Assembly (NCBI GenBank): GCA_905235745.1
Contig: CAJOMN010000001.1
Location: 248,001-312,000, forward strand
DNA: 64,000 nt
Source: an uncultured Lachnospiraceae bacterium
GTDB taxonomy: Bacteria > Bacillota > Clostridia > Lachnospirales > Lachnospiraceae
Direction of reading: 5' to 3'
The translations under genes and the position numbers were made by a program. This document shows, one piece after another, positions 1 to 64,000 of the stretch (position 1 is the first letter of the stretch; each line of letters opens with the position of its first letter). The notes under the pieces were generated by a model. That model ran no database searches. It saw only the letters and a list, made by a program, of their open reading frames with translations, and was not told where the DNA came from.

Positions 1-268
1 CATCGGCTTCACCCCTTGTCAGAAGCCCTTCATCTATCAGCATTTCCGGATCTATAAAGTACGGATTCCCTGCAAATGTCGAGAACGATTGATAAGGCGA
101 ATCACCGTAGCTTGTAGGTCCGAGGGGCAGTATCTGCCATAAGCTCTGACCTGACAGGCTCAGCATATCGACAAATCTGTAGCTTTCTTTTCCGAAAGTC
201 CCTATGCCGTATTTACCCGGGAGCGATGCGACCGGCATAAGGATCCCGCTTTTTCTGTCTGTTTTCAT
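1..268 (-). CDS. malQ: 4-alpha-glucanotransferase (MalQ), N-terminal part, runs off the window
   Basis: About 89 N-terminal codons are visible and the gene continues below position 1. The translation carries the start typical of amylomaltase: a GILMPVASLPGKYGIGTFG segment, then WQILPLGPTSYGDSPYQS and FAGNPYFID. These belong to the GH77 barrel, which transfers alpha-1,4-glucan segments between maltodextrins in the cytoplasm. The ATG overlaps the stop of the upstream sugar-binding lipoprotein gene as ATGA, so the two are translationally coupled. That fits a maltodextrin uptake and use operon. The catalytic residues lie outside the window. Confidence 0.9.
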   Translation of the reverse strand, partial: MKTDRKSGILMPVASLPGKYGIGTFGKESYRFVDMLSLSGQSLWQILPLGPTSYGDSPYQSFSTFAGNPYFIDPEMLIDEGLLTRGEAD

Positions 269-1581
269 TTCAGTGCGTACTCTGAAGCCCATCCGTCAAC
301 AAAGGCGGATACGACAGCATCCCATTTTTCCGTACCGGCTGCATAGGCCGTAAGAGCGGAGCCAACGCCGTTCTTCCACTCTTCGGAAGGCATTGTTGTA
401 AAGTTCCAGGCTACCGGAACCTTTCCGTCTGCCGTGTACTGTCTGTCATTGAGAACGAACAGGTTAGTTGAGTCGACAGCGTTCCTGAAAGGTATAACGC
501 CGATAGTGTCGGCAAGCATCGTGCAGCCCTCGGATGATGTTACCATCCATGTGAGGAAATCAATGGTTGCCTTAATGTCCGCTTTGGAAGATTCATTGTT
601 AACGCACCAGTAATTCTCCGTACCCGTGCATAACCCCTGATTGGCTTCATCACCCACTCCGATATAGATGGGGATCATCGCGAGCTGATCATCCGTCATG
701 CCCTTACCTGTAAGGTTTGCGTACTCCCATGAACCGTTCTGGTAAAATACCGCTTCCCCGTTCGCAAATTCGGTCTCGGCATCGTCGCCTGTTTTGTCAG
801 CAAGCTCCCCGGGGTCGCATGTAGCATTGTTGATGTACAGATCCCAGATGTTCCTGTAGTTATCAAGATATGTTCCCTTGATCGCGGTCGTCGTATTGAT
901 ATTATCCGTCTGATACTCGAAATAGATCGGAACGTTGGCAAGGTGGGTCTTGAATCTCCAGTCGGATGACGGATCCATTCCGGCGGATGCGAATGCCGAA
1001 AAGCCCAGCTCATCCTTATGTGCGGTAATATCCTCGGCAGCCTTTTTCAGATCCGCAAACGACCTGATGTCGTCGACCTTGTATCCTGCTTTGCCGAGGA
1101 GCTCGGTATTGGTGATTATCCCGTATGACTCGATCACATAGGCGATACCCGCTACCGCCTCGCCGTCCTTAAGCGTATATGCGTCGCTTGTAAGTTCATT
1201 ATACAAAGAAGAGCCGTTAAGGTCATAGCAGTAATCAGACCAGTTGGCAAGACCTACCGGACCGTTTACCTGGAAAAGAGTAGGTGCCTTGTCTCCGGTG
1301 ATCTCTTCCGAAAGCGTCTCCTCATATGTGCCGGATGCGGCCGTTACAACAGTTACGGCAACCCCCGTCTGCTCCGTATAGGTATTGGCGATCTGCTGCC
1401 ATGCTTCATCCGCTTCGGGTCTGGAGTTGAGGTAGTAGACCTGTCCGCCTTCGAGAGATTCCTCTTCCTGCGTCTCCTCTACGGTGACCTCGGCAGCCTC
1501 TTTCTTGGACTTGGAACACCCTGCGAGTACCGCTGCTGCCATTGCCGCAGCCAGCAGAACGCTTACTGTTTTCTTCTTCAT
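265..1581 (-). CDS. Carbohydrate ABC transporter substrate-binding lipoprotein (MalE-like)
   Basis: A 438-residue protein with a Lys-rich N terminus, a hydrophobic segment and a lipobox LAGC near residue 20, so it is lipid-anchored outside the membrane. The rest resembles family 1 extracellular solute-binding proteins (GVAVTVVTAASGTYEETL, PTLFQVNG, ENYWCVN, and a Trp-rich C terminus). It is followed with an ATGA overlap by malQ, so maltodextrin is the most likely ligand; this is inference from context. The start was set at the second ATG because GGAGG lies 6 nt before it, while the first ATG falls inside that ribosome binding site. No cognate permease is visible here. Confidence 0.85.
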   Translation of the reverse strand: MKKKTVSVLLAAAMAAAVLAGCSKSKKEAAEVTVEETQEEESLEGGQVYYLNSRPEADEAWQQIANTYTEQTGVAVTVVTAASGTYEETLSEEITGDKAPTLFQVNGPVGLANWSDYCYDLNGSSLYNELTSDAYTLKDGEAVAGIAYVIESYGIITNTELLGKAGYKVDDIRSFADLKKAAEDITAHKDELGFSAFASAGMDPSSDWRFKTHLANVPIYFEYQTDNINTTTAIKGTYLDNYRNIWDLYINNATCDPGELADKTGDDAETEFANGEAVFYQNGSWEYANLTGKGMTDDQLAMIPIYIGVGDEANQGLCTGTENYWCVNNESSKADIKATIDFLTWMVTSSEGCTMLADTIGVIPFRNAVDSTNLFVLNDRQYTADGKVPVAWNFTTMPSEEWKNGVGSALTAYAAGTEKWDAVVSAFVDGWASEYALK

Positions 1582-1618
1582 AGACATCCTCCTTTAATAT
1601 ATGCTGTGATGGGTGGAT

Positions 1619-2785
1619 CTACACATACGGTCTGTCTACTTCAATAACCGCATAGTGATTTCCCGGCAGGCTTTCTACCTTTGCGCAGATCGTGTTGCGT
1701 ATCTCCTCCTCGGAAAGCCTGCAGTCAAAAGGTGCAACAACATCGAATATCAGATTGGTATGGGACGGACCCTTGACCATGCGAAAATCATGTATCGTAA
1801 AGCTCTCATCCACGCTTTGGGCGATAAGCTGGCACAGCCTCTTCATCCTGTCTGTCGCCTCATCATTGACAAGAACAGGGTCCATATGTATCACGCACTG
1901 GCATCCGAGCTTTTCGTTTATACGGCGTTCTATATTATCTATTGTATCATGAACATCCATGATATTGCGATCTGCCGGAACTTCCGCATGAAGTGAGATC
2001 ATCGTCCTGCCCGGACCGTAATCGTGAACGAGAAGGTCATGTATCCCGATGATATCATCATAAGATGTCACGAACTTCTCTATTGCACGGACATATTCCT
2101 CTGACGGTTTGCTTCCGAGAAGCGGATTGATCGTATCCTTTGCGGATGAGAACCCGGCATACAGCACAAGCGCAGAGACCGCAAGGCCGCACCAACCGTC
2201 TATATGAAGGCCCGTATAATACTCTGTAAGCGAACTTGCAAGAACGACGAGCGTCGCTATCGAATCGGTAAAGGAATCAAGTGCGACGGCCTTCATCGCT
2301 GCCGACGAGATCAGCCGGGCAGTCTTCGAGTTGTAATAATACATGTACAGCTTGACGATTATCGAAACAAGGAGTATGACCGTAACTGTCGCCGTTAGAA
2401 CAACGCTTTCCGGATGGATTATCTTGCTGACGGATGATTGTACCAGTTCAGCTCCCATAAGTATCACAAGCATTGAAATGATAAGCCCTGTTATATATTC
2501 AATGCGGCCGTGTCCGAACGGGTGCTCGGGGTCGGGCTTCTGCCCCGCCATCTTAAACCCCACTATCGCGACAACTGATGAGCCCGCATCGCTCAGGTTA
2601 TTGAAAGCGTCCGCGATTATCGCAACGGAGCCCGACAGCAGTCCTGCCGTCAGCTTTATCGCAAACAGCAGCGCATTTAAGAATATGCCGACCGCTCCGC
2701 ACAGTATGCCGTACGCATGGCGCACGCGCGCATTCGTTGTGTTCTTATGGTCTTTGATAAATATTCCCGCAAGTAATCCGATCAC
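1619..2785 (-). CDS. Cation diffusion facilitator family transporter
   Basis: A 388-residue CDF-type antiporter that would export divalent metal ions (Zn, Fe, Mn, Co or Cd) in exchange for protons. About five or six membrane segments occupy residues 25-220, with the metal-site signature DAFNNLSDAGSS in helix 2 and HPFGHGRIEYI after it. A cytoplasmic domain follows, longer than the usual 90 residues, with His-containing segments (VHDYGPGRTMISLHAEVP). The start is a GTG that overlaps the upstream gene's stop (GTGA), preceded by GGGG. The substrate cannot be read from the sequence. Confidence 0.9.
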   Translation of the reverse strand: MIGLLAGIFIKDHKNTTNARVRHAYGILCGAVGIFLNALLFAIKLTAGLLSGSVAIIADAFNNLSDAGSSVVAIVGFKMAGQKPDPEHPFGHGRIEYITGLIISMLVILMGAELVQSSVSKIIHPESVVLTATVTVILLVSIIVKLYMYYYNSKTARLISSAAMKAVALDSFTDSIATLVVLASSLTEYYTGLHIDGWCGLAVSALVLYAGFSSAKDTINPLLGSKPSEEYVRAIEKFVTSYDDIIGIHDLLVHDYGPGRTMISLHAEVPADRNIMDVHDTIDNIERRINEKLGCQCVIHMDPVLVNDEATDRMKRLCQLIAQSVDESFTIHDFRMVKGPSHTNLIFDVVAPFDCRLSEEEIRNTICAKVESLPGNHYAVIEVDRPYV

Positions 2786-4002
2786 GTCCGGTCCCCACTG
2801 TCTGCATTATCTTTCGCCGCATTCCCGTTATTTAGTCCCGTATCGGACTCCTCGATGCCTTCCTGAAGGAGCTCCTCGCTCGTAAATATACGCATCCGGC
2901 GAAAATCGGCCAGAAGCATTTTCGTACTGTATATGAAGTTCGAGAAAAGGCCCGCCTTGTACAGGTTGTAAACGATCATTCCGGCAGGAACGGCAAGTAT
3001 AAGCCCGAGCGCGCCTCCCCATCTGAGTCCTATATACAACAGGAACAGCGTCGGGATCGCCGGCATTCCGAGCGAGTCCCCGACAAGCTTGGGCTGGATG
3101 AACTGGCGGATGGCCTGTGACAATCCCCAGACCACGAGCATCCCTATGGCAAACCTATAGTTCCTCTGGAGCAGGGCATACAGCGCCCAAGGCCACATCA
3201 CGGTACCCGTTCCGAAGAACGGAAGAAAATCAAGGAGCGCTATCAGGAGCGCTATCAAAAAGGCATACCTGACACGCAGTATCAGAAGGCCAATGAACAG
3301 AACAACATAAACAACGCACATGATCTTAAACTGTGCCTTGAAATACCCGCCGACCGCTGATTTCATTGTTGCGGCAACTATTTCCAGTCTGTTCTTGATA
3401 TGCTCCGGCGTTACCCGTTTGAGGAACTTTCCTATCTGCTCACGCTCTGCAACAAACAGATAACTTGCAAGTATACAGATAATGATACCTACAAGAACAA
3501 ACGGTGCATTCCTGACTCCGTTCCCAGCGGATTGTGCTGCTCTTTCCGTTACGGCAGCTCCCATCGAAGACAATGAATCATATATGCCTGTTCCGATATC
3601 ATCGAAGAACTTCTGCGTTCCGACAGGAAGAAGCGCGAATCTTCTGGAGAATTCATCCCAGACTCCCTGAAGCGATATCCTGACATTTTCCCACATATCG
3701 GGAGCGGTTGAGGCAAAACCTATAATCTCGGTCACGAGAAGGTATATGACTCCGTAGCATACGGCGACCACGGCAGCGAGCGTCAGTATTATGACTACGA
3801 CCGACCCGGCACGCCGTTTTATCTTCATTTTCTTCTCGAGAAATCTAACAAGGGGATTGGCAATGGAAGCAATGATCGCTGCGACGACAAACGGCCAGAA
3901 GTATCCGATAAGCCACGGCAGCACAACAATCAGCAGTACTGCAATGATTATCGCAAACAGATAGTTAAACAGTATCTTCAAGTACTTTGTCGATGATTTC
4001 AT
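2782..4002 (-). CDS. AI-2E family transporter (PerM/YdiK-like membrane protein)
   Basis: A 406-residue protein with the PF01594 pattern: two or three N-terminal membrane spans, a long soluble stretch at about residues 90-190, then several more spans including an LLIALLDFLPFFGTGTVMWPW segment and the IQPKLVGDSLGMPAIPTL motif common in the family. Members are exporters or exchangers of varied, mostly unproven substrates. The ATG at 4002 has GGGAGGAAAT just upstream and overlaps the end of engB by 38 nt. A start further upstream is possible in frame but lacks such a site. The gene is coupled downstream to the CDF transporter. Confidence 0.85.
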   Translation of the reverse strand: MKSSTKYLKILFNYLFAIIIAVLLIVVLPWLIGYFWPFVVAAIIASIANPLVRFLEKKMKIKRRAGSVVVIILTLAAVVAVCYGVIYLLVTEIIGFASTAPDMWENVRISLQGVWDEFSRRFALLPVGTQKFFDDIGTGIYDSLSSMGAAVTERAAQSAGNGVRNAPFVLVGIIICILASYLFVAEREQIGKFLKRVTPEHIKNRLEIVAATMKSAVGGYFKAQFKIMCVVYVVLFIGLLILRVRYAFLIALLIALLDFLPFFGTGTVMWPWALYALLQRNYRFAIGMLVVWGLSQAIRQFIQPKLVGDSLGMPAIPTLFLLYIGLRWGGALGLILAVPAGMIVYNLYKAGLFSNFIYSTKMLLADFRRMRIFTSEELLQEGIEESDTGLNNGNAAKDNADSGDRT

Positions 4003-4555
4003 ATATTTCCTCCCTGCCCTGCTTACCGGTTGCGGAAAAGGGAATGATAACCGCATCGTCTGCCCCCAGGCCTTTACGTATTGCGGCAATCTGCTTGTTG
4101 ATCTGGCTTCTGTTTATCTTATCAAGCTTGGTGGCGACTATCACGGGCGTAAAGCCGCTTGATGTCACCCAGTCATACATTATCTTATCATTTTTTCCGG
4201 GATCGTGCCTTATATCGACAAGAAGAAATACGCACCGCAGCATCTTCGAGGTGTTCAGGTATCTTTCTATCATGACGCCCCATTTTTCAACCTCGGTTTT
4301 CGACGCCTTTGCATACCCGTATCCGGGCAGATCCACGAAATATATCTCTTTATTGATGTTGTAGAAATTGATCGTCTGCGTCTTGCCCGGCTGGGAACTC
4401 GTTCTCGCATAGCTCTTGCGGTTCATTAAAGCGTTTATGAGGGATGATTTTCCGACATTCGACCTGCCTGCAAACGCAACCTCGGGAAGCGTTGTCGCGG
4501 GAAGCTTACTCGTAGGTCCGCATACGATCTCCAGATCAACATTCTTTATTATCAT
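3965..4555 (-). CDS. engB: Ribosome biogenesis GTP-binding protein EngB (YsxC/YihA)
   Basis: A 196-residue TRAFAC-class GTPase of the length normal for the family. It shows G1 GRSNVGKSS, a switch region with TSSQPGKTQTINFY, G3 DLPGYGYAK and G4 ATKLDK. EngB acts in assembly of the large ribosomal subunit and is usually essential. It lies 10 nt downstream of lon, the typical lon-engB order of Firmicutes, and so ends the protein quality-control operon. Its 3' end overlaps the AI-2E transporter gene. Confidence 0.95.
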   Translation of the reverse strand: MIIKNVDLEIVCGPTSKLPATTLPEVAFAGRSNVGKSSLINALMNRKSYARTSSQPGKTQTINFYNINKEIYFVDLPGYGYAKASKTEVEKWGVMIERYLNTSKMLRCVFLLVDIRHDPGKNDKIMYDWVTSSGFTPVIVATKLDKINRSQINKQIAAIRKGLGADDAVIIPFSATGKQGREEIYEIIDKVLEDTV

Positions 4556-4565
4556 TTATCTACCA

Positions 4566-6944
4566 TTATACAATAGCTTCTCTTAACACTTCATCCATGT
4601 GCCCGACGAACACGATCGTCAGCCCGTGCGTGATCTCTTCATCGAGCTCATCTATATCTTTCCTGTTCTGTACCGGTACAAGTACTTTCCTGATGCCCGC
4701 GTTTTTGGCGGCGAGTATCTTCTCCTTGAGTCCGCCTATCGGAAGTACGCGGCCGCGCAGCGTGATCTCACCCGTCATCGCGAGATCGCAGCGGACCTTC
4801 CTGCCGGTTATCGCCGAATACAGTGCGGTCGCCATCGTGATGCCGGCGCTCGGCCCGTCCTTCGGAACGCTTCCTTCGGGAATATGCAGGTGAAAATCAT
4901 GCTTTCTGAAATAATCGGCGCGTATCTTGTGCTTCGACGCTATCGAGCGTATGTAGCTCATTCCTGCCTGGGCACTCTCGCGCATCACGTCGCCGAGCTG
5001 TCCGGTAAGCAATATCTCGCCCTTTCCGGGCATAACGTTCACTTCTATCGAAAGCGTATCTCCGCCGACGCTTGTCCATGCAAGTCCGCGGACTATACCG
5101 ACCTCGTCCGCCTCGTTTTTCCTGTCCTGTTCGTATTTGCGCACCCCGAGAAAATCATAGAGGTTGCCTCTGTTCACCCTGATCGTCTTCCTGCCGTCCT
5201 GATATATCATACGGGCGGCACGCCTGCATATCGCGGATATCTTTCTCTCAAGCGACCTTACTCCCGCTTCTCTCGTATATCCGCTGACTATGTCGGGCCA
5301 TACCGTGTCCGCTATCTTCAGCTGGTCTTCCCGGAGCCCGTGTTTACTTATCTGCTTGGGAAGAAGGTGTTCCTTCGCTATATGGATCTTCTCGTTTTCC
5401 GTGTAACTGCTGACTTCAATGACCTCCATCCTGTCAAGAAGAGGTCTCGGAATGTCCGCGAGCGAATTGGCGGTCGCGATGAACAGTACCTCCGACAGAT
5501 CGATCGGAAGCTCGATGTAGTGATCGGAAAAGCGAGAATTCTGCTCGCTGTCAAGTACTTCAAGAAGAGCCGCCGCGGGATCTCCCTTGAAATCATTGCT
5601 CATCTTGTCTATCTCATCAAGCAGCATCAGCGGATTCTTGACACCCGCATTCCTGAGTCCGACAGCAATCCTGCCGGGCATCGCGCCGACATATGTCCTG
5701 CGGTGTCCTCTTATCTCCGCCTCGTCCCTTACACCTCCGAGACTGATGCGGACGTACTGCTTTTCAAGCGCTGAGGCGACTGATTTGGCGATACTGGTCT
5801 TGCCGGTTCCGGGAGGTCCTACGAGACAGATGATCGGGGACTCGCCTTTTCTGGTAAGATTTCTGACGGCCAGGAACTCCAGCATCCTCTCCTTGACGCT
5901 CGTAAGTCCGTAATGATCCCGGTTAAGTATCATTTCGGCTCTGTCAATGTCGCGGTTGTCTCTTGAAACCTTGTCCCACGGCATTTCCAGGAGAGTCTCG
6001 ATATATCCTCTGGAAACCTCGGCTTCCGACGACCCGTCGTGCAGGTGACTGAACCGGTCAATTTCCTTTAATATTTTGTCTTTTATCTCTTTCTTCGCCT
6101 TAAGCTTTGAGACCGCTTCCCTGTACTTCTCTTCCTCGGTCGCGGTGCTCCCCTCTCCGAGCTCTTCCTTGATGACCCTAAGCTGCTCTCGAAGAACGTA
6201 TTCTCTCTGATTTTTGTCGACCCGCTCCTTGATCTGTTTGGCGATATTCGTCTTGATGCCGAGAATATTGACCTCGCGCTGGAGTATTGTCATGAGTGTC
6301 AGGAACCGCTCGTCAACGGTTTCGGTCTCAAGGAGCTTCTGCCTGTCGTCAAAGTTCATCGGAACGTTGATCGCGACATAGTCGAGCAGTTCCGCAAGCG
6401 TTTCGGCCTCTTCAAACTGCTTGGTGAGCGTCTTGCCGAGCTGCGGATTGTATCCGAGCATCGTTGTAAGGAGTTCCTTCAGTATATTGATCTTTGCCAG
6501 AACCTGCTCTCTTACTTCGTCGTTATCGATGGTAAGCTCGGGATTGGCCGGATATATGTTCTTGCCTATATACCAGTCGTCGGTTACTACGACTTCCTTT
6601 GCAGTGGCAATGAGGACATCTTCTTCCGCAACATCAAACAGTCTTGCGCGAAGGTCTCCTTCCACAAGGACGCGCAGTATCTTTCCCGGAAGCTTTACGA
6701 CCTGCTTTATTATGCATACGCATCCGTAATCATAGAGAGCGGTCTTGTCGTCCTTTGCCTTGGCGTCGTTTTCCTCATCCCGGTGCCTGGCGATGACAAA
6801 GAGCTTCCTATCCTTGAGCATTGCCTTTTCCACAGCCCTGATGCCTGCGGGTGTGTTGATATCGAAATGAATGACCATGCCCGGAAGCACCGCCAGATTA
6901 CCGACAACAACGCACGGATATTTTTTCTTTGTAATCCTACGCAA
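4566..6944 (-). CDS. lon: Endopeptidase La (Lon protease)
   Basis: A 792-residue ATP-dependent cytoplasmic protease that degrades misfolded and regulatory proteins. It has the N-terminal substrate domain ([12 protein letters not shown]), a coiled-coil middle, the AAA module with Walker [10 protein letters not shown] and Walker B LLDEIDKM, and the C-terminal peptidase with the catalytic Ser in [14 protein letters not shown] and the Lys in [14 protein letters not shown]. Length matches LonA. The start appears to be TTG two bases after the clpX stop, with AAGG about 10 nt upstream. No in-frame ATG would keep the full N-terminal domain, so TTG is preferred. Confidence 0.95.
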
Positions 6945-6946
6945 AT

Positions 6947-8221
6947 CTACTCTGCCTTCTTAAGACCGGTCATGACGTTTTCATTGTTCCGCACGATGAG
7001 CGGAGACCCCTCGCCAGTCACTGCACCTTTTGTTATAACGCATTTTGTGATCGAGTCATCGGAAGGGATCTCAAACATAAGATCATTCATGAGTCCCTCA
7101 AGAATTGAACGAAGACCCCGTGCTCCGGTCTTTTTCTCATATGCTTTGTGGGCGATCTCGGTGATCGCATCATCTTCGAATTCCAGCTCGACTCCGTCGA
7201 TCTCAAACAGCTTTTTGTACTGCTTGACTATGGCGTTCTTCGGCTCGCGCAGTACCTTTATGAGCGCTTCTTCATCAAGGCCTTCGAGACTGACACATAT
7301 GGGAACACGACCGACAAACTCGGGAATAAGCCCGAACTTGATCAGATCCTCGGGCTGAACCTGGGCAAGAAGCTGTCCCACTTCATGCTCGGTCTTGGTT
7401 GCTATCTCTGCATTAAAACCGATCGATTTCCGGTCAAGACGGTTCTCCACGATCTTCTCGAGCCCGTCAAACGCTCCGCCGCATATGAACAGTATATTGG
7501 TCGTATTGATCGGAATAAGCTCCTGATGCGGATGCTTTCTGCCGCCCTGCGGAGGGACGGAAGCGTTCGTGCCCTCGATGATCTTCAGAAGCGCCTGCTG
7601 CACTCCCTCTCCGGAAACATCGCGTGTTATCGAAACATTCTCACTCTTTCTCGTGATCTTGTCTATCTCGTCAATATAGATTATACCGTATTCGGCCTTT
7701 TCGATATTGTAATCGGCCGCCTGAATGACCTTGAGCAGGATATTCTCAACATCCTCTCCGACATACCCTGCTTCCGTAAGCGCGGTAGCGTCGGCAATGG
7801 CAAACGGAACGTTGATGATCTTGGCAAGAGTCTGTGCGAGCAGCGTCTTCCCCGAACCGGTAGGCCCGAGCATGATGACATTTGATTTTTGAAGCTCGAC
7901 ATCCCCGTCTTCCTTCTGGGACAGAATCCTCTTGTAATGATTATATACGGCGACTGACAGAACCTTCTTCGCCTCTTCCTGCCCGATGACGTTCTCATCG
8001 AGAAACGCCTTCATCTCCCTCGGCTTTACAAGGTTGATCTCCAGATCATTGCTTGGCTCCACTTCTTCAACCTGCCGGTCATATATCTCATCTTCCACGA
8101 TATCCATGCACACTTCTATGCATTCGTCGCAGATGAATACTCCTTCCGGACCCGCAATGAGTTTTCTTACCTGTTCCTGGCCCTTTCCGCAGAAAGAGCA
8201 TCTTATATCTTTCTTTGCCAT
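6947..8221 (-). CDS. clpX: ATP-dependent Clp protease ATP-binding subunit ClpX
   Basis: A 424-residue AAA+ unfoldase. The N-terminal zinc-binding domain (CSFCGKGQ...CDECIEVC) recruits substrates and adaptors. Walker A is GPTGSGKT, Walker B is [10 protein letters not shown], and the pore and sensor regions ([22 protein letters not shown]) are present. It forms a hexamer on ClpP and feeds it unfolded protein. It is preceded by clpP and followed by lon two bases on, so the three are cotranscribed. Confidence 0.97.
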
Positions 8222-8260
8222 TACATCTCCCGTTATTATGAACCGTTCTGCAACGGATCC

Positions 8261-8845
8261 TTACTGTCTGTTTGCGATTATCTTATCAACCAGTCCGTAT
8301 TCGAGCGCCTCCTCCGCGCTCATCCAGTTATCTCTCTCAGTATCTTCCGCTACCTTTTCAACAGGCTGGCCTGTATTTTCGGACAATATCCTGTTGAGCC
8401 TTTCCTTGGTGCGCAGTATCTGCTTGGCAACGATCTCTATCTCGGTCGCCTGACCCTTCGCGCCGCCGGACGGCTGATGTATCATTATCTCGGCATTCGG
8501 AAGAACGAATCTCTTGCCCTTCTCGCCGCCCGCGAGCAGAAATGCTCCCATGCTGGCAGCCATTCCGATACAGTATGTTGCGACATCGCATTTTACATAG
8601 TGCATCGTGTCGTAGATCGCGAATCCGTCCGTGACCGATCCGCCCGGACTGTTGATATAAAAATGTATATCCTTCTCCGGATCTTCGGCCTCAAGGAACA
8701 TCATCTGGGCAACGATAAGGCTTGCCGTTGTCTCGTTAACCTCTTCTCCGAGAAATACGATCCTCTCCTTGAGAAGTCTCGAGTAAATATCGTAGCTGCG
8801 CTCTCCGCGGCTTGTCTGTTCAATGACATAAGGTACTAAGCTCAT
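8261..8845 (-). CDS. clpP: ATP-dependent Clp protease proteolytic subunit ClpP
   Basis: A 194-residue serine peptidase that forms the tetradecameric chamber served by ClpX. The catalytic triad is visible: Ser in [12 protein letters not shown], His in [16 protein letters not shown], and Asp in the segment near [11 protein letters not shown]. The start at [10 protein letters not shown] has GGAGACA directly upstream. An in-frame ATG 45 nt earlier would add residues not typical of ClpP. It lies between tig and clpX. Confidence 0.96.
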
Positions 8846-8951
8846 ATTGTCTCCATTCCGATGTTTTACCAGTTGCATGTTACGCAACATAAATGATACA
8901 ACATCTGCTTTTTCTATTTTAATCCGTTCACCTTGCGCCTATTGCGGCAGA

Positions 8952-10247
8952 TTACTTCTCCTTGGCTGATTCCACGATAAGGTCGACTGCCTTCTGTATC
9001 TTGAGGTCGTCCTCTATCTGCTTCCTGCCGTATTCGTCTTCGCCGATATACTCTTTGAGCTTGTCTGTTTCCATTCCGCTCTCTTCGGCGATCCTGGCAA
9101 GTTCCTGTTCGTATTCCTCTTCCGAAACCTCGAAATTCTCTGCCTTTACAATCGATTCAAGAACAAGCCTTGATTCTATGCTCTTTCTGGCGCCTTCCTT
9201 CATCTGGTCGGTGAATTTCTCCATATCAAGGCCGGTGAACATGAAGTACTGCTCAAGCGACAGTCCCTGACTCTGCAGTCTCCTTGCATAATCGTTTACC
9301 ATGGTCTTTGCCTGGGTATCGATCATCGCCTCGGGGATATCCATCTTGGAATCCTTGATGATGGCTTCAATAACGGCATCCTCTTTCTTGTCCCTGGCTT
9401 CTTTTTCCTTCCTCTCGGCAAGGTTCTTCTTCACATCCTCGCGGTACTCTTCCATTGTATCGAATTCGGATACCTCTGATGCGAACTCGTCATCAAGCTC
9501 CGGAAGCTCCTTTTCCTTGATCTCGTTGATCTTAACCTTGAAAAGCGCATCCTTGCCCGCAAGATGCTCGGCGTTGTAGTCCTCGGGGAATGTTACGTTG
9601 ACATCCACATCATCGTCGATGTTTTTACCGATAAGCTGCTCCTCGAATCCCGGAATGAATGAACCCGATCCGATGACAAGCGGATAATTCTCGCCCTTGC
9701 CGCCTTCAAATGCCTCGCCGTCGACAAAGCCTTCGAAGTCTATTACGGCAGTATCACCGTCCTTCACCGGGCGATCCTCGACTGATATCGTCCTGGCGTT
9801 GGCTTCCTGCTCGCGCTTGATCTCATTGTCGATATCCTCATCGGTTACCTCAGTGTCGATCTTGTCGATCTTGACACCCTTGTACTTTCCGAGATCTACC
9901 GGGGGCTTGAGCGCAACCTCGGCGGTAAATATGAAATTCTTGCCCTTTTCGATCTGCACTACGTCGATCTTGGGCTGGGATACGATCTCCAGATCCTCGG
10001 CAGCGTCGATCTCCTCGGCGTAAGCGTCGGGAATGATGAGGTTTGCCGCATCCTCATAGAAAACATCGGGACCGTACATCTTTTCTATCATCGCCTGAGG
10101 CACTTTGCCTTTTCGAAACCCCGGCACGCTCATCTTGTTTTTATTTTTATTATATGCCTTTTTGATCGCGTCGTTAAATCTTTCGGCGTCAACTTCGATC
10201 GTAAGCTTTGCCATGTTCTTTTCCAGTTTTTCAACCTGCATACTCAT
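8952..10247 (-). CDS. tig: Trigger factor, ribosome-bound chaperone and peptidyl-prolyl isomerase
   Basis: A 431-residue protein with the three trigger-factor domains: a ribosome-binding N domain containing the signature VPGFRKGKVPQAMIEK (the FRK loop docks at ribosomal protein L23), a central FKBP-type isomerase with KDGDTAVIDFEGFVDG around residues 150-240, and a helical C-terminal chaperone cradle. It holds nascent chains as they leave the exit tunnel. The start chosen has GGAGGATTAATA immediately before ATG. It is the first gene of the tig-clpP-clpX-lon-engB run. Confidence 0.96.
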   Translation of the reverse strand: MSMQVEKLEKNMAKLTIEVDAERFNDAIKKAYNKNKNKMSVPGFRKGKVPQAMIEKMYGPDVFYEDAANLIIPDAYAEEIDAAEDLEIVSQPKIDVVQIEKGKNFIFTAEVALKPPVDLGKYKGVKIDKIDTEVTDEDIDNEIKREQEANARTISVEDRPVKDGDTAVIDFEGFVDGEAFEGGKGENYPLVIGSGSFIPGFEEQLIGKNIDDDVDVNVTFPEDYNAEHLAGKDALFKVKINEIKEKELPELDDEFASEVSEFDTMEEYREDVKKNLAERKEKEARDKKEDAVIEAIIKDSKMDIPEAMIDTQAKTMVNDYARRLQSQGLSLEQYFMFTGLDMEKFTDQMKEGARKSIESRLVLESIVKAENFEVSEEEYEQELARIAEESGMETDKLKEYIGEDEYGRKQIEDDLKIQKAVDLIVESAKEK

Positions 10248-10309
10248 TATTAATCCTCCAAACTTCAACATTGACCCGTTAGAATATGACTTAACAGACC
10301 CGATTTTGC

Positions 10310-10315
10310 ATTATA
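10310..10315 (-). promoter_or_regulatory. Probable -10 box of the tig-clpP-clpX-lon promoter
   Basis: On the minus strand a perfect TATAAT lies about 63 nt before the tig start in an AT-rich stretch. The -35 position 17 nt upstream reads TTTTAT, a poor match to TTGACA, so strength and exact start are uncertain. A short GC stem with a T-rich tail just upstream (about 10338-10358) could be a weak terminator for the cobalamin operon. Confidence 0.45.
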
Positions 10316-10358
10316 TCATATAAACATAGGAAATAAAAGCGGAAAATCGCTGATATGT

Positions 10359-10595
10359 TTACTGTCTGAGCAGTTTGATCATCTCGGAATAGTTCCCGGC
10401 CTTGTGAGGCCAGACGCAGTCGCTGCAATCCTTGATGCTTTTGCCGTTGCGCGTTATCATCCTGTATTCGCCCGGACATGTGCTCCTGTTATAGAGCGGG
10501 CAATAGCAGAACAGGCAGTTTATGTCCTCTTCGCATGTATGACACGGATAGTATTTACAGTCTTTGTTGGCAAAAAAAGCAGCGGAATTCTTCAT
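10359..10595 (-). CDS. Small cysteine-rich protein at the end of the cobalamin operon
   Basis: A 78-residue protein with ten cysteines, in the order CKYYPCHTC, CLFCYC, STCPG and CSDCVWPH. This matches the cysteine-rich small domain family (PF04071) often found beside cobalamin genes, whose biochemical role is not established. The Cys pattern suggests bound zinc or another metal. The ATG overlaps or abuts the cbiA 3' end and uses GGAGAG located in the end of cbiA. A longer in-frame reading exists upstream but lies inside cbiA. It closes the operon. Confidence 0.75.
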   Translation of the reverse strand: MKNSAAFFANKDCKYYPCHTCEEDINCLFCYCPLYNRSTCPGEYRMITRNGKSIKDCSDCVWPHKAGNYSEMIKLLRQ

Positions 10596-10603
10596 CCTGA
10601 CAG

Positions 10604-12061
10604 TTACTCTCCTATCGACCTTACAAACTGCGCGACCGCTTCCGGACGCGACGGATAATACAGATGGGGAAATCCCCACAGATGGTTGGCACCCGCAAGC
10701 ATCGCCGGATAACGTATGCCCGTGGAAGCCTTGGTCAGCATCATATCTCCGGCATCCGCGGTGGACTCGTAATAGTGAAACTCATGCCCCCTCATGCCTG
10801 CAAGGAGACTTTGCCGCTCATCCGCATCATCTCCGGCAGAGGGGTTCTTAACGCCCTTGTTGTATCCCGATATCATAACATAGCCGAAGTTTACGAGATG
10901 ACCCGAATAAATGCACTCCCCGTCTATCACTCCGGCCATTGGATACGGCTTATCATCTCTGTCCCTTATACAGCCGTGAAGATACATAAAGCCGCCGCAC
11001 TCGGCGACAGACGGCATTCCCGACTCTATCGCGCGTCTTACGGACTCAAGCATTGATGTGTTGCTGCCGAGGGTATCAAGATACAGCTCCGGATATCCTC
11101 CCCCTATAAGCAGAGCGTCGGCATCCGGTATACATCTGTCATGCAGCGGCGAGAAATACCGGATAACGGCTCCCATATCTTCAATAAGCGCTATATTCTG
11201 CCTGTAATAAAAGCAGAATGCCTCATCTCTTGCAACCGCTATGACCGGAGCGGCGGCAGAATGCGGCATCTTCACTTCACTCCGGCTCTCACGCTTATAT
11301 TCCGGCCCGCTCCCGCCTATATCGCCTGCGCCATTTGCGATCTCAATGATTTTACCTATATCGCAGTGCTGCTCCATAAGAGCTGCCGCCTTCGATATTA
11401 TCCGGCGGGTATTGTCCGCCTCCTGCGGCATCACAAGGCCGAGATGCCGGCTGTCGATATGGATACTGTCATCATTCGGGAAATGTCCGGCAATGCATAT
11501 ATCCGGGCGAACCTTTGATACCTCGGACGACAGATACGGCAGGAGCCTGTCGTAGTAGCCGTCCGATATCCGGTTGAGTATTATCCCTTTTATCAGATGC
11601 TTAGTATCGTCGGCGATTATCCCCTTTATAACGGATACTATCGTCCTGCCGACTGATGATGCGCCAACCACCAGGATTATCGGTGTATTCGTGATCGCGG
11701 CTGCTTCATATGACGACCCGGCGTCCGAGTCGGTACCGACGCCGTCATATATCCCCATCACGCCCTCTATGACCGAAATATCGGCGCCATAGCGTATGAG
11801 CGTGCTTCTGATCTCATCCCCGGAGGCAAGATAGGTATCAAGATTGAGGCTGTCGATGCCAAGTACGGTCCTGTGGAACATCGGATCGATGTAGTCGGGT
11901 CCGCATTTGAACGCGGCCGGCTCATAACCCCTGCCGTTTAGCGCGCTAAGAAGCGCGCATGTTACGGTGGTCTTGCCGGAACCGCTTGATGCCGCGGCTA
12001 TCATGACTCTTGGCCGGGACTTTCTGTCTGTATTTTCTGTTATAGCTTTATTATCATTCAT
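10604..12061 (-). CDS. cbiA: Cobyrinic acid a,c-diamide synthase (CbiA/CobB)
   Basis: A 485-residue glutamine-dependent enzyme that amidates the a and c side chains of cob(II)yrinic acid using ATP. The N-terminal dethiobiotin-synthetase-like domain carries the P-loop AAASSGSGKTTVTCAL. The C-terminal class I amidotransferase has the nucleophile Cys in SVAECGGFMYL and a His near HEFHYYES. The length fits the family. It follows the cbiJ-cbiE-cbiT fusion by 13 nt and precedes the cysteine-rich small protein. Confidence 0.95.
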   Translation of the reverse strand: MNDNKAITENTDRKSRPRVMIAAASSGSGKTTVTCALLSALNGRGYEPAAFKCGPDYIDPMFHRTVLGIDSLNLDTYLASGDEIRSTLIRYGADISVIEGVMGIYDGVGTDSDAGSSYEAAAITNTPIILVVGASSVGRTIVSVIKGIIADDTKHLIKGIILNRISDGYYDRLLPYLSSEVSKVRPDICIAGHFPNDDSIHIDSRHLGLVMPQEADNTRRIISKAAALMEQHCDIGKIIEIANGAGDIGGSGPEYKRESRSEVKMPHSAAAPVIAVARDEAFCFYYRQNIALIEDMGAVIRYFSPLHDRCIPDADALLIGGGYPELYLDTLGSNTSMLESVRRAIESGMPSVAECGGFMYLHGCIRDRDDKPYPMAGVIDGECIYSGHLVNFGYVMISGYNKGVKNPSAGDDADERQSLLAGMRGHEFHYYESTADAGDMMLTKASTGIRYPAMLAGANHLWGFPHLYYPSRPEAVAQFVRSIGE

Positions 12062-12074
12062 GTTCTGCCGCAGC

Positions 12075-14060
12075 CTACAGCGTAAAAGAGAAGATCGTCA
12101 CGGGATTTTGCGCCTGCATCATATGGTGCTTTCCGACTGTCCTGACATCGGAAACCGCGATCTGGACGATCCTGCGATCCGACACATTCATTTCATCCGT
12201 TATACGCATGATCTCGCTTACCGTTTCAAGGCTCACCGCGTTAACGACATAGCGTATTGTGCTCCCCTTGCGTGACAGTTCGTCCATGATCCGCGCCAGA
12301 TCTCCTCCGCTTCCTCCGATAAACACGCAGTCCGGCCTGGCGAGCGTCTTAATGGCATCTGCTGCATCTTCTTCTATGATTCTAATGTTATGTAAACCGT
12401 GCTTTTCAATATTCTTCCTGATAAGCGCCGCAGCAGACGGATCACGTTCAATGGTCGTAACATCAAGCGTATCGCTAAGCCCCGCGATCTCTATTGCAAC
12501 AGAGCCGGTGCCGCCGCCAATATCGTACACCCTGTCGCCTTCCCTGAGATCCAGCCTCAGAATGCTTTCATGCCTGATACATTCCTTCGTCATCGGGGTA
12601 CGTTCCCTTATGAACTCATCATCGCTCTTTGCGGCATATATTCTGCGCTTTTGCGGATGCTCGTTGATAAATAACACTGTTATTATTCCGTCTGCATCAT
12701 AGTCTGCCGCCTCACGGCATGATAAAGTCATGATCTGCTCGGAAGCATACGACAGATTACGTCCGATCGTAACGCTCACATCCACACCGCCATCCGCGAG
12801 TATACGGCAGACAGCCCTTATATCGGAGGAATCCGATACAAGCGTGAATGTTTTCCGGTTATGCCTTATAACGCCTGTAAGCCTTTGTATATCGGCTTCG
12901 GTGTTTCGTCCATGGACGCTTGTTACAGCCGCATCATCATAGCCGGTTCCGAGCTTTGACGCCAGGTATGATACGGAAGATATACCGGGAAGTACCGATA
13001 TTTCCGCATCGGGATACAGTTTACATAACTTCTCATAGCCCGGGGCTGCGCCGCTGTACAGTCCTGTATCTCCCGAATACATCACCACTGCCGTGCGGAT
13101 ATCCCTGTTGGCATCAAGTACTCTGGCTATTTCGCCGGCATCATACATTTCGTATTTGTTCCTTGCGCTGATACCTTCAAGCAGCCTTTTGGCTCCGAAT
13201 ACGGCATCTGCATTCGCTATTGCCTCCGCTGTTTGAGCCGTTTCAAGTGCACGGCTCCCCATTCCGGCGCCTGCAATGATGATTTTAAGCCCTCCGGCAT
13301 ATCTTTTTCCGGTGATCTGCTCATATACTTCGAATATACCATATCCACTGACTTCATCCGGTCTTGCAAGTACATGTATATTAACGCCGAGATCCTCCGC
13401 AGCGCTGATCTTCTCGTTATAACCGCCCGCTGCCCCGCTGTCCTTGGTCAGCATATGCCGGATATCATACTGCATGATTACAGCCTTGTTCATCTCATAT
13501 GTGAAAGGCCCCTGCATGGCAATGATATGGCCGGATGCGATACCGAGCCCACGGCAGATATCAATACTTTCGGCTGCGGGAAGCACTCTCACATACGTGC
13601 GTCCGAGCGTTTCGGGTGATACCGCGCGGCAGTATTCTTCAAGCGTGTTTGTTCCCGTGGTCAGAAGGATGTTTCCGGCGCCGCCTTCCATAACGCCGGC
13701 AAATTCAGCCATCGAAGCGTATATCCGGGCATTTTCCGTCATCGTCTGTTCCCTTGCGACCTTATATACAGTAAGATGCACATCCCTGGCCATAGTCTGT
13801 ATATTGGCGCTTGCGAGTGCCGCATACGGGTGCGTTGCATCGACTATCACGTCGCCTGCCGCGAATCCGTTCTTTTCAGTATATTCAAGCATTTGAGCGC
13901 TGTCCATCCTTCCGGTATGCACCGCGGCATATTCGTTGGTTGACATAACTTCTTCGCCATATTCGCTCGCGACGCAGACTATGTGCCTGATCCCGGCTTC
14001 CGACAGCATTTCCGACAGCCTCTTTCCTTCAGTTGTCCCGGAGAAAATCATTACCTTCAC
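12075..14060 (-). CDS. cbiJET: Triple fusion CbiJ-CbiE-CbiT: precorrin-6A reductase, precorrin-6Y C5- and C15-methyltransferase/decarboxylase
   Basis: One 661-residue reading frame joins three consecutive corrin-ring enzymes. Residues 1 to about 245 form the reductase CbiJ/CobK (MIFSGTTEGKRLSEML). Residues about 258-445 form the tetrapyrrole methylase CbiE (IIIAGAGMGS, LPGISSVSYLASKLG). The C-terminal 200 residues form CbiT, an SAM methyltransferase and decarboxylase (RHESILRLDL, YDIGGGTGSVAIEIA). CbiE-CbiT fusions (CobL) are common; adding CbiJ is less so. The start is probably the GTG that overlaps the cbiH stop as GTGA, with GAGAGG about 11 nt upstream. No frameshift is visible at the junctions. 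Confidence 0.92.
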   Translation of the reverse strand: MKVMIFSGTTEGKRLSEMLSEAGIRHIVCVASEYGEEVMSTNEYAAVHTGRMDSAQMLEYTEKNGFAAGDVIVDATHPYAALASANIQTMARDVHLTVYKVAREQTMTENARIYASMAEFAGVMEGGAGNILLTTGTNTLEEYCRAVSPETLGRTYVRVLPAAESIDICRGLGIASGHIIAMQGPFTYEMNKAVIMQYDIRHMLTKDSGAAGGYNEKISAAEDLGVNIHVLARPDEVSGYGIFEVYEQITGKRYAGGLKIIIAGAGMGSRALETAQTAEAIANADAVFGAKRLLEGISARNKYEMYDAGEIARVLDANRDIRTAVVMYSGDTGLYSGAAPGYEKLCKLYPDAEISVLPGISSVSYLASKLGTGYDDAAVTSVHGRNTEADIQRLTGVIRHNRKTFTLVSDSSDIRAVCRILADGGVDVSVTIGRNLSYASEQIMTLSCREAADYDADGIITVLFINEHPQKRRIYAAKSDDEFIRERTPMTKECIRHESILRLDLREGDRVYDIGGGTGSVAIEIAGLSDTLDVTTIERDPSAAALIRKNIEKHGLHNIRIIEEDAADAIKTLARPDCVFIGGSGGDLARIMDELSRKGSTIRYVVNAVSLETVSEIMRITDEMNVSDRRIVQIAVSDVRTVGKHHMMQAQNPVTIFSFTL

Positions 14061-14788
14061 TTTATATCGTATCCTCTCGGTGTGATCAGTCTGCCGCATT
14101 TAATGTATGTAGCCGAATTTCCGACAAATACGGTCGTAAACATATCTGTCTGCTCTTCGCATAGTTCCGACAAGGTACAGACCTTTACAGATGTGTCGTC
14201 CCTGCCTATATTCCTGACATATCCGCACGGCCTGTCGCCGGGAAGTATCTCCAGCAAAATACTGCATGCTCTTTTCAGGTAACCGGCCCGGTTATGACTA
14301 GAAGGGTTGTAGATAGCGATACAGTAATCCCCTTCGGCAGCGCACCTCAGCCTTTTTTCTATTACGTCCCACGGTGTCAGAAGGTCGCTCAGGCTTATCG
14401 TACAGTAATCATTTGCAATGACCGCGCCGAGGAGTGCGGAGCCCGACTGCGCGGCAGTTACGCCCGGAACCGTTTCAACATCGGAAAAGCCGTCATCAAG
14501 CGCTGTTTCCATCATCGGGGATGCCATCGCGTATACTCCGGCGTCTCCGCTGCATATCAGGGCAACTGTCCTGCCTTCCTTTGCCAGCTCAAGGCATGTG
14601 CGGCATCTGTCGATCTCGCTTCTCATGCCGCTTTCGATGAACTCTTTGCCGGGATACAGTTTACGGATAAGTTCGATGTATGTCCTGTAACCGACTATGA
14701 CATCACAGGCTTCGATCGTATTCTTTGCATGTAATGTCATCATTTCTTCACATCCCGGGCCTATGCCCACAACGTATATCTTTCCCAT
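14057..14788 (-). CDS. cbiH: Precorrin-3B C17-methyltransferase (CbiH/CobJ)
   Basis: A 243-residue SAM-dependent tetrapyrrole methylase. It starts with IYVVGIGPGCEEMMT, the glycine-rich loop of the family, followed by the CbiH-type CDVIVGYRTYIELIRKLYP segment, then LICSGDAGVYAMASPM and VPGVTAAQSGSALLGA. It drives ring contraction and C17 methylation in the anaerobic route. It sits 3 nt after cbiG and overlaps the following fusion gene by the GTGA junction. Confidence 0.94.
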   Translation of the reverse strand: MGKIYVVGIGPGCEEMMTLHAKNTIEACDVIVGYRTYIELIRKLYPGKEFIESGMRSEIDRCRTCLELAKEGRTVALICSGDAGVYAMASPMMETALDDGFSDVETVPGVTAAQSGSALLGAVIANDYCTISLSDLLTPWDVIEKRLRCAAEGDYCIAIYNPSSHNRAGYLKRACSILLEILPGDRPCGYVRNIGRDDTSVKVCTLSELCEEQTDMFTTVFVGNSATYIKCGRLITPRGYDIK

Positions 14789-14791
14789 ATG

Positions 14792-15766
14792 TCAGCCCTG
14801 TCTGCGTTTTGCCACGGAAACGGTCACCCCGTCACCTGCCGTCTTCGGAACGATAAGCTTTGAGCCGCATCCTGCCGCAAGGATCGCCGCTCTCTCGCAT
14901 ACATTATCCACTCCGACTGTCTCCTCCACAAAGCCGGAGGAAGTGAAGTTTCCCTTACATCGCTTTAGTACATCCGCTTCGAACGTAATGAGAGGTATCC
15001 TGTACCTGCCGGTAAATTCCCTTATCGCAGGCTCTTTCTCTTTGATATCTATAGTTGCGAGAGCATACACTTCGTCTATTGTTATACCGGCTCCTTGTAT
15101 GGTTGACATAACATTTCTCTCGAATATATCCGCGTCTATGCCCTTCCTGGTTCCGACACCTATTACATAGCTTCGTGGCGACAGGAGAAGCGAATACTCG
15201 CTGTCTGTTTCATCGGCTATTATTATGTCAACCGGATCGGCAGGCGGATAATCTTTTACGGATATCGTTACGCTCTTGCCTTCTATAGCCTTGGCGGATA
15301 CTTTCCTGATGCCGTCTCGGTTCCTGATCCGAAGCCCGTTTTCTGCCGCAAAGACATCCGCGGAAAATGCGCCGTTAACATCCGTTGATGTCGTGATCAC
15401 GGGTATGGCTCCTATAAGGGAAGCGATCGTTACGGCAAGCTTATTGGCACCCCCTGCATGTCCCGACAGGATAGGTATTACATAGCTTCCCGCGTCATCG
15501 ATCACGATGACCGGACTGTCGGTCAACTTATCTCTTACGCACCCGCTTATCAAGCGTACCGCGATCCCGCAGGCTCCGGTAAATATAAGCGCATGACCCC
15601 GTTCAAATTCGCTTCTTACGAACTCTTCGGCGGACGGTGCTGCGGAATCTTCACCGGGAAACATATGAAGGCCGGCGCCTTCCATCCCTTTTTGCGCGTA
15701 TGCTTTATTTAGTTTTTCTATTACTTCTTTTCCGTTTCCGGTAAAGCATATCGCGGTTTTTATCAT
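14792..15766 (-). CDS. cbiG: Cobalt-precorrin-5A hydrolase (CbiG)
   Basis: A 324-residue protein with the CbiG layout. The N-terminal domain has FTGACGIAVRLISGCVRDKLTD and SGHAGGANKLAVTIA. The C-terminal domain (about 210-324) has VIGVGTRKGI and FTSSGFVEETVGVDNVCE. CbiG opens the delta-lactone and releases acetaldehyde (the C20 fragment), the step specific to the anaerobic pathway. It overlaps cbiF by 4 nt and precedes cbiH, the usual biochemical neighbours. Confidence 0.94.
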   Translation of the reverse strand: MIKTAICFTGNGKEVIEKLNKAYAQKGMEGAGLHMFPGEDSAAPSAEEFVRSEFERGHALIFTGACGIAVRLISGCVRDKLTDSPVIVIDDAGSYVIPILSGHAGGANKLAVTIASLIGAIPVITTSTDVNGAFSADVFAAENGLRIRNRDGIRKVSAKAIEGKSVTISVKDYPPADPVDIIIADETDSEYSLLLSPRSYVIGVGTRKGIDADIFERNVMSTIQGAGITIDEVYALATIDIKEKEPAIREFTGRYRIPLITFEADVLKRCKGNFTSSGFVEETVGVDNVCERAAILAAGCGSKLIVPKTAGDGVTVSVAKRRQG

Positions 15767-16536
15767 CTGTCGCCTGCCTTCTTTGTCTTCGGACGGTAAA
15801 GCGTCTCAAAGTCCGGATCATACAGCCTGGAACGGTCATAATCACCGTGTGTTACCGCCTCTCCCACGAGCACGATGGCTGTTTTCGTTATCCCGTATGC
15901 TGCCGCGCTTTTTGCAAGGGTTCCAACGGTACATATGACTGTCTTCTCATCAGGATGAGTGGCCTTATATACGATCGCCGCCGGTGTTTCGGCGCTTATG
16001 CCTCCTTCTATGAGGCGGCTGCCCAGTTCGTCGAGCATTCCGGTGCTCAGATATATTGCCATGGATGCGTTATGTGCCGCAAAGCTTTCTATGCTCTCTT
16101 TCTCGGGAACCGGTGTCCTGCCCTCCATCCTTGTGATGATAAGGCTCTGGCTGACGGAAGGGAGTGTGAACTCCATATCAAGAGCTGCCGCTGCGCCGAA
16201 GCACGCGCTTACTCCCGGGCACGATTCATATATTATCCCCCGCCTGTCAAGCTCGTCCATCTGCTCCCTTACGGCTCCGTACAGGCTCTGGTCGCCTGTG
16301 TGGAGTCTTACCACGTCTTTTCCGGATGCGTCTGCAGTTGACATAACTTTAATAACTTCCTCAAGCGTCATGACCGCGCTGTTATATATCTCCGGTGATT
16401 TTTGCGCATATTCCAGTATCTCGGGATTTACCAGGCTTCCCGCATAGATGATGACATCGGCTTTTTCTATCAACCGCATTCCGCGTACTGTTATTAGATC
16501 GCGGGCACCCGGTCCCGCTCCGACAAAACTAACCAC
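15763..16536 (-). CDS. cbiF: Cobalt-precorrin-4 C11-methyltransferase (CbiF/CobM)
   Basis: A 257-residue tetrapyrrole methylase with the signatures VSFVGAGPGARDLITVRG, ADVIIYAGSLVNPEIL, RLHTGDQSLYGAVREQ and CPGVSACFGAAAALDMEFTLP. It methylates C11 of cobalt-precorrin-4 with S-adenosylmethionine. The start is taken as the GTG preceded at 7 nt by GGGAGGG. A TTG 18 nt earlier is in frame but would place the ribosome binding site inside the gene. It follows cbiD and overlaps cbiG. Confidence 0.94.
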   Translation of the reverse strand: MVSFVGAGPGARDLITVRGMRLIEKADVIIYAGSLVNPEILEYAQKSPEIYNSAVMTLEEVIKVMSTADASGKDVVRLHTGDQSLYGAVREQMDELDRRGIIYESCPGVSACFGAAAALDMEFTLPSVSQSLIITRMEGRTPVPEKESIESFAAHNASMAIYLSTGMLDELGSRLIEGGISAETPAAIVYKATHPDEKTVICTVGTLAKSAAAYGITKTAIVLVGEAVTHGDYDRSRLYDPDFETLYRPKTKKAGDR

Positions 16537-16557
16537 TCTGCTCCCTCCCGGCAATAC

Positions 16558-17688
16558 CTATAGTAAGGATGCGTCTTTAAGCATGCTTTCCGCATTATCG
16601 GTTTTCCCCAGGAGTCCGTATTTATTGGAAAATACGATGCATGCAATCTGCATGATCCCAGCGCGTTTATTCAGATGATAACCGATACGTTCCATTATGT
16701 ATTCAAAACATTCTTTTTCGATCCCGGCTGTAAGCATCAGCTTATACGCCTCATCCGTTGAGACACAGTCAAGAATGGAAGCTGCAATGTCCGCCCGGCC
16801 GGATGATTTTACAGCGGCGGCGGCCATAAGCTCCATCCTGCAGTCCGCCTCGGCCGAATGTGTATTCATTATCCCGCCGGATACTTTGATAAGCTTTCCA
16901 ATGTGCCCGACCAGCAGCATCCGGCCGAATCCCGCATTTACCGCGGCATCTATCGCCCCGCCGATATAATTCGAGCATTTAACCGCCCTGTCGAGGTCAT
17001 AGCCGTACTGCTCCTGCATAAATGTCTGTCCGTAGTTTCCCGGTGATACGACGAGAATCTCCTCGCCCATTGCCCTCTTCTGGCGTATCTCGACCGCAAT
17101 CGTATCAAGAATCGCCCGCGTACTCATAGGCTCGACTATCCCGCTCGTCCCGATGATCGATATCCCGCCTTCTATTCCAAGCGTTGGGTTGAAGGTCCGC
17201 GCCGCCACCTCTTCACCCTCCGGGGCGGAGATTTCTATACCAATGACTCCGTCATATCCGTATCTGTCGGCAACAGAGCATACCTCCCGCTCTATCATCT
17301 GCCGCGGAACCGAATTGATCGCCCAGTCGCCCACTGGACGGTCAAGTCCCGGTCTCGTGACCCTCCCGATCCCGACGCCGCCTTCTATTATCACACGTAC
17401 CTTATCATTGCCGTTCCCGCAGGGCGCTTTGCCGGGATGAAGAACTGCCTTCGCGCATATGAGCATTCCGGCAGTGACGTCCGGATCGTCGCTGTCTGGC
17501 TTTCGGACAGCGCACGAAGCTTCATTCTTGGTTAACATAACACGCTCAACGGGTGCTGTATAATCTGTTCCTGACGGCGTTGCTACCGTGACTTTGTCGA
17601 TCTCCTCCTGCCCGAAAATCATCTGTACTGCTGCCTTGGCCGCTGCAGCGGCACAGCTTCCCGTCGTAAATCCGTATCTCATATTCAC
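16558..17688 (-). CDS. cbiD: Cobalt-precorrin-5B C1-methyltransferase (CbiD)
   Basis: A 376-residue protein with the CbiD hallmark GFTTGSCAAAAAKAA at the N terminus, then GVGIGRVTRPGL, EGGISIIGTSGIVEPMS and LLVGHIGKLIKVSGGI. It methylates C1 in the anaerobic route and marks this pathway as oxygen-independent. Start is either the GTG overlapping the cbiC stop (GTGA) or the ATG two codons later; neither has a strong ribosome binding site, which suggests coupling to cbiC translation. Confidence 0.94.
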   Translation of the reverse strand: MNMRYGFTTGSCAAAAAKAAVQMIFGQEEIDKVTVATPSGTDYTAPVERVMLTKNEASCAVRKPDSDDPDVTAGMLICAKAVLHPGKAPCGNGNDKVRVIIEGGVGIGRVTRPGLDRPVGDWAINSVPRQMIEREVCSVADRYGYDGVIGIEISAPEGEEVAARTFNPTLGIEGGISIIGTSGIVEPMSTRAILDTIAVEIRQKRAMGEEILVVSPGNYGQTFMQEQYGYDLDRAVKCSNYIGGAIDAAVNAGFGRMLLVGHIGKLIKVSGGIMNTHSAEADCRMELMAAAAVKSSGRADIAASILDCVSTDEAYKLMLTAGIEKECFEYIMERIGYHLNKRAGIMQIACIVFSNKYGLLGKTDNAESMLKDASLL

Positions 17689-18362
17689 CGCATACCGTAC
17701 AATACGGCATTCATTACCGCAGCAGCTACGTTGCTGCCACCCTTTCTCCCGGTATTGACTATACAGGGAATATCAGTACCCATTATAAGCTCCTTTGATG
17801 CCGTAACGTTAACAAACCCCACCGGGACGCCTATGACGAACGAAGGTACATAATCGCCGCTGTCATAATGCTCCCGAAGCGCAATAAGCGCGGTCGGAGC
17901 ATTCCCTATAACGAATATTACGTCACCATAGGATTTCATGGCACGTTCCATTGATACCGCTGCCCTTGTCATATTCCTTGCGGCTGCTTCTCTTACCACG
18001 TCCTCATCGGACATATAGCACTTCGCGCTGCATCCGTACTTTGCAAGTTCACGTTTGTTTATGCCGGCAAGCGCCATGTTCGTATCAGTCACTATTACAG
18101 CCCCGCCACGTATCAGCCCCTCAAGTACACCTACGGCGCCGTCTGTAAAATACATTGTCTTCGCGTAGTCAAAGTCGGCTGTGGTGTGTATACATCTTTT
18201 AATAACTTGCGTTATCTTATTGCGTTCACCGGCAGATTCAACAGGAATATCTCCGTTTATGAGCACCTGCATGTGTTCAAGCTCGGAAGATATTATTGCA
18301 AAGCTTTCCTTTTCTATCTCCGACGGATCCGATGTTCTGATATTAATGTATGCGTCATCCAT
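17685..18362 (-). CDS. cbiC: Precorrin-8X methylmutase (CbiC/CobH)
   Basis: A 225-residue enzyme that moves the methyl group from C11 to C12 to give (hydrogeno)cobyrinic acid. The catalytic His lies in IKRCIHTTADFDYAK, and the C-terminal motifs GNAPTALIAL, IGVPVGFVNVTASKEL and NTGRKGGSNVAAAVMNAV are those of the family. The start at MDDAYINI is preferred: AGGA lies just upstream and the length fits. It overlaps the 3' end of cobD by 8 nt. Confidence 0.94.
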   Translation of the reverse strand: MDDAYINIRTSDPSEIEKESFAIISSELEHMQVLINGDIPVESAGERNKITQVIKRCIHTTADFDYAKTMYFTDGAVGVLEGLIRGGAVIVTDTNMALAGINKRELAKYGCSAKCYMSDEDVVREAAARNMTRAAVSMERAMKSYGDVIFVIGNAPTALIALREHYDSGDYVPSFVIGVPVGFVNVTASKELIMGTDIPCIVNTGRKGGSNVAAAVMNAVLYGMR

Positions 18363-19419
18363 TTTTCCTGACAATCCCTGCCAGACTGTCCGCAAGTCTG
18401 ATATTATCTTCACGGCATCTTACCGCCGTTCTGTAGAACCTCTCATCAAGTCCGTTATAATCAAGGCATTTTCTGATCATTATCCTATCTTCAAGAAGCT
18501 TCTCATAAATGTCTTGTTGACCTTTAAATAAAATGAAATTCGTGTTGCTCTCAAACGGCTTCAGACCCGTTTCGGATAATCTCTCCGTTAAAAAAGCACG
18601 CTCGTGCTGTATCATCGATATGGAATTTCTGTAAAATCCCCCGTCATCTGCCACTGCTGAAAGGCTGCACATAAGTGCAGATGATACCGACGAAAGATTC
18701 CATTCGGGGAGATGCTCCCGGAGCCGGGAAACGTTGTTGCTGCTGCTTACAGCGTATCCCATCCTGATACCGGGAAGAGCAAAACATTTAGTGTATGATA
18801 CTATTATAAACAGATTGGGATACTTTTGTATCCAATCTGCCATATTCTCACCCGTGCATTGCAGATACTTGTCCGACAACATATAAAAGCTGTTGTCAAG
18901 TACGACCGTTATATTCTCATCACATGATTTTTCAAGTATGCCCGCAAGAAGATCATTATCGATGTTCTGCCCCGTCGGGTTAGCGGGATCCGCAAGGAAG
19001 ATCATGTCCTCTTCCGGTGTTATCGCATCAAGAACATCCGCCGTCAGGACAAAACCGTCGTCTTCTTGTACATAGTAACGTTTGATATCACTGCATCCGG
19101 CAGCCTTGAGCGCATATTCATAGCCGCTGTAGCACGGTTCAACGAGAAGAGCCCTCTTCGGAGCACACATCCCTGCGACAGCCATTATAAGCTCCGATGC
19201 CCCGTTTCCAGCGACCACGCAGCCGCTGTCTATCCTTTCCGAATCGGCAATGGCTGACCTTACGGCAGACTGGGCAATATCCGGATACGCATTTGCCAAG
19301 GCTATGCCTTCCCTTACCGCCTCCCCGATTATACGCTTAAGCCCCGGGGTGCCATAGGGGTTTAAGTTAACCGAAAAATCAATATCGACAATGTTATTAT
19401 ATATATCACCGCCGTGCAT
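18355..19419 (-). CDS. cobD: L-threonine-O-3-phosphate decarboxylase (CobD-type, HisC-like aminotransferase fold)
   Basis: A 354-residue PLP enzyme of fold type I that makes (R)-1-amino-2-propanol phosphate, the linker between the corrin ring and the nucleotide loop. Evidence is the N-terminal DFSVNLNPYGTP, the nucleotide-type GNGASELI, LADPANPTGQ, and the PLP lysine in SYTKCFALPGIRMGY. Location among cobalamin genes favours CobD over histidinol-phosphate aminotransferase. The ATG has GGAGGCAGT upstream and overlaps the 3' end of cbiB by 58 nt, an unusually long overlap. Confidence 0.9.
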   Translation of the reverse strand: MHGGDIYNNIVDIDFSVNLNPYGTPGLKRIIGEAVREGIALANAYPDIAQSAVRSAIADSERIDSGCVVAGNGASELIMAVAGMCAPKRALLVEPCYSGYEYALKAAGCSDIKRYYVQEDDGFVLTADVLDAITPEEDMIFLADPANPTGQNIDNDLLAGILEKSCDENITVVLDNSFYMLSDKYLQCTGENMADWIQKYPNLFIIVSYTKCFALPGIRMGYAVSSSNNVSRLREHLPEWNLSSVSSALMCSLSAVADDGGFYRNSISMIQHERAFLTERLSETGLKPFESNTNFILFKGQQDIYEKLLEDRIMIRKCLDYNGLDERFYRTAVRCREDNIRLADSLAGIVRKNG

Positions 19420-20399
19420 ACTGCCTCCGTCGCGTACATAAGCTTCACCGAACGCCCGATATCCGCAATCTCCGGCTCTCTGTATCCGTCTCCTATATAC
19501 GGTTTGGAAACGGGGACGCCTCCGTAGCTGCTGGTGCCGCCAAGCCTTACTCCAAGCGCTCCGGCACAGGCACTCTCACACTGTGCGCTGTTGGGGCTGC
19601 TGTGCGCCATCCTGTCGCGCCGCCATACCTCATAGGAACGCTTCATATCATAATTCGGTTTGTTTCCTGCCTTTCCGATAAGTTCGAGCAGACCGGCCGC
19701 GGCGATCATAATAATTGCGCTGATCCTGGATGGTATGTAATTGGCCGCATCATCGGATCGTGCCGCAAATCTTCCGAAATACTCATATCTTGCGTTTTTA
19801 TAGCCTATCATCGAGTCCATAGTGTTGACAGCCTTATACATTAGCCCAAGAACAGGTCCGCCGACTGCCGTATATATGAGCGGCGCTATGACACCGTCGG
19901 ACGTATTCTCCGCAACTGTCTCCACTGCTGCCCGGGCTATCCCGGTCTCGTCAAGCTCCGCGGTGTCGCGTCCAACTATCATGGAAAGGGAAGCCCTGGC
20001 ATCCCCGATATTGCCCACGCACGATCCTGCATCTCCTGTCAGGCAGTAGTATACTTTCATGCTCTCACGGCCAAGCTGCCTTGCCGCAAGGCAGTAATAC
20101 GTAAGAACCGCCTCTGCCGCCGCAAACAGGATTTTACCCGTCATTGCGGCAAGGATTATTATCCCGGCGGCAATTGCCCCCGTCGTCAATACGACCGCAA
20201 ACCACAGCACAGCGCCGCGCCGGATCAGGCTTTTTCCGGAAAGCTCTTTATCCGGCAGAAGGCCTCTTTCAAGCGCGGATATATACGCGCCTATCGCTCT
20301 TACCGGATGCGGAATGCCATGCGGATCTCCGATGGCAAGGTCAAGTATTATCCCCGCTGCCAATGCGATCATATGTAACGTCATATATTCTTTCATCAT
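19362..20399 (-). CDS. cbiB: Adenosylcobinamide-phosphate synthase (CbiB)
   Basis: A 345-residue integral membrane protein that attaches aminopropanol phosphate to adenosylcobyric acid. It shows the N-terminal DLAIGDPHGIPHPVRAIGAYI, typical of CbiB, several membrane spans, VGRDTAELDETGIARAAVETVAENTSDGVIAPL in the conserved centre (quoted here as adjoining parts) and MAHSSPNSAQCESACAGALGVRLGG near the C terminus. It begins inside the 3' end of cobC (59-nt overlap) and ends inside cobD. Confidence 0.93.
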   Translation of the reverse strand: MMKEYMTLHMIALAAGIILDLAIGDPHGIPHPVRAIGAYISALERGLLPDKELSGKSLIRRGAVLWFAVVLTTGAIAAGIIILAAMTGKILFAAAEAVLTYYCLAARQLGRESMKVYYCLTGDAGSCVGNIGDARASLSMIVGRDTAELDETGIARAAVETVAENTSDGVIAPLIYTAVGGPVLGLMYKAVNTMDSMIGYKNARYEYFGRFAARSDDAANYIPSRISAIIMIAAAGLLELIGKAGNKPNYDMKRSYEVWRRDRMAHSSPNSAQCESACAGALGVRLGGTSSYGGVPVSKPYIGDGYREPEIADIGRSVKLMYATEAVCTAVIYIITLSILIFRLT

Positions 20400-20958
20400 T
20401 CACCGTCATCCGTATAACATATCCGTCAAGATTCGGGACAAGATAATCATAGTAGTTCCCGCCGCACAGGCGGCTCATTATCGCCATTATACAGCCCCCG
20501 TGGCACACTACCGCTGTTTTATCATTATCCCTCGACCGGTCGATGATGTTATGTAAACTTCTCATCGTCCTGTCCGTGAATTCTTCCATACTCTCACCGT
20601 TTGGAAACCTGAGCGTCCCGTACGAATCTATCCACTGCCTGTAACGTATGTCCCCGGAAAGTTCTTCGGCGGATTTTCCTTCAAAATCACCGAAATCGAT
20701 CTCCGTCAGATCCTCTTCCACATATATGCTCTCATTCGGAAAGATGAGGGCAGCCGAATCTTTTGCCCTCTTTAGCGGTCCGGTACAGACCATCGCGCCT
20801 TCAGAGAGCTTCCGGAGCCTGTCGGCGTTTTCTTTTACCCTCCGTATCCCCTCGTCAGAAAGCGGAGCGTCGATGCCGCGGCCCATATACCTTCCGCCCG
20901 CATTATATTCGGTCACACCGTGCCGTATGAGTATCAGTGTCTTATTATATGCAGTCAT
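20341..20958 (-). CDS. cobC: Histidine phosphatase, probable alpha-ribazole-5'-phosphate phosphatase (CobC)
   Basis: A 205-residue member of the phosphoglycerate-mutase-like superfamily. The catalytic RHG motif is in LIRHGVTEYNAGGRYMG, and the second His is in VVCHGG near residue 155. In the nucleotide-loop branch this enzyme dephosphorylates alpha-ribazole phosphate or the final cobalamin phosphate. The assignment rests on fold plus its position between cobS and cbiB. It overlaps cobS by 4 nt. Confidence 0.85.
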   Translation of the reverse strand: MTAYNKTLILIRHGVTEYNAGGRYMGRGIDAPLSDEGIRRVKENADRLRKLSEGAMVCTGPLKRAKDSAALIFPNESIYVEEDLTEIDFGDFEGKSAEELSGDIRYRQWIDSYGTLRFPNGESMEEFTDRTMRSLHNIIDRSRDNDKTAVVCHGGCIMAIMSRLCGGNYYDYLVPNLDGYVIRMTVNDERIYDVTYDRIGSGDNT

Positions 20959-21740
20959 ACGTTAATATAAAGTGCGGATACGGCAAGAACTGCCAGCGCG
21001 AATATCTCACCTGCCGTCACATAGTAACCGGCAGTATCTCCGGTTATCCCGCCGAACTCTTTTGCCGTCATATGCCGGTAAAACAACGTGAATACGGTAA
21101 ATGCGAGCACTATCATTCCCGTATGCACCGGATTCAGATACGCCATGAGCGCCGTTACCGCTATGAGCTGTATCATCAGGACGACAATGTCCGCATTCCT
21201 GATGTTCATAGTCTCGGTAACGAGCATGCCGTCGCCTTTTGCCTTTTTCATGTATATCGATGTAAGGGCGGCAAGCGCCCTTGCGATAACAAATATTCCG
21301 CAGGCGAGCACATAGACCGGCCTTGACGCCCTCGAATCAAGGTTGATTATGACAACGAGTGAACAAAGCGCGATAATCCCCGCCGTGACCAGTCTTATGA
21401 CTGAGAAGGCGCCAATGTGCGGATCCTTTAATATTGCAAGCTTTTCATCCATGGACCGATGCGAACTTTTCGCATCCACCGTATCCATGAATCCGTCAAC
21501 GTGAAATCCGCCCGTTACTATTAAAGGCACGATCATTATTATCATCGCCCTGACCGACACAGGCGCGGGCAGTATAGTAAGAATCCTCACAAGTGCAAAC
21601 ATGATCGCTCCGATGAGAGCCCCGATAAGCGGAAGAAACATGATGCACTGCGTATCCTCGTCCTTTGCCTTAAATCCAGGCATCGGGATCCTCGAGTACA
21701 TCGAAAAAGCAGCCGGTATACACCTTAATATCCTTATCAT
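20955..21740 (-). CDS. cobS: Adenosylcobinamide-GDP ribazoletransferase (cobalamin synthase, CobS)
   Basis: A 261-residue multi-spanning membrane enzyme that joins adenosylcobinamide-GDP with alpha-ribazole (or its phosphate). The N-terminal AAFSMYSRIPMP and the conserved GGFHVDGFMDTVDAKSSHRSMDEKLAILKDPHIGAFSV region (positions about 75-115) are diagnostic. Six or so membrane spans follow. It lies 45 nt after cobU and overlaps cobC. Confidence 0.94.
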   Translation of the reverse strand: MIRILRCIPAAFSMYSRIPMPGFKAKDEDTQCIMFLPLIGALIGAIMFALVRILTILPAPVSVRAMIIMIVPLIVTGGFHVDGFMDTVDAKSSHRSMDEKLAILKDPHIGAFSVIRLVTAGIIALCSLVVIINLDSRASRPVYVLACGIFVIARALAALTSIYMKKAKGDGMLVTETMNIRNADIVVLMIQLIAVTALMAYLNPVHTGMIVLAFTVFTLFYRHMTAKEFGGITGDTAGYYVTAGEIFALAVLAVSALYINV

Positions 21741-21785
21741 CCGATCAATCCCTCCGATCTGTGAATAATAATCTGTCGTTTACTA

Positions 21786-22322
21786 TCACTGTAATACGCC
21801 GGTATCGATAACTTTGTCTGCCATATTTCTCAGAATTATGTTAACTATATCCAGAAGCGTCTTGTACAGCCTCGTCTCCTCATCGTCCGCTTCCTCTGGC
21901 CCGTACACGCCGGTTACAACAATAAGGCTTCCCACCAGGTCCGCAAGCGCCGCTACCTTATCTGCCGCCCTGCGGGCAAAATCACGTGCCCCGTCTTCAC
22001 CTGACCGGCAAATATCATACGTTTCCGGATCATACATCATATTGGCGGTCAGATTGGCAGCGCATTCAAGTAAAACAGCGCTGTTTGGCGGATCAGCCAT
22101 AAGCTTTGCTGCCGATACAATATCCGTTTCGATCTCAAGTGTTGTAAAGCCTTTTCCTGCCCGCATTGCCCTGTGGCGTCTTATGCGTTCATATCCGGCT
22201 TCATCGACGGCTTTCATTGTGGCTATGTAGTATCGGTCCATATATGGTTCGTCAAGCAGCATCTGCTCAGCCAGATGTGATTTTCCGCTCTCAGGCGGGC
22301 CGATTATAAGCGTGATCAACAA
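21786..22322 (-). CDS. cobU: Adenosylcobinamide kinase/guanylyltransferase (CobU)
   Basis: A 178-residue P-loop protein with IIGPPESGKSHLAEQML at the N terminus and the RIRRHRAMR segment that carries the guanylylated histidine. It phosphorylates adenosylcobinamide and transfers GMP to make adenosylcobinamide-GDP. The start is a TTG that overlaps the cobT stop, with GAGAGG 5 nt upstream, so translation is coupled to cobT. The usual cobT-cobU-cobS order is kept. Confidence 0.9.
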   Translation of the reverse strand: MLITLIIGPPESGKSHLAEQMLLDEPYMDRYYIATMKAVDEAGYERIRRHRAMRAGKGFTTLEIETDIVSAAKLMADPPNSAVLLECAANLTANMMYDPETYDICRSGEDGARDFARRAADKVAALADLVGSLIVVTGVYGPEEADDEETRLYKTLLDIVNIILRNMADKVIDTGVLQ

Positions 22323-23404
22323 TCATACCTCTCATACTGCCTGATACCGGTATCCGCAAATACCGTTCCGTTATCATATACGGACATAACCATATCGAGC
22401 AGCGGAAAGAGCATTACCGCTCCTGTGCCTTCGCCCAGAGCCATATCGGCGTATATTACAGGATCAAGCCCGAGCATATCAAGAGCGCCTTTGCATCCTC
22501 GTTCCTTCCCGCTGTGCGATGCAAGGATATACCCTTTTACTTCGGGATGCCATGCATATGCAGTAAGAGCAGCGACCGCGCTTATGAATCCATCGATAAC
22601 TACTGTTATCGCATTGCGCGCGCATCCTGTATACAATCCCGCGAGTGCTGCTATATCAAGGCCTCCTACACATTTCAAGGCATTAAATACGAACTCGCGG
22701 TCAAGCGCATTTTCATGGGTGTTATTTAATTTATGGAGTCGAAGGGCTCTTTCTATAACATCTGTTTTTATTTGAAGTCCTTCATCATCCAGACCCGCGC
22801 CCCTGCCCGCTACAGCTGTTGCCGGGCTTTGTGAGAGTGCACAGAACAGGGCAGAAGAAGTAGTCGTGTTCCCTATTCCCATTTCTCCCGTTGCAACAAG
22901 CTTAATACCGCGCTCTTTGCACATATCCGCTGCCCCGATGCCCGCGCTTACGGCTGCAAGGCATTCTTCTTCGCTCATCGCGCATTCTTTTGCAATGTTT
23001 TTTGTGCCATGGGCTGCTTTACAGTCAATGACTCCGGGTATCTGTCCTGACGAATCCGTTCCGACATCTATCGGTATTATGTCAACCGGATAGCCCTCTG
23101 TCATCACACCTACCGTACTTCGCCTCTTTCCCATAAGACGTGCCACGGATCCCGTAACATCAGGCGTTGTCTGCGAAACACCCTCCTCGACGACACCGTT
23201 ATCCGCTATCATTATAACAAGACCCTTTCGGGAAATGTCCGGTCTGTCGGTACGCTGATCGGATGCGATCTTGCATATCATCTTCTCAAAAGCCCCGAAT
23301 CCGTCGATGGGTTTGGCAAGGCTGTCAAATCTGGCTGCGGCATTTTTATAAGCGTTTACGTCAGGCTCATCTATTATAATCTCAAACAGTTCTTCTTTTG
23401 TCAT
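22316..23404 (-). CDS. cobT: Nicotinate-nucleotide-dimethylbenzimidazole phosphoribosyltransferase (CobT)
   Basis: A 362-residue enzyme that activates the lower-ligand base to its alpha-riboside phosphate. Signatures include VIMIADNGVVEEGVSQTTPDVT, TGEMGIGNTTTSSAL, VGGLDIAALAG and the C-terminal ALGEGTGAVMLFPLLDM, whose Glu is the catalytic base in the family. The actual base used (dimethylbenzimidazole or another) cannot be read from the window; no bluB or bza genes are present. It follows the ABC ATPase-CbiP fusion closely. Confidence 0.95.
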   Translation of the reverse strand: MTKEELFEIIIDEPDVNAYKNAAARFDSLAKPIDGFGAFEKMICKIASDQRTDRPDISRKGLVIMIADNGVVEEGVSQTTPDVTGSVARLMGKRRSTVGVMTEGYPVDIIPIDVGTDSSGQIPGVIDCKAAHGTKNIAKECAMSEEECLAAVSAGIGAADMCKERGIKLVATGEMGIGNTTTSSALFCALSQSPATAVAGRGAGLDDEGLQIKTDVIERALRLHKLNNTHENALDREFVFNALKCVGGLDIAALAGLYTGCARNAITVVIDGFISAVAALTAYAWHPEVKGYILASHSGKERGCKGALDMLGLDPVIYADMALGEGTGAVMLFPLLDMVMSVYDNGTVFADTGIRQYERYDC

Positions 23405-23407
23405 CCC

Positions 23408-25741
23408 CTAATTTACCTTTTCAAGACCCATCATCCTATAGATCGCATCCATATCAAGACTGGCACGGACGGTGTCGGCAAGTATGTCTGCCTGCTTCTG
23501 CCGGTATTCGTCCCGGTCGCAAAGCTTTGGTATATCCGTTTCCCGTCCCGCGAAGCGTAGGATAGCATTTACTGCGGCAGCAGCCGTACCGCCTTCATCA
23601 AACAGCCCATGCACATACGTTCCGTATATATTGCCAAGGCAGTAGCCGGTTGCGTCCGACGTGAACTCGTTCACGTTTTCGTATGGTTTCGTGCTTCCCA
23701 TATGTATCTCGTAGCCTTTTATCATCCGTCCGGAAAGCGGCGACAGCGCTCCCGTGGCATTTACTATAGTGCCTTCAAACTGTCTCGTCGTTTTTTGGGG
23801 CAGCAGTACGGTATCGACCGGGAGCAGCCCGAGACCTTCCGCAGCCTCTCCTCCCTCTACCGACTCCGGATCGCTTACATTTCTTCCAAGCATCTGAAAT
23901 CCGCCGCATATGCCAAGAACCGGAACGGATGACTTTGCAAGGTTTATGACGGCATCGGCCATTTTCGTCTCCCACAGCCACTTAAGATCCCCTATAGTGT
24001 TCTTGGTTCCGGGAAGTATTACAATATCGGCGCCTTCTGCCTGCCCGGGGCGGCTAATATACCTTACGGATACATCCGGCGACGCGTCAAAAACATCAAG
24101 ATCGGTATAATTAGCTATATGTGGGAGCCTCACGACAGCAATATCAAATGATCTTCTCCCGGTAAGCCGCAGTCTGTCGGAGAGGGAGTCTTCTTCGTCA
24201 AGGTTTATATCGATATAAGGGATAACGCCGATGACTTTTGATCCCGAACGGGCTTCAAGCGCCCCGATACCCGGTCTTAGCAGTTCTTCGTCTCCCCTGA
24301 ATTTGTTGATCACAAGCCCTCCGACCCTTGAGCGCTCTTCCGGCTCCAGAAGATCAAGCGTTCCGATAAGCTGTGCGAATACACCGCCCCTGTCTATATC
24401 GCCCGCGAGTATCACCGGACAGTCGATCATTCCGGCAAGGCCCATATTTACGATATCGTTTTCCTTCAGGTTGATCTCTGCCGGGGATCCGGCACCCTCG
24501 ATAACGATCACGTCATATTCCGATGCAAGATCATCATATGCCTTCCGGATGACCGGAACAAGCGATCTCTTATATTCGTAATACTCTCCGGCGCGCATAT
24601 TCCCTACGGATTTCCCCATGACTACGACCTGGGAGCCGCAGTCGTCGGTAGGCTTTAACAGTATCGGATTCATGCGCACATCCGGGGAAGTATAGGCACA
24701 CATTGCCTGCAGCGCCTGGGCTCTTCCCATTTCAAGCCCGTCCCCTGTAATATATGAGTTATTTGCCATATTCTGTGACTTGAAGGGAGCCGTTTTGTAC
24801 CCGTCGGCAGCAAATATCCTGCAAAGAGCGGCGGTAATGACGCTCTTTCCGACGCCGGACATCGTGCCCTGGATCATGATCGCATGCGTACGGCGCTCAC
24901 CTGCTTCCGGCCAACCGGCGGACGCATCGCGATCTGTTAACTTATCTTCATCTACATCATACCAGAGTGTTCCCATCATTCCGACATCGGCGTCCCCGAG
25001 CTTATAGAGGCTCCTGATGAAACTCTCGGTAAAGACCTCCCGGGGAGTACCGATCCGCAATATCTTCCCGTCTCCTACCGCCGCCACTGTATCCGACAGC
25101 TTCATGGCAATCTCGGGCTCATGCAGTGACAGGAGGACCGCTATGTTATCCTCCTTTGCAAGCTTTCTGATCCTGGTAAGTATATCTGTCTTGTAGCGTA
25201 TATCAAGATATGATGTCGGTTCATCGAGGACGAGTATTCCCGGATCCTGGGCGATCGCCCTAGCAAGCAGTACCCTCTGCCGCTGTCCGTCACTGATGTT
25301 CGTAAACAGTCTGTCGGCAATGTCAGCCGTATCCGTTGCTTCCACAGCCTCTTCGACTTTCTTCCTGTCCTCTTCGCTCATCCTCCCGAACAGACCCGTA
25401 TAAGGGTAGCGCCCGCTTTCTATCACCTCTCTGCACGTCATAAGTTCGGCTTCCGCACGACCCGTCATGAGCGTCGAAATCCTTCGGGCGCTCTTTTTGA
25501 CGGGAATCCCGGATTTATCGCATCCGTCAAGCATGATCACCCCGGCTCTCGCATCGAGCAGTCCCGTAACGGTTCTGAGGATAGTCGATTTTCCACTGCC
25601 ATTCGGCCCGATGAGCGTTACTATCTTACCGGGTCTTACCTCAAGCGCTATATCCTTTACGATATCACTGTCATATCCTACTGTAAGGTCAGATGTGCAA
25701 AGACCCGTATCCCTTCCGTTATCCGTCTTCGGGTCATACAT
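23408..25741 (-). CDS. Fusion of an ABC importer ATPase (BtuD/FecE-like) and cobyric acid synthase (CbiP/CobQ)
   Basis: A single 777-residue frame. Residues about 15-270 are an ABC ATPase: Walker A IGPNGSGKSTI, signature NISDGQRQRVLLARA, Walker B GILVLDEPTS and the H-loop LLSLHEPE. Residues about 286-777 are CbiP: P-loop MIQGTMSGVGKSVITAAL, then KSQNMANNSY, the amidotransferase Cys in VLGICGGFQMLGR and GYEIHMGST. CbiP adds four amides (b, d, e, g) to adenosylcobyrinic diamide. The junction is a short charged linker near residues 270-285 with no stop or frameshift. The gene overlaps the permease by 8 nt, so the first half surely serves that importer. Confidence 0.93.
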   Translation of the reverse strand: MYDPKTDNGRDTGLCTSDLTVGYDSDIVKDIALEVRPGKIVTLIGPNGSGKSTILRTVTGLLDARAGVIMLDGCDKSGIPVKKSARRISTLMTGRAEAELMTCREVIESGRYPYTGLFGRMSEEDRKKVEEAVEATDTADIADRLFTNISDGQRQRVLLARAIAQDPGILVLDEPTSYLDIRYKTDILTRIRKLAKEDNIAVLLSLHEPEIAMKLSDTVAAVGDGKILRIGTPREVFTESFIRSLYKLGDADVGMMGTLWYDVDEDKLTDRDASAGWPEAGERRTHAIMIQGTMSGVGKSVITAALCRIFAADGYKTAPFKSQNMANNSYITGDGLEMGRAQALQAMCAYTSPDVRMNPILLKPTDDCGSQVVVMGKSVGNMRAGEYYEYKRSLVPVIRKAYDDLASEYDVIVIEGAGSPAEINLKENDIVNMGLAGMIDCPVILAGDIDRGGVFAQLIGTLDLLEPEERSRVGGLVINKFRGDEELLRPGIGALEARSGSKVIGVIPYIDINLDEEDSLSDRLRLTGRRSFDIAVVRLPHIANYTDLDVFDASPDVSVRYISRPGQAEGADIVILPGTKNTIGDLKWLWETKMADAVINLAKSSVPVLGICGGFQMLGRNVSDPESVEGGEAAEGLGLLPVDTVLLPQKTTRQFEGTIVNATGALSPLSGRMIKGYEIHMGSTKPYENVNEFTSDATGYCLGNIYGTYVHGLFDEGGTAAAAVNAILRFAGRETDIPKLCDRDEYRQKQADILADTVRASLDMDAIYRMMGLEKVN

Positions 25742-26741
25742 TGTCCTTTTTCCTCCTGATCATCACGGTAATGACAACGGGAACAAGAAGCACAGCGGTT
25801 ATCGTGCTTACCGAGACCTCCGTCGGAGCAAACAGACTCCTTGCTATGCCGTCGCATATAAGCGTGACCGCTCCCCCGAGCAGAAAACAGCCCGGTATCA
25901 TGACAGCCGGTGAACTTGTCCGGGCCATTGATTTCCACAAATGCGGAACCGCAACGCCGACAAATGATATAGGACCCGCAAACGCAGTAACCGTTGCGGC
26001 AAGCAGGCTCGATATAAGGATCAGCAGAATCCTTAACAATGTTATGTTAACCCCTTCGGTCCTTGCGATATCTTCGCCGAGTCTGTAGGCTCCCAAAGGC
26101 TTGACAAGAAATACCGATGCAATGAGGCATAGACCGACGATAGTTGACATAACTCCGATATCCCGCATGCCGATGCCGGAAAAGCTTCCGAGCGACCAGT
26201 TGTGAAGATTAACTATATTCGAGTCGTCGGCAAACGTTACAACAAGATCGGTTATGGCCGAGCATATGTACCCTATCATGATCCCGCATACAACGAGTAC
26301 GCCCATGCTCTTTACGCGGACCGATACAGCAAGGACAAAAGCCATCGATATCAGGGCTCCGATAAATGCCGCGACTACAAGGGAAACCGTTCCCGGTTTT
26401 CCGGATGCGGTCACGCAAAATATAAGCGTAAGCGCAACCGCAAGCTTGGCTCCCGAAGATATTCCAAGCACGAACGGTCCCACTATCGGATTATTGAAGA
26501 ATGTCTGGAGCATATATCCCGAAAGGGCAAGTGCGCCGCCAAGAATAACAGCTGCTATTATTCTTGGAAGACGAATAAATAACACCACGTTAGCTTCAAT
26601 CGTCCCTGCCAGCCTGCCTGCAAGAGCCGCAAAAACCTCGGATGCAGACATAACAACCGTTCCTGTTATGATATTTACATAAGCGCTTATGATCAGCAGC
26701 AGGATAACTGCAGCAAACGCGATACAACATCGTCTCTTCAT
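25734..26741 (-). CDS. btuC: FecCD/BtuC-family ABC transporter permease
   Basis: A 335-residue very hydrophobic protein with about nine or ten membrane spans and the family motifs RLPRIIAAVILGGALALSGYMLQ, GISSGAKLAVAL and GPISFVGVAVPHL. It would form the homodimeric channel for a corrinoid, cobalt-tetrapyrrole or siderophore-like ligand. Its neighbours are a solute-binding lipoprotein upstream and an ATPase domain downstream. Operon context under a cobalamin riboswitch favours a corrinoid or related ligand, which is inference. Confidence 0.9.
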   Translation of the reverse strand: MKRRCCIAFAAVILLLIISAYVNIITGTVVMSASEVFAALAGRLAGTIEANVVLFIRLPRIIAAVILGGALALSGYMLQTFFNNPIVGPFVLGISSGAKLAVALTLIFCVTASGKPGTVSLVVAAFIGALISMAFVLAVSVRVKSMGVLVVCGIMIGYICSAITDLVVTFADDSNIVNLHNWSLGSFSGIGMRDIGVMSTIVGLCLIASVFLVKPLGAYRLGEDIARTEGVNITLLRILLILISSLLAATVTAFAGPISFVGVAVPHLWKSMARTSSPAVMIPGCFLLGGAVTLICDGIARSLFAPTEVSVSTITAVLLVPVVITVMIRRKKDNV

Positions 26742-28336
26742 TTCAGTTTCTCAAAAAACCCGTTAAGCGCCGCATTTCCCTCTGTCAGATTTCTAAGATC
26801 CGACAGATATCCGGCTGTTTCGGTCGGATGTTGGAAAAAATCACCGCTCGTACAATATACATTCCGGTCATTGACAGCCGCAAAATCGGCAAAAAGGGGA
26901 TTCAGACCGATAAGATCCGAAACGGATCCTATCCCGCCCTGTATCGTGCTGTTATATATAAGTATATCCGCATCACATGTCCCTGCATAGAAGTCTTCCA
27001 TCTGCATATTGATCGTACCGGACACTCCTTCCATGGAAACATCGGAGTAATCGGGGACATAATCGCCACCGGCTAGCTCTATCAGATTTGTGATGTAATC
27101 CCCCGGCCGTCTCACAGTGATCAGCCCCGAAGCGGATACCGAGAAGAAAGCGACCTTCTTGCCGGTCTTCCCGGATTCAATAACTTGTGTTATTTCTTTC
27201 TCACACTGCCTGAAACTGTCTTCGGACTCCTTCTCTTTCCCGTAGAGAGTTCCGTAGAGTTTGATCCATTCAAGGCGCCCTATCGGATCCCTTTCATAAC
27301 TGGATGTTTCCACAAGAACAGGAACCGACAGTTCCTCGAGCTTTTCCTTGACCGCGGGATCATGATATATCATGGTGTTTTCGATCGCAAGGTTACATCC
27401 GTCGGACAATATCAGTTCGTAATCCGGCGTCCTGTACTTCCCGGCGTAGACAATCTTACCCTCTCTCATCAGATCAGCCGCCTCTTTCACGGACCAGTCT
27501 TCCTCCCTAGTGCCCGAAAGACTTATCATATCCAGCGCGCCAATCTGCCTGATAAGATCCATGACCGATGTGGAGACGAGATACGTCCTGTCAAGCGGCT
27601 GTCTCAGTATAGTTATGTTAACCGCATCTCCCGTTTCGGCATCCGTTATCTCAGGTTCCGGCTTTCCTTCAGGCACAAGCAGATAATCGTCCGCACCGTA
27701 TATCCTTATAAGTCTGTAATCGTCGTATTTAATTATATCAAAGCCTTCGGCATATGAAAGTAATATTCTGCCCGTAGAACTCTTGCCGTCCACAAGATAC
27801 TCCGCAGACTCTTCGGGTCTTCTTCCGAATACGGTATTTTCCGGCTCCCCGTCATTACCGGATTGCGATATGTTTCCGGTTTGAGGAGAGCCGCTCCTGC
27901 CCGTCGCGCCCCAGGTGATGGTATACTCTATCTCGTGAGGCTTGCTCATCGCAACCGTATCGGCAATAAAACGGAATGGCTCATCCAATGATTTTACCGG
28001 GACGGTAAATGAAGACTTCCCACCGGGATTCTCGTTTAGGTACTTATCGCCGTCAACGATAACATAGTCGTAGTTTTCACTGTTCCAGACAAGTCTTGCG
28101 TATGTAACCCCGTCTTTTTCGAATATCTCTACAGGCGACTCAACATAAGCTTTTCCGGAGCCTCCCTCCATAGTTATGTCAACCGTATATGGCCGGGTAT
28201 TCTCTTGTTGCGATTGAAATGTAACCTCCCGCGAAGTGCAGGAGGTTACAAACAATGCTATTATTAACGGCAACAGTGCCGCTGCTGCTCTCTTTACGAT
28301 TTTATTCGGGATTTGAAACCGAGACTTTATGGTCAT
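26738..28336 (-). CDS. ABC transporter substrate-binding lipoprotein (BtuF-like) with an extra N-terminal beta domain
   Basis: A 532-residue lipoprotein: signal segment with lipobox-like FVTSC near residue 33, then an N-terminal domain of about 110 residues (YTVDITMEGGSGKAYVESP ... FTVPVKSLDEPFRF ... HEIEYTITW) that looks like a NEAT-type or related beta sandwich. A linker follows, then a class III periplasmic-binding fold in the C-terminal half (VSTSVMDLIRQIGALDMI, LAIENTMIYHDP, ELAGGDYVPD). The fold fits a corrinoid or heme-like ligand. The ATG is preceded by GGGA at 7 nt and overlaps the end of cbiK by 35 nt. The N-terminal domain is absent from ordinary BtuF. Confidence 0.85.
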   Translation of the reverse strand: MTIKSRFQIPNKIVKRAAAALLPLIIALFVTSCTSREVTFQSQQENTRPYTVDITMEGGSGKAYVESPVEIFEKDGVTYARLVWNSENYDYVIVDGDKYLNENPGGKSSFTVPVKSLDEPFRFIADTVAMSKPHEIEYTITWGATGRSGSPQTGNISQSGNDGEPENTVFGRRPEESAEYLVDGKSSTGRILLSYAEGFDIIKYDDYRLIRIYGADDYLLVPEGKPEPEITDAETGDAVNITILRQPLDRTYLVSTSVMDLIRQIGALDMISLSGTREEDWSVKEAADLMREGKIVYAGKYRTPDYELILSDGCNLAIENTMIYHDPAVKEKLEELSVPVLVETSSYERDPIGRLEWIKLYGTLYGKEKESEDSFRQCEKEITQVIESGKTGKKVAFFSVSASGLITVRRPGDYITNLIELAGGDYVPDYSDVSMEGVSGTINMQMEDFYAGTCDADILIYNSTIQGGIGSVSDLIGLNPLFADFAAVNDRNVYCTSGDFFQHPTETAGYLSDLRNLTEGNAALNGFFEKLK

Positions 28337-29921
28337 ACCATTTTCCCTTTGTTCCGATAAGCGCCAGATCGAACTCATCATCAAGGTAAGGCACCGGAAC
28401 ATCAAATCCGTATACTTCCTCTGTCGTTCCATCACTGTATTCTACCGTATCCGTCGTTGGTTCGAGGATTCCGGCTTCGTCTTTTACCGCTTCTTCGGCC
28501 GTTCCCGGGAACAGATTGACTATATTTTTCGAACCGAGAGTTATATGCGCCGTCATTTGACCGTCCGCTACTGTCAGATCACATTTTCCGTCAAGTTCCT
28601 CATTGACCTTGAACATTGAGCTGTCGGTCGTAAAAGAGGCTTTATACACACCGTCCGCAAGGACGGCTTCTTCCTTGTCCTTGTCCGTTTCCGATGATAC
28701 TGCATCACCAAGCGAGTCAATGGCTGCCTTTGTATGTGCAACGTACAGATCCTGTATCTCTTTAATCCTGCCAAGCCCCGCTATCTGGCATTCTACATCC
28801 TCAAAGGCAGCGGAAGCGTTAAACCGGCTCTTCCAGCTGTCATCATCATCCCCTGCCATGTCATTGTTTGCGTGATCTCCGGCAACTACCATAAGAGGAC
28901 GCAGTATCACATCGTTATATCCTGCCTCCTGTACAGATTCTATTATATTTTCGCAGGATGTCTCTTCAGGCTCACCTTCAACCGTTCCGATAAACACGTT
29001 CTTATATCCGAGATCCGCCATCTGTGCGGCCATCTGGCTGTAGCTTATCTTGGCGGTATGCGCCGTTCCGTGACCCATGAACACAAATGCCCGGCTGTCC
29101 GAGGCAGCCGCGTCAATGCTCTCATAACCGGCATCACTTACCGCTGCGGCAGTAATTGCTTCGGCAACTGCCTTCTTGTCATCGTTTATGATAGTAGCGT
29201 CTTCTCCGACTTTGCCGAGGAGGGGCTCGGCAACAGCAACCTTCTCAAACCTGCCTTCATACTGCGAAAGAGCTTCCGTCAGCTCGTCATACTCCGCACC
29301 ATGCATCAGATGGGTCGGCTGGATCACAAGATTCCTGACACCGTTTTGAACAGCCCTGTCGAGCGCCTGGTCAATGTTATCGATCTTCTCACCGTCGCGT
29401 GCCTGTATATGGTTGATGATTATCTGCGCGGTAAATGCTCTTCTGACTGACCAGTCGGGATATGCGGCAGCGATCGCTTTTTCCACTCCGCCTATATCCG
29501 TGGCTCTCGAATCATTGAATGATGTACCGAATGACGCGACGATTATCTCGTTATCGCCTATGTCATCACCGTTAAGAGGATCATCGTTTGAGGCATCCCC
29601 GGTATCTCTTCCGAAATAGTCGGGGTCTGCGTCCTCGCCCTCTACGAGCTCCTTCTGGGCATCCGTCAGTTCGTCCCATTTCTGCTTTGCCAGTCTGCAC
29701 AGCTCATCAGTCTCATCGGTACGCTCCTGAACGTAGATCGCGTCTATAAGTGCCGCGACCTCATCGGCCTTTTCCTGATCGGAAACCGCTTCGCTTTCCT
29801 CCTTTGTCTCATTCCCTTCGCCACCGCCTGCCGGGATGCCGGTATTTACGCCTGCACATCCTGCAAGGATTGCCGCTGCGGATACCGATACCGCAAGAAC
29901 TGCCATGATCTTATTCTTCAT
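28302..29921 (-). CDS. cbiK: Lipoprotein sirohydrochlorin cobaltochelatase (CbiK-like) with an extra C-terminal domain
   Basis: A 539-residue protein with a signal peptide and lipobox LAGC near residue 22, so it is predicted to sit outside the membrane. A Glu/Asp-rich helical spacer precedes the class II chelatase domain (about 125-405): IIVASFGTSFNDSRATDIGG, the metal-binding His in IQPTHLMHGAEYDEL, and FMGHGTAHTAKISYSQM. A C-terminal domain of about 115 residues (DGVYKASFTTDSSMFKVN ... FDVPVPYLDDEF ... HKVSVSN) follows. CbiK inserts Co2+ into sirohydrochlorin, normally in the cytoplasm. The ATG has GGAGG 9 nt upstream. It is the first gene after the cobalamin riboswitch. Confidence 0.9.
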   Translation of the reverse strand: MKNKIMAVLAVSVSAAAILAGCAGVNTGIPAGGGEGNETKEESEAVSDQEKADEVAALIDAIYVQERTDETDELCRLAKQKWDELTDAQKELVEGEDADPDYFGRDTGDASNDDPLNGDDIGDNEIIVASFGTSFNDSRATDIGGVEKAIAAAYPDWSVRRAFTAQIIINHIQARDGEKIDNIDQALDRAVQNGVRNLVIQPTHLMHGAEYDELTEALSQYEGRFEKVAVAEPLLGKVGEDATIINDDKKAVAEAITAAAVSDAGYESIDAAASDSRAFVFMGHGTAHTAKISYSQMAAQMADLGYKNVFIGTVEGEPEETSCENIIESVQEAGYNDVILRPLMVVAGDHANNDMAGDDDDSWKSRFNASAAFEDVECQIAGLGRIKEIQDLYVAHTKAAIDSLGDAVSSETDKDKEEAVLADGVYKASFTTDSSMFKVNEELDGKCDLTVADGQMTAHITLGSKNIVNLFPGTAEEAVKDEAGILEPTTDTVEYSDGTTEEVYGFDVPVPYLDDEFDLALIGTKGKWYDHKVSVSNPE

Positions 29922-29990
29922 AATAATAATCCTCCCTTCTTTCCCTGTCTGCATAATCCAGGGACGTTTGCCAGCCGGGTAAGCTGCATT

Positions 29991-30020
29991 AAAAAACTCA
30001 CTCCGGCAATTCGGAATGAG
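29991..30020 (-). terminator. Intrinsic terminator of the cobalamin riboswitch, ahead of cbiK
   Basis: On the minus strand CTCATTCCG pairs with CGGAGTGAG across a short AATTGC loop (one G-T pair) and is followed directly by six T residues. It lies 70 nt before the cbiK start and after the aptamer, so it is the likely off-state switch of the operon. Confidence 0.8.
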
Positions 30021-30021
30021 T

Positions 30022-30147
30022 ATTGAATCGTACACAAAAAGGCGCGAGAACTTCCTCACGGCATGCTTCCAACATCACCTTCGGTGATGTCGCCGTGCGC
30101 TGATCCTTCGGATCCGTGCATATCTCGCAACATAACGTACGATCAAT
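30022..30147 (-). other. Cloverleaf-like structured element between the cobalamin aptamer and the terminator
   Basis: An 11-bp outer stem (30137-30147 with 30022-30033, one bulge) encloses a second stem (30123-30128 with 30044-30049). Inside lie a GATCC/GGATC hairpin (30102-30114) and an arm formed by GCCGTG/CACGGC (30092-30097 with 30057-30062) topped by an 8-bp hairpin (30072-30090). Both terminal loops are TTC closed by C-G pairs as read on the plus strand. It could be an extended expression platform or a small inserted repeat. Confidence 0.6.
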
Positions 30148-30177
30148 TACTCGTGACCTTGAAACCCGGGATAACCC

Positions 30178-30415
30178 TGTTTCTGTACAGGCAGAAGGCC
30201 GGTCTCCTGGCTTGTATATCAGCATATGCCCTTAGCCTTCCCGGGAAGTAAATGTCCCAGTGACATGTTACGGTAAATGCATTCTTTACCATAACATCAA
30301 CAAAAGCATACTCCATACTTACAGTGACGAGTTCGCACAGGATTTGCACCTGTTTCCCAAATTGTTCCTTCTGTCTTTCGATATGACCAGGCATGATCAC
30401 CCATGCCTTTTTGAC
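30178..30415 (-). ncRNA. Cobalamin riboswitch aptamer
   Basis: Read on the minus strand, the leader contains the conserved core in the right order: GGGAAACAGGTGCAAATCC (30340-30358), CACTGTAAG (about 30318-30326), a variable stem region, and the B12 box AAGCCAGGAGACCGGCC (30197-30213). This matches the class I adenosylcobalamin element. It lies between a strong promoter and an intrinsic terminator upstream of cbiK, so high corrinoid should stop transcription of the whole operon. End points are approximate. Confidence 0.93.
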
Positions 30416-30421
30416 CCTGAC

Positions 30422-30450
30422 ATCATAGCATACCGCTGCAATGTTTTCAA
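30422..30450 (-). promoter_or_regulatory. Promoter of the cobalamin operon
   Basis: On the minus strand TTGAAA (30445-30450) and TATGAT (30422-30427) are separated by 17 bp. Transcription would start near 30415, right at the beginning of the riboswitch aptamer. Confidence 0.8.
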
Positions 30451-30505
30451 TAATATTCGGCAAATGCATCGGAATTAGCGGCAGGTCTTGCATTGGCGCA
30501 AAAAG

Positions 30506-30534
30506 TAGACATTGTAACGCATAAATGCTATAAT
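30506..30534 (+). promoter_or_regulatory. Promoter of the acyltransferase gene
   Basis: TAGACA (30506-30511) and a perfect TATAAT (30529-30534) with a 17-bp spacer, about 70 nt before the ATG. It is divergent from the cobalamin operon promoter, and the two share a 55-bp region between them. Confidence 0.7.
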
Positions 30535-30604
30535 TCAATTCGTTGCGGCAATTTGCGCCGCCTCTATGGAAGACGTGCATCGGCGCAGGTGATCGGGAGA
30601 CTAT

Positions 30605-31732
30605 ATGAGCAAGGATAACAACAGACAGGAATATGTCATTTCTCCGGCAGCCTCTGAAAGGCTGACGATATTAAAGGTCATATTTACGATCATGGTCTTG
30701 TTTGGTCACTCCTACAGTAACACGCTATCCTTTGCAGACGAACAAATAGTCGTTACCGGGGCGGAATGGCTCAGCCGCTTCAAAGTCATAGTATCAAGCG
30801 TCATCGTATCAATCTCGGTTCCGGGATTCTATTTTATGTCAGCGTTTCTGTTATACAAAAAGCCATATTCATATATGGATAATCTGCGCAAAAAGATCAG
30901 AAGGATAGTTGTACCATACTTGATAGTTACCACATTCTGGATCGTTGCGCTCTATATTGCACAAAAAATCCCGGGACTTAATCTGCTCTTTTCCGGCTCT
31001 AACCGGGTCATTACCGGATGGAGCGCAAAAGGCTGGATAGAGGCATATTGGGGATCAAGTAACAGCAGATTTCCATTTGTTTATCCGTTGTGGTTCCTCC
31101 GGGATCTGTTTGTAATGAACGCACTTTCCAAAGTATTTGATGTGATAACCGATCTTCTGGGCGATTTTTCCATTATACTGTTCATTCTGCCATGGCTGTT
31201 TGCAGCTTCTTCGCCTGTATACTTCTGCGATATAAGAGCCGTTTGCTTCTGGGGGATTGGTTGTTATTTCGCCAAGAGACCCGGATCGTTATCTTTTCTC
31301 GAACGTGTTAATAAAGGCGTATTAACCGTCGCCTTTATAGTTCTTACCGCAGCATCTTATATCGTCTCCGAAGCAGGTTTGGGCGGAGCACTCGTTGTAT
31401 ACAGGATATCTGTTATAGTGAGCCTTATGTTCTGGTATATGATAACGTCTGTTATCGGATCGCGATCCAAGACTTTTTTATTGTCCCTGGCCAAATACTC
31501 CTTCTGTATATACCTGTTTCATGAGTTCTCCATGACTACCTTGAAGAAAATACTGGCAAAGATACTTCCTGCATCCGTAGCATTTCAGTTTATCGAATTT
31601 ATTCTCATTCCTGTGATCATTCTGTTCTTTACCATTGCATGCTGTATGCTGCTGGAAAGATTCACGCCGGGGCTGTATGCCGTCCTAAACGGCCTGTCTC
31701 CAAGAGCGCGTAAAAGCGCTGCCGCCAAATAG
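30605..31732 (+). CDS. Acyltransferase family 3 membrane protein
   Basis: A 375-residue protein with about ten membrane spans and the features of PF01757: an early FTIMVLFGHSYSN segment whose His is the conserved catalytic or acyl-accepting residue, RRIVVPYLIVTTFW, VYPLWFLRDLFVM, and FCIYLFHEFSM near the C terminus. Such enzymes O-acetylate cell-wall or exported polysaccharides and other sugars. The GGGAGACTAT before the ATG supports the start. It stands alone, so its substrate is unknown. Confidence 0.88.
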   Translation: MSKDNNRQEYVISPAASERLTILKVIFTIMVLFGHSYSNTLSFADEQIVVTGAEWLSRFKVIVSSVIVSISVPGFYFMSAFLLYKKPYSYMDNLRKKIRRIVVPYLIVTTFWIVALYIAQKIPGLNLLFSGSNRVITGWSAKGWIEAYWGSSNSRFPFVYPLWFLRDLFVMNALSKVFDVITDLLGDFSIILFILPWLFAASSPVYFCDIRAVCFWGIGCYFAKRPGSLSFLERVNKGVLTVAFIVLTAASYIVSEAGLGGALVVYRISVIVSLMFWYMITSVIGSRSKTFLLSLAKYSFCIYLFHEFSMTTLKKILAKILPASVAFQFIEFILIPVIILFFTIACCMLLERFTPGLYAVLNGLSPRARKSAAAK

Positions 31733-31761
31733 GCAAGCAGCATATCCGCCACAGCCGCTCA
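31731..31761. repeat. 31-bp dispersed repeat, copy 1
   Basis: The sequence beginning at the acyltransferase stop matches positions 60501-60531 in 28 of 31 bases, including an identical 20-mer AGCAGCATATCCGCCACAGC. Both copies lie just downstream of a gene on the plus strand. Confidence 0.7.
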
Positions 31762-31807
31762 CTATCAACGCCAAAAGCAATCTTGATTAATGCCGGGAAC
31801 GAAACGG

Positions 31808-32917
31808 TCACGCACCTTCAAACATCCTCTCGATTGCTGCCTCAACAACAGCCATGTCTTCGGTAGGCTCGAAGCGGGATATAACATTTCCGTAGGTATC
31901 AACCAGAAACTTTGTGAAGTTCCATTTAATATCGGGAGTATTTTCGTATCCCGGAATCTCTGAAGCAAGCTTCTTACGCATATAATCGGCCTCAGGAGAT
32001 TCACCGAAGCCCTTAAAACCCTGTTTTGATTTCAGATATGTAAACAGTTCGCTTTCGCCGGGCCCGTTTACTTCGATCTTCATAAACTGCGGAAAAGTGA
32101 TATCGTATCTTGAAGTGCAGAAGCTGTGTATTTCGGAAGCCGAACCGGGAGCCTGCCTTCCGAACTGGTTGCAAGGAAAATCAAGGATAGTAAATCCTCT
32201 GTCATGATATTTGCGGTATATCCTCTCAAGGGCTTCATACTGCGGGGTAAATCCGCAGCCTGTAGCGCTGTTGAGAATGAGAAGAACCTGCCCCCGGTAG
32301 TCGGCAAGGGACGTAAGAGAGCCGTCCCGAGCCTGTACACTGAACTTGTATATGCTGTTACCGCTTATTTTGTCGGAGATTATATTCATGACATAAGACA
32401 GATTATCGATGTCGGCCTTAACATCATCCACCTCCAGAGAATGATTGGCTCCTTCAATGCGGTATGCTTCGATCCTTTTAGCGCGGCATATACTTCCGAT
32501 AGTATCGGGATCTGCGAACGGGTCGCCGCCGCCGTAGAATACGATTTCGCAGTCGTCATCCGCAAAATCACGAAACTGCTCGATCGGAGTAAAGAATATA
32601 TGTTTTGCCTGTATCCCGTGGCGCTTTGCGATAGCGGCAGCTACCACACATCCAAGACTCTTGGATATGAAGATGACATCCCCGGCTTCGGAAAAGTCCG
32701 TATCTGACAGAATATCCTCAGCGCTGTTGATGCATTTTCCGAGTATCCTGGTCATTTCGCCGTGATCCCGCAAAGTTTCCTTGTCAAACGAGATATCCTC
32801 GTACCTGATAAATATAAGGTTATATCCGCAATTCCTTGCGATCTTGCCTGCGTAGTAGAGCAGGGGTCTGTCTTTCGTATAGCCCATTCCGGGAAAAATC
32901 ACCGCGATCTTGTTCAT
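31808..32917 (-). CDS. Fusion of an alpha/beta-hydrolase-like domain and a glutathione peroxidase
   Basis: A 369-residue protein. Residues 1 to about 185 resemble a small alpha/beta hydrolase: IAVIFPGMGYTKDRP, nucleophile elbow ISKSLGCVVAAA, and a late GANHSLE His. Residues about 195-369 are a thioredoxin-fold peroxidase of the GPx family: NSATGCGFTPQYEALERIY with the peroxidatic Cys in the ATGCGFTPQY context, LDFPCNQFGRQ with Gln, and KWNFTKFLVD with Trp and Asn. The Cys replaces selenocysteine, as usual in bacteria. Such peroxidases mostly use thioredoxin. The gene is monocistronic. The partner function of the hydrolase half is unknown. Confidence 0.87.
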   Translation of the reverse strand: MNKIAVIFPGMGYTKDRPLLYYAGKIARNCGYNLIFIRYEDISFDKETLRDHGEMTRILGKCINSAEDILSDTDFSEAGDVIFISKSLGCVVAAAIAKRHGIQAKHIFFTPIEQFRDFADDDCEIVFYGGGDPFADPDTIGSICRAKRIEAYRIEGANHSLEVDDVKADIDNLSYVMNIISDKISGNSIYKFSVQARDGSLTSLADYRGQVLLILNSATGCGFTPQYEALERIYRKYHDRGFTILDFPCNQFGRQAPGSASEIHSFCTSRYDITFPQFMKIEVNGPGESELFTYLKSKQGFKGFGESPEADYMRKKLASEIPGYENTPDIKWNFTKFLVDTYGNVISRFEPTEDMAVVEAAIERMFEGA

Positions 32918-33117
32918 GATCCACCGCCTTTTATAGTTACGAATAGTTTAGTGCGTTTTCTATAGTTTTAAGCCTAGTGATATTATGATATCATTCTTAT
33001 AAATAGGCAATCATTATTTGGAGCATAAGCGCGGTCGTGCGGGCAATTGCCAGATCGCGACGAACCTGAGACGGCTTTAAATGCTGCAGAATAAGCGGTA
33101 TATGAGTAGGAGAGACG

Positions 33118-33564
33118 ATGAATTACAAGATCAGGGTTGCTGTCCCGGACGACGAATTAAAGATAAGCGAATTGTTTCTGGAAATGCTTCGGGCGATATA
33201 CCATACGGATGAAGTGAACGGATATGAAGAAGGGGAATTGGACAGATTCTTCACCGGGAACGAAGACCGGATTTATGTGGCGGAAGATGGGGATGTCGTA
33301 GGGTTCTTGTCAGTCGAGGTTCACCATGAAGAGGAAGATTTTATCTATCTTGATGATTTTTCGGTTGCGGAAGCGTACAGGAATAAAGGCATAGGAACAA
33401 AACTGCTCATGACCGCGGAAGAATACGCAAGGACTATCAATATTTCCCCGGTATTTTTGCATGTTGAAAAATCAAATGGCGCGGCATTGCGGCTTTATGA
33501 GCGGTCAGGATACTCGATAGACCGGGATGACGGGAACAGATATATGTTAAGAAAAGCATTATAG
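33118..33564 (+). CDS. GNAT family N-acetyltransferase
   Basis: A 148-residue single-domain acetyltransferase. The acetyl-CoA loop lies in VAEAYRNKGIGTKLLMTAEEYA, preceded by the beta strand FIYLDDFSV, and the C terminus GAALRLYERSGYSID is typical. It resembles the aminoglycoside or RimI-like GNATs, but the substrate is unknown. AGGAGAGACG before the ATG supports the start. It converges with the next gene and overlaps it by 6 nt at the 3' ends. Confidence 0.88.
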   Translation: MNYKIRVAVPDDELKISELFLEMLRAIYHTDEVNGYEEGELDRFFTGNEDRIYVAEDGDVVGFLSVEVHHEEEDFIYLDDFSVAEAYRNKGIGTKLLMTAEEYARTINISPVFLHVEKSNGAALRLYERSGYSIDRDDGNRYMLRKAL

Positions 33565-34188
33565 TCTCTTTTCCATCCGGATACACCTGAACGTATCACC
33601 CGGCGAGGTTCTGCCACAGACCTCATATCCCAGCTGTTCATAGAATTCAACCTTATTATCGCGGCTGTCCACAACAAATCTGCTATATCCGAGATCTTCA
33701 GCCCACGCCTCACATTCCGTTACCACCATCGTACCGATACCAAGGCGTCTGTATTCCGGCAGCACCACAACTCTGCCGATCATAACGCTTTCGTGATCCA
33801 GCGGATACATTCTGGCCGTTGCTATTGGAAAATCATCCTCATTGATAACGATATATTTGGTGTCCGGTGTATCATGCTCATCAAACTCCTGCTTTAAGGT
33901 TATATGATGCTTCTTTGCCATACCCCGGATCCTGACATAATACGCTCCGGCCTGTTGCCACAGTTCCTGCGCCCGTATCACTTCCATGCCTTTAAGAACT
34001 TCTATTTTTTCTATGGCGTCTTCGAAAATCGTATACCCGTTTAGCTCTAAGGCATCCTTTTCTTTTCCGTATTCATGAAATGCATATTCCGCGGAAACAA
34101 AGCCTGCTTCCCCGGTGAATATCTTTCCGCCTGTGTCGGTAATACGGACTATTTTATGGTCGTATTTGTTTATATTCGCATCTTTCAT
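33559..34188 (-). CDS. GNAT acetyltransferase with an N-terminal Sm-like domain
   Basis: A 209-residue protein. Residues 1 to about 60 (YDHKIVRITDTGGKIFTGEAG ... EDAIEKIEVL) look like a short Sm/LSm-type beta barrel. The remainder is a GNAT domain with GRVVVLPEYRRLGIGTMVVTECEAWA (acetyl-CoA loop RRLGIG) and FYEQLGYEVCG. The fusion is inferred from pattern. The start at 34188 is the first ATG before the Sm-like part; its ribosome binding site is weak, and an upstream ATG at 34299 is in frame. Substrate unknown. Confidence 0.8.
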   Translation of the reverse strand: MKDANINKYDHKIVRITDTGGKIFTGEAGFVSAEYAFHEYGKEKDALELNGYTIFEDAIEKIEVLKGMEVIRAQELWQQAGAYYVRIRGMAKKHHITLKQEFDEHDTPDTKYIVINEDDFPIATARMYPLDHESVMIGRVVVLPEYRRLGIGTMVVTECEAWAEDLGYSRFVVDSRDNKVEFYEQLGYEVCGRTSPGDTFRCIRMEKRL

Positions 34189-34370
34189 TTCATTGCCGCT
34201 TTCTGAAATATAATACCACAGATCAATATTTAATGACCATTTGCAGGGCATCCTGTATAATACTGTTTGTACCGGAGATAATAATATCATTTTATGCACA
34301 CGATTGCGACAGAAAGGGCATTTGCTAAACCTTATCCTGTCGATGCCATATCCGAAGGGAGGAGTCCGTC

Positions 34371-35363
34371 ATGCCAAAGGGAACAAATCAGAAATTGAAA
34401 CTGTATTATCTGGCTCGTATTATGACCGAAAAGACTGATGATGAGCATATGATCACCATGCCGGAGATTAAAAGCGCTCTTGAAGAATACGGTGTTACGG
34501 CAGACAGAAAGAGCCTGTATGACGATCTGGAAGCGCTCAGGGTGCTTGGCATAGATGTCATCGGCGAAAAGGTCGGCCGGAACTTCTACTATCATGTTGG
34601 CGGGAAACAGTTCGAGATCGCAGAGCTTAAGCTCCTGGTGGATGCGATCCAGTCCTCCAAGTTTATTACGGAGAGGAAGTCCGGTGAACTTATAAAAAAA
34701 CTGACCGGTATGGCAAGCAACTACGAGGCAACGCAGTTGAAGCGGCAGGTGGTGGTGCAGGGCAGGGTCAAGACCATGAACGAGTCCATATACTACTTTG
34801 TGGATGATGTGCATCGCGCCATTGCCGAGAATAAGCAGATCAGCTTCGAATACATGAAATGGAACGAGCAGAAGAAGATGGTCCGCCGCAAGGACGGCTC
34901 ATACGTGGTCAGTCCCTGGGCGCTGACATGGGACGACGAAAACTATTATCTGATCGCATATGACGAGGAAGCAGACTGCATCAAGCATTTCCGTGTGGAT
35001 AAACTGAAGAGCATACAGGTACTGGAAGCGAGGCGTACCGGTGAAGATAAGTTCAGAGAGTTTAATCTCGCAAAGTATGCCAGGATGAGCTTCGGGATGT
35101 TCGGCGGAGAACCGGTCAAGGTGAAGATTGCCTTTGACAACGATATGGCAGGCGTATTCATCGACAGATTTGGCAGAGATATCACCATATTTCCGTCTAA
35201 ACGGGCAGGGTGGTCAGAGACTACGGTGGATGTAGCTATGAGCGATCAGTTCCTCGGATGGATATTTGCGCTGGGAAAGAAGGTTAAAATCCTTGGTCCG
35301 GAATCAGTGGTTGACAGATTCAAGAGCGAAATAGCAGATCTATCCGAAATATATAATCATTGA
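34371..35363 (+). CDS. WYL-domain transcriptional regulator (HTH-WYL)
   Basis: A 330-residue protein. The N-terminal winged helix (about 1-75: LKLYYLARIMTEKTDDEH ... SALEEYGVTADRKSLYDDL) binds DNA. A WYL domain at about 140-215 has SPWALTWDDENYYLIAYD and HFRVDKLKSI. A WCX-type C-terminal extension follows, with FGRDITIFP. WYL domains sense nucleotide-type ligands and often regulate stress or defence genes. The ribosome binding site GGAGGAG lies before the ATG. The target is unknown. The gene stands alone between opposite-strand genes. Confidence 0.9.
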   Translation: MPKGTNQKLKLYYLARIMTEKTDDEHMITMPEIKSALEEYGVTADRKSLYDDLEALRVLGIDVIGEKVGRNFYYHVGGKQFEIAELKLLVDAIQSSKFITERKSGELIKKLTGMASNYEATQLKRQVVVQGRVKTMNESIYYFVDDVHRAIAENKQISFEYMKWNEQKKMVRRKDGSYVVSPWALTWDDENYYLIAYDEEADCIKHFRVDKLKSIQVLEARRTGEDKFREFNLAKYARMSFGMFGGEPVKVKIAFDNDMAGVFIDRFGRDITIFPSKRAGWSETTVDVAMSDQFLGWIFALGKKVKILGPESVVDRFKSEIADLSEIYNH

Positions 35364-35378
35364 CCCGATCCGGGAGGA

Positions 35379-36359
35379 TCAGTAGGAAACGTTAAAAACA
35401 ACCCAATTATGTGACCATGGCACCGGAAGGCCAAAGAGTGTTACAACCTTCTCATCTGCGCCTCGATACCACGAATAATTCCAGCCGGCACCCATATCCA
35501 TATACAGAGCGTTCGTAACATGGAGCCGCAATAGCTCCTCCATGAATTCATCAAAGTGCAGCATATTGACGGAATCGATAATGCAGACATTTCCATTTAG
35601 CTCTGCCAGCGCCCGATAGCAGCGTGCCCGTGGCCTGTCAAAGTTCATAACCGGCTCGCCGTCCCTGATCAGCCCAAACTGCATAAATCCGCTCCCACCG
35701 GCGTTCGCTGCTTTTTTTATGGCTTCGGTGGGATTCTCAAATTCGAAGCCGAATTGATCCTCTGCAAATACAAAAGCCGCAAAGTTTTCCTTATTATAGG
35801 GGCTTTCATAGAGTTTGCCGCGAACAGCGTGATCGCCCTCCACGTTTTCCTGGGTAAAATCCAGGCTGACCGTATGCTGAAAAGCTGCCCCGCTGCACCA
35901 CGTAATAGAATCATCCGATTTTGAGGGACGGTTTTCGCATACCAGCTCTATTTCGGTATACTCCGGGAAGAATACGTAGACCGTACCCGTATTGTAAATC
36001 ACTGTGTGATCCTGTGGGAGCAGTTCTTCGACCGGCATCGATTCCGCATGAATACTCTCCGGGATATTCACGTGATACTGGGAGATCAATCCCATGAAAA
36101 TAAAAACGAAGGATGGTATCACAAAAACAGAGGATGCACAGAGGATACGATAGAGCATCTTTAACGGCCTGATTTTCAGCTTATCCGGCCCCCACATGTA
36201 AATGATCAGTGCTGCAATCTGCAGTATCGGAAGTGTCAGATATACTGCAAACAGGATATTCAGCCACATCTGCGCCACAAAAAACACAGTAAATCCGCAG
36301 AGCGACAGAAGCGTCATCGCCATAAGCCAGATACCGGACAGCCGTTCTCTTAGTTTCAC
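35379..36359 (-). CDS. Membrane-anchored protein of unknown function
   Basis: A 326-residue protein with three N-terminal membrane segments (residues about 10-30, 35-55, 72-95) and a 230-residue domain predicted outside the cell. The C-terminal region (GNVCIIDSVNMLHFDEFM, NALYMDMGAGWNYSWY) faintly recalls phosphodiester glycosidase-type domains, but the match is too weak to name. The start is a GTG overlapping the stop of the upstream membrane protein gene (GTGA), so the two form a translationally coupled pair. Confidence 0.7.
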   Translation of the reverse strand: MKLRERLSGIWLMAMTLLSLCGFTVFFVAQMWLNILFAVYLTLPILQIAALIIYMWGPDKLKIRPLKMLYRILCASSVFVIPSFVFIFMGLISQYHVNIPESIHAESMPVEELLPQDHTVIYNTGTVYVFFPEYTEIELVCENRPSKSDDSITWCSGAAFQHTVSLDFTQENVEGDHAVRGKLYESPYNKENFAAFVFAEDQFGFEFENPTEAIKKAANAGGSGFMQFGLIRDGEPVMNFDRPRARCYRALAELNGNVCIIDSVNMLHFDEFMEELLRLHVTNALYMDMGAGWNYSWYRGADEKVVTLFGLPVPWSHNWVVFNVSY

Positions 36360-37030
36360 CTGGTTTTGCTTCCTTTCCGTTTTTCTCTCATCAGCTCCTG
36401 ACGTATGACCTTAAAAGAATCAAATTGCGATTCCATGCTGACAAGCAGCAGGAGCAAAGCGATGTCTGTCAGATACTGAAGTGCATTTTTCCACATAATT
36501 GTTGACGATATATTCAGTCTGCTGTTAGCTGCAAACAGAAGAATATAGACTGCAAATTTGAAAATAAGGGCAATGCGGTTCAGTATTACATTTTTGGGAC
36601 TGCCTTGTAAGGTATAGCTTATAAAAAAATGGTTGACGGTTATGATAATAGTCATCATAAGAGCCATACCTGCCGCAGCCAGATAAAGGCTTCCCTGCAC
36701 GCCGGCCACAAGGTAGGTATCAAAATCCTGCTCTCCCCATAGCCTGCCAAGAACAAGATACGCCTCCTGGTAGATCAGGCTGAACAGGACTCCACCCATC
36801 AGCCCCTTTGCCACATCCCACTTATAGAAGCGAAATGCCTGATACATAGCAACAGCCGTAACAAGCTTTGCCAGCAGTTCAAACACCTCAAAATAATCAC
36901 TTCCTTCGTGAAAGAAAATCAAAGAAATCAAGCTCGTGACAACAAGAAAAACACATATTGCTGTCATAAAGCGTTCATTTAAGAAGAGAGGTTCGATCAG
37001 CTCCTTTTGCGTTTTGTTTTCTTCTGACAT
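36356..37030 (-). CDS. Polytopic membrane protein of unknown function
   Basis: A 224-residue protein with about six predicted membrane helices (segments near FMTAICVFLVVTSLISLIF, LVTAVAMYQAFRFY, LVAGVQGSLYLAAAGMALMM and FAVYILLFAANS) and a basic cytoplasmic tail (MREKRKGSKTR). GAGGAAATTGAC before the ATG supports the start. It is coupled to the following membrane-anchored protein. No family was recognised. Confidence 0.72.
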   Translation of the reverse strand: MSEENKTQKELIEPLFLNERFMTAICVFLVVTSLISLIFFHEGSDYFEVFELLAKLVTAVAMYQAFRFYKWDVAKGLMGGVLFSLIYQEAYLVLGRLWGEQDFDTYLVAGVQGSLYLAAAGMALMMTIIITVNHFFISYTLQGSPKNVILNRIALIFKFAVYILLFAANSRLNISSTIMWKNALQYLTDIALLLLLVSMESQFDSFKVIRQELMREKRKGSKTR

Positions 37031-37218
37031 GTCAATTTCCTCAATTTCTCCCCGGCCAAGCTATGATCCCGGACTTTCCGTCTGGCGGCATGACAAAACA
37101 TGACAATACTGCCCTGAACGTATAACGGATACATTCTAACACATATTCCCGATATGTAACACAGTAACCGGATTGAAAGAATGGCATGATACTGCCGCGG
37201 AGATATTGCTTTTTATTA

Positions 37219-37248
37219 TTGACATTATATATGGATAACGTTTATAAT
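37219..37248 (+). promoter_or_regulatory. Promoter of the hipBA-like module
   Basis: A perfect TTGACA (37219-37224) and a perfect TATAAT (37243-37248) are separated by 18 bp, about 26 nt before the ATG of the antitoxin gene. The spacer contains GGATAACGTT; a HipB operator overlapping the promoter would fit autoregulation but is not proven. Confidence 0.85.
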
Positions 37249-37273
37249 AGAAAACATAAAATCGCATGAAGGG

Positions 37274-37606
37274 ATGACTGTTATGAAGAAAGCGGCGTAT
37301 AATATCGCACCGGCAACAGAAGAGATATTAAAATCTATGGGAGAACAGATTAAACTTGCAAGATTACGCAGAGATTTATCTACTGAATTGGTTGCAGAGC
37401 GTGCCGGAATAAGCAGAGCTTCGCTTTGGAAGGTGGAATCTGGTAATCCTGCAGTAGCAATGGGAATATATGCTGCTGTTTTACATGCACTTAATAATAT
37501 GGACAAGGATCTGCTACTTGTTGCCAAGGATGATGAATTTGGCAGACAAATGCAGGATTTAAGCCTTATGACAAGAAAACGTGCGACAAGGAGAAAGGGG
37601 CAATAA
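37274..37606 (+). CDS. hipB: HipB-like XRE-family antitoxin
   Basis: A 110-residue helix-turn-helix protein: MGEQIKLARLRRDLSTELVAERAGISRASLWKVESG spans the HTH (about residues 20-60, given here as adjoining parts). HipB binds operators over its own promoter and neutralises HipA. Its last codon overlaps the start of the hipA-like gene by one base, so they are translationally coupled. Base composition looks more AT-rich than in the cobalamin operon, which hints at transfer. Confidence 0.87.
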   Translation: MTVMKKAAYNIAPATEEILKSMGEQIKLARLRRDLSTELVAERAGISRASLWKVESGNPAVAMGIYAAVLHALNNMDKDLLLVAKDDEFGRQMQDLSLMTRKRATRRKGQ

Positions 37607-38853
37607 TGGCAGGAGAAGATAAGACAATTCTTGTATATGATGATTTTTCCTCTGATGCACCTATGCTTTTGGGAAAGCTCTATGTTGGAGTAATTAAGGG
37701 TGGAGAATCGTATTCTTTCGAATATGACAGGGAATGGCTTGCAAAGAATAAGCTATCGATTAACCTGGATCCGGAGCTCCAACCATTTACCGGACGACAG
37801 TTTTCTTCGGGAAAGAATATATTTGGGTTGTTCGCTGATTCGTCTCCGGACAGGTGGGGGCGTGTACTTATGAACAGGAGGGAAAGAATACTTGCGGAAA
37901 AAGAAGGACGCAAGCCAAGAAAATTGTATGACAGCGATTATCTTCTCGGAGTGTATGATGAAACACGAATGGGTGGAATTCGTCTTAAGCTTGATAGCGA
38001 TGGGGCGTTTCTTTCGGATGACAAAGAAACGGCTACGCCTCCATGGACATCGCTTAGAACTTTGGAAGAGGCTTCAAGAAATTTCGAGAAGGATGAAACG
38101 GGTAATGACGAAAAATGGCTGAACCAACTGATAAGGCCGGGTTCATCTCTCGGTGGTGCAAGGCCAAAAGCAACGGTTGTTGATGCAAAGGGGGAACAAT
38201 GGATCGCAAAGTTTCCATCAAAACATGATGAGAATGATACTGGAGCGTGGGAAAAAGTTGTTCATAATCTGGCAAAGCTATGTGGACTGAATGTTCCTGA
38301 ATCTATGGCTGAGAGGTTCTCGAAGTATGGAAGCACCTTTCTGGTAAAGAGATTTGATAGAGACGGAAAGCGAAGGCTTCATGTTGCATCTGCAATGACG
38401 TTACTTGGAAAGTCTGATGGTGCCTCAGCTGCGGATGGAACCAGTTATCTCGATATTGTGGGATTTATTAAGTCTTATGGAGCAGACCCTCAAAACGATT
38501 TGATTGAACTGTGGAAAAGAATAGTCTTCAATATGGCAGTAACGAATACAGATGATCATCTTAGAAATCATGCCTTTCTTTTGGCTGAGAAAGGGTGGAA
38601 ACTATCACCGTTATTTGATGTAAACCCGGTTCCTTACGGTGATGAGCTTTCATTACTGGTTAACGATACGGATAACACCATTTCGATTCCGCTTGCAGTA
38701 AGCGTTGCTCCGCGATTTGGAATAACAGAAGCAAAAGCAAAAGAGTATGCAGAGGATATACTGCAGGTCGTAAAGAATAACTGGGAACGTATAGCCAAAG
38801 AGCATGGCATATCAAGAGGTCAGATTGCGTTTTCTCTCTCTATAATCACTTGA
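37606..38853 (+). CDS. hipA: HipA-like serine/threonine kinase toxin
   Basis: A 415-residue kinase of the HipA family. It has an N-subdomain 1 of about 110 residues (FTGRQFSSGKNIFGLFADSSPDRWGR), the Gly-rich loop PGSSLGGARPKATV with the autophosphorylatable Ser, the lysine in WIAKFPSKHD, the catalytic loop NMAVTNTDDHLRNHAFL and the metal-binding LFDVNPVPYG. HipA kinases phosphorylate glutamyl- or related tRNA synthetases, which causes growth arrest and persistence. The gene follows hipB and its stop codon is the first base of a 96-bp repeat. Confidence 0.9.
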   Translation: MAGEDKTILVYDDFSSDAPMLLGKLYVGVIKGGESYSFEYDREWLAKNKLSINLDPELQPFTGRQFSSGKNIFGLFADSSPDRWGRVLMNRRERILAEKEGRKPRKLYDSDYLLGVYDETRMGGIRLKLDSDGAFLSDDKETATPPWTSLRTLEEASRNFEKDETGNDEKWLNQLIRPGSSLGGARPKATVVDAKGEQWIAKFPSKHDENDTGAWEKVVHNLAKLCGLNVPESMAERFSKYGSTFLVKRFDRDGKRRLHVASAMTLLGKSDGASAADGTSYLDIVGFIKSYGADPQNDLIELWKRIVFNMAVTNTDDHLRNHAFLLAEKGWKLSPLFDVNPVPYGDELSLLVNDTDNTISIPLAVSVAPRFGITEAKAKEYAEDILQVVKNNWERIAKEHGISRGQIAFSLSIIT

Positions 38854-38946
38854 AAAAGAGGATTTAGTCTTACTTTCTTATCTTTGATATATATATCGTC
38901 ACATATCCTGTAAAACATTACCCCTTGTTTTAAAAATATCATATTC
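38851..38946. repeat. About 95-bp dispersed repeat, copy 1
   Basis: Begins at the hipA stop codon (TGAAAAAGAGGATTTAGTC) and matches 43332-43424 in about 89 of 96 columns. The second copy lacks four bases of an AT run and has one extra A. The two lie in the same orientation. Confidence 0.9.
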
Positions 38947-38959
38947 GATATCTTTCAGT

Positions 38960-40015
38960 TTATATAAACAAACTCATGTCTGATTTTTCACCCGACCCGA
39001 TGAAAGTGGCAACACCGCCAAGCTCAACACCGTCTAGCAATTCTTCCTGTTTTATGCCCATAATATCCATGGACATCTGGCACGCCACGATCCTGACGCC
39101 GTGCGCCTTGGCTTCCTCGATCAGTTCCTCCAGAGAAGCAATTCCCTTCTTTTTCATGATCCATCGGATCATTTTGGGACCCGCTCCCAACATATTCATG
39201 CGGGACAGACCGAGTTTTTTCGTTCCGCGCGGCATCATAGCACCGAACATTTTCTCGATGAAGTCCTTTTTGACCTTGACCTTTTTGGCCCGTCGCAGAA
39301 TATTAAGACCCCAAAAGGTGAAAAACATCGTGACATTTCTGCCCATGGCCGCTGCACCGTTTGCAATGATAAACGCAGCGATCGTCTTATCCAGGTCTCC
39401 GCTGAATACGACAAAAGTCTTGTCATTATTCAGATCATTTGATCCGGCTGCCCGGGACGGATCCGATTTCCTTTTTGTGATGTTCGCCTGAATCAAGCCG
39501 GGCTGCACCTCCAGAGAATCCAGTTTATTTCCGGTTCTTTCACACCAGACCTTTATATCGGAAGCAAACGCATCCTCCGTTGCTTCCACCCGGACCAAAG
39601 TTCCCTCCGGCAGTTCCCTTAAAGTATCTGCCACCTTTACAATCGGGCCCGGACATCGCAGATTTTTGGCGTCAATGAACACCTCTTTGCCGACGGTTTG
39701 GTCGGAAGAATCGATATATTCTCTGTAGGCATCATATCCGCCCAAAACATTGGTGGCATCATAGCCTCTGTCCGCCAGAATCTCGGCGATTTCACCGCTG
39801 AGATCCCCCGTTCTGCAGATTACATACACCGGCTTATCGGTGGGTACGTTTTCCAGCTCCGATCCGATCTTGCTGAAAGGAATATTAATAGCGCCCGGGA
39901 TTTCATGTATCAGAACCTCATCCTCTTCCCGGGCATCGATAATCGTAATATCCTTATGGTCTATTCCTGCAAACTCTTCTGCCGAAATCTCTTTTGCTTC
40001 CGTAACATCACTCAT
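38960..40015 (-). CDS. Rhodanese-TusA-DsrE2 sulfur-carrier fusion protein
   Basis: A 351-residue protein with three sulfur-handling domains. Residues about 5-100 are rhodanese (IIDAREEDEVLIHEIPGAINIP, active-site loop VICRTGDLS with Cys). Residues about 110-185 are TusA (DAKNLRCPGPIVKVADTLRE, the CPxP motif). Residues about 205-351 are DsrE/DsrF-like (FVVFSGDLDKTIAAFIIANGAAAMG, VACQMSMDIMGI with Cys). The same order is known at the C terminus of CoA-disulfide reductase-type flavoproteins; here it stands without the flavin half. It would relay persulfide sulfur in the cytoplasm. GGAGG precedes the ATG. Confidence 0.9.
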   Translation of the reverse strand: MSDVTEAKEISAEEFAGIDHKDITIIDAREEDEVLIHEIPGAINIPFSKIGSELENVPTDKPVYVICRTGDLSGEIAEILADRGYDATNVLGGYDAYREYIDSSDQTVGKEVFIDAKNLRCPGPIVKVADTLRELPEGTLVRVEATEDAFASDIKVWCERTGNKLDSLEVQPGLIQANITKRKSDPSRAAGSNDLNNDKTFVVFSGDLDKTIAAFIIANGAAAMGRNVTMFFTFWGLNILRRAKKVKVKKDFIEKMFGAMMPRGTKKLGLSRMNMLGAGPKMIRWIMKKKGIASLEELIEEAKAHGVRIVACQMSMDIMGIKQEELLDGVELGGVATFIGSGEKSDMSLFI

Positions 40016-40250
40016 GAACATTCCTCCATCCCGAAGACACAACCCGATTTATCCATACTGTCTTCTCAAATTATGAATAGTATCACACGGTATTGTCAAT
40101 TACCTATTAATTATATCGGGATATAGGGTGTTTCTATAATCGGGTCATCGTTTCCCCTCAAGTCTGCGGATCAAAGTCAGATGCCGAAGAGCGATGTATG
40201 AGCATGAGCGCATATATATGTTCCACGCTCGCAGCTGCTGCCCAGATGGC

Positions 40251-40673
40251 CTATATTTCCATCTCTTCCAGAACATCAACTGCGGATTCTATCATTCTCG
40301 GACAAATGTCCTCAAAAAGACCTTTCTCCTGGGCATAGAGCATCCCTTCTTCAGAGGATATGTCACAACCAAGTATGTCCCTGCAGACATATGAAGCATT
40401 CTTTTCTTTGAATCTGTCCATAAACTCGGCGGCCTTGGGGTAAGCAATTGCTTTATAGTCGGTTCCTTCTCCATATTTCAAACCGATCACCATGATCGCA
40501 GCGGATACAGCACCGCACACTTCACCTTTTCTCAAGCCCCCACTGAAACATGCTGCCACTTTCATAGCCTGGTCTATCGTCAAGCCATAATCCTCGGCGT
40601 ATGCTCCAAGAACTGCCTGCGAGCAGTTGAATTTTTCATAAAATATCTTCATTGCTTTTTCTTTGTGTGTCAT
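40251..40673 (-). CDS. C_GCAxxG_C_C family redox protein
   Basis: A 140-residue protein of PF09719. It begins with FNCSQAVLGAYAEDYGL, then CFSGGLRKGEVCGAVSAAIMVIGLKYG, and has further cysteines in YVCRDILGCD and ICPRMI, giving the family's Cys series. Members are thought to be redox-active or to bind a metal cluster, with no proven reaction. The gene is 236 nt downstream of the fusion protein's start on the same strand and is probably separately transcribed. Confidence 0.85.
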   Translation of the reverse strand: MTHKEKAMKIFYEKFNCSQAVLGAYAEDYGLTIDQAMKVAACFSGGLRKGEVCGAVSAAIMVIGLKYGEGTDYKAIAYPKAAEFMDRFKEKNASYVCRDILGCDISSEEGMLYAQEKGLFEDICPRMIESAVDVLEEMEI

Positions 40674-40908
40674 AGATATTCACTCCGCGTACTGTAGTTT
40701 TTTCTGCAACCATAACAGATTATACCATCTGTCAGATTTCTTTCCTATAGTCTTCATGTGAGCCACTTTTGTATATCCCGTTTGTATATGAAACTTATAG
40801 CTGTCATGTGTTAGATATTCATCCTCTTCTTCACTATAGATCAGCATCTCTTATAAACAATTCTTTTTCCATATTATCCTACAAATTAAGTGAGCGACGA
40901 ACTGGATT

Positions 40909-41364
40909 CTATCTTTCAGTAACAAATCGAAAAAGCTCTACATTGCCGTCTCTTTCCGTTGATTCTATTCGAAAACCACATTTTTCAGTATAAAACTTCA
41001 CATTTTCTTTCTTGTCGATTGGTGTTACTAAGGTGAACTTCACCCAATCTTCATAAGATGTCTTCACAAATTGAATTGCTTGTGTCCCAATCCCTTTGCC
41101 TTGATACTCAGGAATTACGCACAAACAGCCAACCTCATACACTCCATTTTCCAGTTTAATACACGATATACAACCAATAGGTTCATTATCACATAGTATG
41201 ATGTGCTTCAGATATTTGCTGATTGACTCTTCCATCATTTCTTTTGTTCGTCCATATCCCGGGCACGAACCATACCGCACATAATCGTCATAAAATGAAG
41301 CATTATAAATATTTACCAATAGCTCTGCGTCTTCTGTAACCGCTTGTCTATATTCTAATTTCAT
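40909..41364 (-). CDS. GNAT family N-acetyltransferase
   Basis: A 151-residue acetyltransferase with the acetyl-CoA loop in CVIPEYQGKGIGTQAIQFVK and the C-terminal VKFYTEKCGFRIES. The N-terminal LEYRQAVTEDAELLVNIYNASF is usual for GNATs. Substrate unknown. The gene is notably AT-rich compared with the cobalamin and protease operons, which suggests a different origin. Confidence 0.85.
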   Translation of the reverse strand: MKLEYRQAVTEDAELLVNIYNASFYDDYVRYGSCPGYGRTKEMMEESISKYLKHIILCDNEPIGCISCIKLENGVYEVGCLCVIPEYQGKGIGTQAIQFVKTSYEDWVKFTLVTPIDKKENVKFYTEKCGFRIESTERDGNVELFRFVTER

Positions 41365-41473
41365 AATATATCAACACCTCAAACATCGATTTAAAATCCC
41401 CATAACAGGATATAACAAGGTGTGGCAATCGGGATCCTGTGACATATGTGCGATATACAGCGTCCGGTACGGT

Positions 41474-41659
41474 TTATTTCGTACCGGGCATTTTTCTTGT
41501 CCTCGTAATCGTAGGCTTTTCCGCATCCTCCGGGATGATCCATATTCTACTGAGCTTAACAGCTCCTTTGATACGATCCTGTTTGCAAAGCGATTGTACC
41601 TGCCGAACCGTAATGCCCCATTTGTCTGCTGCTTCTTGTGCTGTTATATATCCGTTCAT
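41474..41659 (-). CDS. Small helix-turn-helix protein (excisionase/MerR-like)
   Basis: A 61-residue protein with a winged-helix start MNGYITAQEAADKWGITVRQVQ, then a basic segment and the wing LSRIWIIPEDAEKP. This is the architecture of Xis-like or MerR-like DNA-binding proteins that are common in Lachnospiraceae accessory regions. GGAG lies 9 nt before the chosen ATG. It lies directly after the DUF1016 nuclease on the same strand, 36 nt on. No integrase is nearby. Confidence 0.7.
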   Translation of the reverse strand: MNGYITAQEAADKWGITVRQVQSLCKQDRIKGAVKLSRIWIIPEDAEKPTITRTRKMPGTK

Positions 41660-41695
41660 GTTTATGATCTCCATATGCTTGAATTACGAAACCAA

Positions 41696-42736
41696 TTACC
41701 GCTGTTCCAGTTGCTCTTTTGCATTGGCTATAGCGATAGCCAGCTTTTCTTCCAACAGCTTCTTCGGCGGCATTTTTGTCAGGTATTGCGCCACATGAAT
41801 GCTTCCCTGATCAAGTTCCATCAATTCTACGGTTTCTTGTGACTTCTCAGCACAGAGGATCAGCGCAACCGGGTCATCCTCTCCATCACGCATTTCATTC
41901 TTTTTGAGCCAGCGCAAATATAGTTCGACCTGGCCCTTATGTTCCGGCTCAAATGCGCCGAGCTTTAACTCCACGAGGACTAATCTTCGCAAAGACCGGT
42001 GATAGAACAGGATATCCATGTAATAATCCTTGCCGTCGAGAACGAAGTGCTTCTGCCTTGCTAGAAATGCAAAATCGGAGCCCATCTCCAGAATAAACCT
42101 TTCTAACTCGGCAAGGATCGCAGTTTCAAGATCCTTTTCGCTATAAGTATCCTTGAGACCGAGGAAGTCCAGTACATAAGGATCTCGATAGAATAGATCC
42201 AACGACATCTTATCCTGATTCATAAGCTGCATGATATCGCCCCGGATCGTTTCCTCCGGCTTTCTGGAAATGGCAGTGCGCTCATAGAGCATGGAGTTTT
42301 TACGGTCACGAAGGGTACGAACAGTCCAGCCCTCGCTTTTGCACATGGACGCATAAAAGTCCCTCTTCAAATCGTCCTCGATTGGAAGAAGTTCCACAAA
42401 ATGAGACCAGGTCAATTGTTGCGACAGCGTCGCGACTTTTTCTCTGTCAGGGAACTCCTGATAAAACTGGATCATACGAAAAACCGAGGCTCTGTTAAAT
42501 CCTTTTCCATATTCTTGCGCCAGCCTTTGGGACACCTCGTTTACGACACCTTTACCATAATCAGGCTTAGTATGATTCAATACATCCTGGCAAATCGTTT
42601 CGCCGATCTCCCAATATAGAAAGATCATGGCCGCATTCATCGTCTGCGTAACGGTGATCTTTCTTGAAGTAATAATACTTGTAATTTTTGAATAGAGCTT
42701 ATTGGACTCTTCATATTTCATAAGTTCGTCAGACAT
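41696..42736 (-). CDS. PDDEXK nuclease domain-containing protein (DUF1016/YhcG-like)
   Basis: A 346-residue protein. The N-terminal DUF1016 domain has KITVTQTMNAAMIFLYWEIGE, GKGFNRASVFRMIQFYQEFP and the conserved VATLSQQLTWSHFVELL. The C-terminal restriction-like nuclease has FLARQKHFVLDGKDYYMDILFYHRSLRRLVLVELKLG (positions about 230-270), with Asp and ELK as catalytic residues. Members occur in defence islands and beside restriction systems. The start at 42736 has GGGAG 7 nt upstream. The frame extends upstream to 42832 without a ribosome binding site. Confidence 0.86.
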   Translation of the reverse strand: MSDELMKYEESNKLYSKITSIITSRKITVTQTMNAAMIFLYWEIGETICQDVLNHTKPDYGKGVVNEVSQRLAQEYGKGFNRASVFRMIQFYQEFPDREKVATLSQQLTWSHFVELLPIEDDLKRDFYASMCKSEGWTVRTLRDRKNSMLYERTAISRKPEETIRGDIMQLMNQDKMSLDLFYRDPYVLDFLGLKDTYSEKDLETAILAELERFILEMGSDFAFLARQKHFVLDGKDYYMDILFYHRSLRRLVLVELKLGAFEPEHKGQVELYLRWLKKNEMRDGEDDPVALILCAEKSQETVELMELDQGSIHVAQYLTKMPPKKLLEEKLAIAIANAKEQLEQR

Positions 42737-42756
42737 CGTAGACTCCCTTTCAAATT

Positions 42757-42774
42757 GTCGCGACACGTCGCGAC
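42757..42774. repeat. Tandem palindrome GTCGCGAC in the nuclease gene leader
   Basis: Two perfect 8-bp palindromes GTCGCGAC (42757-42764 and 42767-42774) are separated by two bases just upstream of the DUF1016 start. A third occurs inside the gene near 42430. They could be an operator or a recognition site. Confidence 0.5.
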
Positions 42775-42828
42775 TTTTGATGATGCTTAATAGCTTATGC
42801 TCTCGAGATACGTTCATATTATATTCGT

Positions 42829-43017
42829 TCAAACGAAGTAGGTCAATGAAGAAAAGACGCGGACCAAAAAATCGATTCCTTTCGGATGAAACAGCTCTGC
42901 TTTGATATCATCGACCGTCAGCGTATACTCCGTATTCATGGTAATAATGCTATTGATAAAAGCATTATAGGCCGTCTCTGAAAGCTTATCTCGCCAGAGC
43001 GCCGGAAGATTTACCAT
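42829..43017 (-). CDS. Possible small protein or gene remnant upstream of the nuclease
   Basis: A 62-residue frame (VNLPALWRDKLSETAYNAFI ... LFHPKGIDFLVRVF) immediately upstream of the DUF1016 gene on the same strand. No clear ribosome binding site and no recognised family. The amphipathic N-terminal half resembles coding sequence, so it may be the surviving end of a longer gene. Low confidence. Confidence 0.3.
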   Translation of the reverse strand: MVNLPALWRDKLSETAYNAFINSIITMNTEYTLTVDDIKAELFHPKGIDFLVRVFSSLTYFV

Positions 43018-43087
43018 TCCATGACGTCCATTGTCATGTTATAATCTGGTCTGCGGTAAAAATAGTAAAACAGAACTGGAGGATGGT

Positions 43088-43261
43088 ATGGAAACATGGT
43101 TTTATGAAGTAATAAGTATAGAAGGTGACTATGCCAACCTTAAGAGGACTGATATCGAAACCTCGGATCTTAAGCTCGTGGCAAGGGCCCTTCTCCCACC
43201 CGAGATAACGGAAGGGAGCCGGCTTAAATACGAGATGCTCCAATATTCTCTAATCTCATGA
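43088..43261 (+). CDS. Small conserved-looking hypothetical protein
   Basis: A 57-residue protein starting METWFYEVISIEGDYANLKR, with an alternating polar/hydrophobic pattern suggestive of a small beta fold. The ATG follows GGAGGATGGT. A TATAAT (43040-43045) lies upstream with no good -35. The arrangement of promoter-like box, strong ribosome binding site and downstream hairpin supports a real gene. Function unknown. Confidence 0.6.
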   Translation: METWFYEVISIEGDYANLKRTDIETSDLKLVARALLPPEITEGSRLKYEMLQYSLIS

Positions 43262-43281
43262 TAATCCTTAAAAATAAGAAC

Positions 43282-43307
43282 CCGGCAGAAGCTCTGTGTT
43301 CTGCCGG
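43282..43307. terminator. Intergenic hairpin, probable terminator
   Basis: CCGGCAGAA (43282-43290) pairs perfectly with TTCTGCCGG (43299-43307). On the minus strand the stem is followed by a T-rich tail (GTTCTTATTTTT), so it most likely ends transcription of the esterase-like gene; on the plus strand it ends the small gene without a T run. Confidence 0.6.
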
Positions 43308-43331
43308 ATGCTTATACTAAGAGGATTCAAA

Positions 43332-43424
43332 TGAAAAAGAGGATTTAGTCTTACTTTCTTATCTTTGATATATCGTCACATATCCCGCAAAACATTACAC
43401 CTTGTTTTAAAAAATATTATATTC
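43332..43424. repeat. About 95-bp dispersed repeat, copy 2
   Basis: Direct-orientation near-copy of 38851-38946. Here it lies between a small gene and the 3' end of the esterase-like gene. The segment bracketed by the two copies is about 4.4 kb and contains the rhodanese fusion, C_GCAxxG protein, GNAT, excisionase-like protein and DUF1016 nuclease. Confidence 0.9.
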
Positions 43425-43483
43425 CCGCCTGCACCACAGCCAAAGCGAGCCGGAGACTTCTTTACGGGATTTAGCAAGAGGGT

Positions 43484-44173
43484 CTATGACTTTAAGGCGC
43501 TCGAAAAGGAAGTCTGGGGGATATACTCTGCAATAAAGTTATTTTTGTTATTCAGCACCCACGCAAACGCCTTCGCCGTTCTAAGATCCGGATCCTTGAA
43601 GTGATTACCCTTGTTCCATTCGAGAATGCAGTTCACGCCTTGTTCTTTCAGCAGAACATGCGCTTCGCGTATCCTGTCTCCTACTGTCGCCATAATGGGA
43701 TTGTGTGCTTTTTCCTCCCTATCTCCAAGACTGAGATAAACGGTATCGGTTTTGATCGCATTCTTTTTCATATATTCGGCAAAGCCCGTGAACCACATCG
43801 ACGGAGACGCAGCCGCCACTCCTTTGAAAACATCGGTCTGATACGCCGCCCATAACGCGAACAGCCCCGCGAGCGAATAGCCGCCGATGTAATAAGTCCT
43901 GCTTTTATCGCTGCACAGTTCGAGCAATTCATCAAGTGTTTCTGAAGCCCCGTTACCGAAGCTTTCTTTACCGAACACCGCCGGTGCTTCCCACGGCGAA
44001 AGGTCATTGTTCCAATCATCTATCCTAACAGCAATCAGGCAAAAGTTCCTATCGCAGCTGTTGTTAATTGTCATATACTCGTTTTCGATCCCTTCAAGGT
44101 CGTGATCGTCGGCTGGATGGATCAGAACGATGTCAGAGTCTGTAGTACCGAATTCGTATGTTTTCATCTTCAC
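43484..44173 (-). CDS. Alpha/beta-hydrolase, esterase-like
   Basis: A 229-residue cytoplasmic protein with the nucleophile elbow IGGYSLAGLFALWAAYQ (Ser near residue 98), an ASPSMWFTGFAEY segment like that of enterobactin-esterase and putative esterase families, and a late GNHFKDP His. The acid residue is probably in the SLGDREEKAHN region. Substrate unknown. The start could be ATG 44173 or the one two codons on. It is monocistronic. Confidence 0.82.
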   Translation of the reverse strand: MKMKTYEFGTTDSDIVLIHPADDHDLEGIENEYMTINNSCDRNFCLIAVRIDDWNNDLSPWEAPAVFGKESFGNGASETLDELLELCSDKSRTYYIGGYSLAGLFALWAAYQTDVFKGVAAASPSMWFTGFAEYMKKNAIKTDTVYLSLGDREEKAHNPIMATVGDRIREAHVLLKEQGVNCILEWNKGNHFKDPDLRTAKAFAWVLNNKNNFIAEYIPQTSFSSALKS

Positions 44174-44259
44174 TGATCCTTTCCCATCAAAATCGTGATG
44201 ATATATGGCCGAGCAGATGATATCTGTTTCTTCAAATGTTGTGCCAGCTTATATATAAT

Positions 44260-45060
44260 TCAGGCTTTGTCATCTGCGCGGCTGTTTTGATTAACCACAT
44301 TTCTGAGCCTTGAATGGATAGTATTTTTTATTGAGTTCCTTTGCTCGTTTCTATCCTTGAAAACATGGATCCTTCTGACAGTGCTCTTGGTGAATTTGTT
44401 TAATGAAGTGATCTGTTCATTTATAGAGTGTCTCTTTTCAATCACATTCTCTTTAATCTGATTAGTCTGCTGAACCGTGACATCTACAATTGCTTCCATT
44501 CTGCGATTAAAGTTATCCTCCATCCGGACTACCAGTCTGTCAAAGTGCATTAAAGCACTTACTGTAAGAGTAAGATCAACAGCAAATATAAACACGAAAC
44601 ACAGCGCAAAGAACTCGATCATTATAGAAGTTATATGACCAAGAATATTATCTGTAAACGGCGCTATAACATAAAAAATAAGCATACCGGCAAGTCCAAA
44701 GCCCAGACTGGTAAACAAACTGATCCTGCCATGAAGATTCAGCGGAAGTTTACTATAGTCCCACCATGTCGCATGAAACAATTTCTCCAATCCCCACGAA
44801 GTTACATATTCCAGCACCGCGCTTCCTATTACTGAGATAATAAAGATCTGCCAGGCACTTATTGCGATTCCTTTTCCAATTGTCTCTTCTATTATTACAG
44901 AAACAATTACAGCACCGGTTCCGTAAATCGGGCACACGGGACCATACAGGAAACCTCTGTTTTCCCATCTTCCTCCCTTTATCGTACAAAAGATAGTTTC
45001 ATAGACCCATCCCATAAAACTGTATATCATAAAAAGACAAACATATCTGCTTATCCACAT
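44260..45060 (-). CDS. Putative ABC transporter permease of the CmpB type (PF06541)
   Basis: A 266-residue membrane protein. It starts with SRYVCLFMIYSFMGWVYETIF, then GGRWENRGFLYGPVCPIYGTGAV, both diagnostic of this Firmicute family, and continues with about six membrane spans and a charged coiled-coil-like C terminus (NQIKENVIEKRHSINEQI). The family is labelled ABC-transporter type IV, but no ATPase lies near here and its real function is unknown. Confidence 0.83.
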   Translation of the reverse strand: MWISRYVCLFMIYSFMGWVYETIFCTIKGGRWENRGFLYGPVCPIYGTGAVIVSVIIEETIGKGIAISAWQIFIISVIGSAVLEYVTSWGLEKLFHATWWDYSKLPLNLHGRISLFTSLGFGLAGMLIFYVIAPFTDNILGHITSIMIEFFALCFVFIFAVDLTLTVSALMHFDRLVVRMEDNFNRRMEAIVDVTVQQTNQIKENVIEKRHSINEQITSLNKFTKSTVRRIHVFKDRNEQRNSIKNTIHSRLRNVVNQNSRADDKA

Positions 45061-45248
45061 CTTGGAAATGCCTCCTGAATAAAAATTCCTGCTTCTTGTA
45101 ATGCTTCTTTCCGTTTAGATAATAGCCTTATTTGGATGATTGTTCAATACATTTTAGACTGAATGAGGCATCATGGCAGTTGCTTTTGTACTCTTAAAAG
45201 AATACAATCTGTTTTAGTTAGAAGTATAACAATGAGGTACTGGGTCGG

Positions 45249-45931
45249 ATGAAACGATTATTGATTATTTTTGCGGGGGTAGTGATGCTGTTTGGTTTAT
45301 TCGGGTGCGGGAACGGCAACGGCGGAAAGGATCTCGCCACACAGGGAACCTGTGGAAGCAATATTACATGGGAGTACAATAAAAGGACAGCAACGCTTAC
45401 CATTTCGGGAACGGGTGCCATGGAGGGAGAAAAGTTCCTCTGGTCGGACTATAAGATAAACTTCCCTCAAGTCCGGACTCGTCCGTAAAAACTACCGAAA
45501 AGCTTATCGATATCTGGAAGGAAGAGGCTTCAAAGCAGACTTCGGGTAATGACGAAGTTAAGGACGCCCCGCTTCGTGATGAGGAGCCCTATTACTGGAC
45601 ACAATCCCTTACAGGCTTCGATTATGTGGGCGGGGGATACCTGGCCGATGTCACATTGTTGTTTGACAACAGCCTTCATGTGAAGATAAACGGACGCGAG
45701 CTGCTGGATGTTCCGTATTATGCTGATAAAAATGCATACGAAGAAGGAGAACAGGTAGTCCTGACCGACGGGTTCTTCTGCAGGGCGGGACGTATCACAA
45801 GCCTGCAGTATGAGCCCGGATTTTCCTATGATCACCAACTGTATGCCAATATGGTCAAGCCTGATGGCACCGTGGAAAAAGTTGTATTCCACACAGGCTC
45901 AGAGGAATGCCTGTACCATCTAATCAAGTGA
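45249..45931 (+). pseudogene. Frameshifted lipoprotein gene (BspA-type N terminus)
   Basis: The first frame encodes a signal peptide with lipobox LFGC, then CGSNITWEYNKRTATLTISGTGAM, the opening typical of clostridial BspA-like leucine-rich surface proteins. It stops at 45488 after RTRP. The +2 frame is open from about 45461 (PSSPDSSVKTTEKLIDIWKE ...) to 45931, with no start or ribosome binding site of its own. A frameshift or deletion near 45461-45475 therefore splits one gene of about 225 codons. The leucine-rich repeats expected in this family are missing. Confidence 0.72.
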
Positions 45932-47419
45932 TACCGGCTCTAAGCCCATATCCTGATAACTGCTTATATTTAAACCGTTCATATTAACGTAGTCTGATAT
46001 GATCTGCTTTTCTACTTTTGCCAGCTCATCGGATGAAAGATTTATAAAGTCGTCATAGTGCGAACCAAATATCTTTTTAGCAGATTTTTGATACTCTGAC
46101 CCGTCGAGAACTTCGTCAAAGGAAGTGCCTTCAAAGCCATCCGGAGTTTTCTTCAGATGTATCGCCCCTGATACCTCCGAACCGGACTGCATCTGAAGCT
46201 GATCGCCCTCAAGATTGTATGAGGATACCCAGCCACTCAACATAACAATTATGTCCTGATCATCACTTTCATCCTCTGCAATAATATACACATAGGGAAT
46301 CGTAACGTCCGTCATGGAAGTATCTGCGATCTCCATATATGACTGAAGGATATACTCATAAACCGCATATTCCACGGATGCAGGATCAGGATATTCGTAT
46401 GCAGGCAGGTTCGCGCTTTCTCTGTATACTGTGATAAAAGACGGTGGAAGTTCTTCAACAGAATCTGCATAAAGCTGATATTTCGTTACGGAAAGACCAT
46501 TTGCTTTGACATAATCCGCAATATTTCCTGCTATCCCCGAATCCCTCATCTCTTCGTCGGAGGAAAGGGTTAAGTAGTGCTCATAATACTGGCCGAAGAT
46601 CTCTTTCACCTCATCATCTGTAAGTCCCTGATCCATACTAAGGCCATAATAAAGTGCATTATCCTTATCTCCAGTCTGTTCCATATGTATTACTCCCGGA
46701 ATGTGTGATGCTGATACTGCCACGAGCGTATCATCATTTATTTCAAATTCCCAGAGATAGTAATCACCGTACACATGGACATCTTCCGGATCACTGTCAT
46801 CAACGTCTACGATGTTTGCATAAGGGATCAGCGCATGTTCCGAATCTACCATATCAATCGCATCAAACGAAAGATAATTATATACCGCAGCCCAGAGCGG
46901 ATCATGCCCGGAAAATGCGTAAATAGAATCGTACTGGAACATAGGCAGGATTTCACCCATGCCCTCTGTGTAGTCAGTTTCATCAGCCGTAAACCGATAC
47001 ACATCCCCCGTGTCGGTTTTCATGACTACGTAAGAGTCTTCCTGCGTAATTGTTACTTTCTTCTTCTCTTTCTCATTTCCTTTTGAGTCATAGGATATGA
47101 TATCCCCCTTCAGGGAGGCATTTTCTTCATCCATGAAACCGCCATACATCTCATCAGAAAGAATGGCTGATACGGTCCAGCCGTACTGCCCCATCCCCTC
47201 ATCTTCGCTGTAGTAGGCAAGTATCAGATGGTTGTCCTGATCATCGATAAACACTCCATCCAAAGACCATGTTTGGTCGTTGGGCGTTTCTGATGCTGCA
47301 GAAGTTGCATTATCAATCTCGGCAGATTGGATTGCTTCGGGCTCCTTTGACGTGCTGCCGCAAGCCGAAAGGATGATTGTAATAAGAAGTATCGGAACAG
47401 ATAGCGTTAATTTTTTCAT
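45920..47419 (-). CDS. Lipoprotein of unknown function with an internal duplication
   Basis: A 499-residue secreted lipoprotein (lipobox ILSACGS near residue 20). After a 160-residue N-terminal region come two related segments of about 140 residues (about 165-325 and 335-495). Each ends in a pattern of the type EIFGQYYEHYLTLSSDEEM...YVKANGLSVTKYQ versus KIFGSHYDDFINLSSDELA...YVNMNGLNISSYQ. No family recognised. The 3' end overlaps the convergent frameshifted gene by 12 nt. An 8-bp palindrome lies in the upstream promoter region. Confidence 0.78.
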   Translation of the reverse strand: MKKLTLSVPILLITIILSACGSTSKEPEAIQSAEIDNATSAASETPNDQTWSLDGVFIDDQDNHLILAYYSEDEGMGQYGWTVSAILSDEMYGGFMDEENASLKGDIISYDSKGNEKEKKKVTITQEDSYVVMKTDTGDVYRFTADETDYTEGMGEILPMFQYDSIYAFSGHDPLWAAVYNYLSFDAIDMVDSEHALIPYANIVDVDDSDPEDVHVYGDYYLWEFEINDDTLVAVSASHIPGVIHMEQTGDKDNALYYGLSMDQGLTDDEVKEIFGQYYEHYLTLSSDEEMRDSGIAGNIADYVKANGLSVTKYQLYADSVEELPPSFITVYRESANLPAYEYPDPASVEYAVYEYILQSYMEIADTSMTDVTIPYVYIIAEDESDDQDIIVMLSGWVSSYNLEGDQLQMQSGSEVSGAIHLKKTPDGFEGTSFDEVLDGSEYQKSAKKIFGSHYDDFINLSSDELAKVEKQIISDYVNMNGLNISSYQDMGLEPVSLD

Positions 47420-47494
47420 AAATACTTGGTCTCCTTCATTGATATTCTGCTATGCCAAATTTAATGCTGAATAATCATTAGTTGATTATTATAT

Positions 47495-47514
47495 CACATT
47501 TGCCCTCAAATGTG
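47495..47514. promoter_or_regulatory. Operator-like palindrome upstream of the lipoprotein gene
   Basis: CACATTTG and CAAATGTG form a perfect 8-bp inverted repeat with a four-base spacer. It lies just upstream of a minus-strand TATAAT (about 47488-47493) that would serve the lipoprotein gene, so it is placed like a repressor or activator site. Confidence 0.45.
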
Positions 47515-47567
47515 CGCTTTTGTATATTCTATGAATAACGAAAACAGGGCGGTTACGATTTCACGCC

Positions 47568-47596
47568 TTGCATATATAGTCATCTTACGATATAAT
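47568..47596 (+). promoter_or_regulatory. Promoter of the Phd/RelE-type module
   Basis: TTGCAT (47568-47573) and a perfect TATAAT (47591-47596), 17-bp spacer, 28 nt before the antitoxin ATG. Confidence 0.65.
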
Positions 47597-47624
47597 TTGT
47601 CTATCAAGTTATTGGAGGTGACAT

Positions 47625-47903
47625 ATGCTTGCAATGCAGGAAACCATCCGTCCCTCTGCGGATCTAAGGAATCACTATAATGAGATTTCAAAACAGTGCA
47701 GAGAAGGTAACGAGGCAGTTATAATAACTGTAAACGGAAGGGGCGATACTGTTTCGCTATCATACGAAGATTATAAAAATATGAAATCAAGGATCGAGCT
47801 TCTTGAAATTCTTGGAGAAGCTGATGATGATGTAAGAAATGGTCGGGTTGCTCCTATAAGTGAGACCTTTGACGATCTCCGATCTACTCTTAAGGAGGGC
47901 TGA
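47625..47903 (+). CDS. Phd/YefM-family antitoxin
   Basis: A 92-residue protein. The N-terminal half has the Phd/YefM fold pattern (RPSADLRNHYNEISKQCREG, then AVIITVNGRGDTVSLSYEDY) that dimerises and binds operator DNA. The C-terminal tail (VAPISETFDDLRSTLKEG) would fold on the toxin. GGAGGTGACAT precedes the ATG. Two bases separate its stop from the toxin start. Such antitoxins autorepress the pair. Confidence 0.88.
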   Translation: MLAMQETIRPSADLRNHYNEISKQCREGNEAVIITVNGRGDTVSLSYEDYKNMKSRIELLEILGEADDDVRNGRVAPISETFDDLRSTLKEG

Positions 47904-47905
47904 CC

Positions 47906-48223
47906 TTGAAATATATAATCGTCCGCACTGACACAGCGGATGCCCTCATAAGAAAAATAGTTCTGTATGTTGCAGATAAGTTTGATAATGAGACAGCACT
48001 GGAAAAACTTGATGAACTTGAAGCATCTATCATGACACTTGTCGATAAACCGTATATCGGTGAGGAACCAAAGTATCCGGTTCTGAGAAGACAGGGATAC
48101 AGGGTTCTTGTAACAGAAAAAGATCTCGTTTTTTACAAGATTGATGAGGATAAAAAGGTTATCACGGTCTACGCTGTTGTGGATCAAAGACAGGATTATT
48201 TAAGCATAATCAGGGGATTGTGA
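47906..48223 (+). CDS. RelE/ParE-superfamily toxin
   Basis: A 105-residue protein with the RelE/ParE pattern: N-terminal helices (DTADALIRKIVLYVADKF, ALEKLDELEASIM), then the beta sheet with YPVLRRQGYRVLVTEKDLVFYKID and the C-terminal VYAVVDQRQDYLSII. It could be a ribosome-dependent mRNA endonuclease or a gyrase poison; the sequence does not decide. Translation starts at TTG with AAGGAGGGC upstream, probably holding toxin below antitoxin level. The 3' end overlaps the convergent flavodoxin gene. Confidence 0.87.
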   Translation: MKYIIVRTDTADALIRKIVLYVADKFDNETALEKLDELEASIMTLVDKPYIGEEPKYPVLRRQGYRVLVTEKDLVFYKIDEDKKVITVYAVVDQRQDYLSIIRGL

Positions 48224-48722
48224 AGTAGCGAAGTTCCTGTTTTAAGGCATTTGCGAAAGCATCTATCTGAAGTTCAGTCTCCTCGGATTTTCTTGATTTC
48301 GGATCATTGAATACGGCTGTCTGCTCAAAAGCCGTCTCATTCAAGCATTTTGCAAGTCTGGCAATGGCTTTGTCCCCGCCGGATCCCGCCTGGCAGGCAA
48401 ATGCTGCAAATCTCTTTCCGACAAGTGCTTCCCTGTTATCTTCGATAAACGTTCTTATCGGGGGAGTGAAGTTTGATGCCCATACGGGAAAACCGAAGAT
48501 TATGCGGTCTACTTCCGAAAGGTCTATATCATATGGTTCAAGCTCCGGCTTTTCCGCCATTATGGCACTCTTCCCTCCCCGGAAATACTTTGAAAACCCT
48601 TTTGTACTGTAGGCCTTCTTGGGGGTAAGGCACCTGATACGGGCATCCAGCTTTTCTTTTAGGCGCTTCGCGACATATTCAGTGTTCCCTTCCAGTGAGT
48701 AATACACTATCAGGTCTCTCAT
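48210..48722 (-). CDS. Flavodoxin-like protein
   Basis: A 170-residue FMN-binding protein. The phosphate-binding loop is YYSLEGNTEYVAKRL at the N terminus, followed by VDRIIFGFPVWASNFTPPIRTFI and FAAFACQAGSGGDKAIARL, which are characteristic of the flavodoxin family. It would carry electrons or act as an NAD(P)H-linked reductase partner. AGGAGGATAATAACA precedes the ATG. Confidence 0.88.
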   Translation of the reverse strand: MRDLIVYYSLEGNTEYVAKRLKEKLDARIRCLTPKKAYSTKGFSKYFRGGKSAIMAEKPELEPYDIDLSEVDRIIFGFPVWASNFTPPIRTFIEDNREALVGKRFAAFACQAGSGGDKAIARLAKCLNETAFEQTAVFNDPKSRKSEETELQIDAFANALKQELRYFTIP

Positions 48723-48792
48723 TGTTATTATCCTCCTGTGTTTCGCCAGACCTGCATTTTCTTATATTTACCTTTTTACAGTGCCACAGGTC

Positions 48793-49392
48793 TTAGAATT
48801 CATTCCCGCAGTTTGTGCAAAACTTACCGCCGTTATTGGGAGTTCCGCAGTTAGGACAAAACTTTGGCCGGTTATTTTCGTGCGTGCTTTGTACCATTGC
48901 CATGATGTCATTATACTTCTTTTCATTTTCCTGCATCATCTTTTTTGCTTCTTCCTCAGCCTTCTGTCTTTCCTCCGGCGTCAACTTGTCAGCCATCTCC
49001 TGGGCAGCACGGGTTGCCTCTTCCATCTTTCTGGCTATCTCTTCAGGAGACATGGCGGCCGCTCCCTTCATGCGCTTCATTTCCTCAACATACTCCCGGC
49101 TCTTCTGCGTAAGATCTACCCCTGTGATCGTGACACCGCTGCATGGTATTTCGTTTTTCTGCAGGGAGGCTGATATTTCTGCCTCTAACCGGCTCTTGTT
49201 ATCAGCCAGGGTAAGATAAGATTTGTTTTCTTTTGTTATTTCATATGCCGTCCCCATAATTGCGGTTTCGATAACACTCTTTGCGAACTCCTCATCCGAT
49301 CCGGATATATCGGCCTGTCCGATTATATCTACATCGACTGAACCGTATTCATTGTCAAATACCGGAATAGTTACATTAAAATCTGCTGCCAT
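48793..49392 (-). CDS. Coiled-coil protein with a C-terminal zinc ribbon
   Basis: A 199-residue protein. Residues 1-110 have a mixed fold with a DIIGQADISGSDEEFAKSVIE segment and a later VTITGVDLTQKSREYVEEMKR, faintly like the SPFH/band-7 core of clostridial virion-type proteins. A strongly charged coiled coil covers about 115-170. The C terminus is a zinc ribbon with CPNCGTPN and CTNCGNEF. GGAGGAGAAAAA precedes the ATG. Function unknown; a scaffold or stress role is only a guess. Confidence 0.72.
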   Translation of the reverse strand: MAADFNVTIPVFDNEYGSVDVDIIGQADISGSDEEFAKSVIETAIMGTAYEITKENKSYLTLADNKSRLEAEISASLQKNEIPCSGVTITGVDLTQKSREYVEEMKRMKGAAAMSPEEIARKMEEATRAAQEMADKLTPEERQKAEEEAKKMMQENEKKYNDIMAMVQSTHENNRPKFCPNCGTPNNGGKFCTNCGNEF

Positions 49393-49867
49393 TTTTTCTC
49401 CTCCTTTTGTCTGGTGATTTTCCTGACTTTCTTCTTTGCTTTATATGTGTTCCTCTGTCTTTTCCGGTGCCTATCGTTAAGCGGCACCTTCAAGGCTGTT
49501 TTGCCTTGCCAGATCCCGGGGCAACGCATGGATCAATCTCTGGGGATCAGTTCTTCTCGTTCCTCCTCCGTATACTGCGCGCCGTGACAGCCCGAAAGAA
49601 CGCTGAGGCTGACCAGGGCAAGCAGCAGAACAAAGACCCGATAAGGACAACCTACCGGGCCTTCTGTATTCGGTTCTTGCCATATTTTGACTGCTCTTAT
49701 ATCCCGCTCGTTCATAGTATGATTTTACCACATAATGATGCGAAAGTGGGAAAAAGTATCAATAAAGCCACGAACGGATTCCAACCCCGGATCCTGCAAA
49801 GCTTAGTATGGCGGATTTAAGACCGGCAGATATGGAAACCTGTAAGGAAGATCTTACAGTCTTTGAA
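49393..49867. other. Intergenic region of 475 bp, possible small lipoprotein only
   Basis: Between the zinc-ribbon coiled-coil gene and the small Cys-rich gene. The only candidate gene is the 60-residue minus-strand frame reported separately. Open frames on the plus strand have no ribosome binding site or recognisable content. No repeat or strong hairpin was seen. Confidence 0.5.
49533..49715 (-). CDS. Possible small lipoprotein
   Basis: A 60-residue frame with a hydrophobic segment and lipobox-like VLSGC (YRVFVLLLALVSLSVLSGCH) followed by a short Glu-rich tail. The charged 25 residues ahead of the hydrophobic segment are long for a signal peptide, and no ribosome binding site precedes the ATG. 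A later start inside the frame is possible. Low confidence. Confidence 0.35.
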   Translation of the reverse strand: MNERDIRAVKIWQEPNTEGPVGCPYRVFVLLLALVSLSVLSGCHGAQYTEEEREELIPRD

Positions 49868-50071
49868 TCATCTGCTTCTTCGCTGTTCGTAGACGCGCTT
49901 CAGAAGTTCGGAGTTATTGACCTCACGGCTCTCATCGGAGGCCTCTCCTTTGGAACAGTAATCACCTGCCGTCGGAAATGCCAGACCCTTTTCGTTCTCG
50001 CACATGCCTATCCCCTCCGGGTTTACAAAAAAATGCGTGCAGTTTCCGCATAATATTACGTCTTTATACAT
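49868..50071 (-). CDS. Small cysteine-containing protein
   Basis: A 67-residue protein: MYKDVILCGNCTHFFVNPEG, then IGMCENEKG and AGDYCSKGE, followed by a basic tail. Four cysteines in C-x2-C, C, C order suggest a small metal-binding knuckle, similar to short clostridial proteins of unknown function. The strong AAGGAGGAAAAG before the ATG makes it a likely real gene. A plus-strand frame overlapping it has no such site. Confidence 0.65.
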   Translation of the reverse strand: MYKDVILCGNCTHFFVNPEGIGMCENEKGLAFPTAGDYCSKGEASDESREVNNSELLKRVYEQRRSR

Positions 50072-50279
50072 CTTTTCCTCCTTGTATACAAAAAGGCCCA
50101 AATGAGCCCGGCATGGCAATGATATACGCCGCAACCCTCCTAGTCATCGTATCATAAGGAATTATACCATATTGTATGTATAAAAGTTACATCAGATCCC
50201 TTAATTTGGCTATCACGCGTATTGTCTTGTAAGAATGCGGGTTTCTTTTTGCATGATAACATATCCGTCCGGTAAATCT

Positions 50280-50744
50280 TCACAGTCTTTTCACCATATA
50301 AATCACATCATCCATCGGATTATCATAATAAGGTTCGCATTCCGTAAATCCATTCTTTTTATACAATCCGATTGCCGCCTTCAGGGGAGTTATCGTATCG
50401 AGAACCATTTCCTTATATCCGGCCGCTTTTGCATGTTTTATTATTTCTCCAACGAGCATTTCTCCCAGATGCATTCCACGTGCTTCGGGCCTCACATACA
50501 GTCTTTTCATTTCGCATCTTTCGGGATCATGCCTGTGATATGCGACCATGCCGAAAACATTGTCTGCTTCGTCCACCGCTACAAGCAGTTCTCCTTCCGG
50601 TGCAGTATACTTTGCGGCAGGATTTTTCAATTCTTCTTCTATATTCTGAAAGGACAGGTCCCTGTCCAAACGTTTTGTATATTCTATGATCAGCTCTCTT
50701 GCCTGAAGGATATAATCTTTTCCGTCTTTTACAATTATCGTCAT
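50280..50744 (-). CDS. GNAT family N-acetyltransferase
   Basis: A 154-residue acetyltransferase: YIEYTKRLDRDLSFQN near the start, then EMKRLYVRPEARGMHLGEMLVGEIIKHA with the acetyl-CoA loop ARGMHLGE, LDTITPLKAAIGLYKKNGF and the C-terminal IYMVKRL. This is the usual pattern of the small-molecule GNATs. Substrate unknown. GAGGAG lies 7 nt before the ATG; the gene begins 11 nt after the TPM protein's stop, so it is probably cotranscribed with it. Confidence 0.85.
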   Translation of the reverse strand: MTIIVKDGKDYILQARELIIEYTKRLDRDLSFQNIEEELKNPAAKYTAPEGELLVAVDEADNVFGMVAYHRHDPERCEMKRLYVRPEARGMHLGEMLVGEIIKHAKAAGYKEMVLDTITPLKAAIGLYKKNGFTECEPYYDNPMDDVIYMVKRL

Positions 50745-50755
50745 TCCTGTACTCC

Positions 50756-52558
50756 TCAAAAATTCCTGCCCGACCCGGAATGAGTATGTCCGCTGGAGCT
50801 CGAATAACCTGACGAGTATGACGACCTGCCGGACGACCCCGATGACGAAGAAGATGATCCTTCTTCTACAGGGGCATATACCCGGCTGGTGTCACTTGTC
50901 ACAAAGACATCTCTTCCGGCAACATTAACAGATCCGGCAACAATATACAGATCAGCATCCGGCTCGGACGCAGGGATATCCATTTTCATTTTTGCTATAT
51001 AGAGCAGCACGCCTCCGAATATCGAGCCCGAAACTATCCCCAAGAGCATCACGGGCAGCCAATACCATAGACTGCGGCCAACGAGTCCTTTTTTGTACAT
51101 ATCGCCGAGTTCGTCAAGATATCTGTCCATTCCCTCATAATTCTTATCGCCTTCGGAACCGACGTGGAATCTCAGATTGCCCAGCAGCCTTGCTCTGTTT
51201 ACATCACTGAGTTTATCAAGTCCTTTTCCCGAAGCATACAGCCACGCCAGTGATGCATCCTGCTCTTCGTTCTTATATATCACGAGCACGATCCCGTCTT
51301 TGTCCTCTCCGCGACCGATATCGTTACATTCATAATACTTTTCGGCAAATTCATCTATCCCGAAACCGGCCGCGGCCGCAACGGGCACCGTGTAGATCAT
51401 TACATCAAGATCATATTCATCCGATAATCTTGCCGCATGTTCCGTAAGCGCCGCTTTTTCTTCGTCGTTCAGATAGTGCGCCTCATCATTTACCTGCGGC
51501 GTTTGCGTACCGCTTTCCTTTCCGCCGCCAAGCAGCCAGTCGGGCGCGAATGGATTGCCGTTAAGGTAGAGCAGCCTGAAGTTTTCGATCCAGCCCGAGA
51601 TCCCTTCGGCATATGAGCCTTTTGACATATACTCATAAAGCTCGTCATCAATCGCATTCGCAATCTCCTCCGTATACAGTCCCATGGTCTGGCTTCCAGA
51701 ACATGCAGCCCACCATCCCCTGTCAGAAGGATCCATGCAGACAAACAGCACCACTCCCTCGTACTCATCACCGGTTCCGTAGCCGTTCATCTCAAAATAA
51801 TCGGCAGCATATACTTTTCTTGAAAGCCCGTAGGTCGAAGTATCCGTGAATATCACAATGTCCTTGCCGATTTCGTCTTTAATCTCCCACAGGCGCTTTG
51901 TCATGCCGGCTATTTCCTCATCGGAAAAAATTCCCGCATCATCCACTACCCGGGCGGCATCTTCGTCGTGGAAAAGTTCGAAATTGTCAAGATCCTTCAC
52001 ATACCAATAAGGTCTCTCTCCTGCGCCCGCATCCCCGACCTTTTCGGGAAAATCCGAAGCCGTGTCAGGATCATCATCTTCCAGATAATTGAAGAGAAAT
52101 CCCTGTGTGGAGTACAGTACTCCAAATACCCCGTACTCTTCCTTATATTCAAAGACTCTCTCCTTAATAAAATCATAATAACTCTGCGGAATGAGATCCG
52201 CGGCATTCCCGAAGGTTACAAACTCCATCTCCCCGGTACTTACATCACATACCATTATTATGCAGGAGCGGTCCTCGCCGTATCCGAACACATCATCTTC
52301 ATAGTATGACTCGGCGATCTCCCGTAAAGACTCGCCAGGATACTCATCTTCAGTGATCGAGATCACCAGCAGGTCAGTCTCATACTTTTCTGCAAATTCA
52401 AAGCACCGGGAATCCAGGTCATCCCTCTGCATTTCCGAAATATCCCCGCTCGTATCATACACCCTGTAGTAATCCTCGTTTATCATCTGAGCGGCAAATG
52501 CGTCAACGGGAAGCACTAACACCAGAAGTATTAATATCAGACCAAAATATCTCTTCAT
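50756..52558 (-). CDS. Membrane protein with three TPM-like domains
   Basis: A 600-residue protein with a signal peptide (LILILLVLVLPVDAFA) and three tandem TPM (PF04536) units at about 35-150, 205-330 and 355-490. The repeated pattern includes DEI..MTKRL.....I, FGYGEDRSCIIMVCD, YGTGDEYEGVVLFVCMD and IGRGEDKDGIVLVIY. A transmembrane helix (LPVMLLGIVSGSIFGGVLLYI) near 500 leads to a tail very rich in Ser, Gly and Tyr. TPM proteins act in membrane-protein or photosystem upkeep and can be phosphatase-like; the job here is unknown. It follows the zinc-ribbon gene by 3 nt. Confidence 0.85.
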   Translation of the reverse strand: MKRYFGLILILLVLVLPVDAFAAQMINEDYYRVYDTSGDISEMQRDDLDSRCFEFAEKYETDLLVISITEDEYPGESLREIAESYYEDDVFGYGEDRSCIIMVCDVSTGEMEFVTFGNAADLIPQSYYDFIKERVFEYKEEYGVFGVLYSTQGFLFNYLEDDDPDTASDFPEKVGDAGAGERPYWYVKDLDNFELFHDEDAARVVDDAGIFSDEEIAGMTKRLWEIKDEIGKDIVIFTDTSTYGLSRKVYAADYFEMNGYGTGDEYEGVVLFVCMDPSDRGWWAACSGSQTMGLYTEEIANAIDDELYEYMSKGSYAEGISGWIENFRLLYLNGNPFAPDWLLGGGKESGTQTPQVNDEAHYLNDEEKAALTEHAARLSDEYDLDVMIYTVPVAAAAGFGIDEFAEKYYECNDIGRGEDKDGIVLVIYKNEEQDASLAWLYASGKGLDKLSDVNRARLLGNLRFHVGSEGDKNYEGMDRYLDELGDMYKKGLVGRSLWYWLPVMLLGIVSGSIFGGVLLYIAKMKMDIPASEPDADLYIVAGSVNVAGRDVFVTSDTSRVYAPVEEGSSSSSSGSSGRSSYSSGYSSSSGHTHSGSGRNF

Positions 52559-52561
52559 GTC

Positions 52562-53665
52562 TCACCTTCCCATCAAATATCTTGCCACGAAACAGCCGAT
52601 GATGATTAGAGTTACGGGAACAGCCCTCAGCAGAAAGTATCTTGCGCAAACTTTGAAACTTATGGGAAGACTTCCGACGATCTTTCCCGTCTGCCCGTTT
52701 ACTGCGAATTCATACTCTTTTTTGGCGTACTCCAACTTGAAGCGATAAACCGGAATGAGGATGTAACGCGCCTTAAGGTCAGCTTTCAGATGACCGCCGG
52801 TCTTATGTAGAGATGTATAACCGCTGCCGATCCGGGAGGTCGCAGCATTTTCCGCAGATGTAAACATCCTTTTTTTGGCTCTTTCCGACATCTGCTCCTT
52901 CGTTTCGTCAAACCGGTCTGCCGTGTAGCCTGCAAGATAATTCATATTAAAATCAACAACATCAAAAGGTTCTATGGAATCCATCAGTTCATCATCCATC
53001 TTGCCGCTCGCATCCACCGGAAGATCCGAAAACTCCATTGAAACATTCCTGTCCACATCGAACACGGATGTCGTCGTCTCCAGATAGTCTCCCTTTCTAC
53101 TGCTTTTGATCTTTTCTCCTCTGAAATAGAGAGTGCCCGAAAGCCTGCCCGAAAAGATCCAGAAAGGCACATATACACCCGTGATCTTCTCCATTTTGCT
53201 TCGCGAGAAAAAATCAGGCGGCAACAGAACCTTGCCGCGATAGTATTGTTTTATTGCTTCAGGGAGTTTTTTCTTTTCGATCTTAAACGGGATCAGACCG
53301 TCCGGACGCAGCTTCCCGGACACCTTGTCAGTCAGGACGACATTGCTGCCGCAGTGAGGACATGTTAAAGAAACCTGCTCGGGCGGCGCGATAAGCTCCG
53401 CTCCGCATGATTTGCACAGATATATCGGAAGTGTATTGGCGTTCTCATCCGAAACGTGGCTGTTTAAGCTATTGATATCAAGCCCTTCAAACTCGTCATA
53501 TTCACGGCTGTTCGCGGTATCCGCATAATTATCCGCATCTTTCTTCCCTTCGATCTCAGCCGTGGTGCCACAGAACTCGCAGAGCATCTTACCGCTTGCG
53601 GGATCGAACCTCATCGGCGCCCCACAGGCCGGACATTTTATCTCATTGACCGCATTATCAACCAT
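52562..53665 (-). CDS. Protein with two zinc ribbons and a C-terminal membrane helix
   Basis: A 367-residue protein. The N-terminal zinc ribbon CPACGAPMRFD...CEFCG is followed by an acidic linker and a second ribbon CKSCGAEL...CPHCG (about 95-125). The middle has IPFKIEKKKLPEAIKQYYRG and a VYVPFWIFSGRLSGTLYFRGE region, and a hydrophobic helix lies near the C terminus. Similar proteins are paired with TPM proteins in Firmicutes. The start is uncertain: the chosen ATG lies close behind GAGGAA, and a TTG at 53719 is in frame. Confidence 0.75.
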   Translation of the reverse strand: MVDNAVNEIKCPACGAPMRFDPASGKMLCEFCGTTAEIEGKKDADNYADTANSREYDEFEGLDINSLNSHVSDENANTLPIYLCKSCGAELIAPPEQVSLTCPHCGSNVVLTDKVSGKLRPDGLIPFKIEKKKLPEAIKQYYRGKVLLPPDFFSRSKMEKITGVYVPFWIFSGRLSGTLYFRGEKIKSSRKGDYLETTTSVFDVDRNVSMEFSDLPVDASGKMDDELMDSIEPFDVVDFNMNYLAGYTADRFDETKEQMSERAKKRMFTSAENAATSRIGSGYTSLHKTGGHLKADLKARYILIPVYRFKLEYAKKEYEFAVNGQTGKIVGSLPISFKVCARYFLLRAVPVTLIIIGCFVARYLMGR

Positions 53666-53992
53666 TTCCTCATGTTTCGGACACCGTGTTATGCTAAAAG
53701 CAGGAGCCCGATCTGCCAAAATATATTTGCCGCATTATTATTTGTTGACACACCATTTTTACATTATCATCAAAACAGCGTCAAATCAAGTTTTTCAGCC
53801 CCTTTCCCTCCTATAGAATCCAATGCTCCGATCACTCGCACGTTTACTATAAATCATTAATCACGCCCTTTGACTATATCCGCCACTTCCTCCGGCGAAA
53901 TAAAGGCAGATCCATGTGTGCTATTTGACATCTTTTTGATATAATATCTTAATACAAGAGCAGTATGTATGTTTCGGAAAGGAAGGTACGGT
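53666..53992. other. Intergenic region of about 330 bp, divergent promoters expected
   Basis: Separates the minus-strand zinc-ribbon/TPM operon from the plus-strand cupin gene. It holds TTGACA (53925-53930) and TATAAT (53940-53945), but only 9 bp apart, so they cannot form one promoter. A separate TTGACA occurs near 53744. No gene was supported. Confidence 0.5.
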
Positions 53993-54346
53993 ATGGTCAG
54001 GAAAAAAGATGATTGCAATATAGAGTACAGGGAGAAGATGCGCGACGGAAACGGCACCGTTAAAATAACCAATTTTATTAACGATCCGTCGGAGATGTCT
54101 CAAAAAGGGCGTCTGTTCTCAAAGATCACCCTGGACAGGGGATGCAGCATCGGTTTTCATATTCACGAAAAAGATACTGAGCTGTTTTATTTCCTTAAAG
54201 GAACGGCAGAATATAACGATAACGGCGAAACCAGGACCGTATGCGCCGGCGATGTTACCATCTGTCCGGCCGGAACCGGTCACGGCGTCGAGAATAAGAA
54301 CGATGAGCCTGTTGAGATTATAGCAGTCATCGTATATGCCGATTAA
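53993..54346 (+). CDS. Cupin domain protein
   Basis: A 117-residue single-domain cupin. The metal-binding motif 1 is GFHIHEKDTELFYFLKGTAEY (His-x-His, Glu) and motif 2 is CPAGTGHGVENK (His). It could bind a metal and act as a sugar-phosphate isomerase, dioxygenase or small-ligand sensor; the sequence does not decide. GGAAGGTACGGT precedes the ATG. An iron-type alcohol dehydrogenase starts 46 nt on, so the two are likely cotranscribed. Confidence 0.82.
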   Translation: MVRKKDDCNIEYREKMRDGNGTVKITNFINDPSEMSQKGRLFSKITLDRGCSIGFHIHEKDTELFYFLKGTAEYNDNGETRTVCAGDVTICPAGTGHGVENKNDEPVEIIAVIVYAD

Positions 54347-54392
54347 TTTATTTCTTGTGCCGCCGAAAAATGGCGGCAAAAGGGGGCCTGAT

Positions 54393-55484
54393 ATGTATTA
54401 TTACATGCCGGTAAAAGTATATGATGAGACAGAATGCGTTAGAAATCACGCAAAAGAGATCTGCTCTCTCGGATCAAAGGCACTTATAGTCACCGGACAT
54501 ACCTCTTCGTTCAATAACGGCTCCTTTGACGATATATCGGCCGTACTAAAGGAAAATAACGTGGCGTATGAGGTATTTTCGGAGGTTGAGGAAAATCCAT
54601 CTACCGAAACAGTCTTTACCGCAAAGGACCGGTATAAGACTTCCGGGATCGATTTTGTCATTGGTCTTGGCGGAGGCTCTCCGATGGATGCCGCAAAAGC
54701 GATAGCGCTTGTTCTTATGCATGACGATTACAGTGTTGAAGATCTGTATGACCCCGCAAAAGATTCGTCCGCTCTTCCGCTTGTGTGTATCCCCACGACA
54801 TGCGGAACCGGCTCCGAAGTAACCGGTATATCGGTACTTACAAGACACGACAGGAAGACAAAGATTTCCATGGTGCATAAGGTTTTTGCCGATATAGCTC
54901 TTATTGACGGAAAATACGTAAGCTTCGCACCGCAGTCGCTTATCATAAACAGCTCGATCGACGCCCTTTCCCATATGATCGAAAGCCGTCTTAACAAAAA
55001 AGCTGATGACTATGTGAAGATGCTGACAGATACAGGCCTTAGAATGTGGTCATCGGTAAAGGACTGCCTTTTAGGAAACAGAAAGTGCAGCGAAGACTAT
55101 TCCCTTTTGATGCGCTCTTCCGCCATTGCCGGGATGTCGATCGCGCAATGCGGAACAAGCTTACCGCATGCCCTAAGCTACATCCTCACCTATGACCTTT
55201 CTATTCCTCACGGTCGCGCCGTGGCTTATTTTCTTCCGGGCTTCCTTGCGGCCGCTTGCGAAAAAGACCGTAATGAGATCCTTGATCTGACAGGCTTTGC
55301 AGGCATGGCGGATTTTGATTCATTTATCTTAGATTCTATCGGCGAAACGGACGTACCCGGACCGGTGCTTGAAAAAACATATGACGCGGTAAGGAATAAT
55401 CCCGGAAAGATGAATTCCTCTTCATTTCCGGTCGACGATGACACGCTTTGCAATATAGTATTCAAGCGCTCCTTGATGACCTGA
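54393..55484 (+). CDS. Iron-containing alcohol dehydrogenase family protein
   Basis: A 363-residue NAD(P)-dependent dehydrogenase. It has the N-terminal Rossmann-like part (KALIVTGHTSS), the cofactor motif GLGGGSPMDAAKAIAL, then CIPTTCGTGSEVTGISVLT, and metal-ligand histidines in DALSHMIES and the SIPHGRAVAYFLPGF region. The usual length is about 380. GGGGG stands before the ATG. Substrate (aldehyde, butanol or other) is not evident. Confidence 0.88.
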   Translation: MYYYMPVKVYDETECVRNHAKEICSLGSKALIVTGHTSSFNNGSFDDISAVLKENNVAYEVFSEVEENPSTETVFTAKDRYKTSGIDFVIGLGGGSPMDAAKAIALVLMHDDYSVEDLYDPAKDSSALPLVCIPTTCGTGSEVTGISVLTRHDRKTKISMVHKVFADIALIDGKYVSFAPQSLIINSSIDALSHMIESRLNKKADDYVKMLTDTGLRMWSSVKDCLLGNRKCSEDYSLLMRSSAIAGMSIAQCGTSLPHALSYILTYDLSIPHGRAVAYFLPGFLAAACEKDRNEILDLTGFAGMADFDSFILDSIGETDVPGPVLEKTYDAVRNNPGKMNSSSFPVDDDTLCNIVFKRSLMT

Positions 55485-55509
55485 AAAACTATATAGGTGC
55501 CGCCGGGGC

Positions 55510-55538
55510 TTGACATAGTCAGCGTTTATACTTATAAT
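55510..55538 (+). promoter_or_regulatory. Promoter of the liv operon
   Basis: Perfect TTGACA (55510-55515) and perfect TATAAT (55533-55538) with a 17-bp spacer. Transcription should start near 55545. Confidence 0.88.
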
Positions 55539-55552
55539 GTTCACGAAACAAG

Positions 55553-55580
55553 GGCGGTTCGGAAGGAACCGCCGTTTTTT
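55553..55580 (+). terminator. Terminator-like hairpin in the liv leader
   Basis: GGCGGTTC and GAACCGCC form a perfect 8-bp stem over a GGAAG loop, followed by GTTTTTT. It begins about 8 nt after the predicted transcription start and lies 35 nt before the livK start. It may be an attenuator, a 5' stabilising stem, or a terminator of the dehydrogenase gene placed downstream of the promoter. Confidence 0.75.
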
Positions 55581-55614
55581 ATAGGATTCCGTATAGGTTT
55601 CAAAGGAGGAGAAA

Positions 55615-56847
55615 ATGAAAAAAAGATTACTTGCACTTATGGTATCGGCGGTAATGATCTGTTCATTGACTGCCTGTTCACAGGGTCAGGAAGCTGCGCC
55701 TGCTAATGATGCCGGTTCTGCAGATACCGGGGCGGCCGCTGAAGGTGGTTCCGGAGCCCTTACCGGCACACTTAAGGTCGGCATGATCGGACCGCTTACA
55801 GGAGCTGCTGCTCTTTATGGCAGTGCTGTCAATAACGGCACCAAGATAGCTATAGATGAGATCAATGAGATAAGTGGCGATTTTCAGATGGAATACCAGC
55901 CCGAGGATGATGAGCATGATGCCGAGAAGTCGGTCAATGCCTATAACAAGTTAAAGGACTGGGATGTTCAGGCCATTGTCGGCTGTGTAACGACTACTCC
56001 CTGTGTTGCGGTCGCAGCCGAGGCTAATACTGACCGTGTATTTATGCTTACACCCTCCGCTTCCGCAACCTCTGTTACAGAGCAGGGAGATGACGTCTTC
56101 CAGCTGTGCTTCTCGGATCCCAACCAGGGTTCCGCTTCGGCTCAGTATATCAAGGAAAACAATCTCGGAAGCAAGATAGCCATAATCTACAACAACTCGG
56201 ACGTTTATTCCACGGGTATTTATCAGACATTTTCCGGCAAGGCTTCGGAGATAGGTCTTGAAGTTGTATCAACAACGACATTTACCGATGATACGGCCAA
56301 TGATTTTTCGGTTCAGCTTACAGATGCAAAGGATAATGGTGCTGACCTTATATTCCTTCCCATCTACTATACACCTGCTTCACTTATCCTTCAGCAGGCG
56401 GATAAGATGGGATACAAAGTAACCATGTTCGGCGTTGACGGCATGGACGGAATCCTCGGTCTTGAAGGCTTTGATACCAGTCTTGCTGAAGGCGTAATGC
56501 TTCTTACCCCCTTCTCCGCAGATGCAACGGATGCCAAGACAGTCAACTTTGTTACGAAGTATCAGGACAGCTACAATGAGGTTCCCATCCAGTTCGCGGC
56601 AGACGGATATGACTGCCCTTACGCAATATATGAGGCTCTTAAGTTCTATGCTGACAAAAATGGCGGTCTTGACGTAACAGGAAAGAGCAATGAGGAGATC
56701 TGCGATATCCTTGTATCAGTATTCTCGGATTCTTCATTCTCCGTAGACGGTATCACCGGTGAAGGAATGACCTGGACAGCAAACGGTGAGGTTAACAAGG
56801 CGCCCAAGGCTGTTGTTATCAAGGACGGAGTATATGTAGGACTTTAA
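55615..56847 (+). CDS. livK: Branched-chain amino acid ABC transporter substrate-binding lipoprotein (LivK-like)
   Basis: A 410-residue lipoprotein: signal peptide with lipobox SLTACS near residue 20, then an Ala/Gly-rich linker and a type I periplasmic-binding fold starting GTLKVGMIGPLTGAAALYGSA. The core includes AIVGCVTTTPCVAVAAEA and VFMLTPSASATSVTEQGD, typical of LivJ/LivK. It would capture Leu, Ile, Val or a related ligand outside the membrane. GGAGGAGAAA precedes the ATG. It heads livKHMGF. Confidence 0.93.
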   Translation: MKKRLLALMVSAVMICSLTACSQGQEAAPANDAGSADTGAAAEGGSGALTGTLKVGMIGPLTGAAALYGSAVNNGTKIAIDEINEISGDFQMEYQPEDDEHDAEKSVNAYNKLKDWDVQAIVGCVTTTPCVAVAAEANTDRVFMLTPSASATSVTEQGDDVFQLCFSDPNQGSASAQYIKENNLGSKIAIIYNNSDVYSTGIYQTFSGKASEIGLEVVSTTTFTDDTANDFSVQLTDAKDNGADLIFLPIYYTPASLILQQADKMGYKVTMFGVDGMDGILGLEGFDTSLAEGVMLLTPFSADATDAKTVNFVTKYQDSYNEVPIQFAADGYDCPYAIYEALKFYADKNGGLDVTGKSNEEICDILVSVFSDSSFSVDGITGEGMTWTANGEVNKAPKAVVIKDGVYVGL

Positions 56848-56859
56848 TATTCTTCGGAT

Positions 56860-56914
56860 TCGGTATACGATAGAAAGGAGCTGTGGCTTCACGGCTCCTT
56901 GAATCATATACCGA
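56860..56914 (+). promoter_or_regulatory. Two-tier hairpin between livK and livH
   Basis: An inner 11-bp stem AAGGAGCTGTG/CACGGCTCCTT (56875-56900) is enclosed by an outer stem TCGGTATA/TATACCGA (56860-56867 with 56907-56914). No T run follows, so it is more likely a processing or stabilising structure that keeps binding protein made in excess over permease. Confidence 0.65.
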
Positions 56915-56938
56915 GTAAAGAAAGTATCGGGAGGGAAT

Positions 56939-57808
56939 ATGTTATCATATCTTATTAACGGGATCAGTTTAGGAAGCGTATATGCGATCATTGCCCTTGG
57001 CTATACAATGGTATACGGTATTGCCAAGATGCTCAACTTCGCACATGGCGACGTTATCATGATAGGGGGATATATGGCTTTTTGCTCGACATCCTATTGG
57101 GGATGGCCGGCAGTGCCCTCTGTCCTCTTTTCCATATTTGTCTGCACTATTCTGGGAATAATCATTGAGCGGCTGGCGTACAAGCCGCTGAGGGAGGCAA
57201 GTTCCCTTGCCGTGCTCATCACTGCGATCGGTGTTTCGTATTTTCTGCAGAATGCGGCACTTCTTATATGGTCGAGCAATCCCAAGGCATTTCCTTCGAT
57301 GATAAACCTCCCCAACCTCGTAATAGGGGATATTCAGATATCATCTGTGGCGATAGTAACGATAGCCGCCAGTATAATCATAATGATAGCATTGACACTC
57401 TTTACGTCCAAGACAAGGCTTGGCAAGGCAATGCGTGCCGTGTCGGAGGATAAGGGTGCTGCCCAGCTTATGGGCATAAATGTAAATGCTACCATATCCA
57501 TGACCTTTGCGATAGGGTCGGGACTGGCTGCGATAGCAGGAGTGCTCCTTTGTTCGGCGTATCCGACCCTTATGCCTACAACCGGGGCGATGCCGGGTAT
57601 CAAAGCCTTCACGGCAGCCGTATTCGGGGGTATCGGCTCCATTCCCGGAGCGATGCTCGGAGGTATTCTCCTTGGCATAATCGAAATATTTGCCAAGGCA
57701 TATATTTCCACCCAGCTTAGCGACGCCATTGTATTTGCCGTACTCATCATAGTCCTTATAGTTAAGCCGACAGGTCTTCTCGGTAAGAAGATGCCTGAGA
57801 AAGTCTGA
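56939..57808 (+). CDS. livH: Branched-chain amino acid ABC transporter permease LivH
   Basis: A 289-residue membrane protein with about eight spans. The N terminus LINGISLGSVYAIIALGYTMVYGIAKMLNFAHG is the LivH signature (given here as adjoining parts), followed by SKTRLGKAMRAVSEDKGAAQLMGIN, the conserved cytoplasmic loop that meets the ATPase. It pairs with LivM to make the channel. GGGAGG precedes the ATG. Confidence 0.94.
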   Translation: MLSYLINGISLGSVYAIIALGYTMVYGIAKMLNFAHGDVIMIGGYMAFCSTSYWGWPAVPSVLFSIFVCTILGIIIERLAYKPLREASSLAVLITAIGVSYFLQNAALLIWSSNPKAFPSMINLPNLVIGDIQISSVAIVTIAASIIIMIALTLFTSKTRLGKAMRAVSEDKGAAQLMGINVNATISMTFAIGSGLAAIAGVLLCSAYPTLMPTTGAMPGIKAFTAAVFGGIGSIPGAMLGGILLGIIEIFAKAYISTQLSDAIVFAVLIIVLIVKPTGLLGKKMPEKV

Positions 57809-57817
57809 GGTGGAAAT

Positions 57818-58888
57818 ATGAGCGATATAAAGAAAAAGAAACATTCAAAGCAGACTGTAAATGCATTTATCAATTACGGGATCATAATCTGTTTCTTTAT
57901 CATCTTTCAGATACTCGATTCAACGGGAACTCTGGGAAGTTCACTTAAAGGACAGCTTATCCCGATATGTTCCTATATCGTCATGGCTCTGTCCTTGAAT
58001 CTTGTTGTGGGAATATCGGGAGAATTAAGCCTCGGCCATGCCGGCTTTATGTCAGTCGGAGCCTTTACCGGCGTTATAGTTGCCCAAAGCCTTGCCGAAT
58101 CCGTGCCCAATGGTTTCATAAGGCTTATACTGGCTCTTATTATAGGAGCTTTGGCGGCGGGAATCGCGGGTGTTCTGACAGGTATCCCCGTGCTGCGCTT
58201 ACGGGGTGATTACCTTGCAATAGTTACGCTTGCCTTCGGAGAGATAATCAAGAACGTTCTTAACTGTCTCTATGTCGGGGTTGATGCAAAGGGACTCCAT
58301 TTCTCCCTGAAGGACGAGGTATCCCTTCATCTCGAGCCGGGCGGCAAGACGATCCTGTCCGGCCCCATGGGCGCTCTCGGCATCACCAAGTTATCTACCT
58401 TTTTTGCCGGAGCAGTACTTATACTGCTGGTTCTCTTTTATATCCAGAACCTTGTTAATTCGCGTCCGGGACGCGCCATTGCGGCGATAAGGGATAACAG
58501 GATCGCGGCAGAGGCATGCGGTATCCCCGTTACCAAGTATAAGCTCATGGCATTTGCTTCATCGGCGGCGATGGCAGGTGCCGCAGGAGCATTATATGCT
58601 CTTAATTATTCAACGGTCGTACCGAAGAAGTTTGATTTTAACACATCGATACTGATACTTGTATTTGTCGTACTTGGCGGTATAGGTAACCTGCGCGGTT
58701 CGATAATCGCGGCGGCTCTTCTCACCGTACTTCCTGAGCTGCTGCGCGAATTCCAGGATTATCGTATGCTTGTATATGCCATAGTACTTATAATGGTAAT
58801 GCTTATTACCAACAACGAAAAGGCAATGACCACTGTCCGTGGCATGATGGATGCTTTTTGGAAAAAGACGCGGAAGGAGGCGAAATAG
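57818..58888 (+). CDS. livM: Branched-chain amino acid ABC transporter permease LivM
   Basis: A 356-residue membrane protein. After a charged N terminus it shows IVMALSLNLVVGISGELSLGHAGFMSVGAF, the LivM hallmark, then RLRGDYLAIVTLAFGEIIKN and SRPGRAIAAIRDNRIAAEACGIPV (ATPase-contact loop). About nine spans. It starts 9 nt after livH with GAGGTGGAAAT upstream. Its end joins livG by one base. Confidence 0.94.
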   Translation: MSDIKKKKHSKQTVNAFINYGIIICFFIIFQILDSTGTLGSSLKGQLIPICSYIVMALSLNLVVGISGELSLGHAGFMSVGAFTGVIVAQSLAESVPNGFIRLILALIIGALAAGIAGVLTGIPVLRLRGDYLAIVTLAFGEIIKNVLNCLYVGVDAKGLHFSLKDEVSLHLEPGGKTILSGPMGALGITKLSTFFAGAVLILLVLFYIQNLVNSRPGRAIAAIRDNRIAAEACGIPVTKYKLMAFASSAAMAGAAGALYALNYSTVVPKKFDFNTSILILVFVVLGGIGNLRGSIIAAALLTVLPELLREFQDYRMLVYAIVLIMVMLITNNEKAMTTVRGMMDAFWKKTRKEAK

Positions 58889-58889
58889 G

Positions 58890-59744
58890 ATGAACAATAA
58901 GAATATTAAGCTTGTACAGCTTCCCAGTCCCAATTTCGTTCCCGAGCGGGATAAGGATAAGCCCCTTATACTTGAAGTATCGCACCTGGGTATCGATTTT
59001 GGCGGTCTTACCGCCGTTAATGATTTTAACATCGGTATGAGCCCGACTGAGATCTCGGGTCTCATCGGACCTAACGGTGCCGGTAAGACCACGGTGTTTA
59101 ACCTGCTCACCAAGGTTTATGAACCGACAAGGGGTACCATACTTCTTGACGGAAAGGATACGCACGGAATGAACACCATCCAGGTCAATCAGGCTGGTAT
59201 AGCCAGGACATTCCAGAATATAAGGCTTTTCGACAAGCTTACCGTCGAGGACAATGTTAAGATAGGTTTGCACAACAGCATTCATTACCATATGCCCACC
59301 GGCGTCTTCAGGCTTCCGAAATACTGGAAGGAGGAAAAGAAGGCTCACGATCGGGCGATGGAGCTTCTGTCGATATTCGATATGGAGGAGATGGCGTCGT
59401 ACAAGGCCGGTTCCCTTCCTTACGGTGCACAGCGCCGTCTTGAGATAGTAAGGGCGCTTGCCACCAATCCCAAGCTGCTGCTTCTCGATGAGCCCGCCGC
59501 AGGTATGAACCCTTCGGAGACATCGGAGCTTATGGAGAACATTGAAAAGATAAGGGATGAGTTCAAGATCGCCATCCTCCTTATAGAGCATGATATGAAC
59601 CTTGTTATGGGAGTGTGCGAGTCAATCGCCGTGCTTAATTTCGGTGAGATCATCGCCAAGGGCACGCCTGCCGATATTCAGAACAACGAAAAGGTTATAG
59701 AAGCCTACCTCGGAAAAAGCAAAGAGAAAGAGGAGGAAGCTTAA
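58890..59744 (+). CDS. livG: Branched-chain amino acid ABC transporter ATPase LivG
   Basis: A 284-residue ATPase: Walker A IGPNGAGKTTVFN, signature LPYGAQRRLEIVRALAT in place of LSGGQ as usual in LivG, Walker B LLLLDEPAAGMNP, and the H-loop LLIEHDMN. The long insert after TGVFRLPKYWKEE is typical of LivG. The start at MNNKN has AAGGAGG upstream, within the end of livM. Confidence 0.95.
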   Translation: MNNKNIKLVQLPSPNFVPERDKDKPLILEVSHLGIDFGGLTAVNDFNIGMSPTEISGLIGPNGAGKTTVFNLLTKVYEPTRGTILLDGKDTHGMNTIQVNQAGIARTFQNIRLFDKLTVEDNVKIGLHNSIHYHMPTGVFRLPKYWKEEKKAHDRAMELLSIFDMEEMASYKAGSLPYGAQRRLEIVRALATNPKLLLLDEPAAGMNPSETSELMENIEKIRDEFKIAILLIEHDMNLVMGVCESIAVLNFGEIIAKGTPADIQNNEKVIEAYLGKSKEKEEEA

Positions 59745-59745
59745 A

Positions 59746-60444
59746 ATGGCTTTATTGAGTGTTAATGATCTCCACGTATATTACGGAAGCATACAGGGAG
59801 TGTCCTTCGAGGTCAACGAGGGCGAGGTTGTAACCCTGATAGGTGCCAACGGTGCCGGAAAATCAACCAGCCTGAATACGGTGGCAGGGCTTCTCAAACC
59901 CAAGGCCGGGAGCGTAATGCTGGGCGGCATGGATATTGTGGGAACACCCGCGCATAAGATCGTGGGCTATGGTATGGCTTTATGTCCCGAAGGAAGGAGA
60001 ATATTCCAGCAGCTTACCGTCAGGGAAAACCTTGAGATGGGCGCTTATACAAGAGATGGCGGCTCAATTGATTCGGATCTGGAAATGGTCTATGAGTATT
60101 TCCCGAGGCTTAAGGAAAGATACAAGCAGATAGCCGGAACATTATCGGGCGGTGAACAGCAGATGCTGGCAATGGGAAGGGCTCTGATGTCCCATCCCCG
60201 GATACTGATGCTTGATGAACCGTCAATGGGTCTTGCGCCTATTCTTGTCGATCAGATATTTGAGATCATAAAGAAGCTGCACGATACCGGCCGTACCATA
60301 CTTCTTGTCGAGCAGAATGCCCAGATGGCCCTGTCTGTTGCCGACAGAGGTTATGTTCTTGAAACGGGAAGGATCGTTACAACCGGAACGGGTAAGGAAC
60401 TGCTCCATAACGACATGGTCCGCAAGGCTTATCTTGGCGGCTGA
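59746..60444 (+). CDS. livF: Branched-chain amino acid ABC transporter ATPase LivF
   Basis: A 232-residue ATPase with Walker A IGANGAGKSTSLNTV, signature LSGGEQQMLAMGRALMS, Walker B ILMLDEPSMGLAP and H-loop LLVEQNAQMAL. The CPEGRRIFQQLTVRENLEMGAY segment is diagnostic for LivF. It ends the liv operon. The region downstream contains a T run and the second 31-bp repeat but no clear terminator stem right after the stop. Confidence 0.95.
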   Translation: MALLSVNDLHVYYGSIQGVSFEVNEGEVVTLIGANGAGKSTSLNTVAGLLKPKAGSVMLGGMDIVGTPAHKIVGYGMALCPEGRRIFQQLTVRENLEMGAYTRDGGSIDSDLEMVYEYFPRLKERYKQIAGTLSGGEQQMLAMGRALMSHPRILMLDEPSMGLAPILVDQIFEIIKKLHDTGRTILLVEQNAQMALSVADRGYVLETGRIVTTGTGKELLHNDMVRKAYLGG

Positions 60445-60500
60445 AATAACGTCTTTTTTTAGTTACAGATCCCACGCTGCACTTTTGGAAACGCGCGGAC

Positions 60501-60531
60501 AGGTGAGCAGCATATCCGCCACAGCGGCTCA
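60501..60531. repeat. 31-bp dispersed repeat, copy 2
   Basis: Matches 31731-31761 in 28 of 31 bases. Here it forms part of a larger inverted arrangement (GTGAGC at 60503-60508 with GCTCAC at 60535-60540, and CCGC/GCGG inside), in the convergent space between livF and the MATE gene. Confidence 0.7.
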
Positions 60532-61908
60532 GTCGCTCACAATATTCTGCATCCATATCCCGCTCGCCGATATCGCAAATCCGATAAATACCTTGATAAG
60601 CGCGGTTCCCTCACATATCGCATAGATGCTTACAATACCCAGTCCCGTATATCTTGTGAGAACAAATGCAAGCGGAACTCCGACCGCCATCAGAAAACCG
60701 CTGTCAAACAGAAATGTTATGATCGTCTTGCCGCCAGCCCTCACAGTAAAATACAGGCTGTGGCACAGACCGAACAGCGGCATCAGTATCCCCGTCACAC
60801 GGAGAAAATCACCGGCAAGTGATTTTACCTCCGGTGTAGTATTGTAGAATTCCGGAAGGTACGGAGCCAGCATATATACCACGCATCCCATCACAATGCA
60901 GGATACGGTGACAAATGCGTTGATCTTCAGTCCCGTATCCTTTGCCTCGTCCATCCTCCCCGCGCCGAGGAGCTGTCCGACCATTATCGCAACCGCATCT
61001 CCGAATGCAATAAAGCATATCGAGAATACGTTAAGGAAGGTGGAATTGATGTTCAGAGCGGCTACAACCGCCAGTCCGCGAGTCGAATAGCTCTGTTTCT
61101 GCATTACGATGCCAAGCGACCACAGGCTTTCATTTATTATAAGCGGAAGCCCTGTAACGCAGACCTTACGGATCAGCGATCCGGAAACCGTAAGCGAAGC
61201 GTATGCACCGTTTATATACGGCTTGATATCATTGTGCCTGTGAGTCCACTGTATTACGATAACAGCCTGAACGATCCTCGATATGACCGTCGCCACACCG
61301 GCACCCGCAACTCCGAAAGCCGGCACACCGAACTTCCCGTATATGAGAATGTAATTAAGCACAAGATTAACAGATACAGCCACAAGGCTGGCTCTCATCG
61401 GTACGACCGTCTCCCCGGTCTCGCGGAGCGTCGAAGAATAGACAAATTCGGCCGCCTGGGGCAAAAGCCCCGCAAGCATTATCATCATGTATACATGCCC
61501 ATACCGCAATGTCGCCCCCAGATCTCCGGATTGCGATCCTTCATGCAGGTAGAAAGAGATGAGGGTTTTGTCGGCAAAGCCGAATAAACCCAGTCCCAGA
61601 AGCATTATGATTCCGCAGATCACAATCTTGATCCTGAACGTCTGTCTGACTCCCTCTTCATTCCCCTGGCCGAAATACTGTGCGGTAAATATGCCCGCTC
61701 CGCTTATTGCGCCGAAAAGGCATAACTGGTACACAAACATCAGATCGTTTGCGATCGAAACGCCCGACAGCTGTTCTGTTCCTATGCGTCCGACCATAAG
61801 GTTATCAAGCATGTTGACAATGCTTGATATCGCATTCTGCAGCATGATCGGAAGCGTGAGCGTAAACAGGCTTTTATAGAATTGTTTAGTGCCGATAAGC
61901 TTATGCAT
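60529..61908 (-). CDS. MATE family efflux transporter
   Basis: A 459-residue membrane protein with about twelve spans in two MatE halves. Signatures include the start KSLFTLTLPIMLQNAISSIVNMLDNLMVGRIGTEQLSGVS, the QYFGQGNEEGVRQ loop, and FVYSSTLRETGETVVPMRASL (given as separate parts). It would export cationic drugs or metabolites with Na+ or H+. No ribosome binding site better than the one at MHKLIG was sought. Monocistronic. Confidence 0.92.
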   Translation of the reverse strand: MHKLIGTKQFYKSLFTLTLPIMLQNAISSIVNMLDNLMVGRIGTEQLSGVSIANDLMFVYQLCLFGAISGAGIFTAQYFGQGNEEGVRQTFRIKIVICGIIMLLGLGLFGFADKTLISFYLHEGSQSGDLGATLRYGHVYMMIMLAGLLPQAAEFVYSSTLRETGETVVPMRASLVAVSVNLVLNYILIYGKFGVPAFGVAGAGVATVISRIVQAVIVIQWTHRHNDIKPYINGAYASLTVSGSLIRKVCVTGLPLIINESLWSLGIVMQKQSYSTRGLAVVAALNINSTFLNVFSICFIAFGDAVAIMVGQLLGAGRMDEAKDTGLKINAFVTVSCIVMGCVVYMLAPYLPEFYNTTPEVKSLAGDFLRVTGILMPLFGLCHSLYFTVRAGGKTIITFLFDSGFLMAVGVPLAFVLTRYTGLGIVSIYAICEGTALIKVFIGFAISASGIWMQNIVSD

Positions 61909-61911
61909 GGT

Positions 61912-61936
61912 AAAAAAAATGACCGCATTGCGATCA
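61912..61936 (-). terminator. Intrinsic terminator after the tRNA trailer
   Basis: On the minus strand TGATCGC and GCGGTCA pair (one G-T) and are followed by eight T residues. It ends the transcript carrying tRNA-Thr and lies upstream of the MATE gene. Confidence 0.85.
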
Positions 61937-62057
61937 TAGAAGAATATATAAGGCGCTCCGCCTAAGGACGCTCGCCGATTTGGATTCGACTTCGTCGAAT
62001 GACGGCTCGCGGTGCAGACAGGCTCCTCCCACTTCGTGGGGCCCTCCTATCTGCATA
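61937..62057 (-). ncRNA. Structured 3' trailer of the tRNA-Thr transcript, possible small RNA
   Basis: Directly after the tRNA, on the minus strand, come a TGCAGATAGG/CCTGTCTGCA stem (62046-62055 with 62013-62022) containing a CCCAC/GTGGG hairpin and two GGAGG-type motifs in its internal loops, then an ATTCGAC/GTCGAAT hairpin (61984-62000) flanked by GCCG/CGGC, then AGGCG/CGCCT (61951-61963). Nothing codes here. It may be trailer sequence, a separate RNA, or a small repeat element. Confidence 0.5.
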
Positions 62058-62130
62058 TGCTGACGTCGGGAATCGGACCCGAGACCTCCGCACTACCAAT
62101 GCGGTGCGCTACCTACTGTGCCACGTCAGC
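62058..62130 (-). tRNA. tRNA-Thr, anticodon GGT
   Basis: A 73-base cloverleaf on the minus strand: acceptor GCTGACG/CGTCAGC, anticodon stem CCGCA/TGCGG with loop TTGGTAG (anticodon GGT), T stem TCGGG/CCCGA, discriminator A, no encoded CCA. Two oddities: an A-C mismatch at pair 12-23 in the D stem, and C instead of T at position 55 in the T loop (TCCGATT). Confidence 0.88.
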
Positions 62131-62168
62131 TAAACCGAAGAAATTTTATCATAGCGTATATATAAAAG

Positions 62169-64000
62169 TCAATTCACAACTTTATAATCGATCTCATGGA
62201 TCGTCACGGGCTCGTCAGAATTGAGCCAGACCGCGATATAGCACGGCTCGGTGCGCAAAACATTCAGTGTTGCCGATCCCGCTCCCCTGATGATATCGGT
62301 CTTGTCAACCTGCCCCGAGTTTTCATCAAGAAGCATCAGGCTTCCGATCACGTCGTTGTCGTTGCCGGCAGCACTGTCCTCTTCTCCGGTCTTATGTCCG
62401 CTCTCGTAATCAAGTGTAACACTGCACCCGGCATACGGAGCGTCCAGCAGAGGGCTTAACAGAACATAATTATCCACTCCGGTTGTTTCCAGATAGCCGT
62501 ACAGATCTATATCACCAAGATACCGGTAGCCTTCGGTATAGCAGTAATCTATGCTTTCGTCCATAACGTTATCATTAAGCGGGAAGCCGGATCTGTCATC
62601 AAATTTATTGGATCCCGCATGATAAAGGTGATAATCCTTAACATCCCCGACATACTGATAGGAACTGAGCTGGTATTCGCTTAAGACATTCTCCGGCTGC
62701 TGGTTCCATGTAACAGCCAGTATATTTTCATCGCCGTAATACGCCCTGTCATGCGCACACATATAGTTCTCTCTTGAGCGAAACGCATATGTCCCGTCAT
62801 CATGAGTCTCGATCGATACGACACGCAGCGACGGCTCCAGGCTCAGTGACAGCAGCCCGGCATTATCGTCATTTAAGAAAAATACCGTATCCACCCCGTT
62901 TGCTTTGGCATAGTCCAGCACCTCATGTATTCCCTGAAGTACTTCCGCATTTGCCCGGAAGCTTCGTATCACACCATGATCGGATATTGCGGCTGTAACG
63001 AGTACAAGCGCTGCAGTTAAGATAAGCAGCGTCTTCGAGAGGAGCTTCCGGCTTACCTTGTCAAAATAGTCCATTGCCACAGGTACGGACAGGATAAGAG
63101 GAACATATCCGGTAAACAGATACCTTTCCTGATATGCCCAGTCTCCGCTTGAATTGTCCGTAAGGCCAAGGACGAAAATATTCCATACGTAGATAATGGT
63201 CAGATATCGAAGGGCATTGGAATTCTCCTCTTCCCTGAACACATGCTTCAGGTTGAAAATAAGGAGCGCGATCACCGCAAAGGCAAATGCTATTATGATC
63301 AGCATCCGGATACCCTCCGGACTCATTACCTCCGGCTCCGCCCGATCCGCAAAGATACTCAGATGTCCCCAGAACACCGCGGTAAAATTATCAAACATAT
63401 CGCGCGGCAGGACAAGAGAATACCCGGTAACCTTAGGCGCATATCCCGTGATATGGGATACAAGAAGACCAATGGCATAGGATACAACAGTGACGGCTGT
63501 TACGACCAGTTTGGAGCGTTTTATATGCCCCAGTCCCTCTTCAGACAGCACTACCTCAAGCCCGTAGCAGAGTATTATCGGTATCAGCGAGACAAGGAGT
63601 ACGTATGTACCTCTTGAAAAGGCCGTAAGCATCGTAAAGAAGGCGTACAATACCATAAGTGCGATATATTTGCCGCGCCCGGCTCTTCCGTCCGTATCAT
63701 CCGGATACAGGAAGAGATCTATGGCAAGCAGTGTGACAAGTATGCAGACATTATAGAAGCTGCACTCATAAAACAGCATATTCGTATACTGCACCAGTCC
63801 GACCCTGAACGGGATCAGATATATAAGCATCGCAACATACCTGTATGCCTCCTTCACGCAGAGCTTGCGCAGAAGGTCATACATTACCCAGAGGGTCAGA
63901 GTCAGGAACACAACATTCGATATACCGTATGCCAGAAAGATATCATGAGTCAGACCATACAATGGCATGGCAAGCAGACACGACGTGTCAATATGCAGGA
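62169..64000 (-). CDS. Large membrane protein of the glycosyltransferase (GT-C/PMT-like) kind, 5' end outside the window
   Basis: About 610 C-terminal residues are visible and the frame is open to the window edge. About nine membrane spans (YVAMLIYLIPFRVGLVQYTNML, LVVTAVTVVSYAIGLLVSHITG, LLSKTLLILTAALVLVTAAIS) precede a 260-residue extracytoplasmic domain ending in a carbohydrate-module-like beta region. This layout is that of dolichyl/undecaprenyl-phosphate-dependent glycosyltransferases or similar cell-envelope proteins. The catalytic loop between the first two helices would lie beyond the window, so the call is tentative. Confidence 0.6.
   Translation of the reverse strand, partial: LHIDTSCLLAMPLYGLTHDIFLAYGISNVVFLTLTLWVMYDLLRKLCVKEAYRYVAMLIYLIPFRVGLVQYTNMLFYECSFYNVCILVTLLAIDLFLYPDDTDGRAGRGKYIALMVLYAFFTMLTAFSRGTYVLLVSLIPIILCYGLEVVLSEEGLGHIKRSKLVVTAVTVVSYAIGLLVSHITGYAPKVTGYSLVLPRDMFDNFTAVFWGHLSIFADRAEPEVMSPEGIRMLIIIAFAFAVIALLIFNLKHVFREEENSNALRYLTIIYVWNIFVLGLTDNSSGDWAYQERYLFTGYVPLILSVPVAMDYFDKVSRKLLSKTLLILTAALVLVTAAISDHGVIRSFRANAEVLQGIHEVLDYAKANGVDTVFFLNDDNAGLLSLSLEPSLRVVSIETHDDGTYAFRSRENYMCAHDRAYYGDENILAVTWNQQPENVLSEYQLSSYQYVGDVKDYHLYHAGSNKFDDRSGFPLNDNVMDESIDYCYTEGYRYLGDIDLYGYLETTGVDNYVLLSPLLDAPYAGCSVTLDYESGHKTGEEDSAAGNDNDVIGSLMLLDENSGQVDKTDIIRGAGSATLNVLRTEPCYIAVWLNSDEPVTIHEIDYKVVN

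Follow-up and report, generated by a model that had tools for sequence, protein, structure and literature searches.

The nearest precedents for the arrangement reported here are the Iht system of P. gingivalis and the B12-controlled cbiK and btuCDF genes of Desulfovibrio. Iht (IhtA-E) combines a surface CbiK-family lipoprotein with a binding protein, a permease and an ATPase; it is Gram-negative, has a TonB receptor and is described for heme/iron uptake, with IhtB thought to take iron from heme (PMC10913741). The steps leading to precorrin-2 are reported as missing from P. gingivalis (PMC6461909), and FetB, a surface CbiK-type protein, reportedly inserts manganese into protoporphyrin (PMC13402209). 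In Desulfovibrio, a single B12-element controls both cbiK-cbiL and btuCDF (PMC545781). NEAT domains bind heme in other Gram-positives, and in the Isd system a tetrapyrrole travels from NEAT modules to a binding lipoprotein and on to an ABC importer (PMC3832793). The tetrapyrrole precursor salvagers of Shelton et al. (2018), mostly Firmicutes, keep the corrin pathway and are missing early steps; ALA salvage was tested in three species, and the parts of the paper available to us name no uptake system for later precursors (PMC6461909). Precorrin-2 salvagers make up 0.6% of the genomes in a review (PMC8123684), and, according to a gut-genome survey, how B12 and its precursors are transported is an open problem (PMC6593275).

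The window analyzed here is a stretch of 64,000 nucleotides from a Lachnospiraceae genome (Table 1). The original prediction was that it encodes, at 26738-29921 on the reverse strand, a surface-anchored CbiK-type cobaltochelatase coupled to a BtuFCD-like importer made up of the next three cistrons. The arrangement of a secreted CbiK with an importer is confirmed, and the coordinates hold, running from the stop codon of the binding protein to the CbiK ATG, which is preceded by a GGGAGGA ribosome site. The genes for CbiK, the binding lipoprotein, the FecCD permease and ATPase-CbiP are the first of a 17-gene corrin operon. Three cistrons do follow CbiK, for a binding lipoprotein, a permease and an ATPase, but the ATPase forms the N-terminal third of an ATPase-CbiP fusion protein. 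This fusion, a cobalamin riboswitch and the overlap of each importer gene with the gene before it (35 nt for the binding protein, 4 nt for the permease and 8 nt for ATPase-CbiP) are additions to the original prediction. The remaining genes of the operon were named with family models (CobT, CbiJ-E-T, CbiF, CbiH, CbiD and CbiA) or by sequence recognition (the others). With CbiL on another contig (C23), the operon (10604-25741) makes the corrin and nucleotide-loop pathway complete, several of its genes being named by eye.

Table 1. Features of the corrin operon and its leader in the window.
Feature	Coordinates	Strand	Basis
Cobalamin riboswitch, operon leader	30180..30386	-	Rfam RF00174, 81.2 bits, E=1.9e-18, full model, gathering 31.5
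CbiK-type cobaltochelatase lipoprotein, 539 aa	28302..29921	-	PF06180, 237 bits; PDB relatives; GGGAGGA site
Lipoprotein signal peptide of CbiK, lipobox LAGC (C22)	29856..29921	-	Predicted signal sequence: MKNKIMAVLAVSVSAAAILAGC
Conserved N-terminal module of CbiK (~80 aa), aa 46-125	29547..29786	-	Many invariant columns in alignments A1 and A2
CbiK chelatase domain, aa 126-401	28719..29546	-	PF06180, E=2.8e-70; E210, H284, E315, H350 conserved
Divergent NEAT-like domain of CbiK, aa 422-539	28305..28658	-	NEAT matches in homologues
Substrate-binding lipoprotein, 532 aa	26738..28336	-	PF01497, E=1.3e-22
Divergent NEAT-like domain of binding protein, aa 48-142	27911..28195	-	NEAT matches in homologues; likeness to CbiK domain
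Peripla_BP_2 domain of binding protein	26849..27577	-	Pfam, E=1.3e-22
FecCD-type permease	25734..26741	-	PF01032, E=5.5e-71
Importer ATPase fused to cobyric acid synthase CbiP, 777 aa	23408..25741	-	ABC_tran aa 28-177; CbiP aa 287-771
Operon remainder: CobT, CobU, CobS, CobC, CbiB, CobD, CbiC, CbiD, CbiF, CbiG, CbiH, CbiJ-E-T fusion, CbiA	10604..23404	-	ORFs and spacing

The CbiK of the window belongs to the same family as standard CbiK and lies outside the standard equivalog: its score against PF06180 compares with a cut-off of 26.2 bits, and against the NCBIfam equivalog NF047852 it scores 186 bits, where the cut-off is 400. Signal peptides were called with a simple lipobox rule of our own and by eye. 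The expected signal peptide and lipobox are present, and C22 is invariant in alignment A1 and conserved at 90% or more in alignment A2. The lipoprotein signal supports an outward location of the protein, as had been proposed. A Pfam search with the N-terminal module found no family above cut-off. Within the chelatase domain, E210, H284 and H350 align to E89, H145 and H207 of S. enterica CbiK, and E315 aligns to E184 of D. vulgaris CbiK, all of which we take to be ligand residues. The reading of the protein as a chelatase is upheld by this alignment to solved CbiKs, and the four residues are invariant in 30/30 sequences (the window and 29 relatives). Because of this invariance, we rejected a degenerate CbiK that serves purely as a binder.

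Relatives of the window CbiK in the PDB are 1qgo, 9b86 (FetB) and 2xvx. FetB, which we take to be one protein with IhtB, is about as close (E=3e-37) as S. enterica CbiK (E=6e-38), and this closeness, the heme binding of NEAT domains and the role proposed for IhtB speak for heme or iron acquisition, in which CbiK would strip iron from surface heme or bind heme, as proposed for IhtB/FetB. We regard this as very unlikely, given that most secreted CbiKs scanned have a cobalamin riboswitch upstream and that the CbiK of the window stands at the head of a corrin operon with an ATPase-CbiP fusion. Compared with Iht, the window and its Gram-positive relatives have NEAT-like domains, a B12 riboswitch, a place inside the corrin operon and the ATPase-CbiP fusion. 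No counterpart of the TonB-dependent receptor IhtA was seen in the operon, and the named relatives are Gram-positive Clostridia. An exported CbiK is also found in D. vulgaris (CbiK-P, PDB 2xvx), where it is periplasmic and accompanied by a cytosolic CbiK; a 2008 paper, by its title, reportedly deals with two cobaltochelatases. In contrast, the CbiK of the window appears to be single and lipid-anchored. His96 of D. vulgaris CbiK-P, presumably a heme ligand, aligns to D212 of the window CbiK.

The binding protein has a lipobox of its own (VTSC, C33). Both it and CbiK carry a domain that we call NEAT-like, because NEAT is the family matched by most homologues and the window domains are below cut-off. 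For the C-terminal domain of CbiK, 15 of 22 homologues match NEAT (best E=1.9e-5), and the window sequence itself gives E=0.12 and 13.3 bits against PF05031, below the cut-off of 32.8; for the binding-protein domain, NEAT is matched by 10/21 homologues (best E=1.3e-4), and the window sequence gives E=0.089 and 13.7 bits, below the same cut-off. The two domains are alike by profile comparison (prob 65.6, E=5.8e-5), and direct BLAST of both found short pieces only. Profile searches of the PDB gave weak matches for the CbiK domain (E 0.005-0.03), two to entries named 'Iron Transport-associated domain' and two to 'Conserved domain protein' (3sik/3sz6, which we take to be IsdX1), and no match for the domain of the binding protein. 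The proposed chain of NEAT modules, lipoprotein binding protein and ABC importer would resemble Isd; it differs in having NEAT-like domains below the Pfam cut-off, a chelatase in the chain and B12 control, whereas Isd is under iron control.

The nearest solved sequence to the binding protein is Lmo2184 (5joq, E=2.4e-9), which we take to be a hemin-binding protein; at E<=0.001 its PDB matches were Lmo2184 and 4ovk, and BtuF was not among them. The permease scores 171.9 bits against the BtuC equivalog (cut-off 334) and the ATPase 194.3 bits against the BtuD equivalog (cut-off 537); ATPase-CbiP scores 613 bits with the cobyric acid synthase model (cut-off 273). The transporter shares its overall type and its riboswitch control with BtuFCD and differs from it in these sub-cut-off scores and in the NEAT-like domain on the binding protein. 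The coupling to an importer stands, but the label 'BtuFCD-like' is too narrow, because the cut-offs for B12 transporters are missed and Lmo2184 is the nearest solved relative. An importer for B12 or cobinamide, with CbiK as an accessory corrinoid- or cobalt-binding surface protein, would account for the upstream riboswitch, for BtuC and BtuD matches of this size and for an arrangement recalling the Desulfovibrio B12-element. It would leave unexplained the intact chelatase residues and a full corrin operon in a genome with no ring source found, and the solved relatives of the binding protein also speak against it; we consider it improbable.

The window comes from a genome of 2.50 Mb (32 contigs, 99.46% complete) that seems to lack the means to build the early ring precursor of B12. 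Model searches of this genome gave no match for HemB, HemC, HemD, the CysG/SirC domain or CobN and nothing over the cut-off for uroporphyrinogen methyltransferase, and the CbiK gene was the sole match to the CbiX model. CbiH, CbiF, CbiD and CbiA are over their cut-offs, and CbiL, at 161.2 bits, is just under its cut-off of 163.25. Among 14 control genomes, positives numbered 11 for HemC, 11 for HemB, 12 for HemD (searched in this genome and the controls), 11 for the methyltransferase (over cut-off), 9 for CysG-N, 5 for CobN and 10 for CbiX. An assembly gap is unlikely as the reason for the absence, because HemB, HemC, HemD, the methyltransferase and CysG-N are jointly missing and the same models work in relatives. 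A second CbiK had been named as something that would weaken a biosynthetic role; the genome yielded one CbiK and no further class II chelatase, and a second cytosolic chelatase was rejected, as searches for CbiK, CbiX, CysG/SirC and CobN gave none. Like the precursor salvagers, the organism keeps the corrin pathway, and it appears to be missing the steps of HemB, HemC, HemD and the uroporphyrinogen methyltransferase. Since the early enzymes were not found and CbiL and the later corrin enzymes are kept, a ring at the level of precorrin-2 or sirohydrochlorin would therefore have to come from outside.

With moderate confidence, we favor a surface capture system whose cargo, a tetrapyrrole precursor, is channelled into B12 synthesis. 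The original idea that a tetrapyrrole is handled outside the cell is supported, and the apparent lack of an early pathway and the presence of NEAT-like domains add to its strength. When B12 is low, the riboswitch would be relieved and the operon expressed. Exposed on the outer side of the membrane, the CbiK lipoprotein and the NEAT-like domains would catch a ring at the precorrin-2/sirohydrochlorin level from other cells, and CbiK, the sole class II chelatase that the searches of the genome revealed, would insert Co2+ there. Judging from domain fusions and operon order, the NEAT-like domains would pass the ring to the binding lipoprotein and this to the FecCD/ATPase importer, whose ATPase is physically fused to the corrin enzyme CbiP; inside, CbiL, CbiH, CbiF and later enzymes would finish cobalamin. 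Import of a ring at the level of sirohydrochlorin seems likely to us, and for cobalt insertion before import we see the chances as even. Extracellular capture, probably followed by cobalt insertion and then by import of (cobalt-)sirohydrochlorin, is our preferred reading, its location, ligand and chemistry being inferred. The full scheme, a Gram-positive surface machine that puts cobalt into scavenged sirohydrochlorin and hands cobalt-sirohydrochlorin through NEAT-like domains to a dedicated importer with its ATPase fused to a corrin enzyme, is put forward tentatively. Cobalt scavenging, with the lipoprotein concentrating surface Co2+ and the importer carrying a cobalt complex, is scarcely credible: Co2+ binding by CbiK ligands and the known B12 control of cobalt supply would fit, but large chelates are the cargo of FecCD-type importers, the NEAT-like domains point to a macrocycle, and the missing ring would be left unsolved.

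The arrangement recurs and is widespread in Lachnospiraceae. From an order sample of 295 genomes, 119 CbiK loci were fetched, weaker or partial matches being left out, and gave 118 ORFs including that of the window. The counts of 46 secreted and 72 unsecreted CbiKs, the tree and the pair tests are without G112 and the second CbiKs of G147 and G170 (all three unsecreted), and L114 was classed as unsecreted upon reading. A homologous binding protein follows CbiK in 34/46 secreted and 0/72 no-signal ORFs, and on these counts chance adjacency was rejected. For ten of the 46 secreted CbiKs, no binding protein or permease was detected downstream, where two of them have less than 900 nt; six of the ten have a permease and an ATPase upstream instead.

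We also read 80 named loci out of at least 580 relatives (at least 597 stretches). Among these 80, the lipobox rule holds for 71 CbiKs, seven of the nine failing it have a signal without lipobox by eye, and 21 loci have the ATPase-CbiP fusion. A second NEAT-like domain, counted with profiles built from members of the same named loci, lies in the binding protein at 40 of the 80, in CbiK at 9 and in a separate protein at 16, the last count leaving out four ORFs cut by contig ends and including the short L163 and L191, which may be split frames. In the relatives, the NEAT-like domains shift between the chelatase, a separate protein and the binding protein. The riboswitch was found upstream of CbiK in 19/19 named loci chosen for shortness and just upstream in 19/24 unnamed secreted loci (L213 of the first set and L141 of the second look like one contig). 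It is not exclusive to secreted CbiK loci, being within 1 kb upstream of 2 of 19 unsecreted CbiKs scanned, both chosen for a B12-box pattern, and of none of the remaining 17.

We defined an early pathway as HemC plus the methyltransferase over cut-off and set aside genomes with one of the two; searches for HemB, CbiX and CysG-N covered 80 of 113 CbiD-positive genomes. Among CbiD-positive genomes, a secreted CbiK is present in 20/27 without the early pathway versus 21/57 with it, G112 included (p=0.0022), and seven of the 27 have a cytosolic CbiK only. In the window's family, all 13 genomes without the early pathway have a secreted CbiK, and no other CbiK was read in any. HemB gave nothing over cut-off in 41 of 43 HemC-less CbiD-positive genomes, with a sub-cut-off match in one of the 41; the two with HemB are 78% and 70% complete. 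In keeping with import of a precursor, three HemC-less genomes, G153 and G045 with a cytosolic CbiK and G286 with none found, have a binding-protein/permease/ATPase set within the corrin cluster, with a riboswitch heading it in G153 and G286. Of the 21 early-pathway genomes with a secreted CbiK, 15 are without a cytosolic one (and three of the 15, G205, G230 and G258, without a HemB match), so salvage is not the only setting in which the trait occurs. The number of tree-controlled pairs is too small for the association of secretion with loss to be confirmed: nine pairs differ in early loss, with secretion as expected in two and opposite in none (median p 0.5), and a second test had four pairs, with one opposite in a few pairings.

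Some of these genomes bear on whether the secreted CbiK might instead be a sirohydrochlorin binder (a 'tetrapyrrophore'), the metal-free ring being imported and cobalt added inside by another activity. In G153 the importer heads a cluster that also holds the cytosolic CbiK, so metal-free import is plausible there. G266 and G238 are without HemB, HemC and methyltransferase and keep a Met8/CysG-N type enzyme, which suggests that a metal-free ring may enter these two. The NEAT-like domains would also suit a binding chain. We judge this rather unlikely, as the window's own genome gave no further class II chelatase and neither a CysG/SirC domain nor CobN, and chelatase residues invariant in every sequence aligned are unexpected for a pure binder.

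A Gram-positive lipoprotein CbiK with an importer was originally presented as not known to be a described system. Our literature search, with subscription journals mostly uncovered, found no account of a secreted CbiK with an importer in Gram-positives and no paper joining NEAT domain, cobalamin and CbiK. The claim of novelty needs trimming all the same, because a surface CbiK with an importer is already described in Iht, and also in view of the Desulfovibrio B12-element and the spread in Lachnospiraceae. New here are a genome in which no early pathway was found, NEAT-like domains whose position differs among relatives and the recurrence in Lachnospiraceae.

The locus is a concrete, widespread candidate for ring supply in bacteria that have the corrin pathway but no front end, and it predicts cross-feeding on sirohydrochlorin among common Lachnospiraceae. 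It lets the Iht system of P. gingivalis be read in terms other than heme, and it implies that cbiK counts, taken as evidence of de novo B12 synthesis, can put salvagers in the wrong class. If metallation does take place at the surface, B12 synthesis would take its first committed step extracellularly, and half-made B12 rings would be shared by cross-feeding within gut and rumen communities.

The CbiK gene of the window is the first of 17 genes packed so closely that neighbours overlap or are separated by no more than 45 nt. The nearest further open reading frame is 332 nt off, so we read the set as a single operon, ~19.3 kb long. The CbiK does carry the signal peptide and lipobox of the original prediction, a signal of the classic lipoprotein type ending in LAGC. 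That prediction placed a binding lipoprotein, a FecCD permease and an ATPase in the next three cistrons; the first two are as described, and the ATPase is present but fused to cobyric acid synthase CbiP. The fusion, which recurs in 21 of the 80 loci kept among the matches listed for the window CbiK (at least 580 relatives; hereafter the named loci), connects the importer directly with the corrin pathway.

Features of the corrin operon, and two other genes, in the window
Feature	Position	Strand	Remark
Cobalamin riboswitch	30180-30386	-	81.2 bits; heads the operon
CbiK	28302-29921	-	start ATG at 29921, GGGAGGA before the start
Conserved ~80-aa module between CbiK domain and signal peptide	29547-29786	-	many invariant residues; no named family over cut-off
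Binding protein	26738-28336	-	lipobox VTSC
FecCD permease	25734-26741	-	third gene of operon
Importer ATPase fused to CbiP	23408-25741	-	fourth gene of operon
CobT, CobU, CobS, CobC, CbiB, CobD, CbiC	downstream of ATPase-CbiP	-	in this order; some operon genes named by eye
CbiD, CbiF, CbiG, CbiH, CbiJ-CbiE-CbiT fusion, CbiA	after CbiC, to 10604	-	some operon genes named by eye
HipA-like protein	37606-38853	+	by look of sequence
DUF1016/PDDEXK-type nuclease	41696-42832	-	by look of sequence

Judged by its residues, the chelatase is intact. It scores 237 bits against PF06180, and its PDB matches include Salmonella enterica CbiK (1qgo, E=6e-38), the heme-binding protein FetB (9b86, E=3e-37) and Desulfovibrio vulgaris CbiK (2xvx, E=1e-27). 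By alignment, E210, H284 and H350 correspond to E89, H145 and H207 of the S. enterica enzyme and E315 to E184 of the D. vulgaris enzyme, which we take to be the catalytic ligands of CbiK, and all four, two of them chelatase histidines of the kind that the original prediction required to be conserved, are invariant in the window protein and 29 relatives (30/30). The score of 186 bits, against an NCBIfam equivalog cut-off of 400, fits a distinct branch such as that seen when 118 CbiK domains of the order are arranged as a tree: all 46 secreted CbiKs (called by a simple lipobox rule and by eye) fall in one part with weak support (89/62), together with 10 unsecreted ones and with 6 changes of state.

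Two further domains, one formed by the C-terminal ~120 residues of CbiK and the other spanning residues 48-142 in the binding protein, are alike by profile comparison, and neither matched a Pfam family over cut-off. NEAT (PF05031) is the family matched by most homologues of the CbiK domain (15/22, best 1.9e-5), and by 10 of the 21 homologues of the binding-protein domain (best 1.3e-4); the window's own domains stay below cut-off (E=0.12 and E=0.089, respectively). Against the PDB at E<=10, the CbiK-domain profile gave four weak matches (E 0.005-0.03), two to an Iron Transport-associated domain and two to a "Conserved domain protein", the latter presumably Bacillus anthracis NEAT proteins, and the binding-protein domain profile gave no match. 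The conserved motifs at the domain ends, WYDHxV (22/22) and HEIxY (21/21), presumably sit at the site of the NEAT YxxxY heme motif, as aligned by eye. Among the named loci, CbiK carries the first domain in 70, and in 10 this domain stands alone. The second belongs to the binding protein in 40 loci, to CbiK in 9 and to a separate open reading frame in 16, of which 6 have it together with the first domain; in 4 loci a contig end truncates it, and in 11 it was not found. Exchanges of this sort between neighbouring proteins are the pattern of proteins passing a ligand to each other, and we infer that the chelatase and the importer are linked by these NEAT-like domains.

The genome of the window appears unable to make the ring. 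Profile searches of its 32 contigs (2.50 Mb, 99.46% complete), with models positive in 5 to 12 of 14 control genomes, found no HemB, HemC, HemD, CysG/SirC domain or CobN, and no uroporphyrinogen methyltransferase over cut-off. Of the five tetrapyrrole-methylase loci, three lie in the operon (CbiF, CbiH and CbiE); contig C23 carries CbiL (161.2 bits, slightly below the cut-off of 163.25), and contig C14 has one that we take to be a putative RsmI. The corrin pathway is thus present from CbiL onward, and the searches found no source of precorrin-2 or sirohydrochlorin. CbiL itself lies apart from the corrin operon (L076, the fetched C23 locus, 9934-10722(+)), with a butyrate kinase-like gene upstream and a transposase-like gene adjoining, both named by eye. 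A second CbiK, which would have weakened a biosynthetic role, was not found in the assembly, and the CbiX model matched nothing but the one CbiK; the single cobaltochelatase found in the genome carries the export signal.

The arrangement is conserved. A homologous binding protein comes next after 34 of 46 secreted CbiKs versus 0 of 72 unsecreted ones, and among the matches listed, 60 named loci extend 6 kb or more past CbiK, 51 of which have the genes for binding protein, permease and ATPase right behind it; no importer was found adjoining CbiK in Coprococcus comes (L188) or two Oribacterium loci (L198, L203). The lipobox rule is satisfied by 71 of the 80 named CbiKs, and 7 others have a plain signal by eye. 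A cobalamin riboswitch lies directly upstream in 19/19 short named loci. Of the 24 unnamed secreted loci scanned, 19 have it there too, the scan being negative in L038, L128, L119 (with only ~70 nt upstream), L122 and L087. Within 1 kb upstream of unsecreted CbiKs it was found in 2 of 19 loci scanned, L101 and L138, which had been chosen for a visible B12-box pattern; the other 17 had none. Carriers among the matches listed include Butyrivibrio, Roseburia porci, Coprococcus comes, Eubacterium ramulus, Oribacterium, a Blautia and many rumen Lachnospiraceae assemblies.

We mapped CbiK, HemC, CbiD and the methyltransferase in 295 genomes of the order and compared those with CbiD, at least 90% completeness, at most 5% contamination and a CbiK that was read. 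Of the 27 genomes without HemC and methyltransferase (the early pathway), 20 have a secreted CbiK, against 21 of the 57 that possess both (Fisher p=0.0022); the counts are 13/13 versus 14/19 in the window's family (p=0.064) and 7/14 versus 7/37 in other families, G112 not included (p=0.038). Because near-copies share history, we used independent pairs on the CbiK tree: only 9 pairs differ in early loss, with 0 against the expected direction and a sign test that is not significant (median p 0.5). The test run in reverse has 4 pairs, and some few of its pairings contain one pair against that direction. The early-loss label changes at least 8 times within secreted rows versus 3 within unsecreted rows, so the early pathway is repeatedly lost or kept beside a secreted CbiK, as in the near-identical CbiKs of G187 (HemC present) and G266 (HemC absent). 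HemB tracks HemC closely: among the genomes searched, a HemB match over cut-off was missing from 41 of 43 that are HemC-less versus 3 of 37 that bear HemC. Three genomes (G205, G230, G258) with HemC, methyltransferase and only a secreted CbiK gave no HemB match and are candidate porphobilinogen salvagers; three of one genus (G161, G195, G285), where HemB and HemC were not found, keep methyltransferase and CysG-N domain in a single open frame of 456-469 aa and are candidate uroporphyrinogen III salvagers.

The importer is a recurring element, and the location of CbiK differs between genomes. Among genomes lacking the early pathway, CbiK is cytosolic in G153 and G045 and was not found in G286, all three with binding protein, permease and ATPase still within the corrin cluster, which a cobalamin riboswitch heads in G153 and G286. 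Metal-free ring import is plausible in G153 and G045, as is import of a metallated one in genomes with an external CbiK. G286 gave no match for HemB, HemC or CbiK and none over cut-off for the methyltransferase; its cluster (L240), which starts with the riboswitch and the genes for binding protein, permease and ATPase, may take up a ring that is already metallated. G266 and G238, without HemB, HemC and methyltransferase, have a Met8/CysG-N gene beside a LysR regulator (L237 6842-7558(+), L238 5865-6479(+)), which suggests that some metal-free ring enters. Given these genes and the cytosolic CbiKs beside importers, we regard cobalt insertion before import as an evenly balanced question. In G153 an S41 peptidase gene (L150 6978-7982(+)) lies between cytosolic CbiK and importer. 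In G283 a cytosolic CbiK follows a fused ABC ATPase, CbiO-like by look (L074 8002-9705(-)), with a cobalamin riboswitch ~2 kb upstream; direct passage of cobalt from importer to chelatase is possible there.

A paper from 2000 reportedly called the absent steps to precorrin-2 in Porphyromonas gingivalis an "enigma". Passages of PMC6461909 likewise note that this species lacks them. Its Iht system, the closest described in the sources at hand, is known for heme/iron (passages of PMC10913741), whereas the riboswitch and corrin operon of the window are B12-linked; the FetB of P. gingivalis is reported in part of PMC13402209 to load protoporphyrin with manganese at the surface. In Desulfovibrio, cbiK-cbiL and btuCDF are both under the control of a single B12-element (part of PMC545781). 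A rumen study places cobaltochelatase and BtuFCD in one organism, and its passages describe the former as transporting sirohydrochlorin and adding cobalt and read the latter as B12 uptake (PMC12654859), so a transport role for the cobaltochelatase is not a wholly new idea. Sequence features, gene order, the riboswitch match, the lack of matches to the early genes and the domain shuffling are direct observations; we infer the location of the CbiK-importer system, its ligand and the order of cobalt insertion and import: sirohydrochlorin would be captured at the cell surface, probably loaded with cobalt there by CbiK, and then imported, and in the bacterium of the window this is probably how B12 synthesis starts.
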